Positions 1 through 64,000 of a stretch of 64,000 nucleotides of DNA are shown here, piece by piece (position 1 is the stretch's first letter; every line of letters starts with the position of its first letter). Where the stretch lies: positions 1-64,000 of the forward strand of contig NW_026516816.1 in the NCBI RefSeq assembly GCF_025766255.1, written 5' to 3'. Both the position numbers and the translations under genes were made by a program. The DNA comes from Zychaea mexicana. Taxonomy: Eukaryota; Mucoromycota; Mucoromycetes; Mucorales; Lichtheimiaceae. The notes beneath the pieces are model-generated. The model was not told the origin of the DNA. It saw only the letters and a program-made list of their open reading frames with translations, and did no database searches.

Positions 1-632
1 AGAAAATGGTGATAAAAAGAAATTTGTATGCATAAAATATAATCCTAATCATATCCTAAGAAAAAGAGAAAAAAAAAACAAAAATATAATAAAAATAATA
101 GAAAGGAATAAAAATGATATCAAAAGAATTAAGAAAAGAAAAATAAAAAAACTTTTTAATTCTTAATGCAGGTGAAATAGATCTTTGGAAAATAATTACT
201 AAACTCATAAATTAAATAAATCAGTTATCCAAAATAATAAACGGGGCTATTATCTATATAATTGATATTTCAATTATAATATGCCCCAAGTATGTCATTT
301 TTTCTTCTTAACTAGACGGAAAAAGAAAAAAAAAGAATTGTTTTTTTTTTCTGAATTAGATTAAATTAATAATAAAATGACAAAATAGAAATAATTACTT
401 TTATATCATTTTACTAAATAAATATAAAAACTATTTTTTATTTCTTCTTCTATTATGATCTTTTAATAAAATTAATATAAATACTTAATTCCAGGAGTTT
501 TTGCAAACTTCCTCATTAATATTTATTATTATTTTATAATAATGGTTACTTTTTTAAATTATAGTTTTTTCATTATTTTTAGATGATAAAATTATCATAA
601 TTTTATTAACTCAACTGAGTACTATCTTTAAC
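1..632. other. AT-rich intergenic DNA, no gene seen
   Basis: This stretch is dominated by A/T homopolymers and short AT runs. No reading frame has protein-like composition and no RNA gene is recognisable. Its composition resembles the AT-rich island at 5053-7850 more than the rest of the window. Confidence 0.6.
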
Positions 633-712
633 AACTAGTGGCCTTTGTATCATACTCAACTAAAGCAGCCGATTCAATAAGCTCAAGGGACTCCTATATG
701 GAAAACAAATAT
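633..712 (-). repeat. Fragment of the YARKS-family gene, inverted relative to this window
   Basis: About 75 bases here match, on the opposite strand of the sequence as printed, the segment near 8380-8455 inside the serine-recombinase-like pseudogene. The shared core reads agcagccgattcaataagc. Divergence rises at both ends, so this is an isolated piece of a dispersed family, not a duplication of the whole gene. It would encode the stretch just after the YARKS motif (around the KAADSISSRD residues). Confidence 0.75.
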
Positions 713-779
713 ATACAGGATTTTTCATCTCCTAGCAGACGTTTGAACTTTTATTTAGGCAGAAGGGATTAAATCTTAG

Positions 780-1115
780 GCAGAGTAGACATGAATATTA
801 ATCTGAGTGGACATGAATGAAAATCTAGCTGGACATGAATGAAAATTGATCTGGACATGAATGAAAATCGAGCTGGACATGAATGAAAATCGAGCTAGAC
901 ATGAATAAAGATCGAGCTGGACATGAGTATAAAACGATCTGGACATGAATATAAATCGACCTGGACATGAATATAAATCGATCTGGACATGAGTAAAATC
1001 AATCTGGACAAGATAAAAACCAATCTGTGCATGAATAAAAATCATTCTGGACAAGAATAATAATCAATCTAAACATAAATAATAGACAACCTAGACATAA
1101 TAATAGTCAACTAAA
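780..1115. repeat. 22-bp minisatellite
   Basis: Roughly fourteen tandem units of about 22 bp with the core tggacatgaatgaaaatcga. Units are closest to each other in the middle and become degenerate toward 1115. The minus strand is open for 92 codons only because 22-bp units lack stops in one frame; the repetitive Ser/His/Phe peptide is not a credible protein. Confidence 0.9.
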
Positions 1116-2089
1116 ACATAATAAAAGTTGAAGTAGATAATATATAAAGTGTTGTAGCAGAGCAGAATATTTGAGTATCTAAGATTTTCAATTCAAGTCA
1201 AGACATAATAGAAGTTAAGCAGTACAAAGCCAATGTCAAGATATAGTAGTATGGCAGGTTCACTCGTAACAAAAAGCTTGTAGGCTAATGTATAGGAAAT
1301 GGCAAGGGTGCGTCAGAGACTCACTGTGCGCATAAGCCTATTTTGCTGCTATGGGAACAGGGCCTGAGCGTTTCCCCTCATTTCACTTTACCCGGGTTGA
1401 GTTTGAAACAAATTGGAGGCTGGTGGCAGAGGTAGGTGGAAAGTGTGGGGTTTGTTAGCAGCAGCAGGGAGGAAAAAAACAACAACCAAAGATCCTTTTT
1501 TTTCTCATTACCATTCGCCTTAGCAAATCAACAGCTTCGACGCACACTTGTAAATGGCTCCTACTCTCTTCACGATGAATAAAAAACAAAGAAACAAAAC
1601 GGCACAATCCACGGATTTATTGAAAAACGAAATGAAGGTAACTGTTTTCTTAAAAAAGCATGTGCTCAAGATTTATAAAGGAGTAGACCGCCGTTACTGC
1701 TGCTTAAAAAAACGCTGGGTAAGTGAACAAGGGAAGGAAAAGGTTATCGGGTGTGCTTGAGGTATAGCTTTAGTGGAGATATGCCCATTCAGAATTACTG
1801 CTTCTTTCTCTTTTTCTCTGTATATACTTGATGCACCATCTTGCACCAATCCAACGTCAAACTTACGTGTGTAATACTTCATCATCCTCTAGAAAGAAGT
1901 GTTTCTTTTTTGTTCTTCTCTTCTTTACTATTTTTCCCTCCCTTCTGCTTTTGCAGGTTTTGTTAAGTTTTTGAATAAAGTATGGCTTGCAAATACACTA
2001 CTTCTTGGTCTTTAATAAGGAGTAACATTGTTCGTAACTTCCATTATAGCCTACTTATACTAATTACCAAAATCGCCAAATGCAATCTT
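1116..2089. other. Intergenic, no supported gene
   Basis: Contains only short frames. A 68-codon plus-strand frame at 1554-1760 is lysine-rich, ends without a recognisable domain and has no splice-linked neighbour that I could join. I do not annotate it as a gene. Confidence 0.5.
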
Positions 2090-2225
2090 CTGCCTCTCGG
2101 TTCTTCGGTTCTACGTATACAAAACCGGTTCGGTTCCGGTTCGGTTCTTGGTATAGGAACCGAACCATATTTTCTCGGTTTCGGTTCGGTTCGGTTCCGG
2201 TTCTACGGTTCTGATACGGATCCCT
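2090..2225. repeat. GGTTCGG/CCGAACC simple-repeat patch
   Basis: Dense repeats of ggttcggttccggtt and its complement surround a short spacer (aaccggttcggttccggttc then ggaaccgaacc). It can fold into a hairpin, since forward and reverse-complement units face each other around 2150-2165. The plus-strand translation (FGSGSVLGIG) is a by-product of the repeat. Confidence 0.8.
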
Positions 2226-2405
2226 ACTGATGATAACAGTTGGTTATCAATTGATAAATTTAATTAAAAGGATTTATTGAAGGAATATATCAATAAGCAT
2301 AATCTTGGTATATTATAAAATTGCATACTCTACTATTTACAATATTTTCTTCAACTAGTATATAATATAATGTGAAGTCATACCTGGCATTCCTTTCTTA
2401 CCAAT

Positions 2406-2829
2406 TGTGGTAAACTAAGATCCAGTACAGACAGATGTCTTAATAGAATATTTCTCTTTACCGCACCGGGATCCAATAAGGGACACAGTTGCGCACATGC
2501 ACCTAGCTGGATTGAAATGTGAATCCTTCATATAACTCAGTAAAGAAACCAAGTATGAAACAACCGTCCAAGAATACATCTCAAACCATCATAAAAGTTT
2601 TTTATTCGTTCTTACAGCAAAGCACCAGTAGAGTCCTTGCTGACAAAGAAGTTGATAAGCTTTCCACCTTCAGATCTGTTTCTCTGTTAAGACCGAGTTC
2701 TCAAACAATGTTTGAAAGTTAGATATAGAAGAAGATAGTTTCTATAGCTGATATTGTACTTTGTTCAATCTTTTTGAATATAATCCATTCTCAAACGACT
2801 TATTTGTCTTTGTTTATTTCGATTTACCA
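2406..2829 (+). repeat. 5' LTR
   Basis: Matches 4629-5052 base for base apart from six transitions that I can see. It begins TGTGG and ends TTTACCA. A 67-codon frame inside it (from 2519) exists in both LTRs and is simply LTR sequence. Confidence 0.93.
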
Positions 2830-2951
2830 CATTTTTTCGTTTGAATTACAGAACCGCAATCATCACTATAGACACTACTACTTTCCAACTAAACACTGGG
2901 AATCATTCAGGTCCCATTATCCCCTATACGAAAGCTCAGTCTTCTGTCGCT

Positions 2952-3893
2952 ATGGATGTTGACCAAGTTCAACACCACGAACAGCTTGAGGAAAACCCAA
3001 GCAGTAACCCTTGGACACCTGACCAACAGGACAGTGTTGACCTTATCAAGCCTGACCAACTGGGTCCAGACGCTGACCCAAAAGTAGTCTGTACCTACTT
3101 GGAACAGCAAGTTCATCTTAAAGAGGCATACCTGCAGAGCCTGGTTACTTGCCCTGACCAACAAGTTTTCTTAGCCGCTAAAAGCGACTATGAAAACTGG
3201 AAAGAAAGGCTAAACACAATGAAAGCTCTTTCGGACAAGACGCTAGATGATGCCAAAGTAGCACATTTGGTTCCTAAGAACTTACCCGTGTTCAACCTCC
3301 GAGGACACACCAAGTTTGCTAAAGGGAAGTCTTATGACTCGCCTGAGTAGTTCTTGGATGACTTTGCTTATGTGTTAGAAGCACATTCGATCAACGTCGA
3401 AAAGCATTAGAAAAGGTTGATGCCTTTGACTTGTGATGCCACAAGACGTGCTTGGTTAGTCAAAACCATGCAACGGCATGACATGAATTGGACCAAGTTT
3501 CGAGAAGAGTTTTGTCGTGCGTTTTCTTCTCCGTACCAAGTTTACTACCAACGCTACAAGATGCGCACATTAACCCAAAACAGCAATGAGGCGTTACGAG
3601 AATACACAAATCGATACTTGGAACTCGCTTGCTCATCTGGAATACCTGACAACGAAGAGTTAGGATATGGTTTCCTATCTTCTTTGAATAAGAAGTACTG
3701 CCAGCGTGTGTGGAACGTTGGTGCAAACCATTTTGGCTTACAGTTTCCCAGCACATTGGACGCCGTTATACAAGCAGTCTTGACTCTTGCCGAGGGTGAA
3801 CCTGCAACTGGTTCTGACTAGGACTCCGAAGAAAGTGAGGATTACAACAAGAAGAGAAAGAAAAACAAAGCCAGCAACTTTGTTTCCAAAAAA
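2952..3893 (+). pseudogene. Ty3-type Gag, broken by three TAG stops
   Basis: One reading frame runs from ATG 2952 (MDVDQVQHHEQ) to about 3890 and is cut by TAG codons at 3348-3350, near 3408, and at 3819-3821. The part after 3417 has the usual retrotransposon Gag capsid signature: W-x-K-F-R-E-E-F near 3500, a central YKMRTLTQNSNEALREYTNR stretch, and a C-terminal acidic-to-basic transition (DSEESEDYNKKRKKNK). No CCHC knuckle remains before the frame is joined to reverse-transcriptase sequence. Each stop is one transition away from a Gln or Trp codon. The protein would form the particle that packages the element RNA; as it stands it cannot be made full length. Confidence 0.8.
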
Positions 3894-4113
3894 GGATGCC
3901 AATGGCAAATACACTGGCAAGCGACCTTGCTTAGATCCAAGGCATATCAATAAGCTACTACCGGATGATCGTTATCCTCTACCTCTCATCCGAGATATAT
4001 TTCATAAAATGAAAGGAGCAACTGTATTTACAACGCTCGATTTGAAAAATGCATTTCATCGATTTCAGATACATCCTGATGATCGTCATAAGACTTCTGT
4101 GGCGCATACATAA
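3787..4113 (+). pseudogene. Reverse transcriptase fragment (Ty3/Gypsy)
   Basis: The conserved N-terminal half of a Ty3 reverse transcriptase is visible from about 3885: CLDPRHINKLLPDDRYPLP, then TTLDLKNAFHRFQIHPDD, which contains the first catalytic Asp. The frame ends at 4113 shortly after TSVAHT; the YxDD box, RNase H and integrase are missing. Fusion to the gag frame upstream and to the chromodomain downstream marks two deletion junctions (about 3885 and 4105-4135). Confidence 0.85.
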
Positions 4114-4133
4114 TTAAGAATGAACAAAACGAG

Positions 4134-4433
4134 GTGATGGCACGCGAATATGCACCATCACAGCTAAAATTAATTTCTCAAGATGAAATTATACCTTGTG
4201 ATGAACTATTTGAGGTAGAGTCTATAGTGGCTCATAGAGAGACGGCACCCGGCACATATGAGTATAAAGTATGCTGGAAGGGTTACAAACCAGATGAAGA
4301 TACTTGGGAATCTAATGAAGCATTCACCCAACGTGCCACAATAAACAATTATTGGAAACGGCTTGGAGAACAACCCAAGCAAAAACAGGCACAAAAACAA
4401 ATCCAACACAAAAATAACAGCAAAACCACATAG
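4134..4433 (+). pseudogene. Chromodomain tail of chromoviral integrase
   Basis: The first ~20 residues are integrase C-terminal linker. Residues about 23-80 form a chromodomain: FEVESIVAHRE, then YKVCWKGYKPDEDTWES and a final helix with INNYWKRLGE. The aromatic cage positions (F/Y at the start, W-x-G-Y, W-E) are present. In intact chromoviruses this module targets integration to heterochromatin marked by histone H3 methylation. Here it is detached from the catalytic integrase core by the internal deletion. The tail is Lys/Gln-rich. Confidence 0.85.
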
Positions 4434-4628
4434 TCTCTTAAAAGAAACCACAGTGGTGAAAAGACACGTTTTGTCAAGCGCAAATCTGTTCGGGTACAAA
4501 AATAAGTAAATTTATATAGGTATTACACCTACTGAATATATCCTACCTAATACCACAATTACAAATATCTCTCATAATACAATATACCAGGCAAAAGCAG
4601 CCCCTGAGTGCAACCTGGAAGGGGATGA

Positions 4629-5052
4629 TGTGGTAAACTAAGATCCGGTACAGACAGATGTCTTGATAGAATATTTCTCTTTACCGCATCGGGATCCAAT
4701 AAGGGACACGGTTGCGCACATGCACCTAGCTGGATTGAAATGTGAATCCTTCATATAACTCAGTAAAGAAACCAAGTATGAAACAACCGTCCAAGAACAT
4801 ATCTCAAACCATCATAAAAGTTTTTTATTCGTTCTTACAGCAAAGCACCAGTAGAGTCCTTGCTGACAAAGAAGTTGATAAGCTTTCCACCTTCAGATCT
4901 GTTTCTCTGTTAAGACCGAGTTCTCAAACAATGTTTGAAAGTTAGATATAGAAGAAGATAGTTTCTATAGCTGATATTGTACTTTGTTCAATCTTTTTGA
5001 ATATAATCCATTCTCAAACGACTTATTTGTCTTTGTTTATTTCGATTTACCA
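4629..5052 (+). repeat. 3' LTR
   Basis: Same length (424 bp) and same termini as the 5' LTR. Preceded by the purine-rich tract ggaaggggatga and followed by the TACCAAT duplication. Confidence 0.93.
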
Positions 5053-5353
5053 TACCAATTATTTTTATATATACACAAAATTCAATTTTTTGTACAATTT
5101 GGATTTTTACAGCCAATAGATTTCTTACAGCTAATAGATTTCTTACAGCCAATAGTACTATCTAATATCTAATTGGAGTTGGATGTCCCCTATTTCTGTA
5201 TATTTTTTAATAAACAAGCAACCTTAAATTCTAAATTATAGAATTTTACATTATCCATTATCACAACTAATTTGTTATTTTTAAATGAGTAGTTATTAAT
5301 AGAGGTCTCAGGTTTTTATTTATTTTATTTTAAGAAATAATTTTTAAATAAGA

Positions 5354-5623
5354 TTATATTTTTAACTTTTTTATATTACTTACAATTTTATCATGATCTT
5401 CTATTCTTCTTTTATTACATTTATTTTTATTATATGTTGTAAATTCATATACTTTTTGTAATCTTTTTTTAGACCCTGCTTTTTTCATATATATATTAAA
5501 ATTTCCATCTTTTTGCTTTATTTTATATTCCTCAATATTATATTTTTTCAGATCTTTTATTATAATACCTCTTTTAATATTACTCTTAAACTTAATATTA
5601 ATCATTAGACTATAAATATCCAT
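5354..5623 (-). CDS. Hypothetical Lys/Ile-rich ORF in the AT-rich island
   Basis: An 89-codon frame, very rich in Lys, Ile and Asn, with no family I recognise. It lies downstream of the Merlin-like transposase on the same strand. It may be a second ORF of that element or a chance frame in AT-rich DNA, where a low-complexity composition is expected. The separation from 5830 contains stops in all frames, so it is not a simple continuation. Confidence 0.2.
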   Translation of the reverse strand: MDIYSLMINIKFKSNIKRGIIIKDLKKYNIEEYKIKQKDGNFNIYMKKAGSKKRLQKVYEFTTYNKNKCNKRRIEDHDKIVSNIKKLKI

Positions 5624-5829
5624 ATTTTATTTTCTTATTAATATATTTTTCAATTTTAATATTTTTAATTTTAGAATGCATTTTGAAAATACATTTATAT
5701 ATATAATATCTTCATTCAGTCTTTTAAAAATTGTTTCCATAAATTATACTCTCTATTCTTTCTTCTCTATTGGTACTCCTTTAGAAATAAAAGTATACCT
5801 TTTTTATTCCTATTTCTAGCAATAATGCT

Positions 5830-6594
5830 TTACTTTAATCCATTCCAAGTACCTTCTATTGTATTAGTATGAACTTTAGTAATAGGATCTTTAAAATACT
5901 TCTTATGATTTATAGTTTGATGTTTATATCCATTATTTTTTAGATTATTATATCCCTTCCATTGATCTGTATAAATAGTAGTACCTTTTTTAACATATTT
6001 CTTTATGATATTATCAATACCATCTATATTTCTTTTTTTAATTGGTACTAAAAATAATCTTTTGTTTTCATATTTAACTTTATTTTTTAATAAACTTCTC
6101 TCAATACCTCCAATAATCCATGCCCCTTCAACTCTTTTACCTTTATTATACTTTCTTTTTGCAATTTTGGTCTCATCTATTTCAACAATTTTATTTCTTC
6201 CACCAATCTTATTTCTATTACTTAAAAGTTGTTTATTTTTAATATGATTTCTAAATAACGTATTATATGATGAGACAGTATTTTTAGTAATACCTAATAT
6301 TGAAGAAGTAAATGAACATGGAACTTTACCTAAAAAATAATAAAGTATATGTAATTGTATATTAATTGGCAATATTAATTTATTAAATATAGTATCCCTT
6401 AATGGTGAAATGGCTTTTCTATATTTATAAAATTTACAAACATATAGCTTTTTATTTAAATTTAATTTCATATCATGATTACATTTTTCATATTTTAAAT
6501 ATCGATTAATATAATTATTTTCAATTAGATATAATAATGCTTCTTGTTCATTGTGAAATATATTTTTTAAATTTTTATAAGGTTCAATAAACAT
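5830..6594 (-). CDS. Merlin / IS1595 (ISXO2-like) transposase
   Basis: A 254-residue DDE transposase of the ISXO2-like fold. The first acidic residue lies in EIDETKIAKRKYNKG (about residue 142), the second in IYTDQWKGYNNL (about 209), and the third in HTNTIEGTWNGLK at the extreme C-terminus, preceded by the usual HKKYFKDP segment. The N-terminal ~60 residues hold a Cys pair pattern (KCNHD...VCKFYKYRK) like the zinc-ribbon of IS1595 proteins, although only one Cys of each pair remains. Length matches Merlin family proteins. The frame is open from an ATG (MFIEPYKNLK), so this copy could still be translated. It catalyses cut-and-paste DNA transposition. The C-terminus stops right after the catalytic Glu region, slightly short for the family. 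Confidence 0.85.
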   Translation of the reverse strand: MFIEPYKNLKNIFHNEQEALLYLIENNYINRYLKYEKCNHDMKLNLNKKLYVCKFYKYRKAISPLRDTIFNKLILPINIQLHILYYFLGKVPCSFTSSILGITKNTVSSYNTLFRNHIKNKQLLSNRNKIGGRNKIVEIDETKIAKRKYNKGKRVEGAWIIGGIERSLLKNKVKYENKRLFLVPIKKRNIDGIDNIIKKYVKKGTTIYTDQWKGYNNLKNNGYKHQTINHKKYFKDPITKVHTNTIEGTWNGLK

Positions 6595-6760
6595 GCTAAG
6601 AATTTTAAGATATTTAAAATATTATTTTTTTATATATATAAAATTCAATTTTTATCTAAAAAAATAATTGAGCTTAAATTTATTTTAATACTTCGGAGTT
6701 TTAAATAAATCTGAGAGTTCCTTTGATATATATCCTTTTTAAATCTATGAAATTTATTAC

Positions 6761-7692
6761 CTATTGCTGAAAATTGGTTTTCAATTTTACTTCTGAAAAT
6801 TCCAAATGTTTTGTTAAAATGGTCTCTGTAATTGATAAGCTTTTACTAGGATTTTTTCTAATAGGATACACAAAATTATCATCAGTAAAATTATAACCTT
6901 TAGTTACTGATAAATCTACAAACTGTTTTAGAAATAAAGTATAACCACTATTAACTGCAACAGTATCTTTATTATTAAGTTTTCTATATAATTTCATATT
7001 CAAGAATATACTACCATCAGAGCTATCTGAACAATAATCACTTCTAAAAGTATAAATAATCATATCATTCATATCACTAACAAATTGAGTTCTTAATCTA
7101 TTTTTCTTAAATTTATAACTATATAATCTGCTACATTTAATTTCTGTGTCGGTATAATTTATTCTAGAATTATGACTATCGATAATCAATGTTATATGTT
7201 TAAACAATTCTGAATTATATTTATGGGCAGATAAAGTTCTTAATTTTATATTTGAAAACATGTTATCCAATGCATCATACTATTTTATTTATTCTTTTAT
7301 AATTTTCTTCATCCATCCAAAATTTTTTATAAAAATTAAAAAAGGAACTTTGAGGAATAAATTTATCAATATCATCTTTTCCTGAAATACTAGATACTAA
7401 ATGGTATAATAAAAATAAACCTTTTTCTACTTCAAAATAAGGAGCAGGATATTCTTTATTAGTATATAATACAACCAAAAGAAAAAGACTGCAATATATC
7501 CTAATTTTTCTAATAATTGCTTTTAATAATATCAATGTACTTGATATGTTTTATTTCTGTTCTATGTTTATACTTATTATTAATGATGGACCAATTATAA
7601 TTTAAAAAAGCCCAATGCATTACAAGTATAGAATTTACTTCATCGGTAATCAATTTATTAATATCCATTGTTATTATTTTTATATTAAACAA
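6761..7692 (-). pseudogene. Decayed DDE_Tnp_4 / Harbinger-like transposase
   Basis: Three adjacent minus-strand frames (7510-7692, 7275-7535, 6761-7270) look like one broken transposase. The last one carries the recognisable core: IIDSHNSRI (first Asp), YSYKFKKNRLRTQFVSD, then DSSDGSIFLNMKLYRKL (second Asp) and DTVAVNSGYTLFLKQ, the position where this family normally has an Asp before the GY. Here that Asp is replaced by Asn-Ser, so the catalytic triad is incomplete. Upstream frames hold the aromatic, helix-turn-helix-like N-terminus. Composition is as AT-rich as the Merlin-like gene next door, and both are on the same strand. Family assignment is by motif shape only. Confidence 0.6.
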
Positions 7693-7952
7693 AATTTAAA
7701 TAAAATAGTTTTAATTTTAGAAAATAATCTTACGAACTATAAAATCTTTATTACCCATAAAATCCTTACTATCTATAAAAATAAAAAGAAACTAAAACTA
7801 TTAGTATATCGCCAAAGATAAGATACAATGGGAGGAAGAGATAAAAGGTTACTGTTTTTTTTATAAAGGAAATGGGTATTTAATGGGGTTTGTGGGTAAG
7901 AAGGATCCCCAATCCAAAGCAAAGATTCTTCAAGAGTTAAGACAAACGGAAT

Positions 7953-9296
7953 TTAAACATCAGTAGATCGCTTATTGCAAGCTTTTCGACAATCAAAATC
8001 TTTTAGAATATCAGGGTTTTCAATCACATCAGATCGATCATAGCACTTGACAGGATTTGGCAGAAGGTCGATCACAATTTTCTTGATGCTTGCGTGCTCT
8101 CTATATAAGTATAAGTATCATTAGTAAGCATCATCAATAAGCATCGTGTCAGTTTTCAAACTTACTTGATGAATGCGAGGATATCGGATGGGTTGATAGA
8201 AAAGCCGGCGTAGTCAATAAATACTAAGCAAATAGTGTCGGTTCCGCGTATAAAGTCGATCAGATCTAGTTCAAAATTAGGCATAATACAGTGTTATTAT
8301 CTACATAATCCTAAACAGTATTATTTCAATATTACCTTGCGTATTTCCTTCAACGTTGTGCATTTGCAATATATGTTTTTTTTTCCGTGTGGGAGTCCCT
8401 TGAGCTTATTGAATCGGCTGCTTTGGTTGAATACGATACAAACGCTTTGTCGGTAAGCGAAACTTTAAATAATCTGCCGACCATTTTTTGTAACAATTGT
8501 AGTCTCGTAGCAATGTCCTCCGTTCCAGGCGATTTCCTTGCATATCCCACAACAGTAAATCCGTTTGATTTAAGGTTGTGGATATATGCTTGGTGTTTCG
8601 GTAGGAGCTCGGCAATAGATTCAGCAACATTGTCTAAAAGAAAAGATATTGAATATATTCGTATAAAAATGCTTTTCATCTTACCTGTAAATTCATCGTT
8701 CAAGACCCACAATGTTCGCTGGCGTACTTTGCTGCTGACTGTTTTCAATGCTTTGCGTTGATATTCCACAGTTGTGAAGGCAACATTCTTCAAATGACAC
8801 CACTATGAAAATCCCAACGCCGATTTATCATCAAATTTCGTTGTCTAAGGCCATACGTGAGATAAGATGTCCTTGTTTGAAACTAGCTTTTTGGTATATA
8901 CTCTGTCGTTCAGCGGATCTGTTGTTAGATATACTTCGTTTATAAATCGCACAATTTGGCGATCAGAGCCTATAAACAAATACAAATAAATTAGAAACTA
9001 AATCAAATACATATCCATACAAACTTACTAAGATGGATTTCTTGCTTTCGTTGCATGTCTACGTGGTGTATTTTTTCAAGTGTTTCAGAAGTTTCAGTAT
9101 ATTTTTTGTAGCGGTAAGGTTCTGAGTACATTTTGACGAGCGGTAAAAGAAATGGGCGTAATGGGTCAGTCTCGTAACATATATCGATATCAGCCATGTT
9201 CTTGATTCTGTCTTTGAGTTTTTCCACGTTGGTAGGGTTGAATTCTACGTAGAAGAGCATACAAAGAGCTTGCTCCTTTGTTATTGTTGGTGTCAT
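7953..9296 (-). pseudogene. Serine-recombinase-like YARKS family gene, broken
   Basis: Four exons can be joined on the minus strand: 9296-9029, 8969-8336, 8265-8166 and 8100-7953, with introns 8970-9028, 8266-8335 and 8101-8165, all GT-AG. The conserved block VVGYARKSPGTEDIATRLQ (codons at about 8500-8555) has the Y-A-R-x-S pattern of the catalytic loop of serine resolvases such as gamma-delta. A second block, ICLVFIDYAGFSINP, follows after intron 2, and the protein ends CRKACNKRSTDV. Three lesions are visible: in-frame TAG at 8845-8847 and 8803-8805, and a one-base excess in a nine-A run (printed as T at 8376-8384) that shifts the frame. I believe related proteins are common in Mucoromycota, but I cannot verify function. 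Without the lesions the product would be roughly 380 residues. Confidence 0.65.
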
Positions 9297-9339
9297 TTGG
9301 AAACTTCAAGCGGAAAAAAAAAGGTTGGTAGTAGAAAAT

Positions 9340-9420
9340 GGACCATATCCGTATCTAATGGACGGTATTCACAATTGAAGGACCGTATCCAGCAATTGGG
9401 CGGTCAGCCGTACCTGTAGT
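9340..9420. repeat. Inverted counterpart of the 14.0-kb minisatellite
   Basis: The segment ttgaaggaccgtatccagca and neighbours (gaccatatccgtatc, ggacggtattc) are reverse-complement relatives of the ggatacggtccaattttgct units at 13990-14170. The two patches lie on either side of element copy A and point toward each other. Confidence 0.65.
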
Positions 9421-9748
9421 GATCTAGCCAGTAAAACTCACAGAATAAAGTGCGGTATAGAAAAAGTGTCCAATTGCTTGTAAAAATAAAGTGCGCCATT
9501 GCTATTTACGCCAATAACAAAGGCAAAATAACGTTTGTCCAATCAGGAATAGAGAATAACATCCAGCATTACACAAAGCTTGAGTGCGTTCCGCAGTATA
9601 TATATAGCTGCAGGATGAATACTCGGGTTACTGCTGCAACAACCACTTTGACACGACACTGTCGAAAAGTACTTTTTAACGTCTATCTACACACAGTAAA
9701 GTATGTTTCCACTGATCTACTCTGACTTATTGAGGGACATTTTCTCAA
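9421..9748. other. Leader between repeat patch and copy A
   Basis: No gene is supported. A short frame at 9450-9725 has no recognisable domain. A TATA-like run (gtatatatatagctgc) at about 9596-9611 lies some 150 bases before the first element-like coding sequence and could be a promoter relic. Confidence 0.35.
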
Positions 9749-9779
9749 TTGGGCTCATTTATTTTTCATCAGTTTAACC

Positions 9780-12700
9780 ATTTAACGACACCGTCGGTGG
9801 GACACGATGAGGAAACGTTGGCAACGCCTAAAGTATTTGAGCCATACCTGACAAGTGTTCGCAATAAGATTGACAGAGAAAGAAGAAGCAAAGGAGTGCC
9901 AGCTTGCTACGAAAGCAAGACCTTTTGGGTTTTGCCACCAGCCCTCTTTTTCGCTATTTACAAGAAGAAATACTTTGAACCAAACCGACTTATATCTGCC
10001 ACGTGTGTTCGTTTGGCTTGTCCACCTTTTGGTAGAAGAGCTCAAGTGTCCCAAGTGCAAGCAAAAACTCGAAGATTATGGATTTCCATTAAACCCACTT
10101 GCCAGACGCATCGCAGACGACGACGACTATTTTTACATCCTATCCTATCGTTATCAATGCAAAAAGGACGGATGCGACGCCAACACAATTATGGGCACAG
10201 ACGAGAACTTGATAGAAAAATCGCTACCCATACAACTTGCGCTCGAATATCCGGCCACTCTTTCACATAAAAGTGGTGTATCCAAGGAGTTGATGACAAA
10301 TATGCGGCTCTGCTTTGGTAACGGAATGGGGCCCGGTCCATTCGCAAAAGCACTGAGCACTAGACACCACCTGCGACACGACAAAACTGAATGGCAGTAT
10401 GCGGAAGGAAGACCAGAGCAACAAGAGCATTCTTACGAGCAACAAAATCCATCAACCAGCAGACAATCGGCAATCAATTCGTTTTACAAACCAGTGCACT
10501 CGGCATCGAGGAAGTTCAAGGATTTCCCATCATTTGACGATCGAGATGGATATGGTAGTTCGACACCTGGTCCTAGGTATCTCACAAAAATGTACAATGA
10601 ATTTGTTGAAATGCATATAAACGACCACTACAACCACATCAGCTCTCTACCAGCCACCGGAATCAACATTGACCACTGCCATAAGGTGAGTTTAATATAT
10701 TTGCTTTTTTGTGTATATATATTCTGACAAGTACTTTGTTTGTTTTTTATAATAGGTGACAAAGCATCTTTGCAAACTGGATTCGCGCAAAATTTTTGAA
10801 GGGTTGGTATCAATGACAAATGAATACGGAGATATTCGGTATCAAGCTTTTGTGCCTACTACATCCATGGATCCCATAGAACAAGGGACACAAGGTATAT
10901 TATACTTCCTTTCTTATAATTTTCTGATTGCATTACAGTAACCGAAACTAATTTTTGCGATCAGCAATGCTACAGAGTCTTACTGCCCATGGGCATCGTC
11001 ACCCAGAAATTCTTTTTGCTGACAAAGTCGAGGCCGGTAAACAGTATTTTGAAACACAAATCGAATCACTTCGTACTGATGTTCATCCACGTATAGTCAC
11101 TGATCCATATTATCATCTGGCGCAGCTACAGCTGCCATCAACAATTCCAGTAATAATTCACAGCTCACCGTTGCAAATCGAAGCTGCTTGGACACCACTA
11201 CTCGAGCAAAATGGCACTGAACAGCAACCGATCGTCGTTGGTCTTGACGCAGAATGGACATATCATCAAAACAAACCAACATGGCATCTAGTATCAGTAA
11301 TACAAGTTGCATACGACGACCGAGTATCAATATTAAAGCTGGAGAAGTTACTATTATTGCCACACGCTATCTGGACGCTGCTTCATCGCAAAGATATCAT
11401 CAAGGTTGGGCGTAACATCGCAAATGATATCACTCGGCTTTCACAATCTTTTCCTCAACAATTCAATAACCTTCAAGCATCCAATGTCGTGGACCTATTG
11501 ACAATATGAAACGAGTACAAATGCAAACCAGTTACTGGATCAAGTCTGGCAGATATGTGTGCAACAATCCTACAATATCGTCTATCCAAGGATTTACAAC
11601 AAGGCAACTGGGAAGGTCGACTTACTGACGAGCAAGTACACTATACAGCTTTGGATGTCTGGTGTAGTCGGCAAATTTATCTCCAAGTGACATCGCCTAG
11701 AAACGACATCATAAATTAACGAGCTGGTGTACATGTAACAGTACTTAGCGACGATGGTACTGTAGAGGTGGCGCGCGGGAAAATCAGCGATGCTAGACAA
11801 AGTGGGTATGTACATATTCTCTCCCTTACTTATTCCTTGCTTGCTCCAATTCGTAGTAGGAATAACACGATAAGTTAAATAATATTACTAATATTAAGCT
11901 AACCCTGGCTTTTTCCAGAGTCTTTAATAAGCGGACAATAACGGAAAATCGTGCACTGGTTGAAGTTACTAATGTCTTGGTTCCTGCGGCAAAGTTGCAA
12001 TTATGTGATAGCCAGCCACTTTCGTCATTTGGTGCTGCTCCGTTCTGTATATTAGTGCGTTTGTTGTCACTGCGTCCTTGCTATCAACTTATTGAGCCTG
12101 TCACCACCGTGCACAATGAGGAAACACTAAACATATCGCAGAGCATGGATCATCCGGAATCGCAAGCTGGTCAAACTGATCATAGCAGCGACAATGACGC
12201 GCAAGAAGCATGAGATATTTATGAAACTGACTCGGAAGACGACAGTGACGATGATATGCCGGTACCAACGCCAAACACTTTAGCTATCGATGAGAGCTCC
12301 AAGATTTATGGAAGTCGTCTCCTCGACCCTATTTTACAAAAGTATCGACCACAACGCTTGAAACAAGATAATGCCATCCACACCAGAATCGTCCAAGATG
12401 CTTGGCATGCGCTCAAGAGAATCTCAATACCAAAGAAGCATGGGTTACGCATAGAATTCCAGCGTAAATTAACCGACGCAATTTTGTGGATGGATTCTGG
12501 AGATGTTGCAGCTGTTACCCGGGTTCTGCATGAAAAAGGAGAGAGATTTGAATTGGGTATATATCTATATGATTCTCTTTTATTGTGGGCGACAAAGCTT
12601 AATTTAATATATCAAAACCATGTTATTTTAGTTCGCTGGCGTCGCAAATCTTGGATTAAGGAGCGAATTCGCCGCGTTGTCCCACCACCATTCAAAATCG

Positions 12701-13985
12701 TACAAGATGTGTACGATTATTCATGACGTTTGGACCTATAAAATGCGCCTCAAGTGGTCGGCCATTATTTGACAAACAGGCCTGGAAAGATGCACGAAAT
12801 TTGCTACAGCTTATTGGCAAAGGATATTTGAGCGATCAACCTGGAACGTCATTGTACTTGTTTCGACGACGGGATGAAATGGTTTGGCAATATGTCAATG
12901 CTTAAGGGGAACAAACTCTCTTGAGGGCGGTGTGCACCAGAATTTAAAGAGGTATTTTGGAGCTTTCAATGCGAGTCCGAGATTTGCAGTTAATTTGCTT
13001 GTCGAATATCGAACACAACATAATTTGCATGTAAGTGTATCTCATAGCATGAAAAAAGTGACCAATTTACTAGACAAACCAAGCTTTTTTTAAGTGGCAG
13101 GTTGGTACGCTGATTCGCACGGGCAAACAATACAAGGGACATTACGATATTTGGATGAAGAACAAAATCCAGCTTTCATACTTGCGACGCGAACTGCAGC
13201 TACCAAAACATTGGCTTGATTGGCAGAACACGGATCTGTTGGCCTCGACTGAAGAAAGGTTTGACATTTGTAAGACGAGCGACGAAAGCTTGGATACATA
13301 TGGCATGCTGCGTTACAGACCATCAATTGAACAGGCCAACAAACGAGATAGTGCAGCTGTGAGAGCAGCATATTTAGCATCTCGTCAAGGCACCCGGTAT
13401 CCAATACTACCTGTACGTACCATAGCTTTGTTCAGCCGACAGATATCTCAATTCTACAACAGTCAGCAACCGAACTCAACGAGGTGGACCGTTTTCGCCA
13501 AGTTATAGAACTCGACATAAACTGACGGGCGCAATATTTTTTATAAGTACTCACAGTATCTGCGCACATAATTCAGTAAATGGAGTCAGAACGCGGTGAT
13601 AAGGAACAGCTTGGAACGTACAACTTGCCCACGATCCCAAATACGTGATAACTCTGATCGTACTGCTCAAGTTTGGGATCCTCAATTGAATCTGCCAGCA
13701 CCGACACAGCCATCACCAATACAACGTATTACATCCAGACGGTTGCAATCTAGATATTTTGTCTACCAACCGCTTGCTCCACGACCAATGCAACAGCAAC
13801 AAGTTTATAGCCAATCTGATTTGTATTCCTTTGCACGTCCACCCATGTCAGCATACCGCCACCGCCTACTACATCTACACTACAACTGCAACTGCCTCCG
13901 CCGGCAATTATATCCAGCATTCCAAGTGCAGCCGCATATGCACTATAGTCCTACACCTCAGCAACAAGCAATCCAGCCACAACAC
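9780..13985 (+). pseudogene. Element copy A: DUF6729 + DDE transposase with inserted 3'-5' exonuclease
   Basis: Split frames share one order. An N-terminal helical segment (9780-10000) is followed by a zinc-binding module (10040-10400: CPKCKQKL then YQCKKDGC, ending LSHKSGVSKELMTNM...HHLRHDK), the DUF6729 pattern. Next is a DDE-like core: NIDHCHK at the 10685 intron boundary (first Asp) and ILFADKVEAGKQYF near 11010 (second Asp). Then comes a complete DEDDy exonuclease (11230-11695: VVGLDAEW, GRNIANDITRL, LTDEQVHYTALDVW), a helical block (12380-12560, DAWHALKRISIPKKHGLR), and RGTNSLEGGVHQN near 12910 with the likely third acid Glu. The C-terminus is Pro/Gln-rich. Introns such as 10687-10755 are visible. 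Stops (for example TGA near 11508, TAG near 13506) and frameshifts break it. I infer a transposon; its class is unnamed here. Confidence 0.7.
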
Positions 13986-13989
13986 ACGG

Positions 13990-14170
13990 TCCTTCAATTT
14001 TGGGATACGGTCCAATTTTGCTGGGATACGGTCCAATTTTGCTGGATACGGTCCAATTTTGCTGGATACGGTCCAATTTTGCTGGATACGGTCGGGATAC
14101 GGTCCAATTTTTGCTGGATACGGTCGGGATACGGTCCAATTTTTGCTGGATACGGTCCAATTTTGGCACA
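13990..14170. repeat. 20-bp minisatellite (ggatacggtccaattttgct)
   Basis: About nine tandem units of 20-21 bp, with some shortened units reading ggatacggtcgggatacgg. Because the unit length is not a multiple of three everywhere, long frames appear in four of six frames; all are repeat artefacts. The array lies immediately after the C-terminal coding part of copy A and is related in inverted form to 9340-9420. Confidence 0.9.
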
Positions 14171-14544
14171 GATATTGCTGGATGCGGTCCAAAAGAACGG
14201 CGGGCCTACAATGGTGTGGGTGTCTCTAGTTTAATAAAAATCCCTGCAATGGCCAATTGGGTCCTACAGCCATGTCGAAAATAATGGAGCCATTGAGAAG
14301 CAGATTTAGTGGAACCAATGAGAGGCAGTGAAAACATGAACAATATAACAAACGCCCTGGGCTGTTTGCTGTTTCATGTCAAACGCGTTCTTTTTTCTCA
14401 TTTCTCTTTCTTGTTGCTCTTTTTATTGATAACCGATAGTTATAGGAGGGAAAACGAGAAACACACAGCGAACGAGCAATACACCTCTTACTACTACAAC
14501 TGTTACGACTACTGCTCAACAAACTTTAAATAAATTTTTTCAGA
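14171..14544. other. Spacer between element copies A and B
   Basis: No gene seen. Contains caatggccaattgggtcc around 14250, a variant of the minisatellite words, and short low-complexity stretches. Confidence 0.5.
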
Positions 14545-17335
14545 CGACGCACTGACCCTCCTCGTGACAATAACTCCAGCAATCGCGCTGATTGCGATGA
14601 CTTGCTCGACAATAACCCCAGCATTGCTGCCACGCATGAGGGTGCTATAGAGGTATCTCGTCTCTTATATGGATTGGTATTCTTTTCCATATAATTAAGC
14701 TTGCGGATTTTTAGAGCGAAACTCAAGCTTTATCCGATATTGGTGATATGATGAATGAACTTGAATCTGGCACCATCGAAACCGCAGCAAATGATCAAGC
14801 AAATCATTCTCAAGATTTAGCAAGCGAACAGTCTCCAAGCAGTACAGGAAACGAAGATGAAACCGATCCAGACCCGGATGATCTTCCTGACTCTGGCGTT
14901 GTATCGCGTTATCTTTCAAAAATCACCAGCGACCTGAACGAGAATAAAGTTGCTATCTATCATAAAAAAAAGCTTTGAATTGAGCCAGATGACCCATTTC
15001 ACAGTCTCGACGGAAAGCCATTGGTACCAGAACCACTGTATTATCCGCGTGTATATGTGTGGGTTTCCGATCTGCCTGTAAAGGCTCGTATACTGTCCTA
15101 TCTGCACCAACAAATCTCTTCATTCCGATGGTTTCATCCTGCAAGGCGTATCGTCGGTACTGACAGGTAATGATAAGCAATATACGCAGAGTTGTTATCT
15201 CAATATAATCTTGACAAAATTATTGCTACCACAGTTGCCTTTACATTTTATCTCGACGGTACCGATGCAATACTAAGGACGGGTGCAAAAAACATTTGTC
15301 GGGCATAGCGAAGATATCATGAAGAACTCTCTCTTCCCAGCGTATTTGACACACAAGTCAGGAGTATCAAAGTCGCTGGCCGACCTTATGCGCCCGTGTT
15401 TTCAAAACGCATTGGGGCCAGAGCGATTACACGACCTACTGCAAGAACAGCATCATCTTCGCCATGGTCGCCTTGAAGTGACGTAGTTGACTACTATACT
15501 TGCGCGCCGTTCAAGTCCACAATATGTTGATCATCCCATTCCCGATACCTACCCCGCCATTTTCCTCTTTCGGCGATCCGTTAGGCTATGCTGGACATGT
15601 ACCTTCGGCAACATACCTGCGCTTGATTTACACCGCTCTGATCGATCAACTACGACCTTTGATTGACAAAGAGATGATGATTTCAGACGGTGTAATTTGA
15701 AGGGCGACCATACGTTTTGAATAATTAAGCACATGGCGAAAATTGGTGGAGAGCCTACCTTTTATGCTGTCTACACCGTTTGCAATGAATACGAGCAGAT
15801 CAGATTACAGTTACTCGTTCCTACCAAAAAGTTGTCACACCTTCGATCTCCTTCTGAAGAAATGGTCGAATCCTACCGTATCTATGCCCACCAACAGCCA
15901 GAGATCTTCTATACCGACAATGTCGTTGGCGATAAGAGCTCTGGAAGACGTTATCAAGTCACTAAAGCGCGATATTGATACCTCAACGGTACCACCAGCA
16001 ACATCAACATCAGCATCAGCAATTCAAATACTCCCCGGCTCTCAGCAATCGCCCTATTTATCGCTTCCATCCGATGTAACCCTACGTTACATTCAGTCTG
16101 AAAACGGTGCTGACACATATCTTGATACAATTATGATATACGTCGAATTTCTTCCAATACTCCACCAGTATCGATCGGGTAATGTAGTAGGTCGGCGCAA
16201 AAAATAGACATCAGCGCGAGCATCGTGGTCATTATGATCCATGGCTGACAGAGACTATAATGATTTTGCGCAACAAACTACATATGCCACGATTAGATAC
16301 ACATACGCTTGATGTCGCGGACAGTTGCTAATGCGATCCGAAAACGAAACTTTTGGTATTGTCGCCTTGCCTAGTAAGGTAGCAAAGCGAATGCATATGC
16401 GTTCTACTCCACAAGTTCGTTCCGAATCGACCATTACAAATTCCAAGCTTGTCTATATCAGTGTTCGTCTAGTAATTCTTGCTGGTGTGACCACTAACGA
16501 AAAAGGGCGGTAATATTCGTTTCTAGCAAAAAAGCAAGGCATTGAACGTGCACTAGTTTTAGTCCATACACCAGCCGAATTCACTTTATTTCAAGACGAA
16601 ATGCGTCGCTTGAGTCGTAATGGCAATCGTATCAACTGAAGAGCTTAGAATTTCAATGGAACGACCATGTGAGCGCTGTTAAACCGCCTGATGTATACTA
16701 CAAATCTGAGGAGCAGCGCTAGGCGTTTTACAACAGTTGCTGGATCACAAATCGTATTACATACCAAGCATCGATCGTGGCAATGGTATATGTGAAGCTG
16801 TGTGGGACGAGTTACAGTCTCCCGGTAGATCATTGTCCATACTGTCTGCACAACAACCAGCCCCATTACAAGTAACGATAAATGCTACAAACACCTTTCA
16901 CAATCAAGAACTAGAGCAGCTACATATCGCCCAGCCACAACTCAACATATTTGTCGCTCGAAATACCACCCCTCGTCGTCTTTTACCTGCACCACCAATC
17001 GCACGAATGCGTCGCTTGCTCCCTGCACCCATCATAGCCCCTCCAACGCTAGCGCCATCAAATTCACCACCACATTCATTACCAAATCCATTGTCTATAC
17101 CACCTCTTCCAAGTATCGAGCCTCTTGGAACATCAGCATCGTCAGCATCTCCAGTATCATCATCAACTCGCTACATGTCTTCAATTACCAGCAGCAATCA
17201 TAGCCCGGATGTCACTCGTCCTGAATACTGGCCAAGAAAGCGGACAAGAACATCTAAAAGAAAGAATACGAGTGCTATCCCACAAACAACAATAATACAT
17301 AATATACTTCCACGTCCACCACAAAATCTGTAGTT
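14545..17335 (+). pseudogene. Element copy B: same family, exonuclease and third acid deleted
   Basis: An acidic N-terminus (14748-14900, GNEDETDPDPDDLPDSG) is followed by the module start YYPRVYVWVSDLPVK (15040), then LTHKSGVSKSLADLMRPCF and QHHLRHGRLEV (15345-15480), closely parallel to copies A and C. The first Asp is preserved in GDHTF near 15705, directly followed by an in-frame TGA; the second is in PEIFYTDNVVGDK near 15905. After about 16130 the sequence jumps to HRGHYDPWLTE (16225), which in copy C lies beyond the RGTTSLEG motif. The entire exonuclease and the third-acid region are therefore missing. A Pro/Ser-rich C-terminal tail with a basic end (RPEYWPRKRTRTSKRKN) closes the frame at 17333. 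Many stops. Not functional by itself. Confidence 0.65.
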
Positions 17336-18059
17336 TAATTAATCTTTCTCTTCATTATATAACAAAGGTGTATGCTATAGCTGTTTTCTATTCAAGTTGT
17401 TCCGTAACGTTACAAATGTAAGCAAGGGTTTTATTTGGCAGATGATACCTTGTTATATATATACAAAGCTAAGCTACTCATGCTCCTTTAGCCAAGCTGA
17501 CGTGCGCAAATTTTAACAAACAGACAGCGCCGCATGCGGCGCTGTTTACGCTTTTCCCTTTCCTTTCTTTTCCCTCCTTTTCCTTTCTTTTCGTTTCTTT
17601 TCTTTTTCACCCAAGACACCCCAAGTATATCAAGGGGGCCCTTGTTAATTCCAAGCACTTGTTTCAATTGCGCTTTTACGGACTAGGAATTTCTTACTTT
17701 TGCGATCCCCATTGGCCAATTTCACTTTGCTTGCGTCATTATTATGGACAGAAATTAGCATTCGTTGTTGTGTCTGTTTATCTGTCCTGGTCTGATACAG
17801 TAAGTCTATAGTTGTTCATAATTGCTAAGAGATATAGCGGCTAATTGACTATTTAAATTTATAGTAGCGTTTGGTGCATACGAGCAATGGGTTGATACAA
17901 AATGCAACATAGCAACTGTTTCGATCGCGGCCGCGATTGGTGTTTGGTCGATCTTCCGATCGATTCGACGTTCCAGATAGTGTCCAAGAAGCATTTTTCC
18001 ACGCCTGAATAATTATCTTTAAAAAAGCACCCTAAAAGAAATCAAGAACCGTAATTCCG
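17336..18059. other. Spacer between copy B and DIRS-like element
   Basis: No gene. Holds the 22-bp palindrome (17524-17545), a long polypyrimidine run of ccctttcctttctttt type (about 17550-17615), and the final approach to the DIRS coding region. It could include the left terminal repeat of the DIRS-like element, but I cannot match it to a right end. Confidence 0.4.
17524..17545. repeat. Perfect 22-bp palindrome, GC-rich
   Basis: The half-site acagcgccgca is followed at once by its exact reverse complement, with no loop. It is far more GC-rich than its surroundings and is followed by a pyrimidine tract. It could be a protein-binding site, a cruciform, or part of a terminal repeat. Confidence 0.85.
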
Positions 18060-20160
18060 AGTCCTATCATGGTATTCTCAAAACCCAAGAAATTGATTCA
18101 GAGTTGCGCTCCTGCTTCCCAAACGAAGCAATCGAGCGAGACAAACTGCTCGCCAACGTTCAACGAGACATCTACGTTCGACTGCGGCCCCTCATTTTCC
18201 TCCTCCATTTCATGGAAGCGGAACCCGACTTGGTCCAAGAAGCCAGCTCCCCTATCTTGGAGGCTTTTGTTCGCAAAGTCTAAGAATGCATCATCCTCGA
18301 GAGCCATGCTGCAGAACGTCTACGGATCGAACGACGCCGCCTGTGAAACGATTGACAGCAGTGCGGAGTTGGTTGTGGAACTTTTCGGGCCCGAATTCCG
18401 AGAACGGTTTCATGCCGAAGCCAAGAATCCACGTCTATGTTTTCAAACCGTGGCAACACCTGTAGACGTGGACGCGGAAACCAACGCAGTAACAATTTCT
18501 TTGGACGCGGACGTAAGACGAGGCCAGGGAATTGGCTGGGGAGGTGGCACCAGCGCCTTCGTCACCTCCACCAAGAAGTTACTCAAATGGCGCCAACTAC
18601 GAGTCAAGCACTGGTCGCTCAGCCTGCGAACACGTTGGGTGCACAAAGCACGCGTTTTTGCTACAAGTCAGCTACTCTCTATCGAACACAAGTCACCGGT
18701 TGGGGCGCGCCTGGCCTCGATACCAACCAGCATTTGGATTCAGCGGGGGGTCAGACCCGTGGACCATGGCACACAAGAACGGTACGGGCCAGATACCCTT
18801 TTGCCAAACATCACCTAAGTCAATCGGCACTCAAGACTATCGGTTGAACATGTCCCGCCAGCAAGCAGCCAAGATGGATCAAGCTGTTCAAGAATTTCTA
18901 TTCAAGAAAGCGATCGAGAAGGAAGCTTCATCCGATATACACTATCAATCATATTTGTTTCTAATTCACCAACCTGACAAAGTACGCGTCGTGCTCGACT
19001 GTTCGGGTATCAACAAATACATACAGTACCAACATTTCAAGATGGAGGGTCCGCCGATGTGCGAGCGATGGTGCAGCCGAACGATTAGTTGGTCAAGTTG
19101 GATTTGAAGGACGCCTCTACATCTTCCTCTTCATCAAGAAGACCGTCGTTACCTGGCATTCATGTGGCGGGACCAGTTTCACCGTTTTAAATGCCTATGC
19201 TGTGGAGCTGCCCATGCGCCGATACTCTGGACAAAAATGATGTCTCGTACTGGGAACAAGCAAACCTTCGGCTGACTTTCTACTTGGACGACCTCTGCCT
19301 GATGGCGTCGAGCAAAGAACAAGCTCGCCAACAAGGAATGTTGCTCAAGGCACATCTGACTCAGTTGGGCTTCAGTCTGAGCAAGAACAAATGCTGTTGG
19401 GAACCGAAACATTGGCAAACCTTCTTGGGTTTCCAAGTCAATACACGCAAGATGGAGTTGTCCTTGCCGCAACCCAAAATGCTTCGAATTCGCCGCGACA
19501 TGCATCAGCTACTACAAAAACAACAACTCACCAAGCGCAAGCTGGCAGCTATCTCTGGCTACTTACAAGCGACAACAGCAGCAGTTTATCCAGCCCGCCA
19601 TCACATGTGGAACATGTCGCGCGACTTGCAGCAGGGACACGTCTACCGGTAAAACAACAATGGAACCAAAGCACGACGATCGCGGCAGCAACACGCCAAG
19701 ACGCCCGATGGTGAGTAAAAAAACTTGCATGCCTGGAACGGACGCTCCATGCTTCAACCAAAGCCAAACGTCGTCATTTATACCAACGCCAGCGTCTCCG
19801 GATGGGGCGTCGCGGCCAAAGAAGTACATTCAAGCGAGCATTATGCCATGGCCTCCGGCACCTGGGACTCCATCGCAGGCAGCCAATCAATCAATTGGCG
19901 CGAGCTTCGAGCAGTACAGCATGCAATCGATCAACACGCCGAGCAGTGGCAACAGCAAGTCATCGAGATCCGCTCCGACAATATGACAACATGCGCAATC
20001 ATCAACAAACAAGGAAGCCACAGACATCAACATTTACATCAACTTGCTTCCAAGATTTTCCACCACTGTCACCGCTACAAAGTACGGCAGTTTGCGACAT
20101 ATCTGCCTTGCATCAGTGATGGTGCACTATCAACTAGTGTGGCTCGTTTTTTAGGTGCGT
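18060..20160 (+). mobile_element. DIRS-type retroelement remnant (Gag-RT-RNase H)
   Basis: The Gag-like part carries IERDKLLANVQRDIYVRLRP (about 18130-18190) and an Arg/Gly-rich tail, RRGRGNQRSNNFFGRGRK (about 18460-18510). The reverse transcriptase follows with the DIRS-style lead-in GGSDPWTMAHKNG, then YLFLIHQPDKVRVVLDCSGINKY (first half), LVKLDLKDA near 19095, and the catalytic FYLDDLCLM at about 19280. RNase H is clear at 19740-20110 (VVIYTNASVSGWGV, SINWRELRAV, IRSDNMTTCAIINKQG). The tyrosine recombinase and methyltransferase expected at the 3' end are absent. At least two frameshifts and several stops, including TAG in the ND-stop-LVKLD stretch where a Trp codon is one transition away. 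Confidence 0.8.
18850..19652 (+). pseudogene. DIRS-like reverse transcriptase
   Basis: Two frames (18850-19107 and 19191-19652) must be joined through a damaged stretch at 19060-19190. The palm-domain aspartates are in KLDLKDA and YLDD. After the YLDD box come GFSLSKNKCCWEP and FLGFQVNTRKMELSLP, the usual thumb-entry pattern of DIRS and Ngaro elements. The thumb-like region (RRDMHQLLQ...KRKLAAISGYLQ) is complete. The enzyme copies element RNA to DNA; this copy cannot be translated whole. Confidence 0.82.
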
Positions 20161-20171
20161 GCAAAAAGTAG
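19725..20171 (+). pseudogene. RNase H domain of the DIRS-like element
   Basis: Begins with VVIYTNASVSGWGV (the first acid, normally Asp in YTDAS, is Asn here), then WRELRAVQHAI (Glu) and IRSDNMTTCAIINKQG (Asp). The frame runs on to a stop at 20169-20171 without a following recombinase. The Asp-to-Asn change at the first acid suggests loss of catalysis in addition to the upstream breaks. Confidence 0.75.
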
Positions 20172-20635
20172 TGCAAATGCCACCAGTAAATGAATCAGCA
20201 ATAATACACTGTTTGTTTGCAGTAATGTCTCAGTTGCCAGAACCTGAAAAGGCCCCCATTATTTATCGTGTTGCGGTTGGGAAGTTATGGCACAGATAGC
20301 GTGGGTGGGGTCATGGCAGTCAATAGGATAGAAGAATACTAACAACGAATAAGAACGCTGAATAGTAAAATAAGGCCGAGCTTCCGAAGCTGTGGCTAAT
20401 GAGAAAAGGAAATAATGACCTGCAGCGTTGGTGAAACGGCGCCGCATGAAACGCATAAGGACCATGCACGACGCGTTTCCTGAATGACGTTCCTTTTATT
20501 TTATTTTTTTTCTTTTGCATTCCAACGAAGGGGATCGTGGACGCCCAAAAGGCCAGAAAAACAAGGAAGGCCCTGAGGCTGGTCGTCCAAAAACAAAAGA
20601 ATCTGATACACAGCTGCACTGCAATCCCAACCAAC
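20172..20635. other. Spacer, no gene seen
   Basis: Only short overlapping minus-strand frames without recognisable domains. It may contain the right edge of the DIRS-like remnant and the left edge of copy C. Confidence 0.45.
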
Positions 20636-23600
20636 ATTGAGGAACACTTCAGCAACACCACCACCACCACTTTTCACACCTGCACCTACATCAGCTGACT
20701 CTTCCACCGATCAAGTCAATAGCATTGCACAATTGAGGAACCAGGTGTACCACTTTCCGATTTGCTTGTGGATATTGAGCCTCTGCCTACAACTACAAAC
20801 AATGATGATGACTTGGATGAGGATGACGACGATTTGGATGGCACATTGTACCAGCAAGAAAGTGACATTACTGATGACGATGGTGATGAACCTGTCTAAG
20901 TGCAAGGCCATGTGCAAGCATACCTATTGGATATGCACAAGCAAGTAGTGGATGATGTGAGGCAATACGGTGAGTCACATCAATACAAGAACAAGCCTCT
21001 CTGGATATATCCGCCTGATGCCTTCTTTGTATTACGCGAAAAGCTTGACCCAAAGATGCTGTACTTGCCATGTATCTTCATCTGGATCCCACATATATTG
21101 GGAAGCATTTTCAAGTGACTCTTAAGTGTGTCTCATGCAATGGAGAATTGAAATCTAAAGGATACAACAACATTGGTCGAAGAGTAGTGGATCTTGACAG
21201 GTATGTGTTATATGGCATTTCTACCACTATTTGCGATTAACACATGAGATATTTAGCTCGTTCTATATCATTGGCACACGCTATCAATGCAAGAAGTGTC
21301 TTTCGGAACTCAACTCCCATGATCCAAGGCTTATTCGTCAGCTGCCTTTCTTTTTGCAATGTGAATATCCTGGTTACACTACACGGCGTTTGGCGTTATC
21401 GAAAACAGTGGGAGGATTGATGAGACCATGCACCCAAAACTCTGTTGGGCCCAAGCATTTTCAAAAGATACTACGCGAATTGCATATGCTACGCCATGAT
21501 CGACTTGATTGCAGTACCTCAACATTGCCGTGTATCGAAAGCAGCAGCAGCCATCCATCAACCAGTCACTTTCCTTATCCCATGATATCTTGCCATTCTC
21601 TCCATATCATGATAAAGAAGGTTATGCTGGTCATATTCCTTCTGCATTGTATTTTCGTTCCTTTGATGCATCATACGTATATTGAGAGCATGCGGCACCT
21701 GATGGATAAGCAGATGATGCTACGGGATGGCAAATATCTCAAGGCTGTCCACTCGTTCAAGATCGTCAAACTTTTGGGAATAGTCAACAGCTCACTAGTT
21801 TTCACTGCAATGTACACGCTATACAATGAGTATGAGGAATTGAGAATGCAACACCTTGTCCCGTCCAAAGCCTTGTCCCACCTGAAGCATGCATTTGATA
21901 CTATGCGATCAGCCTATGACCTTTATGCCCATGACCAACCAGAGATATTCTTTACTGACAACATTGGTGGTGATCAAAAGTTTCTTAAAGACGTTTTGCC
22001 ATCGCCGACAAGAGATGCCGTGCCTGTCAATACCCCAGAACCTGTGGATACCTCTCTCATTGATCATCTACCACCACTCACATACCTGACAACACCAGTG
22101 TACGATGTTTGAAAGATCCTGAAGCTATTTAAATGAAGTGCTAGTGGATTATTGTCGAGAGCAAGAATTGTGACTGAGAATGGACGTTGTGGTATCATTA
22201 TTGGTTTCGATTGTGAATGGCCAGTTGATCGATAGAGGATGGCAGAGTCTATAGGCAGCATAAGACCGCTACCATCCAAGTTGCATGCACCAGACATATT
22301 GATCTTTATTGCGTCTCTCATCTTGCACACTTACCACCATCGTTGATCACTTTACTCTCTACTGAAATCGTATCCAAGATTAGCCGTCAAGTGGGTGGTG
22401 ATATACGTAAAATCAAGCGTGATTTCGACTTGCATGAATTGGAACCCGATCGTTCTGGATGTCTAGAATTGGGAAGATTTTGCACAGAACGTGGAATCAT
22501 CCAAAGTGGGAAAACTGGACTAACGGATATATGTGCATTGGTCTTAGGCAAGAAGCTACCAAAGGAAGAGGATGTACGACTTGGTGATTGGGCTGCTGTA
22601 AACTTGACAAGTGAACAAGTACACTATGTCGCATTGGATGCATTTGCAGGGTTTGAGATCTACAAGAGGATAAGAGGGTATGGCTCTATTGGGAAAAGGA
22701 TTTCTGATTCAACAGAAGGTACGATCGACATATTATTACATTGTTATACTTGTGAGCTCATTGATAATACTAGGAATGCACGTGTCTTTCAACCCAGGAG
22801 CAATGAATGTAGCAGCTGCATATGGCGAATTGGTCAAGCAAGAATTCTTTGATGGCAGAAAGATCACCAGACCAACGTCGTGCTTCTTGTAAAAAAAATT
22901 AGTCATTGCTGGAGTGTTGAATGTTGATGGCCAACCATTGAGGTCTCGAGGACCAGTGCCATTTAAAGTCGTGGTCAAAAAAGCGTGATGTACATTATGC
23001 AGAAGTGCCAGTTGACATTAATTTCCCCACACACCCAGCTACCAATGATACAACAAATGGGGCACACAATGCAATGATGATAATCAGCCAGAGAATCCTG
23101 AAACAGGTATTAAGACGTTATATCGACTACATATTGATTTGAATAATAACTACAACTTAAGCAGCTTATGATACGATCAATCCTGGTGATGACAACCCTG
23201 ATGACGATCAAAGTGAAGATTCCACCAGCTTGGATTCAAATGATGATGTCGATAATGTTCCACACCCAGTATCAGGAGTCGATGTTAATAGCGTTGAGTT
23301 TGGACACATGGTTATGTGTACTCTTCCATCCACTGCATCATCTGATAACGTTGTCCGCTCGAGAGTTCTCAAAGATGTGTACCATTTGATGGCCATGGTT
23401 CGTGTACCACGAAAGCATGGAGCTTCTGCAGAATTTGCAAGAAAGCTTCGTGACGCTCTCTTTATCGTTGACTCTGATGACAAGGCTCGTGTGGAAGCTA
23501 ACCTAGCAAAGAAAGGAATGACGTGGAATCAAATGCTTATCAAGAATAGCGATTGAATATTACGACGAGTGAAACGTACGTATCAGCGAGTTACAAAAAT

Positions 23601-25075
23601 AAATATCTAATAATCTTTCTATGTAATAGATGTAATACCTCCTGCAGAAACATTGTATTTTATCATCAAGCAGCTTTTTGAAAGTTATGGGCCTATCAAA
23701 TGTGCAAGAGCTGGAAGACCTTTGTTTGACAACGAGGCATGGCAACAAGCAAGAAATGTTCTCACAACAATACACCATGGCTATGTATCTGATCCACCTG
23801 GAATGTCATTCTATTACCTGATGCGCTATGATAAAAATGGCTTGCCATTGTATCGTTGTTGCCGAGGAACAACTTCTCTTGAGGGTAGTATCCACCAAAA
23901 TGTGATTCGAAAGTTCGGATCATTTGGAGCTAGTCCTCAGCTTGCAGATGCAGTATTGGTCGATTATCGTTTACGTCATAATATCGATGTAAGTAGCTTG
24001 ATGTTTTATGTACACACTCTGAAAGTAATACATGGCAAACTCATCTAACGTGTGTTTATTGTATTAGGTTGGTACCATGAACTGGTATGGCAGATTGCAC
24101 AAAGGTCACTACGATCCATGGCTCCTTCAATGCATCGCTGATTTACGTGTTACACTCAGATTGCCGACAAGTCAGGGTGATGCTGGTGCTCATCATCATG
24201 CATTATATCTCACTTATGATAAACGATCTGCAATTGAAGCCATACCAGCAATCGATTGAGACACCATGTGACACACCGATGCAAGTATCCACTCTCATCT
24301 TGATCCAAGGAAGAACTTCGCAGAAAATAAAGTCTCAAAACGATTTTCTGAGCAAGCGACAAGGAACAGCATTTGCCGTTTTACCAGTGCTCACAGATGT
24401 TGAGCACAAGATGTTCAACTTCCTCTTGGCACACCACTTCCCAGATCACATTACCAAGCGTGTTGACTTTGTAAAGTTTGCTCGTATATGGTCACGCTAC
24501 GCTTGTAAAACCAGCATTCACTACACAACTCTTGAGTATTTACGTTCACGATACACTGTGTGGAGAGATTCGAATAATGCAGCAAATACACGGATTAACA
24601 ATGAGAATGTAGTAGCTTCGATTAGTCAGCTTGTTCGATCCACTAGAAGAAAAAGAACAGCACCACCAGCACTTAATCCAAGACCACTCAAACTATCACG
24701 TCCTACTCAATTGCAAACATCATCACCTATCGTACTATCAGCTCAACTCGCTAACATTGACAACAACAATTCCAGTCAGCCATCGGCACTATCTCCTAGT
24801 ATAAAACATTTATCACCATCATATATAGCAGCTCCTAACATAGGACATATTGCATCAAGTACCTCATCTTTAGCACCAAAGCCGATTGCTACTACACCAC
24901 TAGCTGTAAACCACAACATTGTCCCAAATAACGTTTCCCAACATCACGCTACAACTACCACGAACAACACCTTGAGGGTATTTCCAAACGAAGTAGACGT
25001 TGTGGTAAATGTTGTCAATTTGGCTGTAAAGGAAGTGGTGGTCGTTGTAAATGTGATAACATGCAGAATAAAGAT
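20636..25075 (+). pseudogene. Element copy C: longest copy of the DUF6729-exonuclease-transposase family
   Basis: An acidic N-terminus (DDDLDEDDDDLDG near 20820) leads to KNKPLWIYPPDAFFVL (20985) and the zinc module: TLKCVSCNGELKSKGYN (21120), a GT-AG intron (about 21201-21256), then IIGTRYQCKKC (21275) and LHMLRHDRLD (21485). The transposase-like core has KAVHSFKIVKLLG near 21745, where other copies have Asp (the GTC codon is one base from GAC), and PEIFFTDNIGGD near 21945. The exonuclease spans 22195-22680 (GFDCEW, GGDIRKIKRDF, LTSEQVHYVALDAF) with a one-base frame slip after GFDCEW. The helical block YHLMAMVRVPRKHG (23380) and RGTTSLEGSIHQN (23865) follow, then HYDPWL, FVKFARIWSRYACK (24470), and a Cys-rich end RRCGKCCQFGCKGSGGRC near 25000-25050. 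At least three lesions, including a changed catalytic Asp. Confidence 0.72.
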
Positions 25076-25239
25076 TGATATCATACAACATAATCCAAAT
25101 GCTTTTTCTTCTGACAAGCTGCCCAAAAAAAAGAATTTAATCAGGACGGCCCCACCCATGTTACCCGAGCCGAAGTTCCTAATTGTAATTTTATGATTTA
25201 CGTTTGGAGGAAGGCATAGAGTTTGAAAGACAGCATTTA

Positions 25240-25445
25240 AAAAGAACAAAGCAAAGACTAAATTCAGAAGCTACACTGGACATAAAGGCTCAACTGAATA
25301 GTAAATAAAGAAGTACTATTCCATTCTACATTTAAAAAGACTAAAGCAAAAACTCAACTGAAAAGTATAAAGAAGTGCCGTTCCAGTCTGCTCTTGAAAA
25401 AGACTAAAGCAAAGACCCAATTGAACAATTATACTGAACATAAAA
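25240..25445. repeat. Degenerate ~80-bp tandem repeat
   Basis: Three imperfect units share aaaaagactaaagcaaa, ctcaactgaa and ataaagaagt in the same order, with spacing of roughly 70-80 bp. The array sits just after the 3' end of copy C, in the position that the 20-bp minisatellite has after copy A. Confidence 0.6.
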
Positions 25446-25472
25446 AAGGTTTAATTTAAAGGTTACACCGTC

Positions 25473-25733
25473 ATGGAGTCACCAATTAAGGACTTGAGTG
25501 CCGTTTTGGAATCAGGTAGAGACATTCAAGACTTCCCTCCACTTTTTCATGTATTCCGGAGTGCAACACTTGAAGGCAAGGCTACTTGGATATTAACAGT
25601 GGTATGTATAACACGAGGGCTTGCTCTGGTTCCGTTGCCCTTGGCAGACGCCTTGATGTTACACAGTTTGGCGCGGTCGCGACATCAGCATGATACAATT
25701 GAAGAGCATAACCAAATCGGCTGCAAGTATTGA
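25473..25733 (+). CDS. Hypothetical 86-residue ORF
   Basis: Starts at ATG 25473 (MESPIKDLSAVLES). No recognisable family, no signal peptide, mixed composition. A GT-rich site (cagtggtatgt near 25598) could be a splice donor, in which case only the first ~42 codons would be exon 1. It may belong to the trailing end of copy C. Very uncertain. Confidence 0.2.
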   Translation: MESPIKDLSAVLESGRDIQDFPPLFHVFRSATLEGKATWILTVVCITRGLALVPLPLADALMLHSLARSRHQHDTIEEHNQIGCKY

Positions 25734-25939
25734 AGAAAGAAACATTGCAGTGTAAATACCCTGCCCTCGGTTTAAGGACGAAGGCTCCTGTTAGGCAACA
25801 AGACATCCTGCCTTTCAATAATAAGTACGGTCATGAAATATCATTACTGTTAATACACTGTCAATCAAAAGATATTACGGTGACTGGCTATATGACAAAG
25901 CGTGATTCAAATAATAATCCTTCCTCACGTACCTATTAA

Positions 25940-26430
25940 GTGGTATACGATACTGTACCTAGAAAATGTAATGCTTAGGCAATATATTGGTTAACGACTT
26001 TCATTTTGCATTACTATGCTTTCAATCTTGATAACTTATCTACTTATTGATAAGTGCGCTTAAGTGCAGTGTGATAAATAGGTGGTATGAACGGCCAAAG
26101 AAGCAAAGAGCCTGTAGCCAATAAAAGAAAGGGTTAGCAGCTCACTACCCTGAATATAAAACATAAGCTGTTTCGTTTAAATGTCAAAAAATTGAGTAAT
26201 CGTTTTATTGTTGGGTGAAATCAGCGAAATGAAAAATATCGTTTGTATATATATGATAATTTTATTATCCTTCATTTTTTCCAGTTGGAGTATGAGACAA
26301 TCCTTGCGTACGGATGATACGCGTGACGATAGATCGTTTGTCATGGTTTTTAGCGGTAGACATTGACATGTTGTGCTAGAAGAGCAAATTTCTTTTTCTG
26401 CTCTTATACAGGACCGGCTAGCGGTACCAT
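25940..26430. other. Intergenic; 3' flank of microprotein gene 1
   Basis: No independent gene. The segment 26340-26430 is the transcribed 3' side of the minus-strand microprotein gene and resembles the 3' flank of its paralogue at 45592-45670 (shared aagaaatttgct and atgtcaatgtctaccgc), but with insertions and deletions. Confidence 0.5.
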
Positions 26431-26622
26431 CTACTTTCGTCCTCCTGGAGGGCGGTAAACATAAGGGCAACCTCTATTAAAATCAAAAATGATAGATAGA
26501 TGTTGACGCGACGAGTTAATGTACCCCATATTTGATGACTGTTGCTACTAATTGAAATAATAACCAAAGAAGATACTTTACGAGTAGGAATGAGTCTTTT
26601 TGCCACAGAACATACAAGGCAT
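26431..26622 (-). CDS. 27-residue CCHC zinc-knuckle microprotein, copy 1
   Basis: Exon 1 is 26622-26582 and exon 2 is 26473-26431, separated by a 108-bp GT-AG intron (26474-26581) that splits a Ser codon. The product begins MPCMFCGKKTHSYSG and ends YRPPGGRK. Spacing C-x2-C-x4-H-x4-C with Gly directly after the second Cys is an exact CCHC zinc knuckle; the last Cys is contributed by exon 2, so only spliced mRNA encodes the full motif. The paralogue at 45397-45591 has the same exon structure and the same 27 residues: I count five base differences in the 84 coding bases (stop included), all synonymous, while intron and UTRs differ freely. A TATATAAAGG box lies 130-139 bases upstream of the ATG. 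Zinc knuckles usually bind single-stranded nucleic acid; the role here is unknown. Confidence 0.8.
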
Positions 26623-26751
26623 TGTGGATCGTTGGAGCTGTTAGATTCGTATGTTGTTGCGATGGTTGGAGTGGGAAAAAAGTTCTTCGTGGATAAACTA
26701 AACTGTTGTGTTGTGATGTGTTGGAGAATTAGTGACAGCTCAAAAACGAGT

Positions 26752-26761
26752 CCTTTATATA
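26752..26761 (-). promoter_or_regulatory. TATA box of microprotein gene 1
   Basis: Minus strand reads gatatataaagga. The paralogue has ggtatataaagga at the matching distance from its ATG. Both are followed by a CA-rich leader with the shared word atcacaacacaacag. This points to a strong, conserved core promoter. Confidence 0.7.
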
Positions 26762-26764
26762 TCT

Positions 26765-27870
26765 TTTTAACAAATGGTTGACCAATCGTTTAATTTACAT
26801 TGACAACAGGCACTTCTTGTTTCTGACCTGTCGTCAATTTCCCTTTGTCTTCGTATGGAGGGTGGGTACATCTTTGGAGAAACTAATCTTTATTAATGCA
26901 TGACTCGCTGAGCGTTTTCTACATACAGATTTTCCACACTTTCGGCTAATGTAAAAATGAGCTCCCTCCTTTGCACATTTATCGTCAATGGGAATTTCTT
27001 CTTCTTATCAAGATTCTTTGTCTCTGATATACTACGATGTTGTCTAATTATAAGAAAATAGACTCTTGCAATATCAGATTATTGGTAAAAGTCACCCTCT
27101 TTCAGAGATCAACATGTACAAATGAGGATATTACATAGAAACCCTAATATAAAAATACGTTGTCATCAAAAAGAAACTGTGATAATTGAAAGCTGTACAT
27201 TATATCAAATTCCAGAATTGCGTCAATTATTGTTTATCATTGTACTTGGAAAATTTCGAACAATATACAGGACAACAACTATCAATAGCGTTGCTAAGAT
27301 GATCATCCTTCGAGTCATTATCCTGATAAAACCTAACAGTATAACTACTGTACAAGGTATATTATTTTCTTTTTAAACAACGTTACTACCAGCTTGCGAA
27401 ACAATAAACTAATATTTAACTTATTGCTGTCTGGTGTGTTAACCTTTATTTGCTTTTTGGTCCTAGCCATAAAAATTGCTGTCTAGCTTTTTTTTATATT
27501 ACACTTTTTGCCGATGGATGGCTGTTTCAATTTTATGGTGTACGTAGATACCTTGCTCTTGTTTGCTAAATTGAACTTGATAATAATCATTATGCTGTCA
27601 CCTACGAAAGAAACATGTAGATGCGATTCTCTGTATTATAGTACATGTTTTTAAAGGCGTCCAGTATTTAGCAACACCACCTCGAGTTATAATGACCGTT
27701 GTCAGGGACTTGATAAGTTGCTAGAAGTAAAAACAATGCATTGAGGGTAGTATATTGTGATGAATCATTAAGGACTGTGGCCTGGCGGACAGCTGTAAGA
27801 TTGGTCCAAAAACTAGTCGAAGGCAGATAACGTTTGGGTTTTGATTCTAATTTCGTTGGGGTTAAATTCC
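26765..27870. other. Intergenic, no supported gene
   Basis: Short AT-rich frames only (for example 27122-27376, Ile-rich, no domain). Nothing recognised. Confidence 0.5.
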
Positions 27871-27970
27871 ATGAATGCATATGCGTTGCACAAAGAATCG
27901 ACTTTTCACACATTACTGCATCTGCTGTTTTGTTAGTGGAGGCCTCTCTTTCACCCTTTCATTTTCTTTC

Positions 27971-30206
27971 ATGTCTGTAGATACTGTCATAGATAATCTT
28001 GTTGCGCGTTGTCCAACAGCGATCAATACAGTCAGTCCGGAATATAAAGCAAATTATTTCGAATGGCAAGAATTACTAGAGCAGCTTGAGGAGCGTCTCA
28101 TTGAAGCCACGAACGAGGGAAAAGAAAGTAGTTTGCAACTTCATCGCAGTCGTGGGCAGATGACAGGTAATATTTTGATTAAGATAAATAAATACTTAGT
28201 ATATGAGGTACTAACGAATGAATCGGATGGCCGTATTACTCTTTGCTTTCTGTACTAGCTCGTGAACGAGTGGATCTGCTATTGGATGAAGACTCGCCGT
28301 TCCTGGAATTGTGCGCTTTTGCTGGATATGAACAGGAGGGCATGACGCTTGGTATAGTAACACCATGGCAACAATATCACTCATATATTCATGGCAACAA
28401 AACTAGCATAATTGTTTAATAAACTGACACTATATGCTATATATAGGCGGATCGTTTGTTGCGGGAATAGGTCTTGTCAGTGGTGTTCTTTGCATGGTGC
28501 TAGCCAATGTACCTACCTTGAATGCAGGTGCTTTAAATCAAGTCAGTACAATGAAGACTTTACGTATCCACGAAATCGTCATGCAAAATAGACTTCCAAT
28601 AGTAACGTTGACACATTCGGTATATAAACATAACTGTCGTCATCTTGGTGAGCTTTTTACAGAAACAGGAAAAGAAAGTTGACTGTAAGAATTTTATAGG
28701 CTGGTGCGAATTTGGAGCAGCAATTTAAGGTTTTTCAACTCACTGGCGGAACCTTTCGAAATCAAGCATTGCATAGTAAAGCTCGTATACCTTCATGCTG
28801 TATTGTCTTTGGTAGTTCTACAGCCGGAGGCGCATATACTCCAGGCATGTCCGATTACACAATATTTGTAAAGGTACTTATTATAATGACACCAAATGCT
28901 TTTTGCTGCTTTTACATAAACTGGTAAATTTGCTAACATCAGCAAGAAATATTATAGAAACAAGCACAAGTGTTCCTTGGTGGTCCTCCTTTGGTCAAGA
29001 TGGCTACGGGTGAAGTAACGGATGCCGAGTCGCTAGGTGGTGCGGATATGCATTCCCGTGTTTCTGGCGTGAGCGACCAGTTAGCTCTTGACGAGGTCGA
29101 CGGTATACGCAAGGCGCGGGAGTGGATAGCAAACCTAAATTGGAACCAAAGGGCAGTTTGCCAAAACGTCATTTGCTGGGCCAATACGAGGAGCCTTATT
29201 ATAACATGGACGAAATCCTCGGTATCGCTTCGGCAAACATTCGCGTTCCGTTTGATGCTATGGAAGTGATTATCCGGTTGGTGGATGGATCGCGGCTTAC
29301 TGCATTCAAGCCTAATTATGGCGTCAATTTGGTCACTGGATTCGGTTTCATCCAAGGCATTCCTGTTGGTATTATTGCCAATAACAATGTAATTTTCACG
29401 CAAGAAGCGAACAAGGCGACCCAGTTTATTCAACTTTGCAATACCAGGTAGGTTGTTGTTTTCCTAATAGTTATAGCTACATTTTGAGAAAACTAAACGG
29501 ATGGTACACTGATCTAAAATTAATCTAGAAATACTCCATTGATATACTTGCAAAATATTACCGGTTTCATGGTTGGGAAACATTATGAAGAGGAAGGTAT
29601 CATTAAAGCTGGATCGCGCTTCATCAACGCTGTCAGTAACTCGGAGGTACCCGCTATCACCATTGTGATGGGTGCCAGTTATGGTGCTGGTAACTATGCA
29701 ATGTGCGGTCGTGCATATCAACCAAGGTATATATATAAATGCTGACTTCATCAATAGTATTGCAAAAGGAGAAAAGCGAAACACTGATGCTCCTATCTAT
29801 TTCTCTTTCAAGATTTCTATTTTCATGGCCTAACTCCAAGTGTTCGGTCATGGGCGCAGAGCAACTTGCAGGTGTTTTAGATATTGTCATGCGTCAAGGT
29901 GTTAAGAGGTAAACAATAAGGAATATATATACGCTCATAGATTTTCCCTAATACTTTTACTAATTTTACCCCTCTACTACATACAGGGCTGGTATTGACG
30001 TGGATGAAGAATTAGCAGCACAGCGCAAAGAGCTTTTCCAGGGCTCTGTGGAAGCCGAATCGGATGTATACTATACATCCTCGCGACTATTAGATGATGG
30101 TATCATAGATCCAAGAGAAACGCGTCAAGTCATTGGCTTCTGTTTAGCTTCCATATATAGCAACACAGTGAAAGGTGGAAACATATATGGTGTAAGCAGA
30201 ATGTAA
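27971..30206 (+). CDS. Acyl-CoA carboxylase beta subunit, methylcrotonyl-CoA carboxylase-like
   Basis: Eight exons: 27971-28166, 28259-28351, 28447-28619, 28700-28873, 28958-29447, 29529-29726, 29813-29908, 29987-30206, all with GT-AG introns. The joined protein (~545 residues) has both halves of a biotin-dependent carboxyltransferase: an N-half with [33 protein letters not shown] and [14 protein letters not shown], and a C-half with [35 protein letters not shown] and a YGVSRM end. This enzyme transfers carboxyl from biotin to 3-methylcrotonyl-CoA in mitochondrial leucine breakdown, with an alpha subunit not present here. An in-frame ATG at 27875 would add 32 residues with basic but no acidic residues, a possible mitochondrial signal. 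One lesion: around 29147 exon 5 shifts frame (one A missing in a short A run), so either the gene is damaged or the base was miscalled. Confidence 0.85.
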
Positions 30207-30513
30207 ATTCTGTACAATGATGACCATTTGTACTCAAATCAAAATCCTTTCCCCCAAACATTTAATCCTTCCTCATCATCTGGTATATCAAGTTGCGAAC
30301 CACCTGCTTGTTGTTTTACGATTAGCTATTATCCACAAAGATGCAAAAGAATCTGTACATGTGTGTAGATTGTAATACAATTCTTATTCGTTTTACTGGA
30401 TTGTATGTGGCTGGGGATGGCAGTAGTAGTTAATGTCTGGTACATGGTGACGGACGGTGACGGTGCTAGAAGAGACTGGCGGTGTACTTGTTAACAGTTT
30501 TACATTGTAATTA
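30207..30513. other. Convergent 3' region between MCC-beta-like gene and BET5
   Basis: The two genes point at each other across about 300 bases. Contains aataaa-like and TTTGT-rich segments consistent with two 3' UTRs; no coding frame. Confidence 0.5.
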
Positions 30514-31403
30514 TTATTCAAAAACAGGCAAGCTACGAATAAACCGATCCACAGCTATACGAAAGAGCTCATTACTGATGTTTCCTGGTGGCGGTGGCGC
30601 TGTCTTTGTTGTTGTAGATACTGCTCCTTGAGTGCTACCATCCTGATGTTGCTGCTGCTGCTGTTGTTGCTGTTCTGATGGTATGAAACCTTGACTGATT
30701 TCCCAACGTGTATCATCAAACTTCATCAGACCATTCTTGACCACGAACTCGACATAAAGCTGTACATAGATCTGCTTGAGCACTGCTCGTAACGATTCCG
30801 TGTTGGCATCCGAATTCATGACAAATTTAAGTCCGGTGGGCGTCTCGTAATAATGCAATCGATACGTCGATGTTTTGTAAGAGATAAACTCGTCTTGACT
30901 AAAATTATACATACCAAAATAAGTTATTGCTATTTGCTATCATCCTCCAAGCTACTACTATACGGGTTCATAGCATGCTATTTATACTATACTTACTTTG
31001 AGCTAAGCTTGCGAACAAAGTTGCGTAAGGAATAAATAACACCATACACTAGTTTGGCTTCTTCTTCAATAGAGATGACGCTTCCAGCCGCTAAGCCGCT
31101 CATAGTAGGTTGTGTTTGACCATCGCCACTGCGCATGACAGAAGAAGTTGCAGGTGGAGTGTTGGTGCTGCTATTGCTCGGATCAGGAGACGATGAACCA
31201 GGACTTGAGGCCGAGAAACGCGATGATGTAGTTAGACCAAGTCGACTGCTGCTGCTAATGCCACCAAGGCCAGTGGTGCTGCTGCCGGGATGACTGGTGC
31301 CGCTGCTGTTGGGGCCCGTTGTAGGATTCGTCTTATGGTTCCATTTCTGAAAGTAGATGCATTGACAGTGTCGGTCAAAGATATAAAGGTTATGTATGGT
31401 CAT
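30514..31403 (-). CDS. BET5: TRAPP complex subunit BET5 (TRAPPC1)
   Basis: Exon 1 is 31403-30997 and exon 2 is 30898-30514; the 98-bp intron has GTAAGT and TTTTAG ends and splits an Asn codon. The 263-residue product opens MTIHNLYIFDRHCQCIYF, the first strand of the longin-like fold of TRAPPC1/BET5. After an unusual Ser/Thr/Pro-rich insertion (residues about 25-105) come EEEAKLVYGVIYSLRNFVRKL, YRLHYYETPTGLKFVMNSD and IYVQLYVEFVVKN, the diagnostic family blocks. The C-terminus has a poly-Gln run and a Pro patch followed by RFIRSL. BET5 is a core subunit of the TRAPP complex, which activates Ypt1/Rab1 and tethers vesicles at the early Golgi. The family is normally about 145-160 residues, so the insertion and tail nearly double it. 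Confidence 0.93.
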
Positions 31404-32270
31404 TGTGTTTGTGAGGCGAGAAAGCGAGAAAGCAATGGCGCGCGTTTCTGGGTGCCTTGAAAATCGAGAGATTCAAGCTGCACTTTAAACTTTATTCAGC
31501 AAGCATTGAAACTAATCTATACTGATGTTTTGCACATTTACTTTTGCAATCTATGCTCGATTGTATATCAAACACGCGAGATTTAACCTTTTACTACATC
31601 CAGCGAAGAGCTGGTACTAGCTACGGCAATGCAGATTTCATGATATAACAATCAGCTAGCTGTATTCATCCTTGCTGTCCATGCATGAATGTTACATGCA
31701 GCAGCTTAAAAAACTCAAACCGTTTCAAGCCAGAATACCACTAATTACAATGTATACAGTATTTTATTAGAGATAATTATAGAAGTTTATTTAATTTAGG
31801 AAGTATATAGTGCAGCGCCAGAGAAAAAAGTAATTATCAATTGAATACTGACAGCAAATTTGCTATATACAACGTGAGGATTACTTTGACGGTCTTCATG
31901 CAAATATATCTTATATACTAGTCCATTTAAATACGGCTCCTGTTGTGTCAGCTATTTATAATAAATAAGTTGATAGGTATATAAAACAAATTGTTGAATT
32001 ATATATATGTTTCTTCACCGGGTGCAAAATAATTAGAGAACAAGTATTTGCAGTTTTCTACCGTACATGTACCGATAGCTTTGTAGTGGCACCCTTCTCT
32101 CCTTATCACTGAAACCAGGCGACATTACGCTCTGTGATATCCGTAAATTATATCCCGAGAAGTAGCACATGCTCAACTCAAGTGTGATAGCCTTCTTCCG
32201 TCAAGTAAAAGGTAATGGCTACGATTTTCTTTGACATTTAGCGGCCGCACCACCAAAACAGCTTTTCTTT
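31404..32270. other. Intergenic, no gene seen
   Basis: AT-rich spacer between BET5 (upstream side) and the 3' end of the secreted-protein gene. No frame with protein-like composition and no repeat recognised. Confidence 0.5.
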
Positions 32271-33102
32271 TTAAAATAGGGCAAAATACGATAGCAGGAT
32301 AACAAGAAAGGAATGGCCAATGTGAAAGGGGAGGTGTTTATTCTTACGATAGTCAGAGAATATACCAAGAGTTACTGTTTTGGTATCACTGTGCCCAGGA
32401 AGTTGAAAAGAAATTGCAAGTCGACATTCATATTTTTTCATCGCTGTAAGACTTTTGGGAGCAGGTGGTAATTCATCATACGTCCATGTTATTGGACTCT
32501 CTTCTCTAGTCGGCAAGGAGCTTACAATACCCGAGCAGGTTATTTGCTTGAGTCTTCCGTTGACATTGCAGTCTTCAAACGTTGATCCAGGAAAAGCACC
32601 ACCGGGACTGTAGATCAAATTACACGTATGGTTTTTAGCAACAACAGTCCATGAAAGTAAGGCATATTTTCGCATTACATTATTATCGCCATTAAGAGTT
32701 TGGTTTATAGCACATAGCAGAGATATCTTGTTTTCGCTAAAAGGCCGTAAAACTGGACTACTAGATCGATCCAAGCCGTTCATAGTCGACAGTCCTTGAT
32801 CAGATCCGTAAAAATATTCATTAGCGCAAACACTCGATCGTACTTTTGACTGCTCGAGCGCATATATGCTTGCCAGGGAATATTGCCATCCCGACACTGG
32901 TGATGGCTTATAAACATACGTCAAAATCTCGTTTGATTCACGCAGCATATACCACCAAACATGCGCGTTGCGACCAAAAACAGCAACTTTCGAGACAGGA
33001 GCGCCTCTTCTGAGGTCCTTAGCCGTTGTGCCCAATTCACCCTCGTCAAATGCCTCACCACTTAGCCGACGGTGAGATAAATCCTTGCAGCTATGATAAG
33101 GC
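32271..33102 (-). CDS. Secreted, probably GPI-anchored protein of unknown function (5' end uncertain)
   Basis: An open frame of about 275 residues enters from around 33100 (HSCKDLSHRRLSGEAFDEGELG) and continues through AVFGRNAHVWWYMLRESN to the stop at 32271. It has eight or more Cys, several N-x-S/T sites (NQTL, NHTC) and ends in a hydrophobic segment (HIGHSFLVILLSYFALF), the layout of a GPI-anchored cell-surface protein. I recall similar proteins as uncharacterised in Mucoromycota but cannot name the family. No ATG plus signal peptide is visible directly upstream; a tatcatag sequence near 33095 could be a splice acceptor, so an upstream exon is likely. Function unknown. Confidence 0.55.
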
Positions 33103-36100
33103 TTTGGTTACGATTTAAGTATGGAGCTCTGCGATCAGAGCCACGGAGCAGTAGACATTCCTATAGATTCGATGCATATTAGGTATTTCGCGCTTCTTTT
33201 CTTCCTTGTCTCCTTGTTTGATACACAATGGATCAAACCATACGTAGTTGATGCGGAAATCGCCATATATTCTCCGGATGAAGCCTTCAAGAGTTGACCA
33301 AAGTAACCTTACGGCGGATCCGTTTTCGGCCTTGTGGCCTTATTGTTTTGGCTGGAATGACGTGCCACGATGTGGATATTATTTTCCGGTCTTGCCCAAC
33401 ATCTTTTTCATTTCTATTCCTTTATTATTCATAATATTATTCTTCATCTGTGTCACTTCCATCCACTACGCCCATCTTTATTCGTTCATTTGCACCTTTA
33501 CGTCAAATCCAAGATCCACTAGAAGCCATTAACTCAACATTACACCCACACTAGTTTAGCTGATAGCCTAAAGTCTCTACACTATGTATTCAAAAATGCG
33601 ATAGTTAGTCCCACCGTGTTGATTCCTGATCCGATCCCAAATTACGTTCATTTAATTACAAGCTAAAACGTTAGTCTAAAAGTCAGCGCGAGCAATAAAA
33701 ATCCTAAAACTCGTCTTTCATCGGTGTTTCTCTTAAACCGGATAAAAATCAAACTCTACTAAGCTTACACGTGACAGACGATCTTATGCTTTTGTTCGAT
33801 CGACGCGTTTTGGGTTGCCAGTGGTTGCGTTTACAGTCACGTCCACGGATTGATCCCAAGAGTAGGATCGCGCGCAATATCCCTCACCTACTGAAGATTC
33901 CGGATTACCGTCATATCTGACGTGCGAACGAGCCACGAAGGAGTGAAATCTGGTTTTGAACGTGGAGACAATAGTTTTTGCGGTGGGTGGCAGGGCGCCG
34001 GTAACGGCATCATCTATTCCCAGCCAACCATTAAATTTACATCCTCCTTCAAACCGCCATTGCCTTGTTTCGTATTTTATATACACTCCTCTATGATTTG
34101 TACCTCTTTTGATAGATTTTAACGAAATTGATTCTTATAGCTAAGCTCAATATCGTATACATCTGCTGTAAACTAAGAAGAGAATTAGATGTTTACGTTA
34201 TAGCACATATATTTTGCTTAACACTTAAGAGAAACAGAAATAATGGGGAGTGCTGCACTTAGGAGCTAAAAAAATTATGTGTATACATGATGTACGATCG
34301 GTTGTCAACTTCCTCTATGCTGTTGCGCAATGAAGTGATTTGGAACAAATCCTATTCACACTACTATTAAGAATTGAGGCCACTACATATCTTAATTTGC
34401 TTTATTTGCTCTCATCACATTCACTTTTTCCTGATTTACTATGTAGTCTAATATGATATCTAAGCAATCCTTTGGATTTATTTTTAAATGACGGCAGCGG
34501 CGTACATCATGTTGAAAAACAACATATGTCAATCCTTGCGCTTATTTCCGGTGGATATGCTTTTCTTTATGTAAGAAATTGGTGCTAACGGGATCCATTT
34601 GCAGAGACTCACAGTCAAACATGTTTAGAGGGTTTCGATATTTTAGTAGCTAGTCCTAAAAGTCTGAGCTTGTCCACCGTAACTCAAAACTCCTCAATCT
34701 TAATCAATCTTGAGTTACTTGAAAGTGCGGCTTAATGATGTTTGCGGATCAAGTTTAACCGACCGCATCTTTCCGCGGCAGCAGCACAAGCTACATTTGA
34801 CATGGAGCTCGGGTGCGAGTAAAGCCACCTCCGATTTTCTTCTGCTTTCAGTTGACACTGATAACAACAATTACGCAACAATGCACCACACAACATCTTG
34901 AGCCAATCGAATCACGTACAAATATCAATTCTGTTTATTTGTTGATCTGCACAAAAGTGCGAAGAGGAGACGCCGGAGAAAAGATGCATCCGGGTAATCT
35001 TGTACTCATCTCAAAAACATATCAGTTATTTGAAAAATGGATAGCAACGCACTGTTTTAGGCTCTTGCTCTTTATGCCATGACAAGAGCAATGATTTTTT
35101 ACGCTATATGACGCATCGGTGTGTAATGTGCTGCTACAAAAAAGCTCTTATTTTTGCATGACAGTGACCTTAAACAAAGGTTGCGTAGTCGCATATTATT
35201 GATAGACACTGACAGTTTTTGACATCCGCAGCTGTATAGAGCTGTAGATGTTTACGGTGCAGCAACCAAAAAAAAAAAGGCACGCGTCGTCATTAAAGCA
35301 TTTGAGCGCATAGCTTACGTGTTATTGACATAAATGTAATTATGGAAACTGTCGCAAGTGTACGCTTCCTCTCCCGCTCCCTCTGTCCTTCCTTCCCACC
35401 CCATCCGCTTATCAATTTATTTAAAACCGTGATCATGTGGTGTCTCTGTACCCTGACAATCAGTTGTATTAAACCAGTCGGCTGGGTTCATACAGCAGAT
35501 CCCGTTTATCTTCTCACAGGGAAATGACAATTTTCAAAAATACTATGCCAATAATGGGAAAAGAGTACAGAGGTGAGGCCTATAGCCGAGCGCCTACACC
35601 ATATGTAATGTGTATAACCGAAAACACAGCAAAGATCCGGCAGATCAAACAAGAAGCAGCAATGCATTTATGGCTTCGAGCTTTACAAAGTTGATTGTAG
35701 AATAATTTACTATAGCACGTAGTGCATATTGTCAGTGTAGGGAGCTCTTGCTGAATAATCAAAGGATTTTGATAGTTTTTTTTTTTGGGGGGAGTAGTGG
35801 GGAAATAGAGATCCGAAGACAGCAGAGTAGGTCCCGTGCAATCATTAACTTTTATAGAAGGCCGCGCACGCTGCGCTTCAACTTCAGGTTTTATTTCTTA
35901 TTCTCTCGTTATGAATGAGGCACGATGACAAATCAAAACGCATATACACAAGATATAAGCAGGCATAGATATAAAAAATTAGGGACTCTTCCAAATGTAC
36001 ACAGTTGACAGCATAAGAAAAAGAAAAGAGAGCGATTGTTTTGCTTTGAGGGGGTAGATAGCGTAGTGATGTAGGTAGTGTTGGGATATGATGCTTTTTG

Positions 36101-36156
36101 TAGTCGCAATTGTTGTAATAGTGATGATGAATGATGTTTTGATAGTTTACATGACT
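33103..36156. other. Long region without a supported gene
   Basis: Two frames were considered. A minus-strand 100-codon frame at 33784-34086 (WRFEGGCKFNGWLGIDD, then SVDVTVNATTGNPKR) looks somewhat like a secreted-protein exon but has no signal or partner exon. A plus-strand frame at 33248-33532 ends in a hydrophobic run. Neither is convincing. The remainder (34100-36150) is AT-rich with short frames; 35980-36150 is likely the 3' UTR of the bZIP gene. Confidence 0.4.
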
Positions 36157-37135
36157 TCATGATGATGTTGATACTAAAGATGTTGATGATGCTGACGCCA
36201 GTGATGATGATGATGATGATGATGGTGTCGGTGATGGTAATGGTGCTAATGGTGTTTCTTGTCGTTCGTCGTTCTTTTTGTTCTTTTCAATGAGAAGCGT
36301 CCGTAGCCATTTGATCTCTCGTTCAAGCGATTGAACGCGCTCCTCCAGCTTTTCAGATTTCTCTGCCATGTCTTTGACCGTCTGTTCCATGGCTTGTTCC
36401 CGAACCTTCTTCTTTGCACGGAATCGTGCACTTGCTGCCGTATTGCGACGTCGCTTATCTTCTTCAACCGCTTCGCGCTCTTGGGCACCTAGTTCCTCGT
36501 CTGCACGTACTCGCTTATTGTTGGCGTTACGCTTTTCGGTTGAAACATTTGGCAGTTTCGCAGCCGGTACTGGTGGCGACGTGTTATTGTTCTTGGCTTG
36601 CGACGGATCGACCTTGGGCAGTAGTAGTGGAGGTGCTGCTCGGATGCCGGCAGCAGTAGTGGCAGCAGTAGTGATAGCAGGGACAGAGTGTTGTAGTAGT
36701 TGCTGCTGCTGCTGCTGTAATAAATGATCCAGCCCCAGCAATTTGAACAATTCGTTGCTTGGATCAGTAGTTGCAGTAGAAAATTGGGGTATATTCAAAG
36801 ACAAAAGAGAGTTGGCAGCAGTGGTCGATGATGTTGGTGCTGTTGTTGTTGGCGCGTTAGAAGGCTTGTCTTGGATCGCACTTCCCGGAGCAACGTCAAA
36901 AGTGAATTGTGCATTGGTCTAATGAGCAAATGGAGGGATCGCACGTTGGGGGCACGTCAGTTACCTTGACTTTCCTCATATTACCATGACAACCAAAATA
37001 GCTTGCATGTGTGTGTGTACGTACCCATAGCTCTAAATCCTCCGTGTACGTTTCTGGGGAGGTGCTGCCAGATGATGATACTGTGCTGGTATCAAAGACA
37101 AGCGACTCGATGAATGGGTCATAAGAAGAAGACAT
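36157..37135 (-). CDS. bZIP transcription factor, CYS-3/MetR-like
   Basis: Exon 1 is 37135-37025 (MSSSYDPFIESLVFDTS) and exon 2 is 36918-36157, with a 106-bp GT-AG intron; the product is 290 residues. The basic region EDKRRRNTAASARFRAKKK (about residue 190) is followed by a leucine zipper with heptads through MEQTVKDMAEKSEKLEERV and LEREIKWLRTLL. The R-x3-N-T-A-A-S-A-R-F-R pattern is that of the fungal sulfur regulators CYS-3, MetR and Zip1, which bind promoters of sulfur-assimilation genes. Upstream are poly-Gln and Thr/Ala/Pro-rich segments that may activate transcription, and the C-terminus is a Ser run encoded by a GAT/TCA microsatellite (36200-36225). A TATA box lies 80 bases before the ATG. 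Regulatory target is inferred from the family only. Confidence 0.9.
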
Positions 37136-37213
37136 GGCAACAGAAATATTGTGGAATGATGAGTAAGCTAAAGAAGAACAGATAATGCCATCTGGGGTTT
37201 CCCGATCTCCCCG

Positions 37214-37223
37214 CTTTTTATAT
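37214..37223 (-). promoter_or_regulatory. TATA box of the bZIP gene
   Basis: The minus strand reads ggatataaaaagcgg, about 80 bases before the start codon. No other TATA-like element is nearer. Confidence 0.5.
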
Positions 37224-37229
37224 CCTTCG

Positions 37230-38620
37230 CACAAACCCTTTCACCACGTTGCTGAATAATCAACGCTGCTTGCACCAAAATACTTCCAAATTTGGAAAGT
37301 GCTTTGCTCACCTCCACATCATCGCTTGCCGTCACCCCCCAACCCCCCAAAAAAAATTGACCTTGCTGGCTGAAACATGTACACGTCTTCAAAAAAAAAT
37401 CGAGATGCTTCTCCCATGGCGTATATGGCAAAATACGCACGATTTCTCTTTTTATAGCAAAGGCTCAGCTGCCGTCCAGACAACAAGTATATCGACTCCT
37501 AAGTGACGGTTTGTTCTCCGCTACTGTGCTTGATGCGTATACATGCAACAAGCTTTTCTCTTTCTGCATCCGAGCGAACCAGAGATATTTTCCTGCCACG
37601 ATAATCTTGTATTGTTTAAGCATATACAGAGTAAACCCAAGTATATTAATAGTAGGAATGCTCTGTATTAACGTTGCATAGTAGTATCTATTGTCCGTAG
37701 CATTAGCACGCCATTTCTATTAGTAGATACAGAAAAAGAACGTATAAATTGATATAGTAAAAGCTTAAACATATAACGGGATCTGCGCTGGTAGCTTTAA
37801 AGTAGTTTCGATGCAGTCTGCTGCTGCTTTGTAGTTGCCTTCGGCCCACGAACATATTACTGAGGCTTTGTGGGTGGTGTGTGGGCCGTAGTAGGGTAGA
37901 GGCTTCGTTCCTTCCCTCCCTCAGCCAATACCAATACCAATGCTCGAGGAAGACGTCATTAGCAGGGTGCACGACAGCTGCAGCAGAAGCCCCTCCTCTA
38001 ATTCGATCCATCCGACAAGCCATGATGATACTCTCGATCCAACATCTGCGCTGTTGTTTACTTTATGCTTTTAAGATGGCCTTCACCGCATCATAAAAAA
38101 GCTCATCCTTTTCTATTCCTTCTTTTCTGTAACCAAAGGAGATGATACGTTTGTTCTGTCAAAAACTTGATGCCTTTGACATAATTTTTTTCTTACTGCT
38201 TCTCCCATCCATTTGCTAACTAGGTAATTAGTGTAAGTTTATATTATAGACGCCGTGCCTCTTTTTCGATCTAAACACGATACCATATACGCATCGTTGT
38301 CAGTCACATACACAGCCTCAGGTAGCTGACCGTGAAAATCATACGGGTGTGGTGACCTGATATTAAACGTAGAATATATATCCATACATGGATTGTTTAC
38401 CCAGTGGTCATGTGTACTGTATATGTGCAATTCTTCCACGATGTCCTTTTCTAGTTTCTCGTCTTTTATCGTCCTATCCTATTTTTCTCACTATAGGGCT
38501 CCTGTTGCTTACAGATAAATCCGCGCACACGATATACTATATTTTTATATTCTGATTAGAGCAAAAAAAAAACATCAAGCGCCACTGCCCTTTGCAGATA
38601 TGAAGCCGGAATTTCTGGAC
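37230..38620. other. Intergenic, no supported gene
   Basis: Several short frames (for example 37703-38023 minus, 37881-38096 plus) overlap one another and lack domains. Pyrimidine-rich segments near 38100-38200 and 38440-38500. Nothing recognised. Confidence 0.45.
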
Positions 38621-38625
38621 ATAGG

Positions 38626-38880
38626 TGTAACAGTGTCGGCCCAGATACTTACAATCGGGAACGTGAATGGGTAGACAGTGTGGATCAATGAATAAGGTGA
38701 GACTCGGATATATCAAAGGATAAAACGATGGGGATCCATATAACTCAGGATCCCGTCTTTATATATACGTCGAGTAATAGGGGGCTAGCTATCGTCTAAG
38801 TATTGATCTACATCATGACTTCTATCTAGAATATCCACGCCTATTATTCAACCATGCGGTTGACCGCAAGTCATCCTATC
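38626..38880. repeat. 255-bp LTR-like dispersed repeat, copy 1
   Basis: Starts tgtaacagtgtcggcccag and ends gaccgcaagtcatcctatc. A near-identical copy is at 42997-43258. Starts with TG, carries a TATA-like tctttatatatacg in the middle and has no coding frame, so a solo LTR is the simplest reading. No flanking target duplication is evident. Confidence 0.8.
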
Positions 38881-39380
38881 TCGCTACATTGAGGAGAAAA
38901 ATTTCACGAAAGCTGCCGCCATCTGTATTCTTAAACTCAAAATCTTGTTTTATGACAAGGAGAAAACCAGCAACGACTTGCAAAGCGCAAAGAAATGCAA
39001 GATTGTAAGAAATGGTTGCTGGGAACAAGACTCGAAGAGTACACAGTATAATATAAAGTCATCGTTACATTATTGCGTAGTGTGGCTAGACCATATTTGT
39101 TTTTGGTTTTAAGTATTGCTGAACCGTATATATCATACCCGCCACGATTTTTTCCTCCTTCCTCCTCTTCTTCATCCTTTCATTTCGAATCCATACTTCT
39201 TTTATTAAATAAATCTTCGCTTATAAAAAAAAAAGAAAGCCAAAGGACACAGAAAGGATTTACAAGAAAGTGCAGTGTGATGAATTTGATTTGTTCCTGG
39301 AAGAAAACCCACAGCTACATCCACCTGCCTCACTTCGCTAGCTTCCAAACTTAAATAAGTTCGTCTTCAGAGCTCAATCG
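38881..39380. other. Intergenic, no gene seen
   Basis: A frame at 39073-39354 (plus) begins without ATG-like context and is Ser-rich from a ttcctcctcttc run; not a credible gene. Confidence 0.4.
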
Positions 39381-39382
39381 AA

Positions 39383-39844
39383 TCATGCGTGATCGCAGAC
39401 GTGTCGCAAATACATCTTACCACGTTTATGATGGTGACATGTGGCGAGAGTTTGCTGATTGCGCTGTCGTCGTTTTTGATCCACGACGTGCTTGTATAAA
39501 CCACTGCGGTGGGTCATATGTTTAGGATATTGGCATTGCAGGAATTTAGGCAGCTGGTGGGTAATACTTTCATTGTTGACAGCAACACTTTTTTTTCCCA
39601 ATGCAAGAGCTGTTCGTACAGTCATAGCTCGTTGCTATAATATAAAAACAACTGCATATGCAACTAGCATCAAGCTGCACAAGACATTGGTCCGATTCAC
39701 TCTGCCGTACCTACAACGCGTCGTAGCTTTATTAATAAATTCTGTAGACTTGAAGCAAGATTGACAGCTCGTTGGTTTTAAAGTCACAATGCACTTAATC
39801 AAGAGATGCGGCATCCAAAGAAATATACGAGGATAGTACAGCAC
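39383..39844 (-). pseudogene. Fragment of the DUF6729 element family (copy D)
   Basis: On the minus strand the frame from 39844 reads YYPRIFLWMPHLLIKCIV then SCQSCFKS, the start of the zinc module, and the next frame (39625-39383) gives SITHQLPKFLQCQYPKHMTH followed by RSGLYK. These match, in order, YLPCIFIW and RQLPFFLQCEYPGYTT of copy C and LSHKSG of copy A. The rest of the element (transposase core, exonuclease) is absent. It lies in mostly cellular DNA, away from the main cluster, so the family is dispersed. Confidence 0.65.
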
Positions 39845-39991
39845 CTCGGACTCGAGTTTTTCGGTATGTACTGCAACTGCCTTCTAACAGAACCGAGCTG
39901 TTGACCTTCTGCTTACTAGACAGACACTCAGCTAACAGAGACAAGTAGGCCGATCCGTCTACTACTACGAGTGGCACATAGTGCACTCATT

Positions 39992-40016
39992 ACACACACA
40001 CACACACACACACACA
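39992..40016. repeat. (CA)n microsatellite
   Basis: A run of twelve or so CA dinucleotides. Confidence 0.95.
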
Positions 40017-40362
40017 GCTTTCTCCTCGTTACAACACAATATCATATGCTTTAAACTTAAGAAAAATGTAGCTGATATGAAATAACAGATTCTGAATACT
40101 AAGTATGTTGATCTTGCTGATTGATGTTGTATGTAAAGAAAAGAATAAAGCTAAGTACAATTCTACAGTAGTGTTAGTTTTTTTTGTTTTTTTGGTTGAT
40201 TGATAAATTTTCTGCCGTTTCTGGATGTGTGGGTGTGTGTATGTGCAGATGTGGACGTGTGGAGAATTGATTAATAAAGTTTTACTGTAAAAATATATGC
40301 AAAGAAGATGGGATTTAACAAAGAAGAGAAGAGAAAGGGTAAGGTTTCCTATCTTAGTACTG

Positions 40363-41266
40363 CTATGATAGTACTACTGCGTCATGAAAAAGATGGGGAT
40401 GATTGCGTGGATGCTGGTAATTGTGAGGTACACCTGGTGGTGTAGATGCTTCTGGGATGGTAACGTAAGTGCGTTTGGGTTTCGGAGGTGGCGTGAGTGC
40501 CTTTGATGTTATTATAAAAGCAACAAAACAACACAATTTGTGTATGAGAGAGAGAAGACTTGCCGTTGGAAGATGTGATATATTTTGAAAAAAAAAAAAG
40601 TCAAATACATACCAAGAAGCAGACTTCGAGATCCTCCTTGTTCACCAGGCCCCATTTGTTATCGTCTTCTTCGAGCGCAAGTTGATAGGCTAGGGCTGCA
40701 TTTACAGCCCATGCTGAGGGATCGTTTATACTGTCTCGTTGCTGTTGTTGGTTTTGCAAACAAATACCACGAATCAACCGTTCGGCCTCTTGCATTCTGT
40801 TTTCCCAAGCGGACGATGTCTTGAAATGTGTAAAGTCAATATCCCGGCCACGGAAGAGTGGACGACGTCGCTGTTGCTGTTTTTCGTTGAAACTTGTTAC
40901 CGCTACCGGCGGTTGTGCTGATGTTGTGTTCCAAAAGAGCTCATAGGCCATGGTGGAGATATTGTTCACGATCAATGAGGTAAGAGACCAACATCCTTTG
41001 GTTGGTCGCTCGTCACGCGCTTGTTCTTGTTCTTGTTTTTTTTGTGCTACCTGGTCCCGCTGGTACGGATCATAGCAGGGGCCGAAAATTTGTCGCTTCA
41101 TGGTGCCAAAGATGCCGAGCAGCCCCATCAGACCACTAGGTTGACTAGGTCGTGTTTCGACCGCTGTCGCCATCGTTGTCGTCTCACTATCACTAGTCGC
41201 TTGCTGTTGGTTCTGAGCCTTGCCGCCGATGGCCACGAAAACCTTGCCAAGGAGATATTTCCACAT
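40363..41266 (-). CDS. Unknown two-exon protein
   Basis: Exon 1 is 41266-40613 and exon 2 is 40500-40363; the 112-bp intron has a GTATGT donor and ends CAAAG at the acceptor. The product is 263 residues. It starts MWKYLLGKVFVAIGG, a possible short hydrophobic or amphipathic N-terminus, followed by Gln/Thr-rich linker, GLMGLLGIFGTMKRQIFGPC, a central region with IVNNISTMAYELFWNTT, then a helical part (FTHFKTSSAWENRMQEAERL; AWAVNAALAYQLALEED) and a Pro-rich basic end (LTPPPKPKRTYVTIPE). No family recognised. Intact frame, correct splicing and biased codon use support a real gene. Confidence 0.65.
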
Positions 41267-41269
41267 TTT

Positions 41270-41910
41270 TTGTGCTGGTATTTTTGCAAGAAGTTATAGA
41301 GAAAGAGATATTGGGTACAAGTGTGCGTAATGTGTTGCTCAAAGCACTGTTTGGATATTGAGATCAAGAGGTAGTAGTAGAGTAAAACAAGGGTTGAAAG
41401 TGGAAGATGAAGGAAAGAGAGATGAGAAGATTGAGGGAAGACGCACAGCTTTGATTGATTTTTATAATGTGACAGAGGCACTGAAGTGCATGTCACAGCT
41501 TTGATTGATGAAAACGTTCCATCTCCTGTCCGCTCTTTTTTTTAGGTCTGTATTCTATCACACATACACACAATCACCATTCTCCAAAACAGCAGAAAAC
41601 CCATGCATTGCCCTTTCTCCTGCTGATTAAACGCTTTCCTTCCATAGCCTCTTCACTACTGCCTTCTTTTGTGTATGTACGCTTTCAATACGACTTCTTA
41701 TTCGCTCTATGTTCTCTTGGGCTGTATCGTGTAGTAGTAGCAGTCATACCCACCTGTTTCCTTGGTTCAGACGTGTACGCAGCCCGAGTTAAAAATAATA
41801 AGCAAACATTCCGAAGCCGTAACCTGCTAAGCACAGCCTCCTCAACAGACTCGTAGGTCCGTGATTACATCATTGTTGTGTTCTTGTAGCTATTTGTCAC
41901 AATAACACTT
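41270..41910. other. 5' region of the unknown two-exon gene, no other gene
   Basis: A duplicated agctttgattgat word occurs at 41446 and 41498. Short frames at 41608-41856 lack any domain. Confidence 0.4.
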
Positions 41911-42205
41911 ACTCTATCACCCACCATATGACTTGAATGCTATGCCGGTAGTCGTATATCAATCATCATGAGTTTTGCCTGGTTATCGTTTTGAATGATT
42001 AATGTCAAGACACATCGCGGAAGCTTTCAAAGCGTCATACAGATGTAATTCTTTCACTCTATCATCTACAATAGGACTTGAATGTTATGCCGGTAGTCGT
42101 ATAGCACTCATCACGAGTTTTGCTTGGATATGCTTGGATATCGTTTTGGATGATTAATGTCAAAACACATCGCAGAAGCTTTCAAAGCGTCATACAGATG
42201 CATAA
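41911..42205. repeat. 145-bp tandem duplication
   Basis: Two head-to-tail copies start actctatcac (41911) and actctatcat (42056) and share acttgaatg, atgccggtagtcgtat and gaagctttcaaagcgtcat in order. The second copy contains a small internal repeat (gcttggatatgcttggatat). Confidence 0.85.
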
Positions 42206-42996
42206 ATCTTTCATTGTTCTGTCGTGATTTTCATGTGTCCTTCTTTCCAGCGATGAGTTATTCGTTTCAGTTCAATAATGTATATACGCCCCGGTGATGC
42301 AACGGAGAGACATGAGGATGTAGATTGAAACACCCTGCTGCTGCTACGACAATGGCCAATAAGGATGGTGGACACCTTTACATGTTCACTAAAACCTTGG
42401 GTTACACAAGGTTTAAAAAAGACATAGTTAAGCTATTTTACTTCATGGCGAACTGCCTGCGCGACTGTACAGCGAAAATATATAAAGTTCCGGATACCTG
42501 GGTTGTCTTTGACCCGTCCATATGATATGTGTACTACAGAAAATATTAGGCTGAGGGAGCACAGGAATAAATAACATTAAACTTATTAAATATCAAATAT
42601 ATAAATCGTCATGACGATCGGTGGCGAGAGCGGAGGGTATCGAACGAGTTCAAGCATATAATGGCCAGAACACTGTTTTTTGTTTTTCTCGACCGAGGCT
42701 AACTATATTAGAAAAGAAAAGAAGCGTCGTCAAACTGCGTTCATGATTTCGTATAAGGAGGTTAATGCACATGCGGCAAACTTTGTTAACGAACCTTGCG
42801 ATGATGTGGTTTCTGCTCGGTTTGTGAGTGTACAGCAGTGTGTGTGTAAGCACTTCCCTTTGCATGAATTCTAGTAGAGCTAACAGCATGTCACAACCCT
42901 CGTCAAAAGCAATAAGTGCGAACATCTCTTTATTTGAAGTAAGATTTATCTATAACTCCTTGATTTTCTATATCACCCTATGCTGTTTGCCATGAG
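42206..42996. other. Intergenic, no supported gene
   Basis: A 66-codon frame at 42325-42525 (HLYMFTKTLGYTRF, TWVVFDPSI) has sensible composition but no family and no partner exon; left unannotated. Confidence 0.4.
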
Positions 42997-43258
42997 TGTA
43001 ACAGTGTCGGCCCAGATACTTACAATCGGGAACGTGAATGGGTAGACAGTGTGGATCAATGAATAAGGTGAGACTCGGATATATCAAAGGATAAAACGAT
43101 GGGGATCCATACAACTCAGGATCCCGTCTTTATATATACGTCGAGTAATAGGGGGCTAGCTATCGTCTAAGTATTGATCTACATCATAACTTCTATCTAG
43201 AATATCCACGCCTAGTACTCCATATTCAACCATGCGGTTGACCGCAAGTCATCCTATC
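42997..43258. repeat. LTR-like dispersed repeat, copy 2
   Basis: Same orientation and ends as 38626-38880. Differences seen are a few transitions and a small insertion near 43214 (agtactccat against attattca). Homogeneous along its length, so both derive from the same short source unit. Confidence 0.8.
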
Positions 43259-45260
43259 CTCTGAACCATGCGTTGTCGATCGTCAACCATGCAGGTTGGA
43301 TATCGTCGTAACGGTATGCACCGTTACAATAGGCATCTAGAAGCCATCGGTTCCAAACGTGAAGGGCAAAGGCTTCAGACCAAAGGACAGCGTCTCGACG
43401 TGTACACTAATATTAGTCCACACCTTCATAACAGACACGTTGCAGCTGAACTCTCAAACCTCAGCTCCAACAGCGACTCATTTAAGCTGACAGGCGGCTC
43501 TCTGTTTTCAAATTTGAAGCTTCCAGAACCGTTTACATCATGCACGAACAAGTAAAAGAAAAATTTCTCAGTTGTAAACTCAAGAGAAGAAGGGAACGCA
43601 GAAAAAGGGTAATTTTTCAAAAGTCGCAATGTATGATATATCATAAAAAGCATGATGATACCATCTAACTTATTCTCTTCCAACTTATAGTTGAAAGCGA
43701 ATGCGAAGGTTCGTGAAGCCAAAAAAAGAAGTGAAAGAACCCCATTTATTGCGGTATACATCGCTGCCGATGTTCTTAAGCGTCAAAGAATGGATAGCAT
43801 CTATATGATGCGGAGCGGAGGAGAACGCTCCCGGCAGGCGCATTGGGCGGCAACCACAGTTGTTACTTTAAAACGAAATTCGGTCAAGTCAAACATCCCG
43901 CTTCGCTATTCATCTCTATCACTGCTCCCAGCAACAAAGTTTAATTAAAGGCAAAAAAAAGCGAAGAGCAACATGCCACGGTGCATCGACGTGCCTCAAT
44001 CCGAACTGTCCTGCCGTGATAAAGAGCTGGTTAGACATCCATGAAAACAGATATTCAGTTGACGCAACAGCAATCGGTATTGCTGCTGTAGCCACACTTT
44101 TTTTCCATGATAAAAAACGTTTTCATGCTTTAATCCATCATCACAATCGAGTAATAATAAACACTGTAGCCGCCAGTTTCCAACTCGATTACTAAACTGG
44201 TCGCTTGCTTTCGCCATTTTCCCATATGTATGGTACGTATAATACCTCTCGAAGATAGTCTTTTGGTGGTGGCAACTATATAACTGCTGTTATGCGATGC
44301 TTCATCTCCAAGTGCTGAACAGGAATCCACTGTCCGCAATCCTCTCAGCTATACCATGAGCGTCGAAATTGTTCATTGAGTTACAAAGCCCCCAGTAACA
44401 ACTCATTTATTGCAGCAGATACAACTGGAATTCAATGACATGAGTGCTAGTTTTCAACGCAGTTTGGTTTAACTTGTAGTGATAGATGCTTGACTTTATA
44501 GTATAGCAAGCAAATAATAAAATTGACAAGTATCTTTGTTTGTTTTCAACTATACAGGCACATTCACGTATGATGTATTCTCAAATGTGATGGCGGGTGA
44601 AACATTGGACCCTGTAATCTACAAGATCCTTTTGCTTCTGACAACAGCTAAAACTTCGATCAGATTAAGCATTTACGTAACAACAAGACAATGACTCACC
44701 GTGATTGATACCAGCATTACTCGTTTGTTATGATGCTTTATTGTTCTTACTCTTATTTTTCCCCTGCACAACAATGAATTTATCAAGATACTGTACATTC
44801 AAAATTATCGCTATGAGCAAGGTTTAGATCATCGATGCAACATCGGATTGACGACACAGTACTTTTTATTGCACTCACCGCGTAAGTTGTCTATCAACGA
44901 TTTTGATCTACACATAGGGGATATTACAGAGCTTACTACAACGATGATTAATTTTAGTAGCTTAGTTATTATATCAGAGAGAGGGTCTAGAAACAATAAG
45001 AAGGGCTACTATATCTAAATAAATGCCAATAAAGATGTTTCACTATGTGTACAAAATAGTGTTATGTGTTTATGCAGAAAATGCTCAGAAAGTTAAAGTG
45101 GTGTGTTTGTTCTTGCGTGCACCAAGCAAGAAGAGATTTTCCCAGTAAGATGCACCCCTCGTAGAGAGAAGAAGAAAAGGTAATCAGGAACAGGTCAGAA
45201 TCAAGAAGTGCTTGTTGTCAATGCAGAAAGAAGATAGAGACAACCATTCTTTTTTTAAAA
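43259..45260. other. Long region without a supported gene
   Basis: Frames at 43268-43555, 43426-43761 and 43691-43948 overlap on opposite strands and show no domain or consistent splice sites. 44400-45200 is AT-rich spacer. The last 150 bases before 45260 lead into the promoter of microprotein gene 2. Confidence 0.45.
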
Positions 45261-45266
45261 AAAAGG

Positions 45267-45276
45267 TATATAAAGG
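45267..45276 (+). promoter_or_regulatory. TATA box of microprotein gene 2
   Basis: Sequence ggtatataaagga, 130 bases before ATG 45397, as in the paralogue. The leader between them shares catcacaacacaaca and cgacaacaaacgaatccaa-type words with gene 1. Confidence 0.7.
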
Positions 45277-45396
45277 AACCGTTTTCAAACTGTTAATCAT
45301 CCTCCATCACAACACAACAACAGCTCAAGCCAGAAAGAGCTCTTTTTCTCTCGCTCCAATCATCGCGACAACAAACGAATCCAACAACGACCCACA

Positions 45397-45591
45397 ATGC
45401 CTTGTATGTTCTGCGGTAAAAAGACCCATTCCTACTCGTAAGCACCATTGTCTTTCCTTCACTTACAACATCAATTGCTTACGGTGGAACTTGAGGCTGG
45501 CTCACGCTAACACTATCCATCATCTATCAATCATTACTCTTCAAATAGCGGTTGCCCTTATGTCTACCGCCCTCCAGGAGGACGAAAGTAG
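45397..45591 (+). CDS. 27-residue CCHC zinc-knuckle microprotein, copy 2
   Basis: Exon 1 is 45397-45437 and exon 2 is 45549-45591, with a 111-bp GT-AG intron containing a CTAAC branch-point-like word. The spliced frame gives MPCMFCGKKTHSYSG followed by CPYVYRPPGGRK, the same 27 residues as the paralogue at 26431-26622. Differences in coding bases (TGC/TGT, GGT/GGC, ACC/ACT, the split Ser TCC/TCA, GTC/GTT) are all silent. The alternative frame through exon 2 (MSTALQEDESRWYDR) is not preserved in the paralogue, which argues that the short frame is the selected one. The knuckle C-x2-C-G-x3-H-x4-C is followed by a basic, Pro/Gly-rich tail. I know of no named family of this size; a link to a retroelement Gag knuckle is possible. 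Confidence 0.8.
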
Positions 45592-46385
45592 ATGGTACGA
45601 CCGGCCAGACCTGCCTTCAAGCAGAACAAGAAATTTGCTTCTCCTAGCCCATGTCAATGTCTACCGCCAACTTTAAAGAAATGATTCATTGATGCCCATC
45701 TACCTATAATCACTCTTTATGTGGTTGACTATTAGTACCCTTCCAACAAAAACAAAAACATCTTCCGTTTGTCACAATAAACACCTTTTCCATTGGATCA
45801 TTGAATATCAATATGTCCCATCAAAACTATTTCGTAGCGTTCAGCGACAAGGTATTTCTTGGTTATGGTTCTTTTAACATTCTCGAACATCTTTGATCGA
45901 TTTCTGAAACAGCCGACACACATACGACTTTGATTGTTTCAGCCGTTTCGGCTGTACTTGGTCACAGTATGATAATGATCAGCTTCTTGTAATGATGATG
46001 CGTATCCTGGTGAATATTGATTGACGTAGCTTGACGATGATTATAATGGTACAAGGCATTCTTGAAATATAAAAATGGTTTTGCTGCCGTTGTCATTACT
46101 CTATAGCAAGAATCTCATTGAATGCTGGTTGAGTGTAGAAAGCAGATACTATGGCTTCCCTTTATCTTGAATTATCCAAACAGATCAAGAAACCGCTCAT
46201 ATCGAACTTTCGCCAAACCAGCATAACAAAACGGCACGTCCTGTGCGTTCACCTATACTACAATTCATTATGTAGCATACTATCTGGCACCAGTCCAACA
46301 AATACAGCGAATGCACTTTCTGTGTACACACATATTTCACCACATTAAAAAGAAACAATAAAGCTACTACAGTATCAAGAAGCGA
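45592..46385. other. 3' flank of microprotein gene 2, otherwise empty
   Basis: The first 80 bases resemble the 3' flank of gene 1 (aagaaatttgct, atgtcaatgtctaccgcc). A 65-codon frame at 46151-46348 has no domain. Confidence 0.45.
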
Positions 46386-47371
46386 CTATTTATCCTTTTT
46401 TTCCACTTCAGCTACTGGCTCAACTTTTCTTTGCTGCCAGCGATTTGCGTACGTTCGATAAATAAGACCACTGGATAAGACCACTGCACTCCAAGCTTGA
46501 GCTTCTGTCGAGCTCAACACGGGCAGGTCAAACCATTCACATAAGGATGGCGTTGTTGCAGCAGTATAAAACACAGCTGTCATAAAGGATGCCTTCATAT
46601 CCACTGAAGCGGTGTGTAAAAGACGTGGTGTTGAGAATGACCATTGAGGACTCGACAGTCGGAAAGCATCTGTTATCAAGAATATTGAAAATAGTATGTG
46701 AGAAAGGCACAGGGCTAGCAGGTTATGAGAAAACAAAGCATCAACAAACCTGCCCATAGTCCACCACCGCATCCACACAGAGCTCCGCAAATGATCTTGG
46801 CTGCCCACTTGTCATCACCGAGCTCTTTGTTACTGGCTACACTCATGATACCAGCATTAACTACTCCTGAGGTCCGCACGATGCCATCCGCAGCGGTAAA
46901 CACTTGCTCCACCAATGGAATAGCAAACAGATATTGAAGGAATTGATAAAAGTAAGGATTCGAAAACATGAGCCAGTAAGTTGCCTGCGCAGTTTGGCAG
47001 TGATGACATGAAAAACCCTTTAGTACTTTCCTATCCTTTTTGTTTTCAAAGCGAATATCTGAAAGATACTTTACCCCGTATATACCCCAGAACCTGTTAT
47101 TCTTTAGAATACCAAGAGGGTTGCCAAGCAACAAGGCTGAAGTCGATCCACCTCCAGCAGCCATGACAATGGTTGCAAGCAATCCCTGGCCCCAACCAAT
47201 CTCGACATGACTTTGCTTGAGCGCAGTACGGTACGTATAGTTGATCAAGATGGCATGCAGTAGTTCGAGAATTGGAATGCGGACGCCAAGTGCAGGTACT
47301 TCAATTGCTGTGTCGCTCAACCCAAAGACAACGCCCACCAATTGACTCGTCAAAGTATTATTAGTCTCCAT
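46386..47371 (-). CDS. Multi-pass membrane protein, TRIC-channel-like
   Basis: Exons 47371-47075, 46984-46750 and 46669-46386 give 271 residues. Intron 1 (46985-47074, 90 bp) is in frame and stop-free but has GTAAAG and GCGCAG ends and a TACTAAA-like branch point; intron 2 is 46670-46749. Hydrophobic helices are spread along the protein: VPALGVRIPILELLHAILI, GWGQGLLATIVMAAGGGSTS, YFYQFLQYLFAIPLV, IICGALCGCGGGLWA and AWSAVVLSSGLIYR, followed by a charged tail (EPVAEVEKKDK). The glycine-rich AAGGGST and CGCGGG segments fit the two glycine-rich helices of TRIC monovalent cation channels, which balance charge during calcium release from the ER. The assignment rests on this pattern and is moderate; another small membrane family is possible. 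Start chosen at METNNTLTSQ because it precedes the conserved part closely. Confidence 0.55.
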
Positions 47372-47506
47372 AATACTAACAAATGGAAAGAAAAAGGTAA
47401 CCACGTATTACAGTTTGTGGACGCGTGATGACCCCGCGTGTCTTAGTGTACAATAGCGCATAAGTCCGCATTATTAACCACGATCGATTGCAGATGATCG
47501 CTTTGT

Positions 47507-49114
47507 TTATTCGTCTTTGTTACAAAGTATAAATCTATATCGTGCTTTACCGTCGCGCATGGCCTGTACTGCCTCAGGTGCTTTACTCATTGGATACTTT
47601 TGTATCCATGGCTTGACCCCCGTCTTGGCAGCGAAATCGAGCATGTCTCTAATTTCGTCCGGTGAACCGATAGCTGAACCTGTGATCGAAATCTGCTTGA
47701 GCACCAACAACATTGTTGGAATATCTGTCAAAGGCGCGTCAGGGGCGGCCACCATGATAAACACACCGTTTGCTCGGAGCAAACCGAGATACTTGGCCCA
47801 GTCAAAATTTCTGGCAAAGCTGGTACAGAGAATGTGGGTGAGCTTCCCCTTGTATTGCGCAAACTTGGCATCTTCATCGGCCGCGATAAAATCATCACAG
47901 CCCAGCTTTAAGGCGTCGTCACGCTTCCTGTTTGAGTGGGATAGGGCAATCACTTCTGCACCCATGGCTTTTGCCCATTGCGTCTATATTGTATAGTGGA
48001 AGCATTCCTTCAGTACATAGATACGCATAACAAACAGATTAAATACTTACACCATAGTGACCCAGTCCACCTAACCACAATCGAGTTATTACTTTGTATA
48101 AGAAAACCGACAGATAAGAAAATGCATGTAAACTCACCGATACCGATCACACCAACTCTGGAACCCTTGGTCACACCGTGACGCTTCAAGGGTGCATAGG
48201 TCGTAATGCCAGCACAGAAAAAGGTAGCAGCAATTTCGTTCGGCATGTTATCAGGCACTTTGAACACAAAATGATGGTGACCGCTCCATTTGTCCGCATA
48301 ACCTTAAAGAAACTCGAAGCGTGAATTTATAAACAATATCACAGTGTTGAGTCGTTGTGTACAACAATTAAGATAAACAATTTAGACCATTTCCTCTCAA
48401 CTTACCACCAAACGTTTTGTCACCGTTTGGCCAACGACCATTGTACGTTGGAATCACGCCTTTCTCACAAGTATTTTCCTCGTGGTCGTTGCAGAAATCA
48501 CAGTTCAAGCATGAGCCGCATTGAGCACCCACGCCAGCTCGATCTCCTACTTTCACGTTCTTTACATTTTTCCCGACCTAGATGAACCGGATAGGGTATG
48601 AAATTTGTGTATGCTGGCAACTAATACCCTTGCAATTATCAAGAGAAAAAAAACCCACCTTTGTCACTACACCGGTGATTTCGTGACCAACAATGCAAGG
48701 GTAGCTATATGTTTAATTGAAGGTTAGTTTGTAAGCGACTCGATGAGGTCTTTGATACATGAAAATTTGAACACGTGACAGATATGTATACAATCATTGT
48801 GTTAAATTGTACTCACTCTGTTGCTCCCCATCCCGAGTCCAAGGTGAATAAATCAGAGGCACAAATACCACAATGAGTGATATCCATTTCTACCGTGTCA
48901 TCGTCAAATTGCTTGCGTGGTAGGTCAGTCAGCTCCAACGGTTTGCCTTGTTTTCATGATAGATTTCAAGGTTTGTTGTTGTCGTCGTCGTTGTTGAGAT
49001 AGAGGATATTGTTAGTTAATTGGTTAATAATAGTGATGGTATTGGGTTTATTACCGCCTATTACAAACCTTTTCCAAAGCAAGTCCAGCCCTTAATCTTT
49101 TCTTGTGATGCCAT
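47507..49114 (-). CDS. Zinc-dependent alcohol dehydrogenase, NADP type (ADH6/cinnamyl-like)
   Basis: Seven exons: 49114-49069, 48946-48817, 48704-48659, 48577-48406, 48302-48138, 48070-48051 and 47983-47507, giving 351 residues, the usual family length. Exon 6 is only 20 bases. Visible parts: catalytic zinc ligands in THCGICASDLFTLDSGWG and GHEITGVV, structural zinc Cys quartet in CGSCLNCDFCNDHEENTC, and the Rossmann dinucleotide loop GVIGIGGLGHYG, which is completed across exons 5-6. The residues after the second beta strand (ALSHSNRKRDDALKLG) have Ser and Arg where NADP-using members have them. The enzyme reduces aldehydes to alcohols, including cinnamyl and branched aldehydes, in the cytosol. 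No substrate can be read from sequence. The frame is intact throughout. Confidence 0.93.
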
Positions 49115-50932
49115 TTCTCTTTAAAATGATATGAATTGAAAATAACTTTCTTTTTTTTGACCATCTTTTATGTTTCTCCAATACATGGGTTCACAAGTAG
49201 CATAAACGCTGTAAATGTTTGTTTCACCGTCTTCTTCCCTGTCTAGCTTACATAATGGACACCAAGAAGAAATGGAATTAAGAATTGCCTTCATATAATA
49301 AATATTTCGCTTTAAGACAACTGGACATTGTATCCAGCAATGTAAAGCTCGTTTAGAAAGGGCAGTAGCTTCTTATACTTAGTGCAGCATTCTGGGAAAG
49401 GACATCCGTTTGTATATAACAGTTTCCTTGATCTTTACCTTTTCTCGACCCTTCTTCCTTAACACTCGTTCTCTAAACATCACAATTGCCAATATAATCT
49501 CACACCAACAAGTTGCTGAAGAAGGCGTTGACATTAGAGCAATTGCCGTCAGACGAAGCACTGGAGGATCGTCTAGCAGTGGTACAGTAGCAGGAGGAGT
49601 AGAGTAACCTACCGGCGAACTTCGGTACATATTTTAAAGAGCATCATCCTCACTTTGTGAACAGTCCCGGTTTTTTTAGCAGTCTGCAGGAGATAGCAAT
49701 TTATTGCACTATTAGGCAAGAGACGCCTTACACATAATCGAATAGACATAATAGTCATTGGATAGGCTACGTGCTAGCAGCATATAAGCACGCTATATTA
49801 AGAACACAGGCCTCCGAGTGCTCGACATTGTCTTTGCACTTACCAACAACAGGAGACTTGGAAAGATTATATGTACTGCTTCCGGTATATTCTTGAATTT
49901 TGAGTTAACCTGTCCGCATGCCTTTATTTCCATAGACTTTCCTGAAACGGCTCTAATATTACGTGTACTTGAGGACGTTTAGATTTCCCTGAACACACTA
50001 AAAGCTACTACTACTAGAATAATAACACCACCACAATTATTAGCTCTTAGCAACGAGCTCAAGATATTCGTCATCTTGCGCTGAAGTATCTCAATATCAG
50101 TGAGGATTTCTGACCTTACACTTGTCAATAATGCGCTTCTTACGGATATGCTACGGTCAATTACAATACACAGTGGAAATTATTCGTAGCACAATACTGT
50201 CCAAATCCATACCAAGAGTCGACTTCCGCTCTGCTGAAGAGCCTTTCCTTACATCTTATTAGTAGCATGCTTCTATATCATAAAAAATAAAAAACAACTT
50301 CTTCACTTCTGTTACTGTACAATGATGCGTACTACTTTTTTTTAAAGAAAAACCATCATAGTCTACGTGGAAATGATGCTTAAAGATGTTCAAAAGAGCT
50401 CCGAAGATAAAGTCATTCTGTATATGCTCCAAGTTAATAATTTCCAGATAATGTCATGACGATTGGATATACCGGGCATTCATGATTTAACTGACTTCAT
50501 TATAAAGAAAGTAGCCTTAGCAAGGTGGATTTATTGTATACATTTCTCTTATATTAGGGTGTTGATCGCTTAGTAGAGCCCAAAACCAATGTCGAGAGCG
50601 ATGAAGTCATCTATAGCCAGTAATGTATGACACTATTTACGTGTAATCCAGCTTCTACTGTTAACCATTACAGCTCTATCATTTCTTCGCAGCAGCAGTG
50701 ATATTAGATACCGGATGATTCAAGCCTCGTGTGATGAAGTAATATCTATGTCAGTTCATTACTCACTATTGCTACCATGGTCTAATCAGGTAATCAATGC
50801 CAAAAGACCGGAGTGAGTCAGAAAATCCCGGTCTGTCTATATATTTTTTTCGGGTTTTACTACCCGAAAAGTTTTGACACATATATTCTCTTTCCCCCTT
50901 TTTTAGCCCAACTAAAAAGAAAAAACTCCACC
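49115..50932. other. Intergenic, no supported gene
   Basis: A pair of overlapping opposite-strand frames at 49379-49630 is not convincing. The rest is AT-rich with no domain. 50780-50932 is the 5' flank of the HisRS gene (pyrimidine-rich near 50890-50905); the HisRS frame stays open upstream to about 50813 but without an ATG. Confidence 0.45.
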
Positions 50933-53296
50933 ATGGCTGAAGACCGTAAAGCGAGTTTGGCTTTGTCCATTCGTGCACAAGAAGATAAAATTAAACAGCT
51001 CAAGACCAACAATGCCGAATCGACTGATATTGATGCTGAAATCGCTGTCTTGAAGGGCTTGAAGCAGGAACTGGACGCCTTGTCTGGTGGCGACAAGAAG
51101 AAAAAGGGCAAGGCTGGCAAGAATGCTTTTACCCTGAAAACCGCAAAGGTACATTGACTTTTTTCCTTTCATTCCAACCACTTTTGTGACAAATTAATTC
51201 CAATTGCGGGGAATGCCTGATTGATTGCTTTGGATAGGGTACCAAAGACCACAACGACAAGGAAATGGCCATTCGTGAAAAGGTGTTTTCCACCATCAGC
51301 AAGGTGTTCAAGAAGCACGGTGCTGTCACTATTGACACGCCCGTGTTTGAACTTAAGGTAAATAGCAAAAAAAAGAAAGCAAAAAGAAAAAAGAGAAACA
51401 GTGTGCTAATAATTCAAACAATTCATCTTGAAAATATCAAAAAACAAAAAGGAAATTCTTGCTGGCAAATACGGTGAAGATAGTAAATTGATCTACGATT
51501 TGGCAGATCAGGGTGGCGAAGAATGCTCGCTCCGTTACGATTTGACGGTAAAATTATCATTTGATAAACGAAAATGTCGCGAGAAGAGAGAGAGAGAGAG
51601 GAAGGAAAAAGGAGTATACTCATGGAAATCTGTGTCGTCAAATGGATGATAGGTCCCATTTGCTCGTTTCCTTGCAATGAACGGCAAAGAATACCAAAAC
51701 TTCAAGCGATACCACATTGCCAAGGTCTACCGTCGTGATCAGCCTGCGATGACCAAGGGTCGTATGCGAGAATTCTATCAATGTGTGAGTTGGATAGGAA
51801 CTTTGTGTGCGTGTGTGTGTGTGCATGGAGAAAAGCAAATGCTCATCTACAATTGTTCTTGCAGGATTTCGATATTGCTGGCACCTATGACTCGATGATC
51901 GCAGACTCTGAAATTTTGAAAATTTTGACTGAGGCACTGGATGCATTGGATGTCGGCCAATATACCGTCAAGGTAAGCCTTCCCCCCCCCTTCCCCCCTT
52001 TTCGTAATCAAGTGGGGATAATGATTGGAAGTGAAGGATTGTAATTAATCTTGTCCGTTTCTTTTTCCATATGTAGCTCAACCACAGAAAGATTTTGGAT
52101 GGTATTTTCGAAGTCTGTGGTGTGCCTGAAGAAAAGATCCGTCCTATTTCATCCGCTGTCGACAAGCTTGATAAGGTAAAAATCACCTGGGGATGACTAA
52201 TTATGATGGATGGAAGAAACAAGTAGTATATCTAATACATATATACTTCTATTTATTAGTCGCCATGGGAAGACGTCAAGAAGGAAATGACCGAAGAAAA
52301 GGGATTGCCCGAGGAAGTCGCAGACAAGATTGGTGAATACGTCAAATTGAAGGGTGGTAGAGATCTGTTGGAGAAGCTTAATGCTGATGAGGCTTTGAGC
52401 AACAATGCGAGCGCAAAACAAGGTCTTGCAGATATGGGTCTTTTGTTCGACTATATGGACATCTTTGATATCACCAAGAAGGTATATAGATTTTAAAGAG
52501 AAAATTTGGCTAGAAACCAAGGACCATTATTAACTTACTTTGCCTTTTCATGTTTTTTTTAGATGTCGTTCGATATGAGCTTGGCTCGTGGTCTCGACTA
52601 TTATACCGGCATCATTTATGAAGCCGTTACTGAAAAATCTGCTCCTCCAGGTAAAAATAAAAAACTCTTCTGTTTCTTGTCATATACACGATAAGAGAAA
52701 ATGGCATTTTAATACATATATGAAACATGATAGCTGTTACTGAAGGCAAGAAGCCCAAGACCAAGCCCAACTCGGACGAATTAGACGAGTCGACTGTTGG
52801 CGTTGGCTCTATCGCTGCTGGTGGTCGTTATGACAACTTGGTTGGCATGTTCTCTGGTGTCAACAAAAAGGGACAACCCAACTTGCAAATCCCCTGTGTT
52901 GGTGTTTCCATCGGTGTTGAACGTGTCTTTTCAATCTTGATGTCCAAGCAAAAGGCTGAAGAGATCAAGTCGAACGAGACCGAAGTGTATGTTATTGCTG
53001 TCGGTGACGGTTTACTCAAGGAACGTATGGAGATTGCCAACGAATTATGGAAGAACGATGTCAAGGCTTCTTTCTTGTTCAAGAATAAGCCCAAGTTGGA
53101 TAAGCAGTGGGCTGCTTGTGAAAAGGATCATATTCCTTTGGCTGTCATTATCGGTCGGGATGAATTGGATAAGGGTGAAATCCGTATCAAGGATATGCGA
53201 AGCAAGGATGATAGCCAGGGCAGCGGTGCTACGGTCAAGCGTACCGATATGGTTCAAGAACTCAAGGGCCGTTTGGCTCAGATCTATAACCAGTAA
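50933..53296 (+). CDS. HTS1: Histidyl-tRNA synthetase
   Basis: Nine exons: 50933-51148, 51238-51357, 51452-51547, 51653-51784, 51865-51972, 52077-52175, 52260-52481, 52563-52650 and 52734-53296; 547 residues. The first ~50 residues form a WHEP-type helical hairpin ([17 protein letters not shown]) as in eukaryotic HisRS. Class II signatures follow: [54 protein letters not shown], and motif 2 with the conserved [20 protein letters not shown]. The histidine-specific loops are [12 protein letters not shown] and [11 protein letters not shown], and motif 3 is [13 protein letters not shown]. The anticodon-binding domain occupies the last ~100 residues ([10 protein letters not shown] onward). It charges tRNA-His in the cytosol; no second upstream ATG for a mitochondrial form is in frame. 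Intron positions are regular and the frame intact. Confidence 0.97.
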
Positions 53297-53969
53297 AGGG
53301 GTGCTTTTGTTAAATTCATGAAGCACAATCTCTGTATCTAAAATAAAATATAATCACAGTAATTTAGCAAGCGTTTTTCACAAAAAAGAAAACTCTGCCC
53401 TTTCCATGTAATTCCACCCGGACACGTAGAGTGAGAGAGTGAAAGCAAGAGCCGAAGGCTGCCTGGAGTGGGAAGTATGCCGTTCGCATGAGGCGCTGCA
53501 ACATCCGAAGATGGATAGAAACAGCTGCTACTAGGCGATACGTATGGTGCGCGGGAGAGGGAAGGGGAAGGGATAAGCGATATTAAAAAAAAATATCAAT
53601 GAAGAAACGCAAGAAGATGAAGCTTTCAACGACTTTTACAGGTCCAACTCAAAGCAAAAAGCACGCGCAACCGTCGAGATGGATGGATAGACATTATAAT
53701 GGAGACGCTGTCAGATTACTTGCCTTGGTGAAAGTATATGAAGACTACAAACTTCTGGGTGAACTGTGGTATCTATGGTGATTTCCATTTTAGGCAGTAT
53801 CAAAGCACAGATGATCTTTTTCCCCTTATATGTTTCACCTTGCCGTTTGAATATTTTCTTTTCGTTTCCTTCTCCTCTTTCGTCAATAAAAAATATCACA
53901 CTGAAACAACTCAACGTGGATCCTCCAATTTAAGCAATTCTTAACGCTATCAAGGACAGTAACGATTCA
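53297..53969. other. HisRS 3' region and spacer
   Basis: 3' UTR with aataaaatataatc at about 53340. A short lysine-rich frame at 53599-53781 has no domain. Confidence 0.45.
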
Positions 53970-55110
53970 ATGCTTGCTCTTGCGCGATCGGTCGGCTCCT
54001 TGGCGAGAGAAGTTGATGTCATTGTTAAGGCCCTTGAGGATCTCTCAACATCAGTAAACCTTATAGGAGGGGCTGTTGAAAGTATCAGAAATGCTGTCCT
54101 TTCACGTCCCTCTGTGGAATCCTCCAGCTCCGTATCACGAGCGTTTTCTTCTGGGCTGTTCGACGGCATTCACTTGACACGGTCCCACAAACGCAAAGTC
54201 GACTCACAGACGAAGTTTGTAATGGAGGAGCTGACCAGTCTGCGCCACGACGTTGCCAGGGAGCACCAATTGGATATCAAGCGCACCGACGAAGTCGATA
54301 TCAGGGACAACGTATGGGGATGCGCTGGGATAATTGTCGATGGTATTCTACTTCGAACGACCTGGTCAGCATGCCAGAGACGACCTTGAAGGCGCGGGAA
54401 GACTTGGAGAGCGCATGCCAAGGATTTGCACCCTTGGCTGCGTGCGTGAACAGTTGGGCTGCGAACAAGATCCTGTAGCTTCGCGGGGATCGCGCAATAG
54501 GTTACAAGAGACGCGTTGCCCAGGGCGGCGTCTCCAAAAAGAGCAGTAAGTACATACTAGGAGTATTAGCGTTTCCGGTATATATACATATAATGTTTAC
54601 CTTTAAAATTTTACAGTTTTGAGACGTCATAATACATCATCAAGCGCTACACAAGAGGAAACATCTGTTTCTTCAGAAGAAAGGTATATATACTCTATCA
54701 ATGCTAATGTACTTGACATACTTTATAGCAACTACATACTCACACACTGGTTGTATTCAAGCAGTGATCGTCAGCACCGTGAGGTCGCATTGCTGTCAAC
54801 AGCAACTACAGACGTCGTTTCACGGCTCCTAGTATCAGAGTCAGAAGAGGAGGAAACGGCGCAACTGCCAAGTTTGTTGCTGTCTTTACACCAAGGTAAA
54901 CAATAGATCAACGATCCATATTGCATAGCATGAAACGAGCATCCACGATATGCTAACACGATTAAAACAGAGACCACATCGCGCAAACGCGCCCGTTCAT
55001 GTGATGGCTCTGCTGATGACTTATCTGACAGCACCAGTGGCTCTTGCGCCGGTGCTCGTGGTGGTCGTGGCGGTCGTGGTCCTTGTGGTGGTCGTGGTCG
55101 TGGTCGCAAC
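53970..55110 (+). CDS. Unidentified multi-exon locus with GRG-rich C-terminus
   Basis: An open frame from ATG 53970 (MLALARSVGSLAREVDVIVK) runs 139 codons with heptad-like Leu/Val spacing and a Ser-rich patch. Further 3' are plausible exons: SSSATQEETSVSSEER (54640-54683, then GTATAT), an acidic stretch at 54770-54893 ending at CAAG|GTAAAC, and a final exon from about 54971 encoding RKRARSCDGSADDLSDSTSG followed by a GGRGGRGPCGGRGRGRN end. The junction between the first frame and these exons is not resolved because 54390-54545 carries stops in the expected frame. The tail resembles RGG-type RNA-binding ends. It could be a decayed ORF of a transposon. No family recognised. Confidence 0.35.
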
Positions 55111-55796
55111 TAATTACAACAGAATGCCCAATTACAATTTTGACCTATGAATAAAATACAGTCATCTCTTATCGAATAATTTTTTCGTATATCAGTGGTC
55201 GCAACTAACTAGAAATGAACACGTAATTTGCTTGTATACTACACAATCAAATATGATTTGCCAAAGATTTATAATAAACATGTTGACATCTACAGTAATC
55301 AAAATCAGTTTTTGCACAAATAATATGACAGAAGGTCAATGGAGAAATGTGAATATCATAGCTGATGAAATCCAATGATGCCCCCAAACGGATACAGCTG
55401 TACGTACAACGACCAATAAGACACGATGTATGAACCCAATCATAAACACAGTTGAACGCATTCCACGCTTCAGCCGACCAATAAGACGAATCAGAGAAAC
55501 CAGATAATATAAGGTATATTCAGGTTTTTTAAGGTATATTAAGGTTTTTTCTTTCCTACAGTGTATTTGTATATATTAACATTTGGCGATATTATATGTA
55601 TAGGTGGCAGCTTTTTATTGATAATTATCAAAGAATATACTGTATTGATTGGCCTTTGCAGATCATATCATGTAAAGGTCGCATTGAATGCTAATTGTTA
55701 CGATATATGTATGTATCGAGGCATGATACAATAATATTGCTGATTTTTGAATAGCTGCCAGATCATATTTTGCACAACAGGAGCAATTTATAGGAA
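55111..55796. other. AT-rich spacer
   Basis: No gene. A short direct repeat, aaggtatattaaggttttt, occurs around 55512-55550. Confidence 0.5.
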
Positions 55797-55925
55797 CAGC
55801 ATCGTCTGCACATAATTGCACCGATGCAATTTATAGGAAGAACATCGTCTGCACGTAATTGCACCGGTGCAATTCATAGGAAGAACATCGTCTGCACATA
55901 ATTGCACCGGTGCATCATAGGAAGA
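55797..55925. repeat. 54-bp tandem repeat with perfect palindrome
   Basis: Three units of about 54 bp share ataggaagaacatcgtctg and cataattgcaccggtgca. The middle unit contains the 18-bp perfect palindrome aattgcaccggtgcaatt (55857-55874); other units have one or two mismatches in it. Confidence 0.85.
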
Positions 55926-55929
55926 AGAT

Positions 55930-57140
55930 CTTCTACATGTATTTTCACTGCAGTACATCGATAAACTGTTGCTGATGAAGCTGAAGCAGCTCGTATATGT
56001 TGTGTCATATACTTTAGCTACTTTAATAAACGTCGACATGTATAGAGTCCTGACCCCTTTTACTTGTCATCGATTTGCCGTTGGCAAGCTTCAGAGCCCT
56101 CTTCTTTGTCATCGAATTTACGGCTGGGCATTTTCACGTTGCTTTGTGGCTTTAAAAGACTGTGAGTAAATTACTTCTAGTATCAATCTAGTAAACGGCC
56201 TTCCTACTACATATCAAATGCGAACTGGCATACCATCATCTGTATCAGGAAGAAGCGTTTCACGAAACGAGCGGTTTATGAAAACAAATCAAAAAAACCA
56301 TCGACAAAAGTGTCTTTTTGGAGACGATAACAGCTGAATATGGTGGTATCATCGTATTCGTCTCATCGTCTTCTATATGCTTGGATGAAACATGAAAATC
56401 TGTCAGAAATGTTTTTGTCGAAACAGACCGTTTTTGATCAAAAGGACAGGCTAACTAACCCCTTTGCTTTACTGCAAAAATCACACCGTTTTCCATATCC
56501 ACCTCTCGTCTTTTAATATTGTTTCATCCACGTAAACAAATCGTACAGCCCATCAACTAAATATCAATCGACTCCTTGAGCACTGCTTTACAACATATTT
56601 AAAGCTCATGGGAATCGATGATATTTTTATGCTGAGGTGCTGGAGGTGGTAGTGCGATGCGCAGTAGGTGTTAACGTGGATAAAGGTAACACAATACTTC
56701 CTTTTTGGCAAAAGATTTGACCATACTAGGCAGCGACATGAAGTATAAAGAACCTTGTTGGACTATATGTTTTGACCCAATGCCTATAGCTAGTAGGCTA
56801 TCTGTGTCATACACTGTTATGGAATTTTACTTTCAAATTTGCTCAAGATAGTTACAGTAAGTTTTATGTCGATGTCGAAAACAAAGGTTCACAGATTCGA
56901 TCTTTTGAGAGTTCTGTTTTCTACCAATGTTTCAGGTTTGTTACTATGGTTGTCTTCCCGTGATGAAGAAAAATGCACGCTTTTGAATAACGAGCTGCTA
57001 CCACTTTTAAGCTGATTTACACTCTGTCTGTGCACTATCCAACTATCCGAGACGCAAGTATGAGCAATAGCGGTAAATATATTTGAATATTGTATCTATG
57101 GATGTAAAGGATCAAGTATTTGTATGAAGTTTTGTTCTTT
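55930..57140. other. Spacer before the KDZ element, no gene
   Basis: Short frames only. It may hold the 3' end of the KDZ transposon; no clear terminal repeat was matched with the far side. Confidence 0.45.
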
Positions 57141-60109
57141 TCAATTAATTAATGTTTTCAATCCAGTTTTCGAATTGAACTGGGCTGCCGGTTCTTCGTC
57201 GTCAACTTCATCAGTTTGTTCGTCATCTTCTTCCTGATTGCTAATGGTGGTTGATACAGATCGTAGCCCTGCTGCAATTTTAGTAAGACGAGTTTTCTGC
57301 TCTTCGTACCAACGCTTAGCCCCCACGAGCTTCTGCTTGCAAACACCGATTGTCCCAAGGTCTTCGTCCGAAATATTAACCCCAACCTCGGGATCCTTGG
57401 CAGCAGCTGTGAGGTTGTTAACGACGTCGTTTCCATATCTCAGCACCGAAATTGCTTCGTCCTATAATATGTGTTTATATCTGTAATGAGAGCGAATCCA
57501 AAAAGAACCTAATATAATACTGTGCAGACCTTCAACATATGCGACTCTTCTTTAGCTCTCAGATAGCCATGTAAAGCATCGTAAGGTAGCCCATCACCTA
57601 TGGTATTAAGAAGATTGGCATGCTTTCTGAACTGGCTGTTTTTCGCCAATATACTAGAAACACTGTACTCAAATGGGCTCAAGCCTGAAAAACATTTATT
57701 GCGGTTTGTGAGAAAAAAACAGTAGAAAAATATGTAGAGCATGTCTTTTACCTATCACCGAATGTTTTCTAGCGACGTTATTATAACTATCCGAGCATTT
57801 TTGGACGGGCTGGATCTTTTTGGCCTGAAAGATTTGAGTACGGTTGTGACCTTTGTAGAGATGTATTATCTATTTAGTGAGTAACTAGGCATATAGTTTA
57901 GGAAAGGAAGAAAAGAAAAGAACAGGAAATATGTATCCTTACCGTTGCCTTGCTTCTTGAATGCTCGATCAATGATGTCATAGATTGAAACGGCTACACG
58001 AAGAATTTCATATGCATTGCTAACTTTTTTTTTGGTTCGTCCACTTTCTGTGATGGGATCAGATTTTGCAAGTGCTATGCGTTCGTTCCATTTTTGTAAA
58101 AAAAACTTCTAGCTTATCCAAATAGTTGGCATCACGAAGGGCTTTTTCGGCGTCGTTTAGCAATCGAAGGGCGCGCGCATGTTTCCGTTGGATTGTAAAA
58201 CCTTAAATATTTGCGTTAATATATAGTGCCATCCTCTTTTAAGGCTTTAGCAATTATATATAATGATTTTATGTACCAATGTTGTCAATTTTTCTTTTGC
58301 GAAAAACTCGAGCGCAATAGTAAAGGCGAGTCGCCTGTTGAGAGACGACATAGTACGTGTGATGGATACAAAACCGTTGAGGTATGACCACATTCGCTCT
58401 AGTCACTCGCCATCGATCATGCCAAAGCCTTTTACCAAACGAGGATGAAATTGAATTTGGCAAGCAACATTGTGTCCGGTAATATGAAAGATACCGACCG
58501 CAATGGGAACATCTTCGATGTCCTTCAACTCTGGTGTTTTCTAGAAAATTATGTTAGGATGTGGACACCGTGCACATGAGGTAAGTTATAAGTAGTACCT
58601 TTAAAGCAGTTCGTAGCTTACAACCAACATCGTACATAATACGAATGTTGTTTCCGTACAGTTCGTTGTATGTCACTTTTTTCAAGACACTAAGAACATA
58701 GGTATAACTAAACGTACACAGAGTGAGTACTTTATACATGACCAGACAATAAAGAGGAACAGCAAGCTAAATACCGTTCGCCTTTGCTACGCATATCGAC
58801 TATAGCAATCGGATAGCCGTGGCGACCACAGGTACACGCAAAAGCACCGGTTTAATCAAGACCCTTGGTCGATCCGTCTTGCTTTTCAAGCGCGCCAAAA
58901 GAGGCACAGCCATCTTTAGCCTTATACATGTAATCAATATAACTGTATTAGATACTGTTACATGACTCTCAGAATATATATCTTACCGATTCATTATAAG
59001 GGATGAGCGTTTCATCGTTAACCCAGAGCATGTTCACTTCTTCTTCATCTTTAAACTTTACACCCTGGACATCCTTTACGTGACGAAAGCGCCGTAGCTG
59101 GAAGCTTCCGTCTAGTGCTATAGTCTTTTCGTGCTCCTACCATAGATTTAACCATGACAACCATAAAAATATGTAGGCATACTTTTGTATATCTTAATTT
59201 TAAATCAAAAAAATTGAATCACTACAGTACCACGTATCTGCAACCTGGGCAGACATTGTTCTCTACACCGAACTCTTTCCTCAACTGCTTTTTCAAGCTT
59301 AGAAGTATTCTGCCAAAGATAGGCAGCGCATCGTTCAAGCGAGACTTGAGAGAAGCAGGAACCTAAAAAAACAAAAAGTACATTTAAAAGGTCGCTAGAT
59401 GAAAGATTGCCCAGAAAAAGTAATACCTCTTGCTCAAAATCTGCTTGTAGCCATTTTGCAATATTGTGCACAGAGACGCGGCAAATGTAATGCAAATTGT
59501 GATTTGTCTGCATCGACTTGATATGCACTGCATGGCCGGGGGCTTTTGGCGTCAGAGGAACCTTATGACTGCGCATTAGCACCAAAGGCAAACCGTAGTC
59601 AGGGCACGACTTGCAGTATTCGATGTCAAACTGTCGAATACCTAGAAAAAACAAGGGTATTATTTACTTATAAAGTATCCCAAAACCTATACTTACCGCA
59701 CTTAAAAGATACAGGCGACAGCCTTGTGGGCTTTTTTATCAGCAGCGCAACCGCAAATCTTATGGATGGCAGGCTCGAGTGCCTATGAGACCGGTGCTTG
59801 CTTATACCCTTCTTTATAGACTTTGAGCAACGCAGGAAAAAGGTTAGACCAGCGTACTGCACGCTTGGCAGCTGCAGTCTGACATCTTGGCAGATCGTCA
59901 ACATGGTCCGCTTCATCATCAGTTGACCATCCGTCAGATGGAGAAGAATTAGCTGGCAGTGATGATGCTCGAATTTCGAATGGCGTGGTTATATCACTTG
60001 CAGTCGACTTATTGACCGTGCTTGTCAATCTGATAAGCTTCTTCCCTTTATCCGAGAATTGATAGGCTTTTGTTGTTTGTTTACGCTTTTGACGTATATT
60101 GGGAGACAT
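57141..60109 (-). pseudogene. KDZ-family transposase (Kyakuja-Dileera-Zisupton)
   Basis: About eleven exons on the minus strand, all with short introns. From the N-terminus: basic start MSPNIRQKRKQTTKAYQFSD (60109), a Cys cluster ICGCAADKKAHKAVACIF (59770-59710), the tail of DIEYCKSCPDYGLPL (59620), VSVHNIAKWLQADFEQE, CPGCRYV (59215), ALDGSFQLRRFRHVKDVQG (59125; first Asp), TGAFACTCGRHGYP (58840), IMYDVGCKLRTALK (58640; second Asp), HITGHNVACQIQFHPRLVKG and IDGE followed by LERMWSYLNGF (58430; third acid), then a long helical C-terminus ending KTGLKTLIN at 57141. These are the diagnostic KDZ blocks. Lesions: stops near 59797 and 59705, TAA near 58855 and TGA inside the catalytic IDGE-LERMW segment. 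Otherwise unusually complete. Confidence 0.85.
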
Positions 60110-61284
60110 GCTTATTTGCGCTGATAATAGGAAATTCAGGCACACTCAGCCACTTTCTGTGTGAGCGGAAAACTCATTAGCCGTACACGCATAATTTGCG
60201 GCGCGGATTTGCGGTTTGCAAATTTTGGGTCAGTATTCTTTTCATTGCGGAATCATTGTTCCTAGGACGAAGTTCAGTCGCTCATGTGACAAACTCGTTC
60301 CCTTATTTTTACCGCCTACCTAGCCGTTTCAAAAAAATCACGGAAACGGATTTCGGAAATTACTTTCTCCGAACGGTTAATCATGTAACCGAACCAAAAT
60401 CCGTTTTTTCAGAAAACAATGCTAATCAAGCTCTGATTGATAAATAACTATGAGATTACTACTGCTATGTCCGCACGCACACTATATAAAATGACATGCT
60501 ATGTACTGTAGCCTTTTCTGTTATATTATCTCAGCTTCTCTACCTGCATTATGTAGAAAAATGGTTTTTTTTCATGGAACCTTCCATCCCTGGACGGTTA
60601 GCATCATTCTCTTGCAGTGTCCATGCTGATAAATCCAACCGGTATTTCTCTCATAATAGTCCATTCATCATCTTGCTGACAATAATAAACTTTAGCCAAT
60701 AGCTTGTGATATTTAAAGTCAATCCACATCAATATACAGTAGATTTTTTCACTGATTGGAGCGAAGATAAGCCTGTAGTATCGTGCTGTAAACCAGGCTG
60801 TTGTTATACTACACAGCCACTTAGTGCGTAGTATAGTGTCTCTGGTGGCTGACTTGAAATTCCAAAAAAACTGTGGGGGGAAGGAGTTGGAGCGTGGGCC
60901 TTACCAAAGTTGAAACCTCTGTTTGATCTTTAGTCACCATGCTGCAACAAATAGCCACTCCCAGCTATATATACTTACTCCTTGTGGTCGCCTTGCTTTT
61001 AGTTCTCAGGATCCAGTCTATAGCACGCCATATTTTAATGTGACATATCAGAACAACCCATCGAGAAACGTGCGGAAAGAAAATCAGTTGCTATACTGGG
61101 AATTCTTACGTCTCTTGATAATGCTCAGAGTAGCCATGATTGCCTTCTTGGATCAAATATATACACTTCTCGTTGGCAGGCGTACAAAGAACTATTTAGC
61201 CTTAAAAGGAAGAAAAACCACGCTCATTCAGTGTTTTTCTACGTCATATATTCACGTATGTGTGTGTAATTTTTCTAGACTCAA
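60110..61284. other. Spacer 5' of the KDZ gene; no supported gene
   Basis: Around 60300-60420 there is a region with tttcggaaattactttctccga-like short inverted words, possibly the KDZ element end. The frame at 60923-61429 is mixed; only its part after 61285 overlaps a coding remnant, listed next. Confidence 0.4.
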
Positions 61285-61580
61285 ATGGCAGCACAACAGC
61301 ACTATCACCATCCAGTACCACCTCCAACGCAGCAAGTGCAGCCTATCCCGCCTGCGACCACGACATAACAACCACCACCACCAACCAGGTTTACTTTCAT
61401 CTACCGCTGGTGTTGACCCTCAGCAATAACCACAACAACAGGCAGCCATCACAGATCCTGCTGCTGCATTAAGCCAGTTGGCGTAGATCTTGCAGAGCCA
61501 ACAACAGCACCAGCAACATCAACAACTGCCATATTACCCACCGTCTTCGGGTGGATGGAATCCTGACCATACGCCACAGT
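61285..61580 (+). pseudogene. Gln/Pro-rich coding remnant with stops at Gln-like positions
   Basis: After a TTTTCTAG splice-acceptor-like site, the frame MAAQQHYHHPVPPPTQQVQ runs into TAA (61366) followed by QPPPPT. In the other frame DPQQ-stop-PQQQAAITDPAAALSQ (61410-61475) and A-stop-ILQSQQQHQQHQQLPYYP (61480-61550) continue to WNPDHTPQ. The three stops are TAA, TAA and TAG, each one C-to-T change from a Gln codon in a Gln-rich context. It reads as the 3' end of a Gln-rich nuclear-type protein gene. A one-base shift near 61385 joins the halves. I cannot name the parent. Confidence 0.4.
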
Positions 61581-62560
61581 AATACTGATAAACTGATGAA
61601 ACAAGACGTAATGTGTTGTTATATATGTGTAGAAATGATATCTTTAACCTTGATGATAAACATGGCATAGAAACGAACAGTGATACTTACGTATATATCT
61701 TGTGCTCAGCCGAATTACTCCTGTAGTTAATTACATGTTATGAGACCTCGTCCATAATACAGTTGTCCAGGACCGCTTGTTTCAAGTACGGTGAATTTAC
61801 ACCATCATCATGACGTAGGCGGTTATGGGCTTGTTCATCTATATTTCGGAAGCTAACAGTTTATTAAAATCTTCGACCTCCCCTGACTTGGACTATCTTA
61901 AACCTTCGGCATGCGTGCTGTATACGCACAGGCCAACGGTTTATCACACTTAACGTTAAAACTATCCATTTAAGGAAAACAGAAATCGGCAAAGGACGTT
62001 CGAAGCGATTCCAACCATGACTACCCACCCATTGCAGCTATTACTCTCAAAAATCATATTCCATAACCGTCTCATGGATTTACGTTTTGGCCACCCAAAA
62101 GGCTATGTAAGCCCCCTAAATGTTACAGCCAACCTTGCCTTATATAAGCTTATTTTTACGTGCCACACTGCATGAACAATGGTCTCTTTTTTTCTATTAA
62201 AGTAAAAGGATGATTTATTTGTTTGCACGTACAGTAGCTCTTTTATTTTATACAGTGTGACGCTATCCTTCTATCGCTCATGTATTCCGAAATTCTATTT
62301 GACGTTGTATCATTTGTCCTTTAGAAAGAAAGCTCTAAGCCAGCTGGATGTACCTGCTACTGTATACATGGAGCTACTAATCCAACTAAATGCTATTCGT
62401 ACTTTTCAAATTGTATAAGCAAAGGTATAACTGTATTTTTATTGTAATTTTTTAAGTATGAGGAAGCTATTTAGAAATGCATTGGCATTGTGTCGGGTTC
62501 GGGGAAGGGCTACATCAAAACAAAGCACCAAAAATGTGTTAGAGCAGAACAACTAACAAA
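61581..62560. other. Intergenic, no gene seen
   Basis: AT-rich with short frames. No repeat or RNA gene recognised. Confidence 0.5.
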
Positions 62561-62579
62561 AGCACGTGAAAAAGAAAAA

Positions 62580-63200
62580 AGGAAACTTGCCTCTTCTTCC
62601 CCGATGTGGCGGCCACTCTTTGTCATTGATGTTGTTGCCAATATGTCATTGAGAAATTGAGTACATTAATTTTTGGAAGGTGCAAAAGGAGAGAGAGAGA
62701 ACAAGCGATGCGATAATACATACCAGCCGAATTTTTCTGCGAATGTTATTACAAAGCTATTTATAGTACACGTACTCATATGTAATTAGTGGGACACTCC
62801 ACTTGACAATGGGAGCAACGGTAATGTCAGCAGCAGCAGTGAAAAAATATAATGAAGCACTTACCCAACGTCGGAAAAGTTGACAAACGCGTATCCAACG
62901 TTGCGATTGCGCCTTGAGTCGAAACTCAGAAATAAAAAATCGTATGTTCCGCTGTGCGTGGCGTCAAGGTCCTCCTTCAGCATTTGCTAATCAAAGCATG
63001 AGATAGAATAAGAGAGAAAGGTCCGTTAGGGATTTGTCGAAGATTAAGCATAGTATGTAAGCACAGAAGATGGAGATGGATTGCAGTGACAATGAGAGGT
63101 TTGTTGGTGGGGACGAAACCTACCTGGGTAAAATTGCGTGGTATGTTACGTATCAGCAACGTCGTACGCGTATCCCCTCCTAATGTTGGAATTTGGGAGC
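62580..63200 (-). CDS. Mei2-like RNA-binding protein (C-terminal RRM), partial
   Basis: Two minus-strand exons carry the Mei2-type RRM. Exon a (to 63124) encodes GGDTRTTLLIRNIPRNFTQ and ends at a GTAGGT donor; exon b (62986-62865) continues QMLKEDLDATHSGTYDFLFL, then FDSRRNRNVGYAFVNFSDVG and a GTAAGT donor. RNP2 (LLIRNIP) and RNP1 (NVGYAFVNF) are both typical of RRM3 of Mei2 proteins, which bind RNA and control meiosis in fission yeast and development in plants. Further 3' exons are likely between 62860 and 62590; a frame with SGRHIGEEEA at about 62610 may be the C-terminus, though its splice junctions are unresolved. Upstream exons extend toward or beyond the right edge of the window (lower-confidence region 63200-64000). 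Confidence 0.75.
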
Positions 63201-64000
63201 AAAGTACGCAAAGACAGTCGGTCCAGAGAGAGCAAGAGCAAGAGAGACAGAGCTATCAAAAAAAAAAAAAGAAGAGGCTCGAGCGTGAGTAACCAATAGC
63301 ACAGTCATCATCATCTTTGACACACACCATGTACACTCTTGCTTCTCTCCTCCTTTAAAGCAGTAACCGGGCGAGGCCGAGGAGGAGACGGCTATAGAAA
63401 TGAAAGAAAGCAAGAGATTTGATCGTGAGTCGTCGTGATACTTCTTGACAGACATGCACACTACCACACGCACGGCCATGCGATGGATCCCGTTTCCCAA
63501 GAGTTATACGTACAGTTGGTGACGAGGAGGAGAAGGAGAAAGAGAAGGAGAAAGAAGCGGAAGAGAAGAGGCCAAAGAACTATGGATGGGTGGGTACGCG
63601 TACCTTTTTATATAAGATTCGTTGTGAATAATTGGAACAATCGATTAGATTCTTTGGCAATTGCGTGATTTGTCTGTTGTCCAATAGCCAAACGAGCGCA
63701 TAGGCGATGAGGTCAACATTAAGAAAGAGCACAATGCATGTTTCAGTCAACAGTGCGGCAGAAAAACGATCGTTTTTCATTGACCATTCTACATTATTAG
63801 CTATAGTGTCGTCGTTTATTATTCGAGGATTGTATCAATATTGGCATCATTCTATAGCCACGGCTCTGCTCTACATGAATCTTTCTTTGCTGAATGACGA
63901 ACATAGTCAGTTTATATGAAAAGGAAGGAAGAAGAGGTCACTGTCGCAACTGACACGAACCAACTGCATGCTTCAGATTCGATTGTTGGAGAAACAAGTT
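63201..64000. other. Upstream of the Mei2-like exon; purine-rich runs
   Basis: Contains gagcaagagcaagagag (63225-63245), a run of ten or more A, and aggaggagaaggagaaagag (about 63520-63570). Frames here are repeat-driven (poly-Arg/Lys). Missing 5' exons of the Mei2-like gene may lie here or outside the window; none was recognised. Confidence 0.45.

Follow-up and report, generated by a model that had tools for sequence, protein, structure and literature searches.

Knuckle 4 of the TRAMP proteins Air1/Air2 (ZCCHC7 in human), represented in Pfam by PF21759, has the same CX2CX4HX4C spacing as the predicted microprotein from Zychaea mexicana that we describe here. Air1 and Air2 are described as having five knuckles, which bind RNA and Trf4 (PMC4361618), and the IWRxY motif after Air knuckle 4 is described as binding Trf4 together with knuckle 5 (PMC10767929). 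The microprotein and yeast Air2 knuckle 4 have K-x-H-S and C-P-x-[VI]-[WY]-R in common; however, whereas Air1, Air2 and ZCCHC7 have five knuckles per chain, the microprotein comprises one knuckle in 27 residues and lacks a knuckle 5.

One-domain zinc finger micro-proteins, which have a single zinc finger and fewer than 70 amino acids, have been studied in Haloferax volcanii (PMC6562870); these are archaeal, and the likeness, drawn by description alone, is that a single finger makes up the whole protein. In its length and ligands the Zychaea microprotein fits the single-finger, <70-residue definition of that source (PMC6562870), its zinc binding and translation being predicted. The knuckles of retroviral and retrotransposon nucleocapsids (PF00098) have the same ligand spacing and basic character, but differ in that the microprotein would come from a stand-alone, apparently spliced cellular gene and is not listed by PF00098. 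Within the host genome, two multi-knuckle loci (L014 and L018), which we take to be CNBP/Gis2-like from their tandem knuckles, have knuckles that, like that of the microprotein, seem to be interrupted by introns; they have, however, several knuckles per protein and, on hand reading, introns seemingly elsewhere in the knuckle.

The reading that we consider likely is that the Zychaea locus comprises two divergent paralogous coding genes that encode the same 27-residue knuckle protein; each gene would have one intron, short UTRs and a TATA-like promoter of its own.

Layout of the gene pair

The window, by which we mean the whole stretch of Z. mexicana DNA that was analysed (64,000 nt), contains two copies, a and b, of a predicted spliced gene, arranged divergently with start codons 18,774 nt apart. 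The sequence-only reading had placed spliced loci at 26431-26622 (minus) and 45397-45591 (plus); both are found there, and their splice signals match. The parts of the two copies are:

26582..26622, minus strand: copy a exon 1, with the ATG at 26622; codons 1-13 and 2 bases of codon 14
26474..26581, minus strand: copy a predicted intron, 108 nt; GTAAAG...TTTTAATAG, ending AATAG
26431..26473, minus strand: copy a exon 2, with Cys16 (the predicted fourth zinc ligand), the basic Pro/Gly tail and the stop TAG
45397..45437, plus strand: copy b exon 1, with the ATG at 45397
45438..45548, plus strand: copy b predicted intron, 111 nt; GTAAGC...TCAAATAG, ending AATAG
45549..45591, plus strand: copy b exon 2, with the predicted fourth zinc ligand, the tail and the stop TAG

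A 41-nt coding exon 1 and a 43-nt exon 2 make up the 84-nt CDS of each copy, and the spliced translation is MPCMFCGKKTHSYSGCPYVYRPPGGRK, of 27 residues, in copies a and b alike, as the claim of identical products had it. After splicing, both copies would give the ligands Cys3, Cys6, His11 and Cys16, spaced C-x2-C-x4-H-x4-C. The knuckle is followed by the basic tail Y-R-P-P-G-G-R-K, the Pro/Gly tail described earlier, and the whole 27-residue peptide has a mass of 3.05 kDa, a computed pI of 9.6 and a charge of about +4.6. Because the fourth ligand lies in exon 2, and because a retained intron would stop the frame at once (an in-frame TAA arises from the first intron bases, leaving a peptide of 14 residues that lacks the fourth ligand), the metal site would be completed by splicing. 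The unspliced window gives a count of zero for CX2CX4HX4C in any frame (mean 0.25 in 20 shuffles).

The unit shared by the two copies in the pair alignment is about 480 bp, from promoter through 3′UTR, and contains the following flanking elements:

26751..26761, minus strand: TATA-like box TATATAAAGGA of copy a, 128 nt before the ATG; identical in both copies
45267..45277, plus strand: TATA-like box TATATAAAGGA of copy b, 119 nt before the ATG
26798..26830, minus strand: 33-nt upstream element of copy a, 31/33 identical to copy b
45191..45223, plus strand: 33-nt upstream element of copy b, 31/33 identical to copy a, in surrounding promoters that have diverged
26353..26370, minus strand: 18-nt 3′UTR element of copy a, identical to copy b
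45650..45667, plus strand: 18-nt 3′UTR element of copy b, identical to copy a

The TATA-like box occurs at exactly two places in the window, one per copy, and a search of the 50.3-Mb assembly allowing up to 3 mismatches gave no third place for the 33-nt element. The 18-nt element has two extra matches in the assembly at 2 mismatches; since a backward control also gave two, these are likely due to chance. The box and the 33-nt and 18-nt elements are additions to the sequence-only reading, and because the duplicated unit has them, each copy looks like a complete small transcription unit. A reading of the 33-nt element and its flank as an inverted repeat (TTGACGACAGG...CCTGTTGTCAA in copy a) was dropped, as hand reading found it absent from copy b. 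Inverted duplication of a larger block was also rejected: when all stop-to-stop frames of at least 40 aa were compared against the window, no second shared stretch around the copies came up at E up to 1e-4.

Other features of the window include 230-nt direct repeats, 97% identical, at 38620-38849 and 42991-43220, between the two microprotein genes. A frame with a Retrotrans_gag domain (3420-3821) has 300-nt direct repeats on either side, at 2406-2705 and 4629-4928 and 98% identical to each other; repeats and frame together have the look of a short LTR element, perhaps one with gag only. An ISXO2-like (DDE_Tnp_IS1595) transposase frame lies at 5830-6594 (minus strand) of this fungal contig, and pieces of reverse transcriptase and RNase H are found in short frames at 19191-20171. 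Several protein-level duplications, diverged to about 27-57% identity, are found both inside the regions 9852-16328 and 20900-24256 and from one to the other; a 3′-5′ exonuclease domain (22229-22849) lies in one of these.

Conservation between the two copies

The coding sequences of copies a and b have 5 differences in 84 nt, at positions 18, 21, 30, 42 and 57, and no indels. All 5 fall in third positions and are synonymous, in agreement with the five synonymous differences noticed before; the chance that 5 of 5 random changes would be synonymous is P 0.0005-0.0019, for a transition/transversion ratio (kappa) of 1-10. When all six frames of the 84 spliced nucleotides are translated, the coding frame alone is free of amino-acid differences; the other five, including those of the opposite strand, have 1 to 5 each and were rejected on this ground, and copy a has 4 internal stops in the rival frame with 1 difference.

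The exons align without gaps, exon 1 at 38/41 identical (92.7%) and exon 2 at 41/43 (95.3%), whereas the intron gives 54/104 (51.9%) with 11 gap columns. Upstream of the CDS, identity is 85/116 (73.3%, 18 gap columns) in the leader, taken as the 125 nt before the ATG, and 88/126 (69.8%, 18 gap columns) from -260 to -125; downstream it is 69/108 (63.9%, 4 gap columns) over the 3′UTR's first 110 nt and 59/134 (44.0%, 12 gap columns) in the following 140 nt. The earlier description of the introns (108 and 111 nt) as largely unalignable is right at 52% identity, but ‘wholly’ would overstate it: the intron pair has 0.47 matches per column, against a shuffle mean of 0.30 and maximum of 0.43 (40 shuffles), a slight residual similarity. 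Identity drops right after the donor GTAA and recovers at the acceptor AATAG, and this is the strongest sign we have that the intron is genuine. A branch-like site, ATTAAC in copy a and GCTAAC in copy b, is aligned within the divergent introns, and splicing of both copies is predicted from the splice sites and the alignment.

That purifying selection acts on a tiny spliced protein, as the sequence-only reading proposed, is thus well supported at the sequence level: the differences keep to one codon position, indels are absent, exon and intron contrast, and neither rival frames nor RNA folding hold up, all of this coming from one pair of paralogues. We hold it to be very probable, on this comparative evidence, that the 27-codon frame encodes a microprotein. 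Since blocks in the leader, the upstream region and the 3′UTR are conserved too, part of the constraint, as judged from the alignment, falls on DNA or RNA.

Type of knuckle and number of copies

The best Pfam match of the peptide is AIR2-like_ZnK4 (PF21759; E 0.016, 15.7 bits, below the curated cut-off of 27 bits), followed by zf-CCHC_4 (E 0.18); the generic zf-CCHC profile (PF00098, curated cut-off 20.8 bits) did not list it at E up to 10. The earlier term ‘complete CCHC knuckle’ therefore stands for the four ligands and their spacing, but not for the generic profile. Among 10 control knuckles, picked as pieces from 11 fetched stretches of the assembly, 9 matched PF00098 and 1 matched AIR2-like_ZnK4; this one was the host Air knuckle 4 (E 0.0061), and its cut piece, at 17.0 bits, is also under the PF21759 cut-off. 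The AIR2-like profile is a weak instrument, since AIR2-like_ZnK4 is missing from the matches (E up to 0.01) of the host Air protein when this is read over 163 aa; a PF21759 search of the whole assembly gave no match, which is uninformative, as 14 control genomes likewise gave none. A PF00098 search of the assembly, in which 150 of 175 candidates were scored, gave at least 148 matches at E up to 10, many of them in frames of more than 400 aa.

By ungapped BLOSUM62 scoring over 20 columns, in a comparison of 14 knuckles that left aside host Air knuckle 2 and one further row, the Air knuckle 4 sequences (yeast, host) rank first and second with 50 and 39, and the next score is 34, common to two knuckles. 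The peptide is identical to yeast Air2 knuckle 4 at 8/20 positions and to host Air knuckle 4 at 6/20, four of these being the ligands. None of its PDB matches is significant, and retroviral nucleocapsid/Gag chains (best E 0.17) stand above Air2 (E 0.51). The host Air protein, a multi-knuckle product of locus L012 (C12:30400-33900) with exons joined by hand, matches yeast AIR2 in PDB at E 2.4e-16. Its hand-called introns lie after the third residue past the His in knuckles 3 and 4, in phase 0, and the microprotein intron is one base earlier than that in knuckle 4; this Air-like place is suggestive, not proof, because other knuckles of the Z. mexicana genome seem, on hand reading, to be interrupted elsewhere.

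The IWRxY motif is absent from the microprotein, which has VYRPP in its place. As a separate observation, the hand-joined reading of L012 has IVHTY at the Trf4-binding IWRxY place. Going by its sequence, the microprotein is not classed by us as an Air protein, because of its 6/20 likeness to host knuckle 4, its want of IWRxY and knuckle 5, and the PDB ranking.

DNA searches for homologues covered the Z. mexicana assembly, viral contigs and prokaryote genomes. With 491 nt of copy b, the search of the organism's own assembly (about 50 Mb) found copies a and b, and all 4 exon matches of a peptide search of the same assembly came from these two. An exon-1 pattern search of the assembly found the two copies and one place with 3 mismatches (C46:202827-202852), which we take as chance and not as a third copy, the start and first Cys being missing; the best local alignment to either copy within the surrounding 3,026 nt is 21 nt long and lies at that place (E 0.003, for a single 3-kb subject). 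The exact degenerate exon-1 pattern is absent from the viral contigs and prokaryote genomes, where none was expected. Among proteins of about 23-73 aa in the protein database, none has three 5-residue words in common with the microprotein, and among those of about 55-173 aa there are 2 word-sharing candidates, none at E 10 or better; NCBIfam has no family for the peptide, and none of four strings from the peptide occurs in the literature text searched.

The neighbouring ORF 46718-47371 matches hypothetical protein BDB00DRAFT_775088 of Z. mexicana (86% over the unspliced ORF), and the named entries among the 25 protein matches listed for it (20/25) are all of Mucorales genera. The host thus bears out the sequence-only reading's choice of Mucoromycota as the group in which to look for relatives. 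The protein collection therefore has this group within its scope, with entries from Zychaea and further Mucorales, and its having no matching protein supports the earlier expectation that gene finders would skip such a gene. The microprotein is so far known from one genome, in two copies, and is unannotated; its sequence reads as that of a real stand-alone single-knuckle microprotein.

Rival readings and a possible role in RNA metabolism

The mature transcript might be a conserved non-coding RNA in which the 27-codon frame is incidental, and with this would agree both the conservation of the leader, upstream region and 3′UTR, including the 33-nt and 18-nt blocks, and the folding of the copy a 3′UTR, which is somewhat better than that of shuffles (z -1.8; copy b is not, z 0.7). 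However, the mature transcripts, with assumed ends, are not clearly below dinucleotide-shuffle energies (z 0.8 for a, -0.5 for b), the coding parts fold worse than shuffles (z 1.5 and 1.1), the window is without an Rfam match at gathering score, and the exon differences are confined to third positions of one frame. A structured RNA is not supported by these folding scores and the Rfam result, and a conserved non-coding RNA is in our opinion improbable. That the identity of the products is due to chance or history, the duplicated exons having happened not to drift, we regard as very improbable: two copies and five differences are indeed the sole material, but 5/5 synonymous changes have a P of about 0.001, the introns differ at 48% of aligned sites, so that the gene pair is not young, and gene conversion of exons only would presumably have to skip the intron.

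The 27 residues might also be only part of a longer product, to which a third exon would append residues with C-Q-C-L-P; a possible donor (AAA/GTAGAT) coincides with the stop, and TTCTAG or CTCCTAG could be the acceptor ahead of the 18-nt block, which by hand reading is identical and in the same frame in both copies, with an in-frame 3-nt difference before it. Yet the would-be intron aligns far better by BLAST than the predicted intron does, the 18 nt are without a third-position change, the stop TAG is kept in both copies, and homology stops straight after the block, so that the tails of such third exons would be unrelated; there is thus little likelihood of a longer product. As for the possibility that a Gag nucleocapsid, or another kind of transposable element, left the knuckle behind as a relic, the numerous zf-CCHC matches of the assembly, many in frames of >400 aa as elements have, and the Retrotrans_gag frame 23 kb away could speak for it; but the microprotein gene has two copies in the assembly, a predicted intron and its own promoter, no gag or pol domain was found in the 10 window ORFs scanned, and the peptide is more like Air knuckle 4 than like the other knuckles compared. 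Read on in frame, the sequence around the knuckle runs into stops no more than about 45 codons upstream and again right behind the 27 codons, with no gag frame, and we give an element origin hardly any credence.

Returning to the two small coding genes, we propose that each copy would be transcribed from its own TATA-like promoter, and that splicing would join Cys16 of exon 2 to the ligands of exon 1, so completing the metal site. Zinc could then induce folding of the single knuckle, and it is likely that the microprotein is a zinc-bound knuckle. Single CCHC fingers of the retroviral type fold alone; in the literature text searched, nothing was found on single knuckles folding alone. The folded basic knuckle might bind single-stranded RNA or an RNA-processing partner, as the knuckles of Air2/ZCCHC7 do, with the tail adding contacts; we put forward tentatively, as somewhat less than an even chance, that the microprotein binds RNA or RNA machinery. 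Because Air1/Air2 knuckles bind RNA and Trf4 (PMC4361618), a free knuckle could be an RNA-binding adaptor or a competitor.

An action on TRAMP specifically is improbable. It would be a speculative extension to suppose that a free microprotein resembling Air knuckle 4 tunes nuclear RNA surveillance, by taking the knuckle-4 site on RNA or on a Trf4-type poly(A) polymerase in competition with the host Air protein. Should it be such a competitor, splicing of the intron within the knuckle might conceivably switch the metal site on and off, and a 27-residue microprotein of dominant-negative-like action, kept as two copies, is a similarly unlikely suggestion.

If translated, this would be a very small spliced protein gene under comparative evidence of selection, shorter than annotation usually keeps, and the case shows that two paralogues from a single genome can be enough to uncover such genes when transcripts are lacking. 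The peptide is defined, and its zinc binding, RNA binding and partner are directly testable; it raises the question of whether single zinc knuckles may serve as free regulators of RNA machinery.
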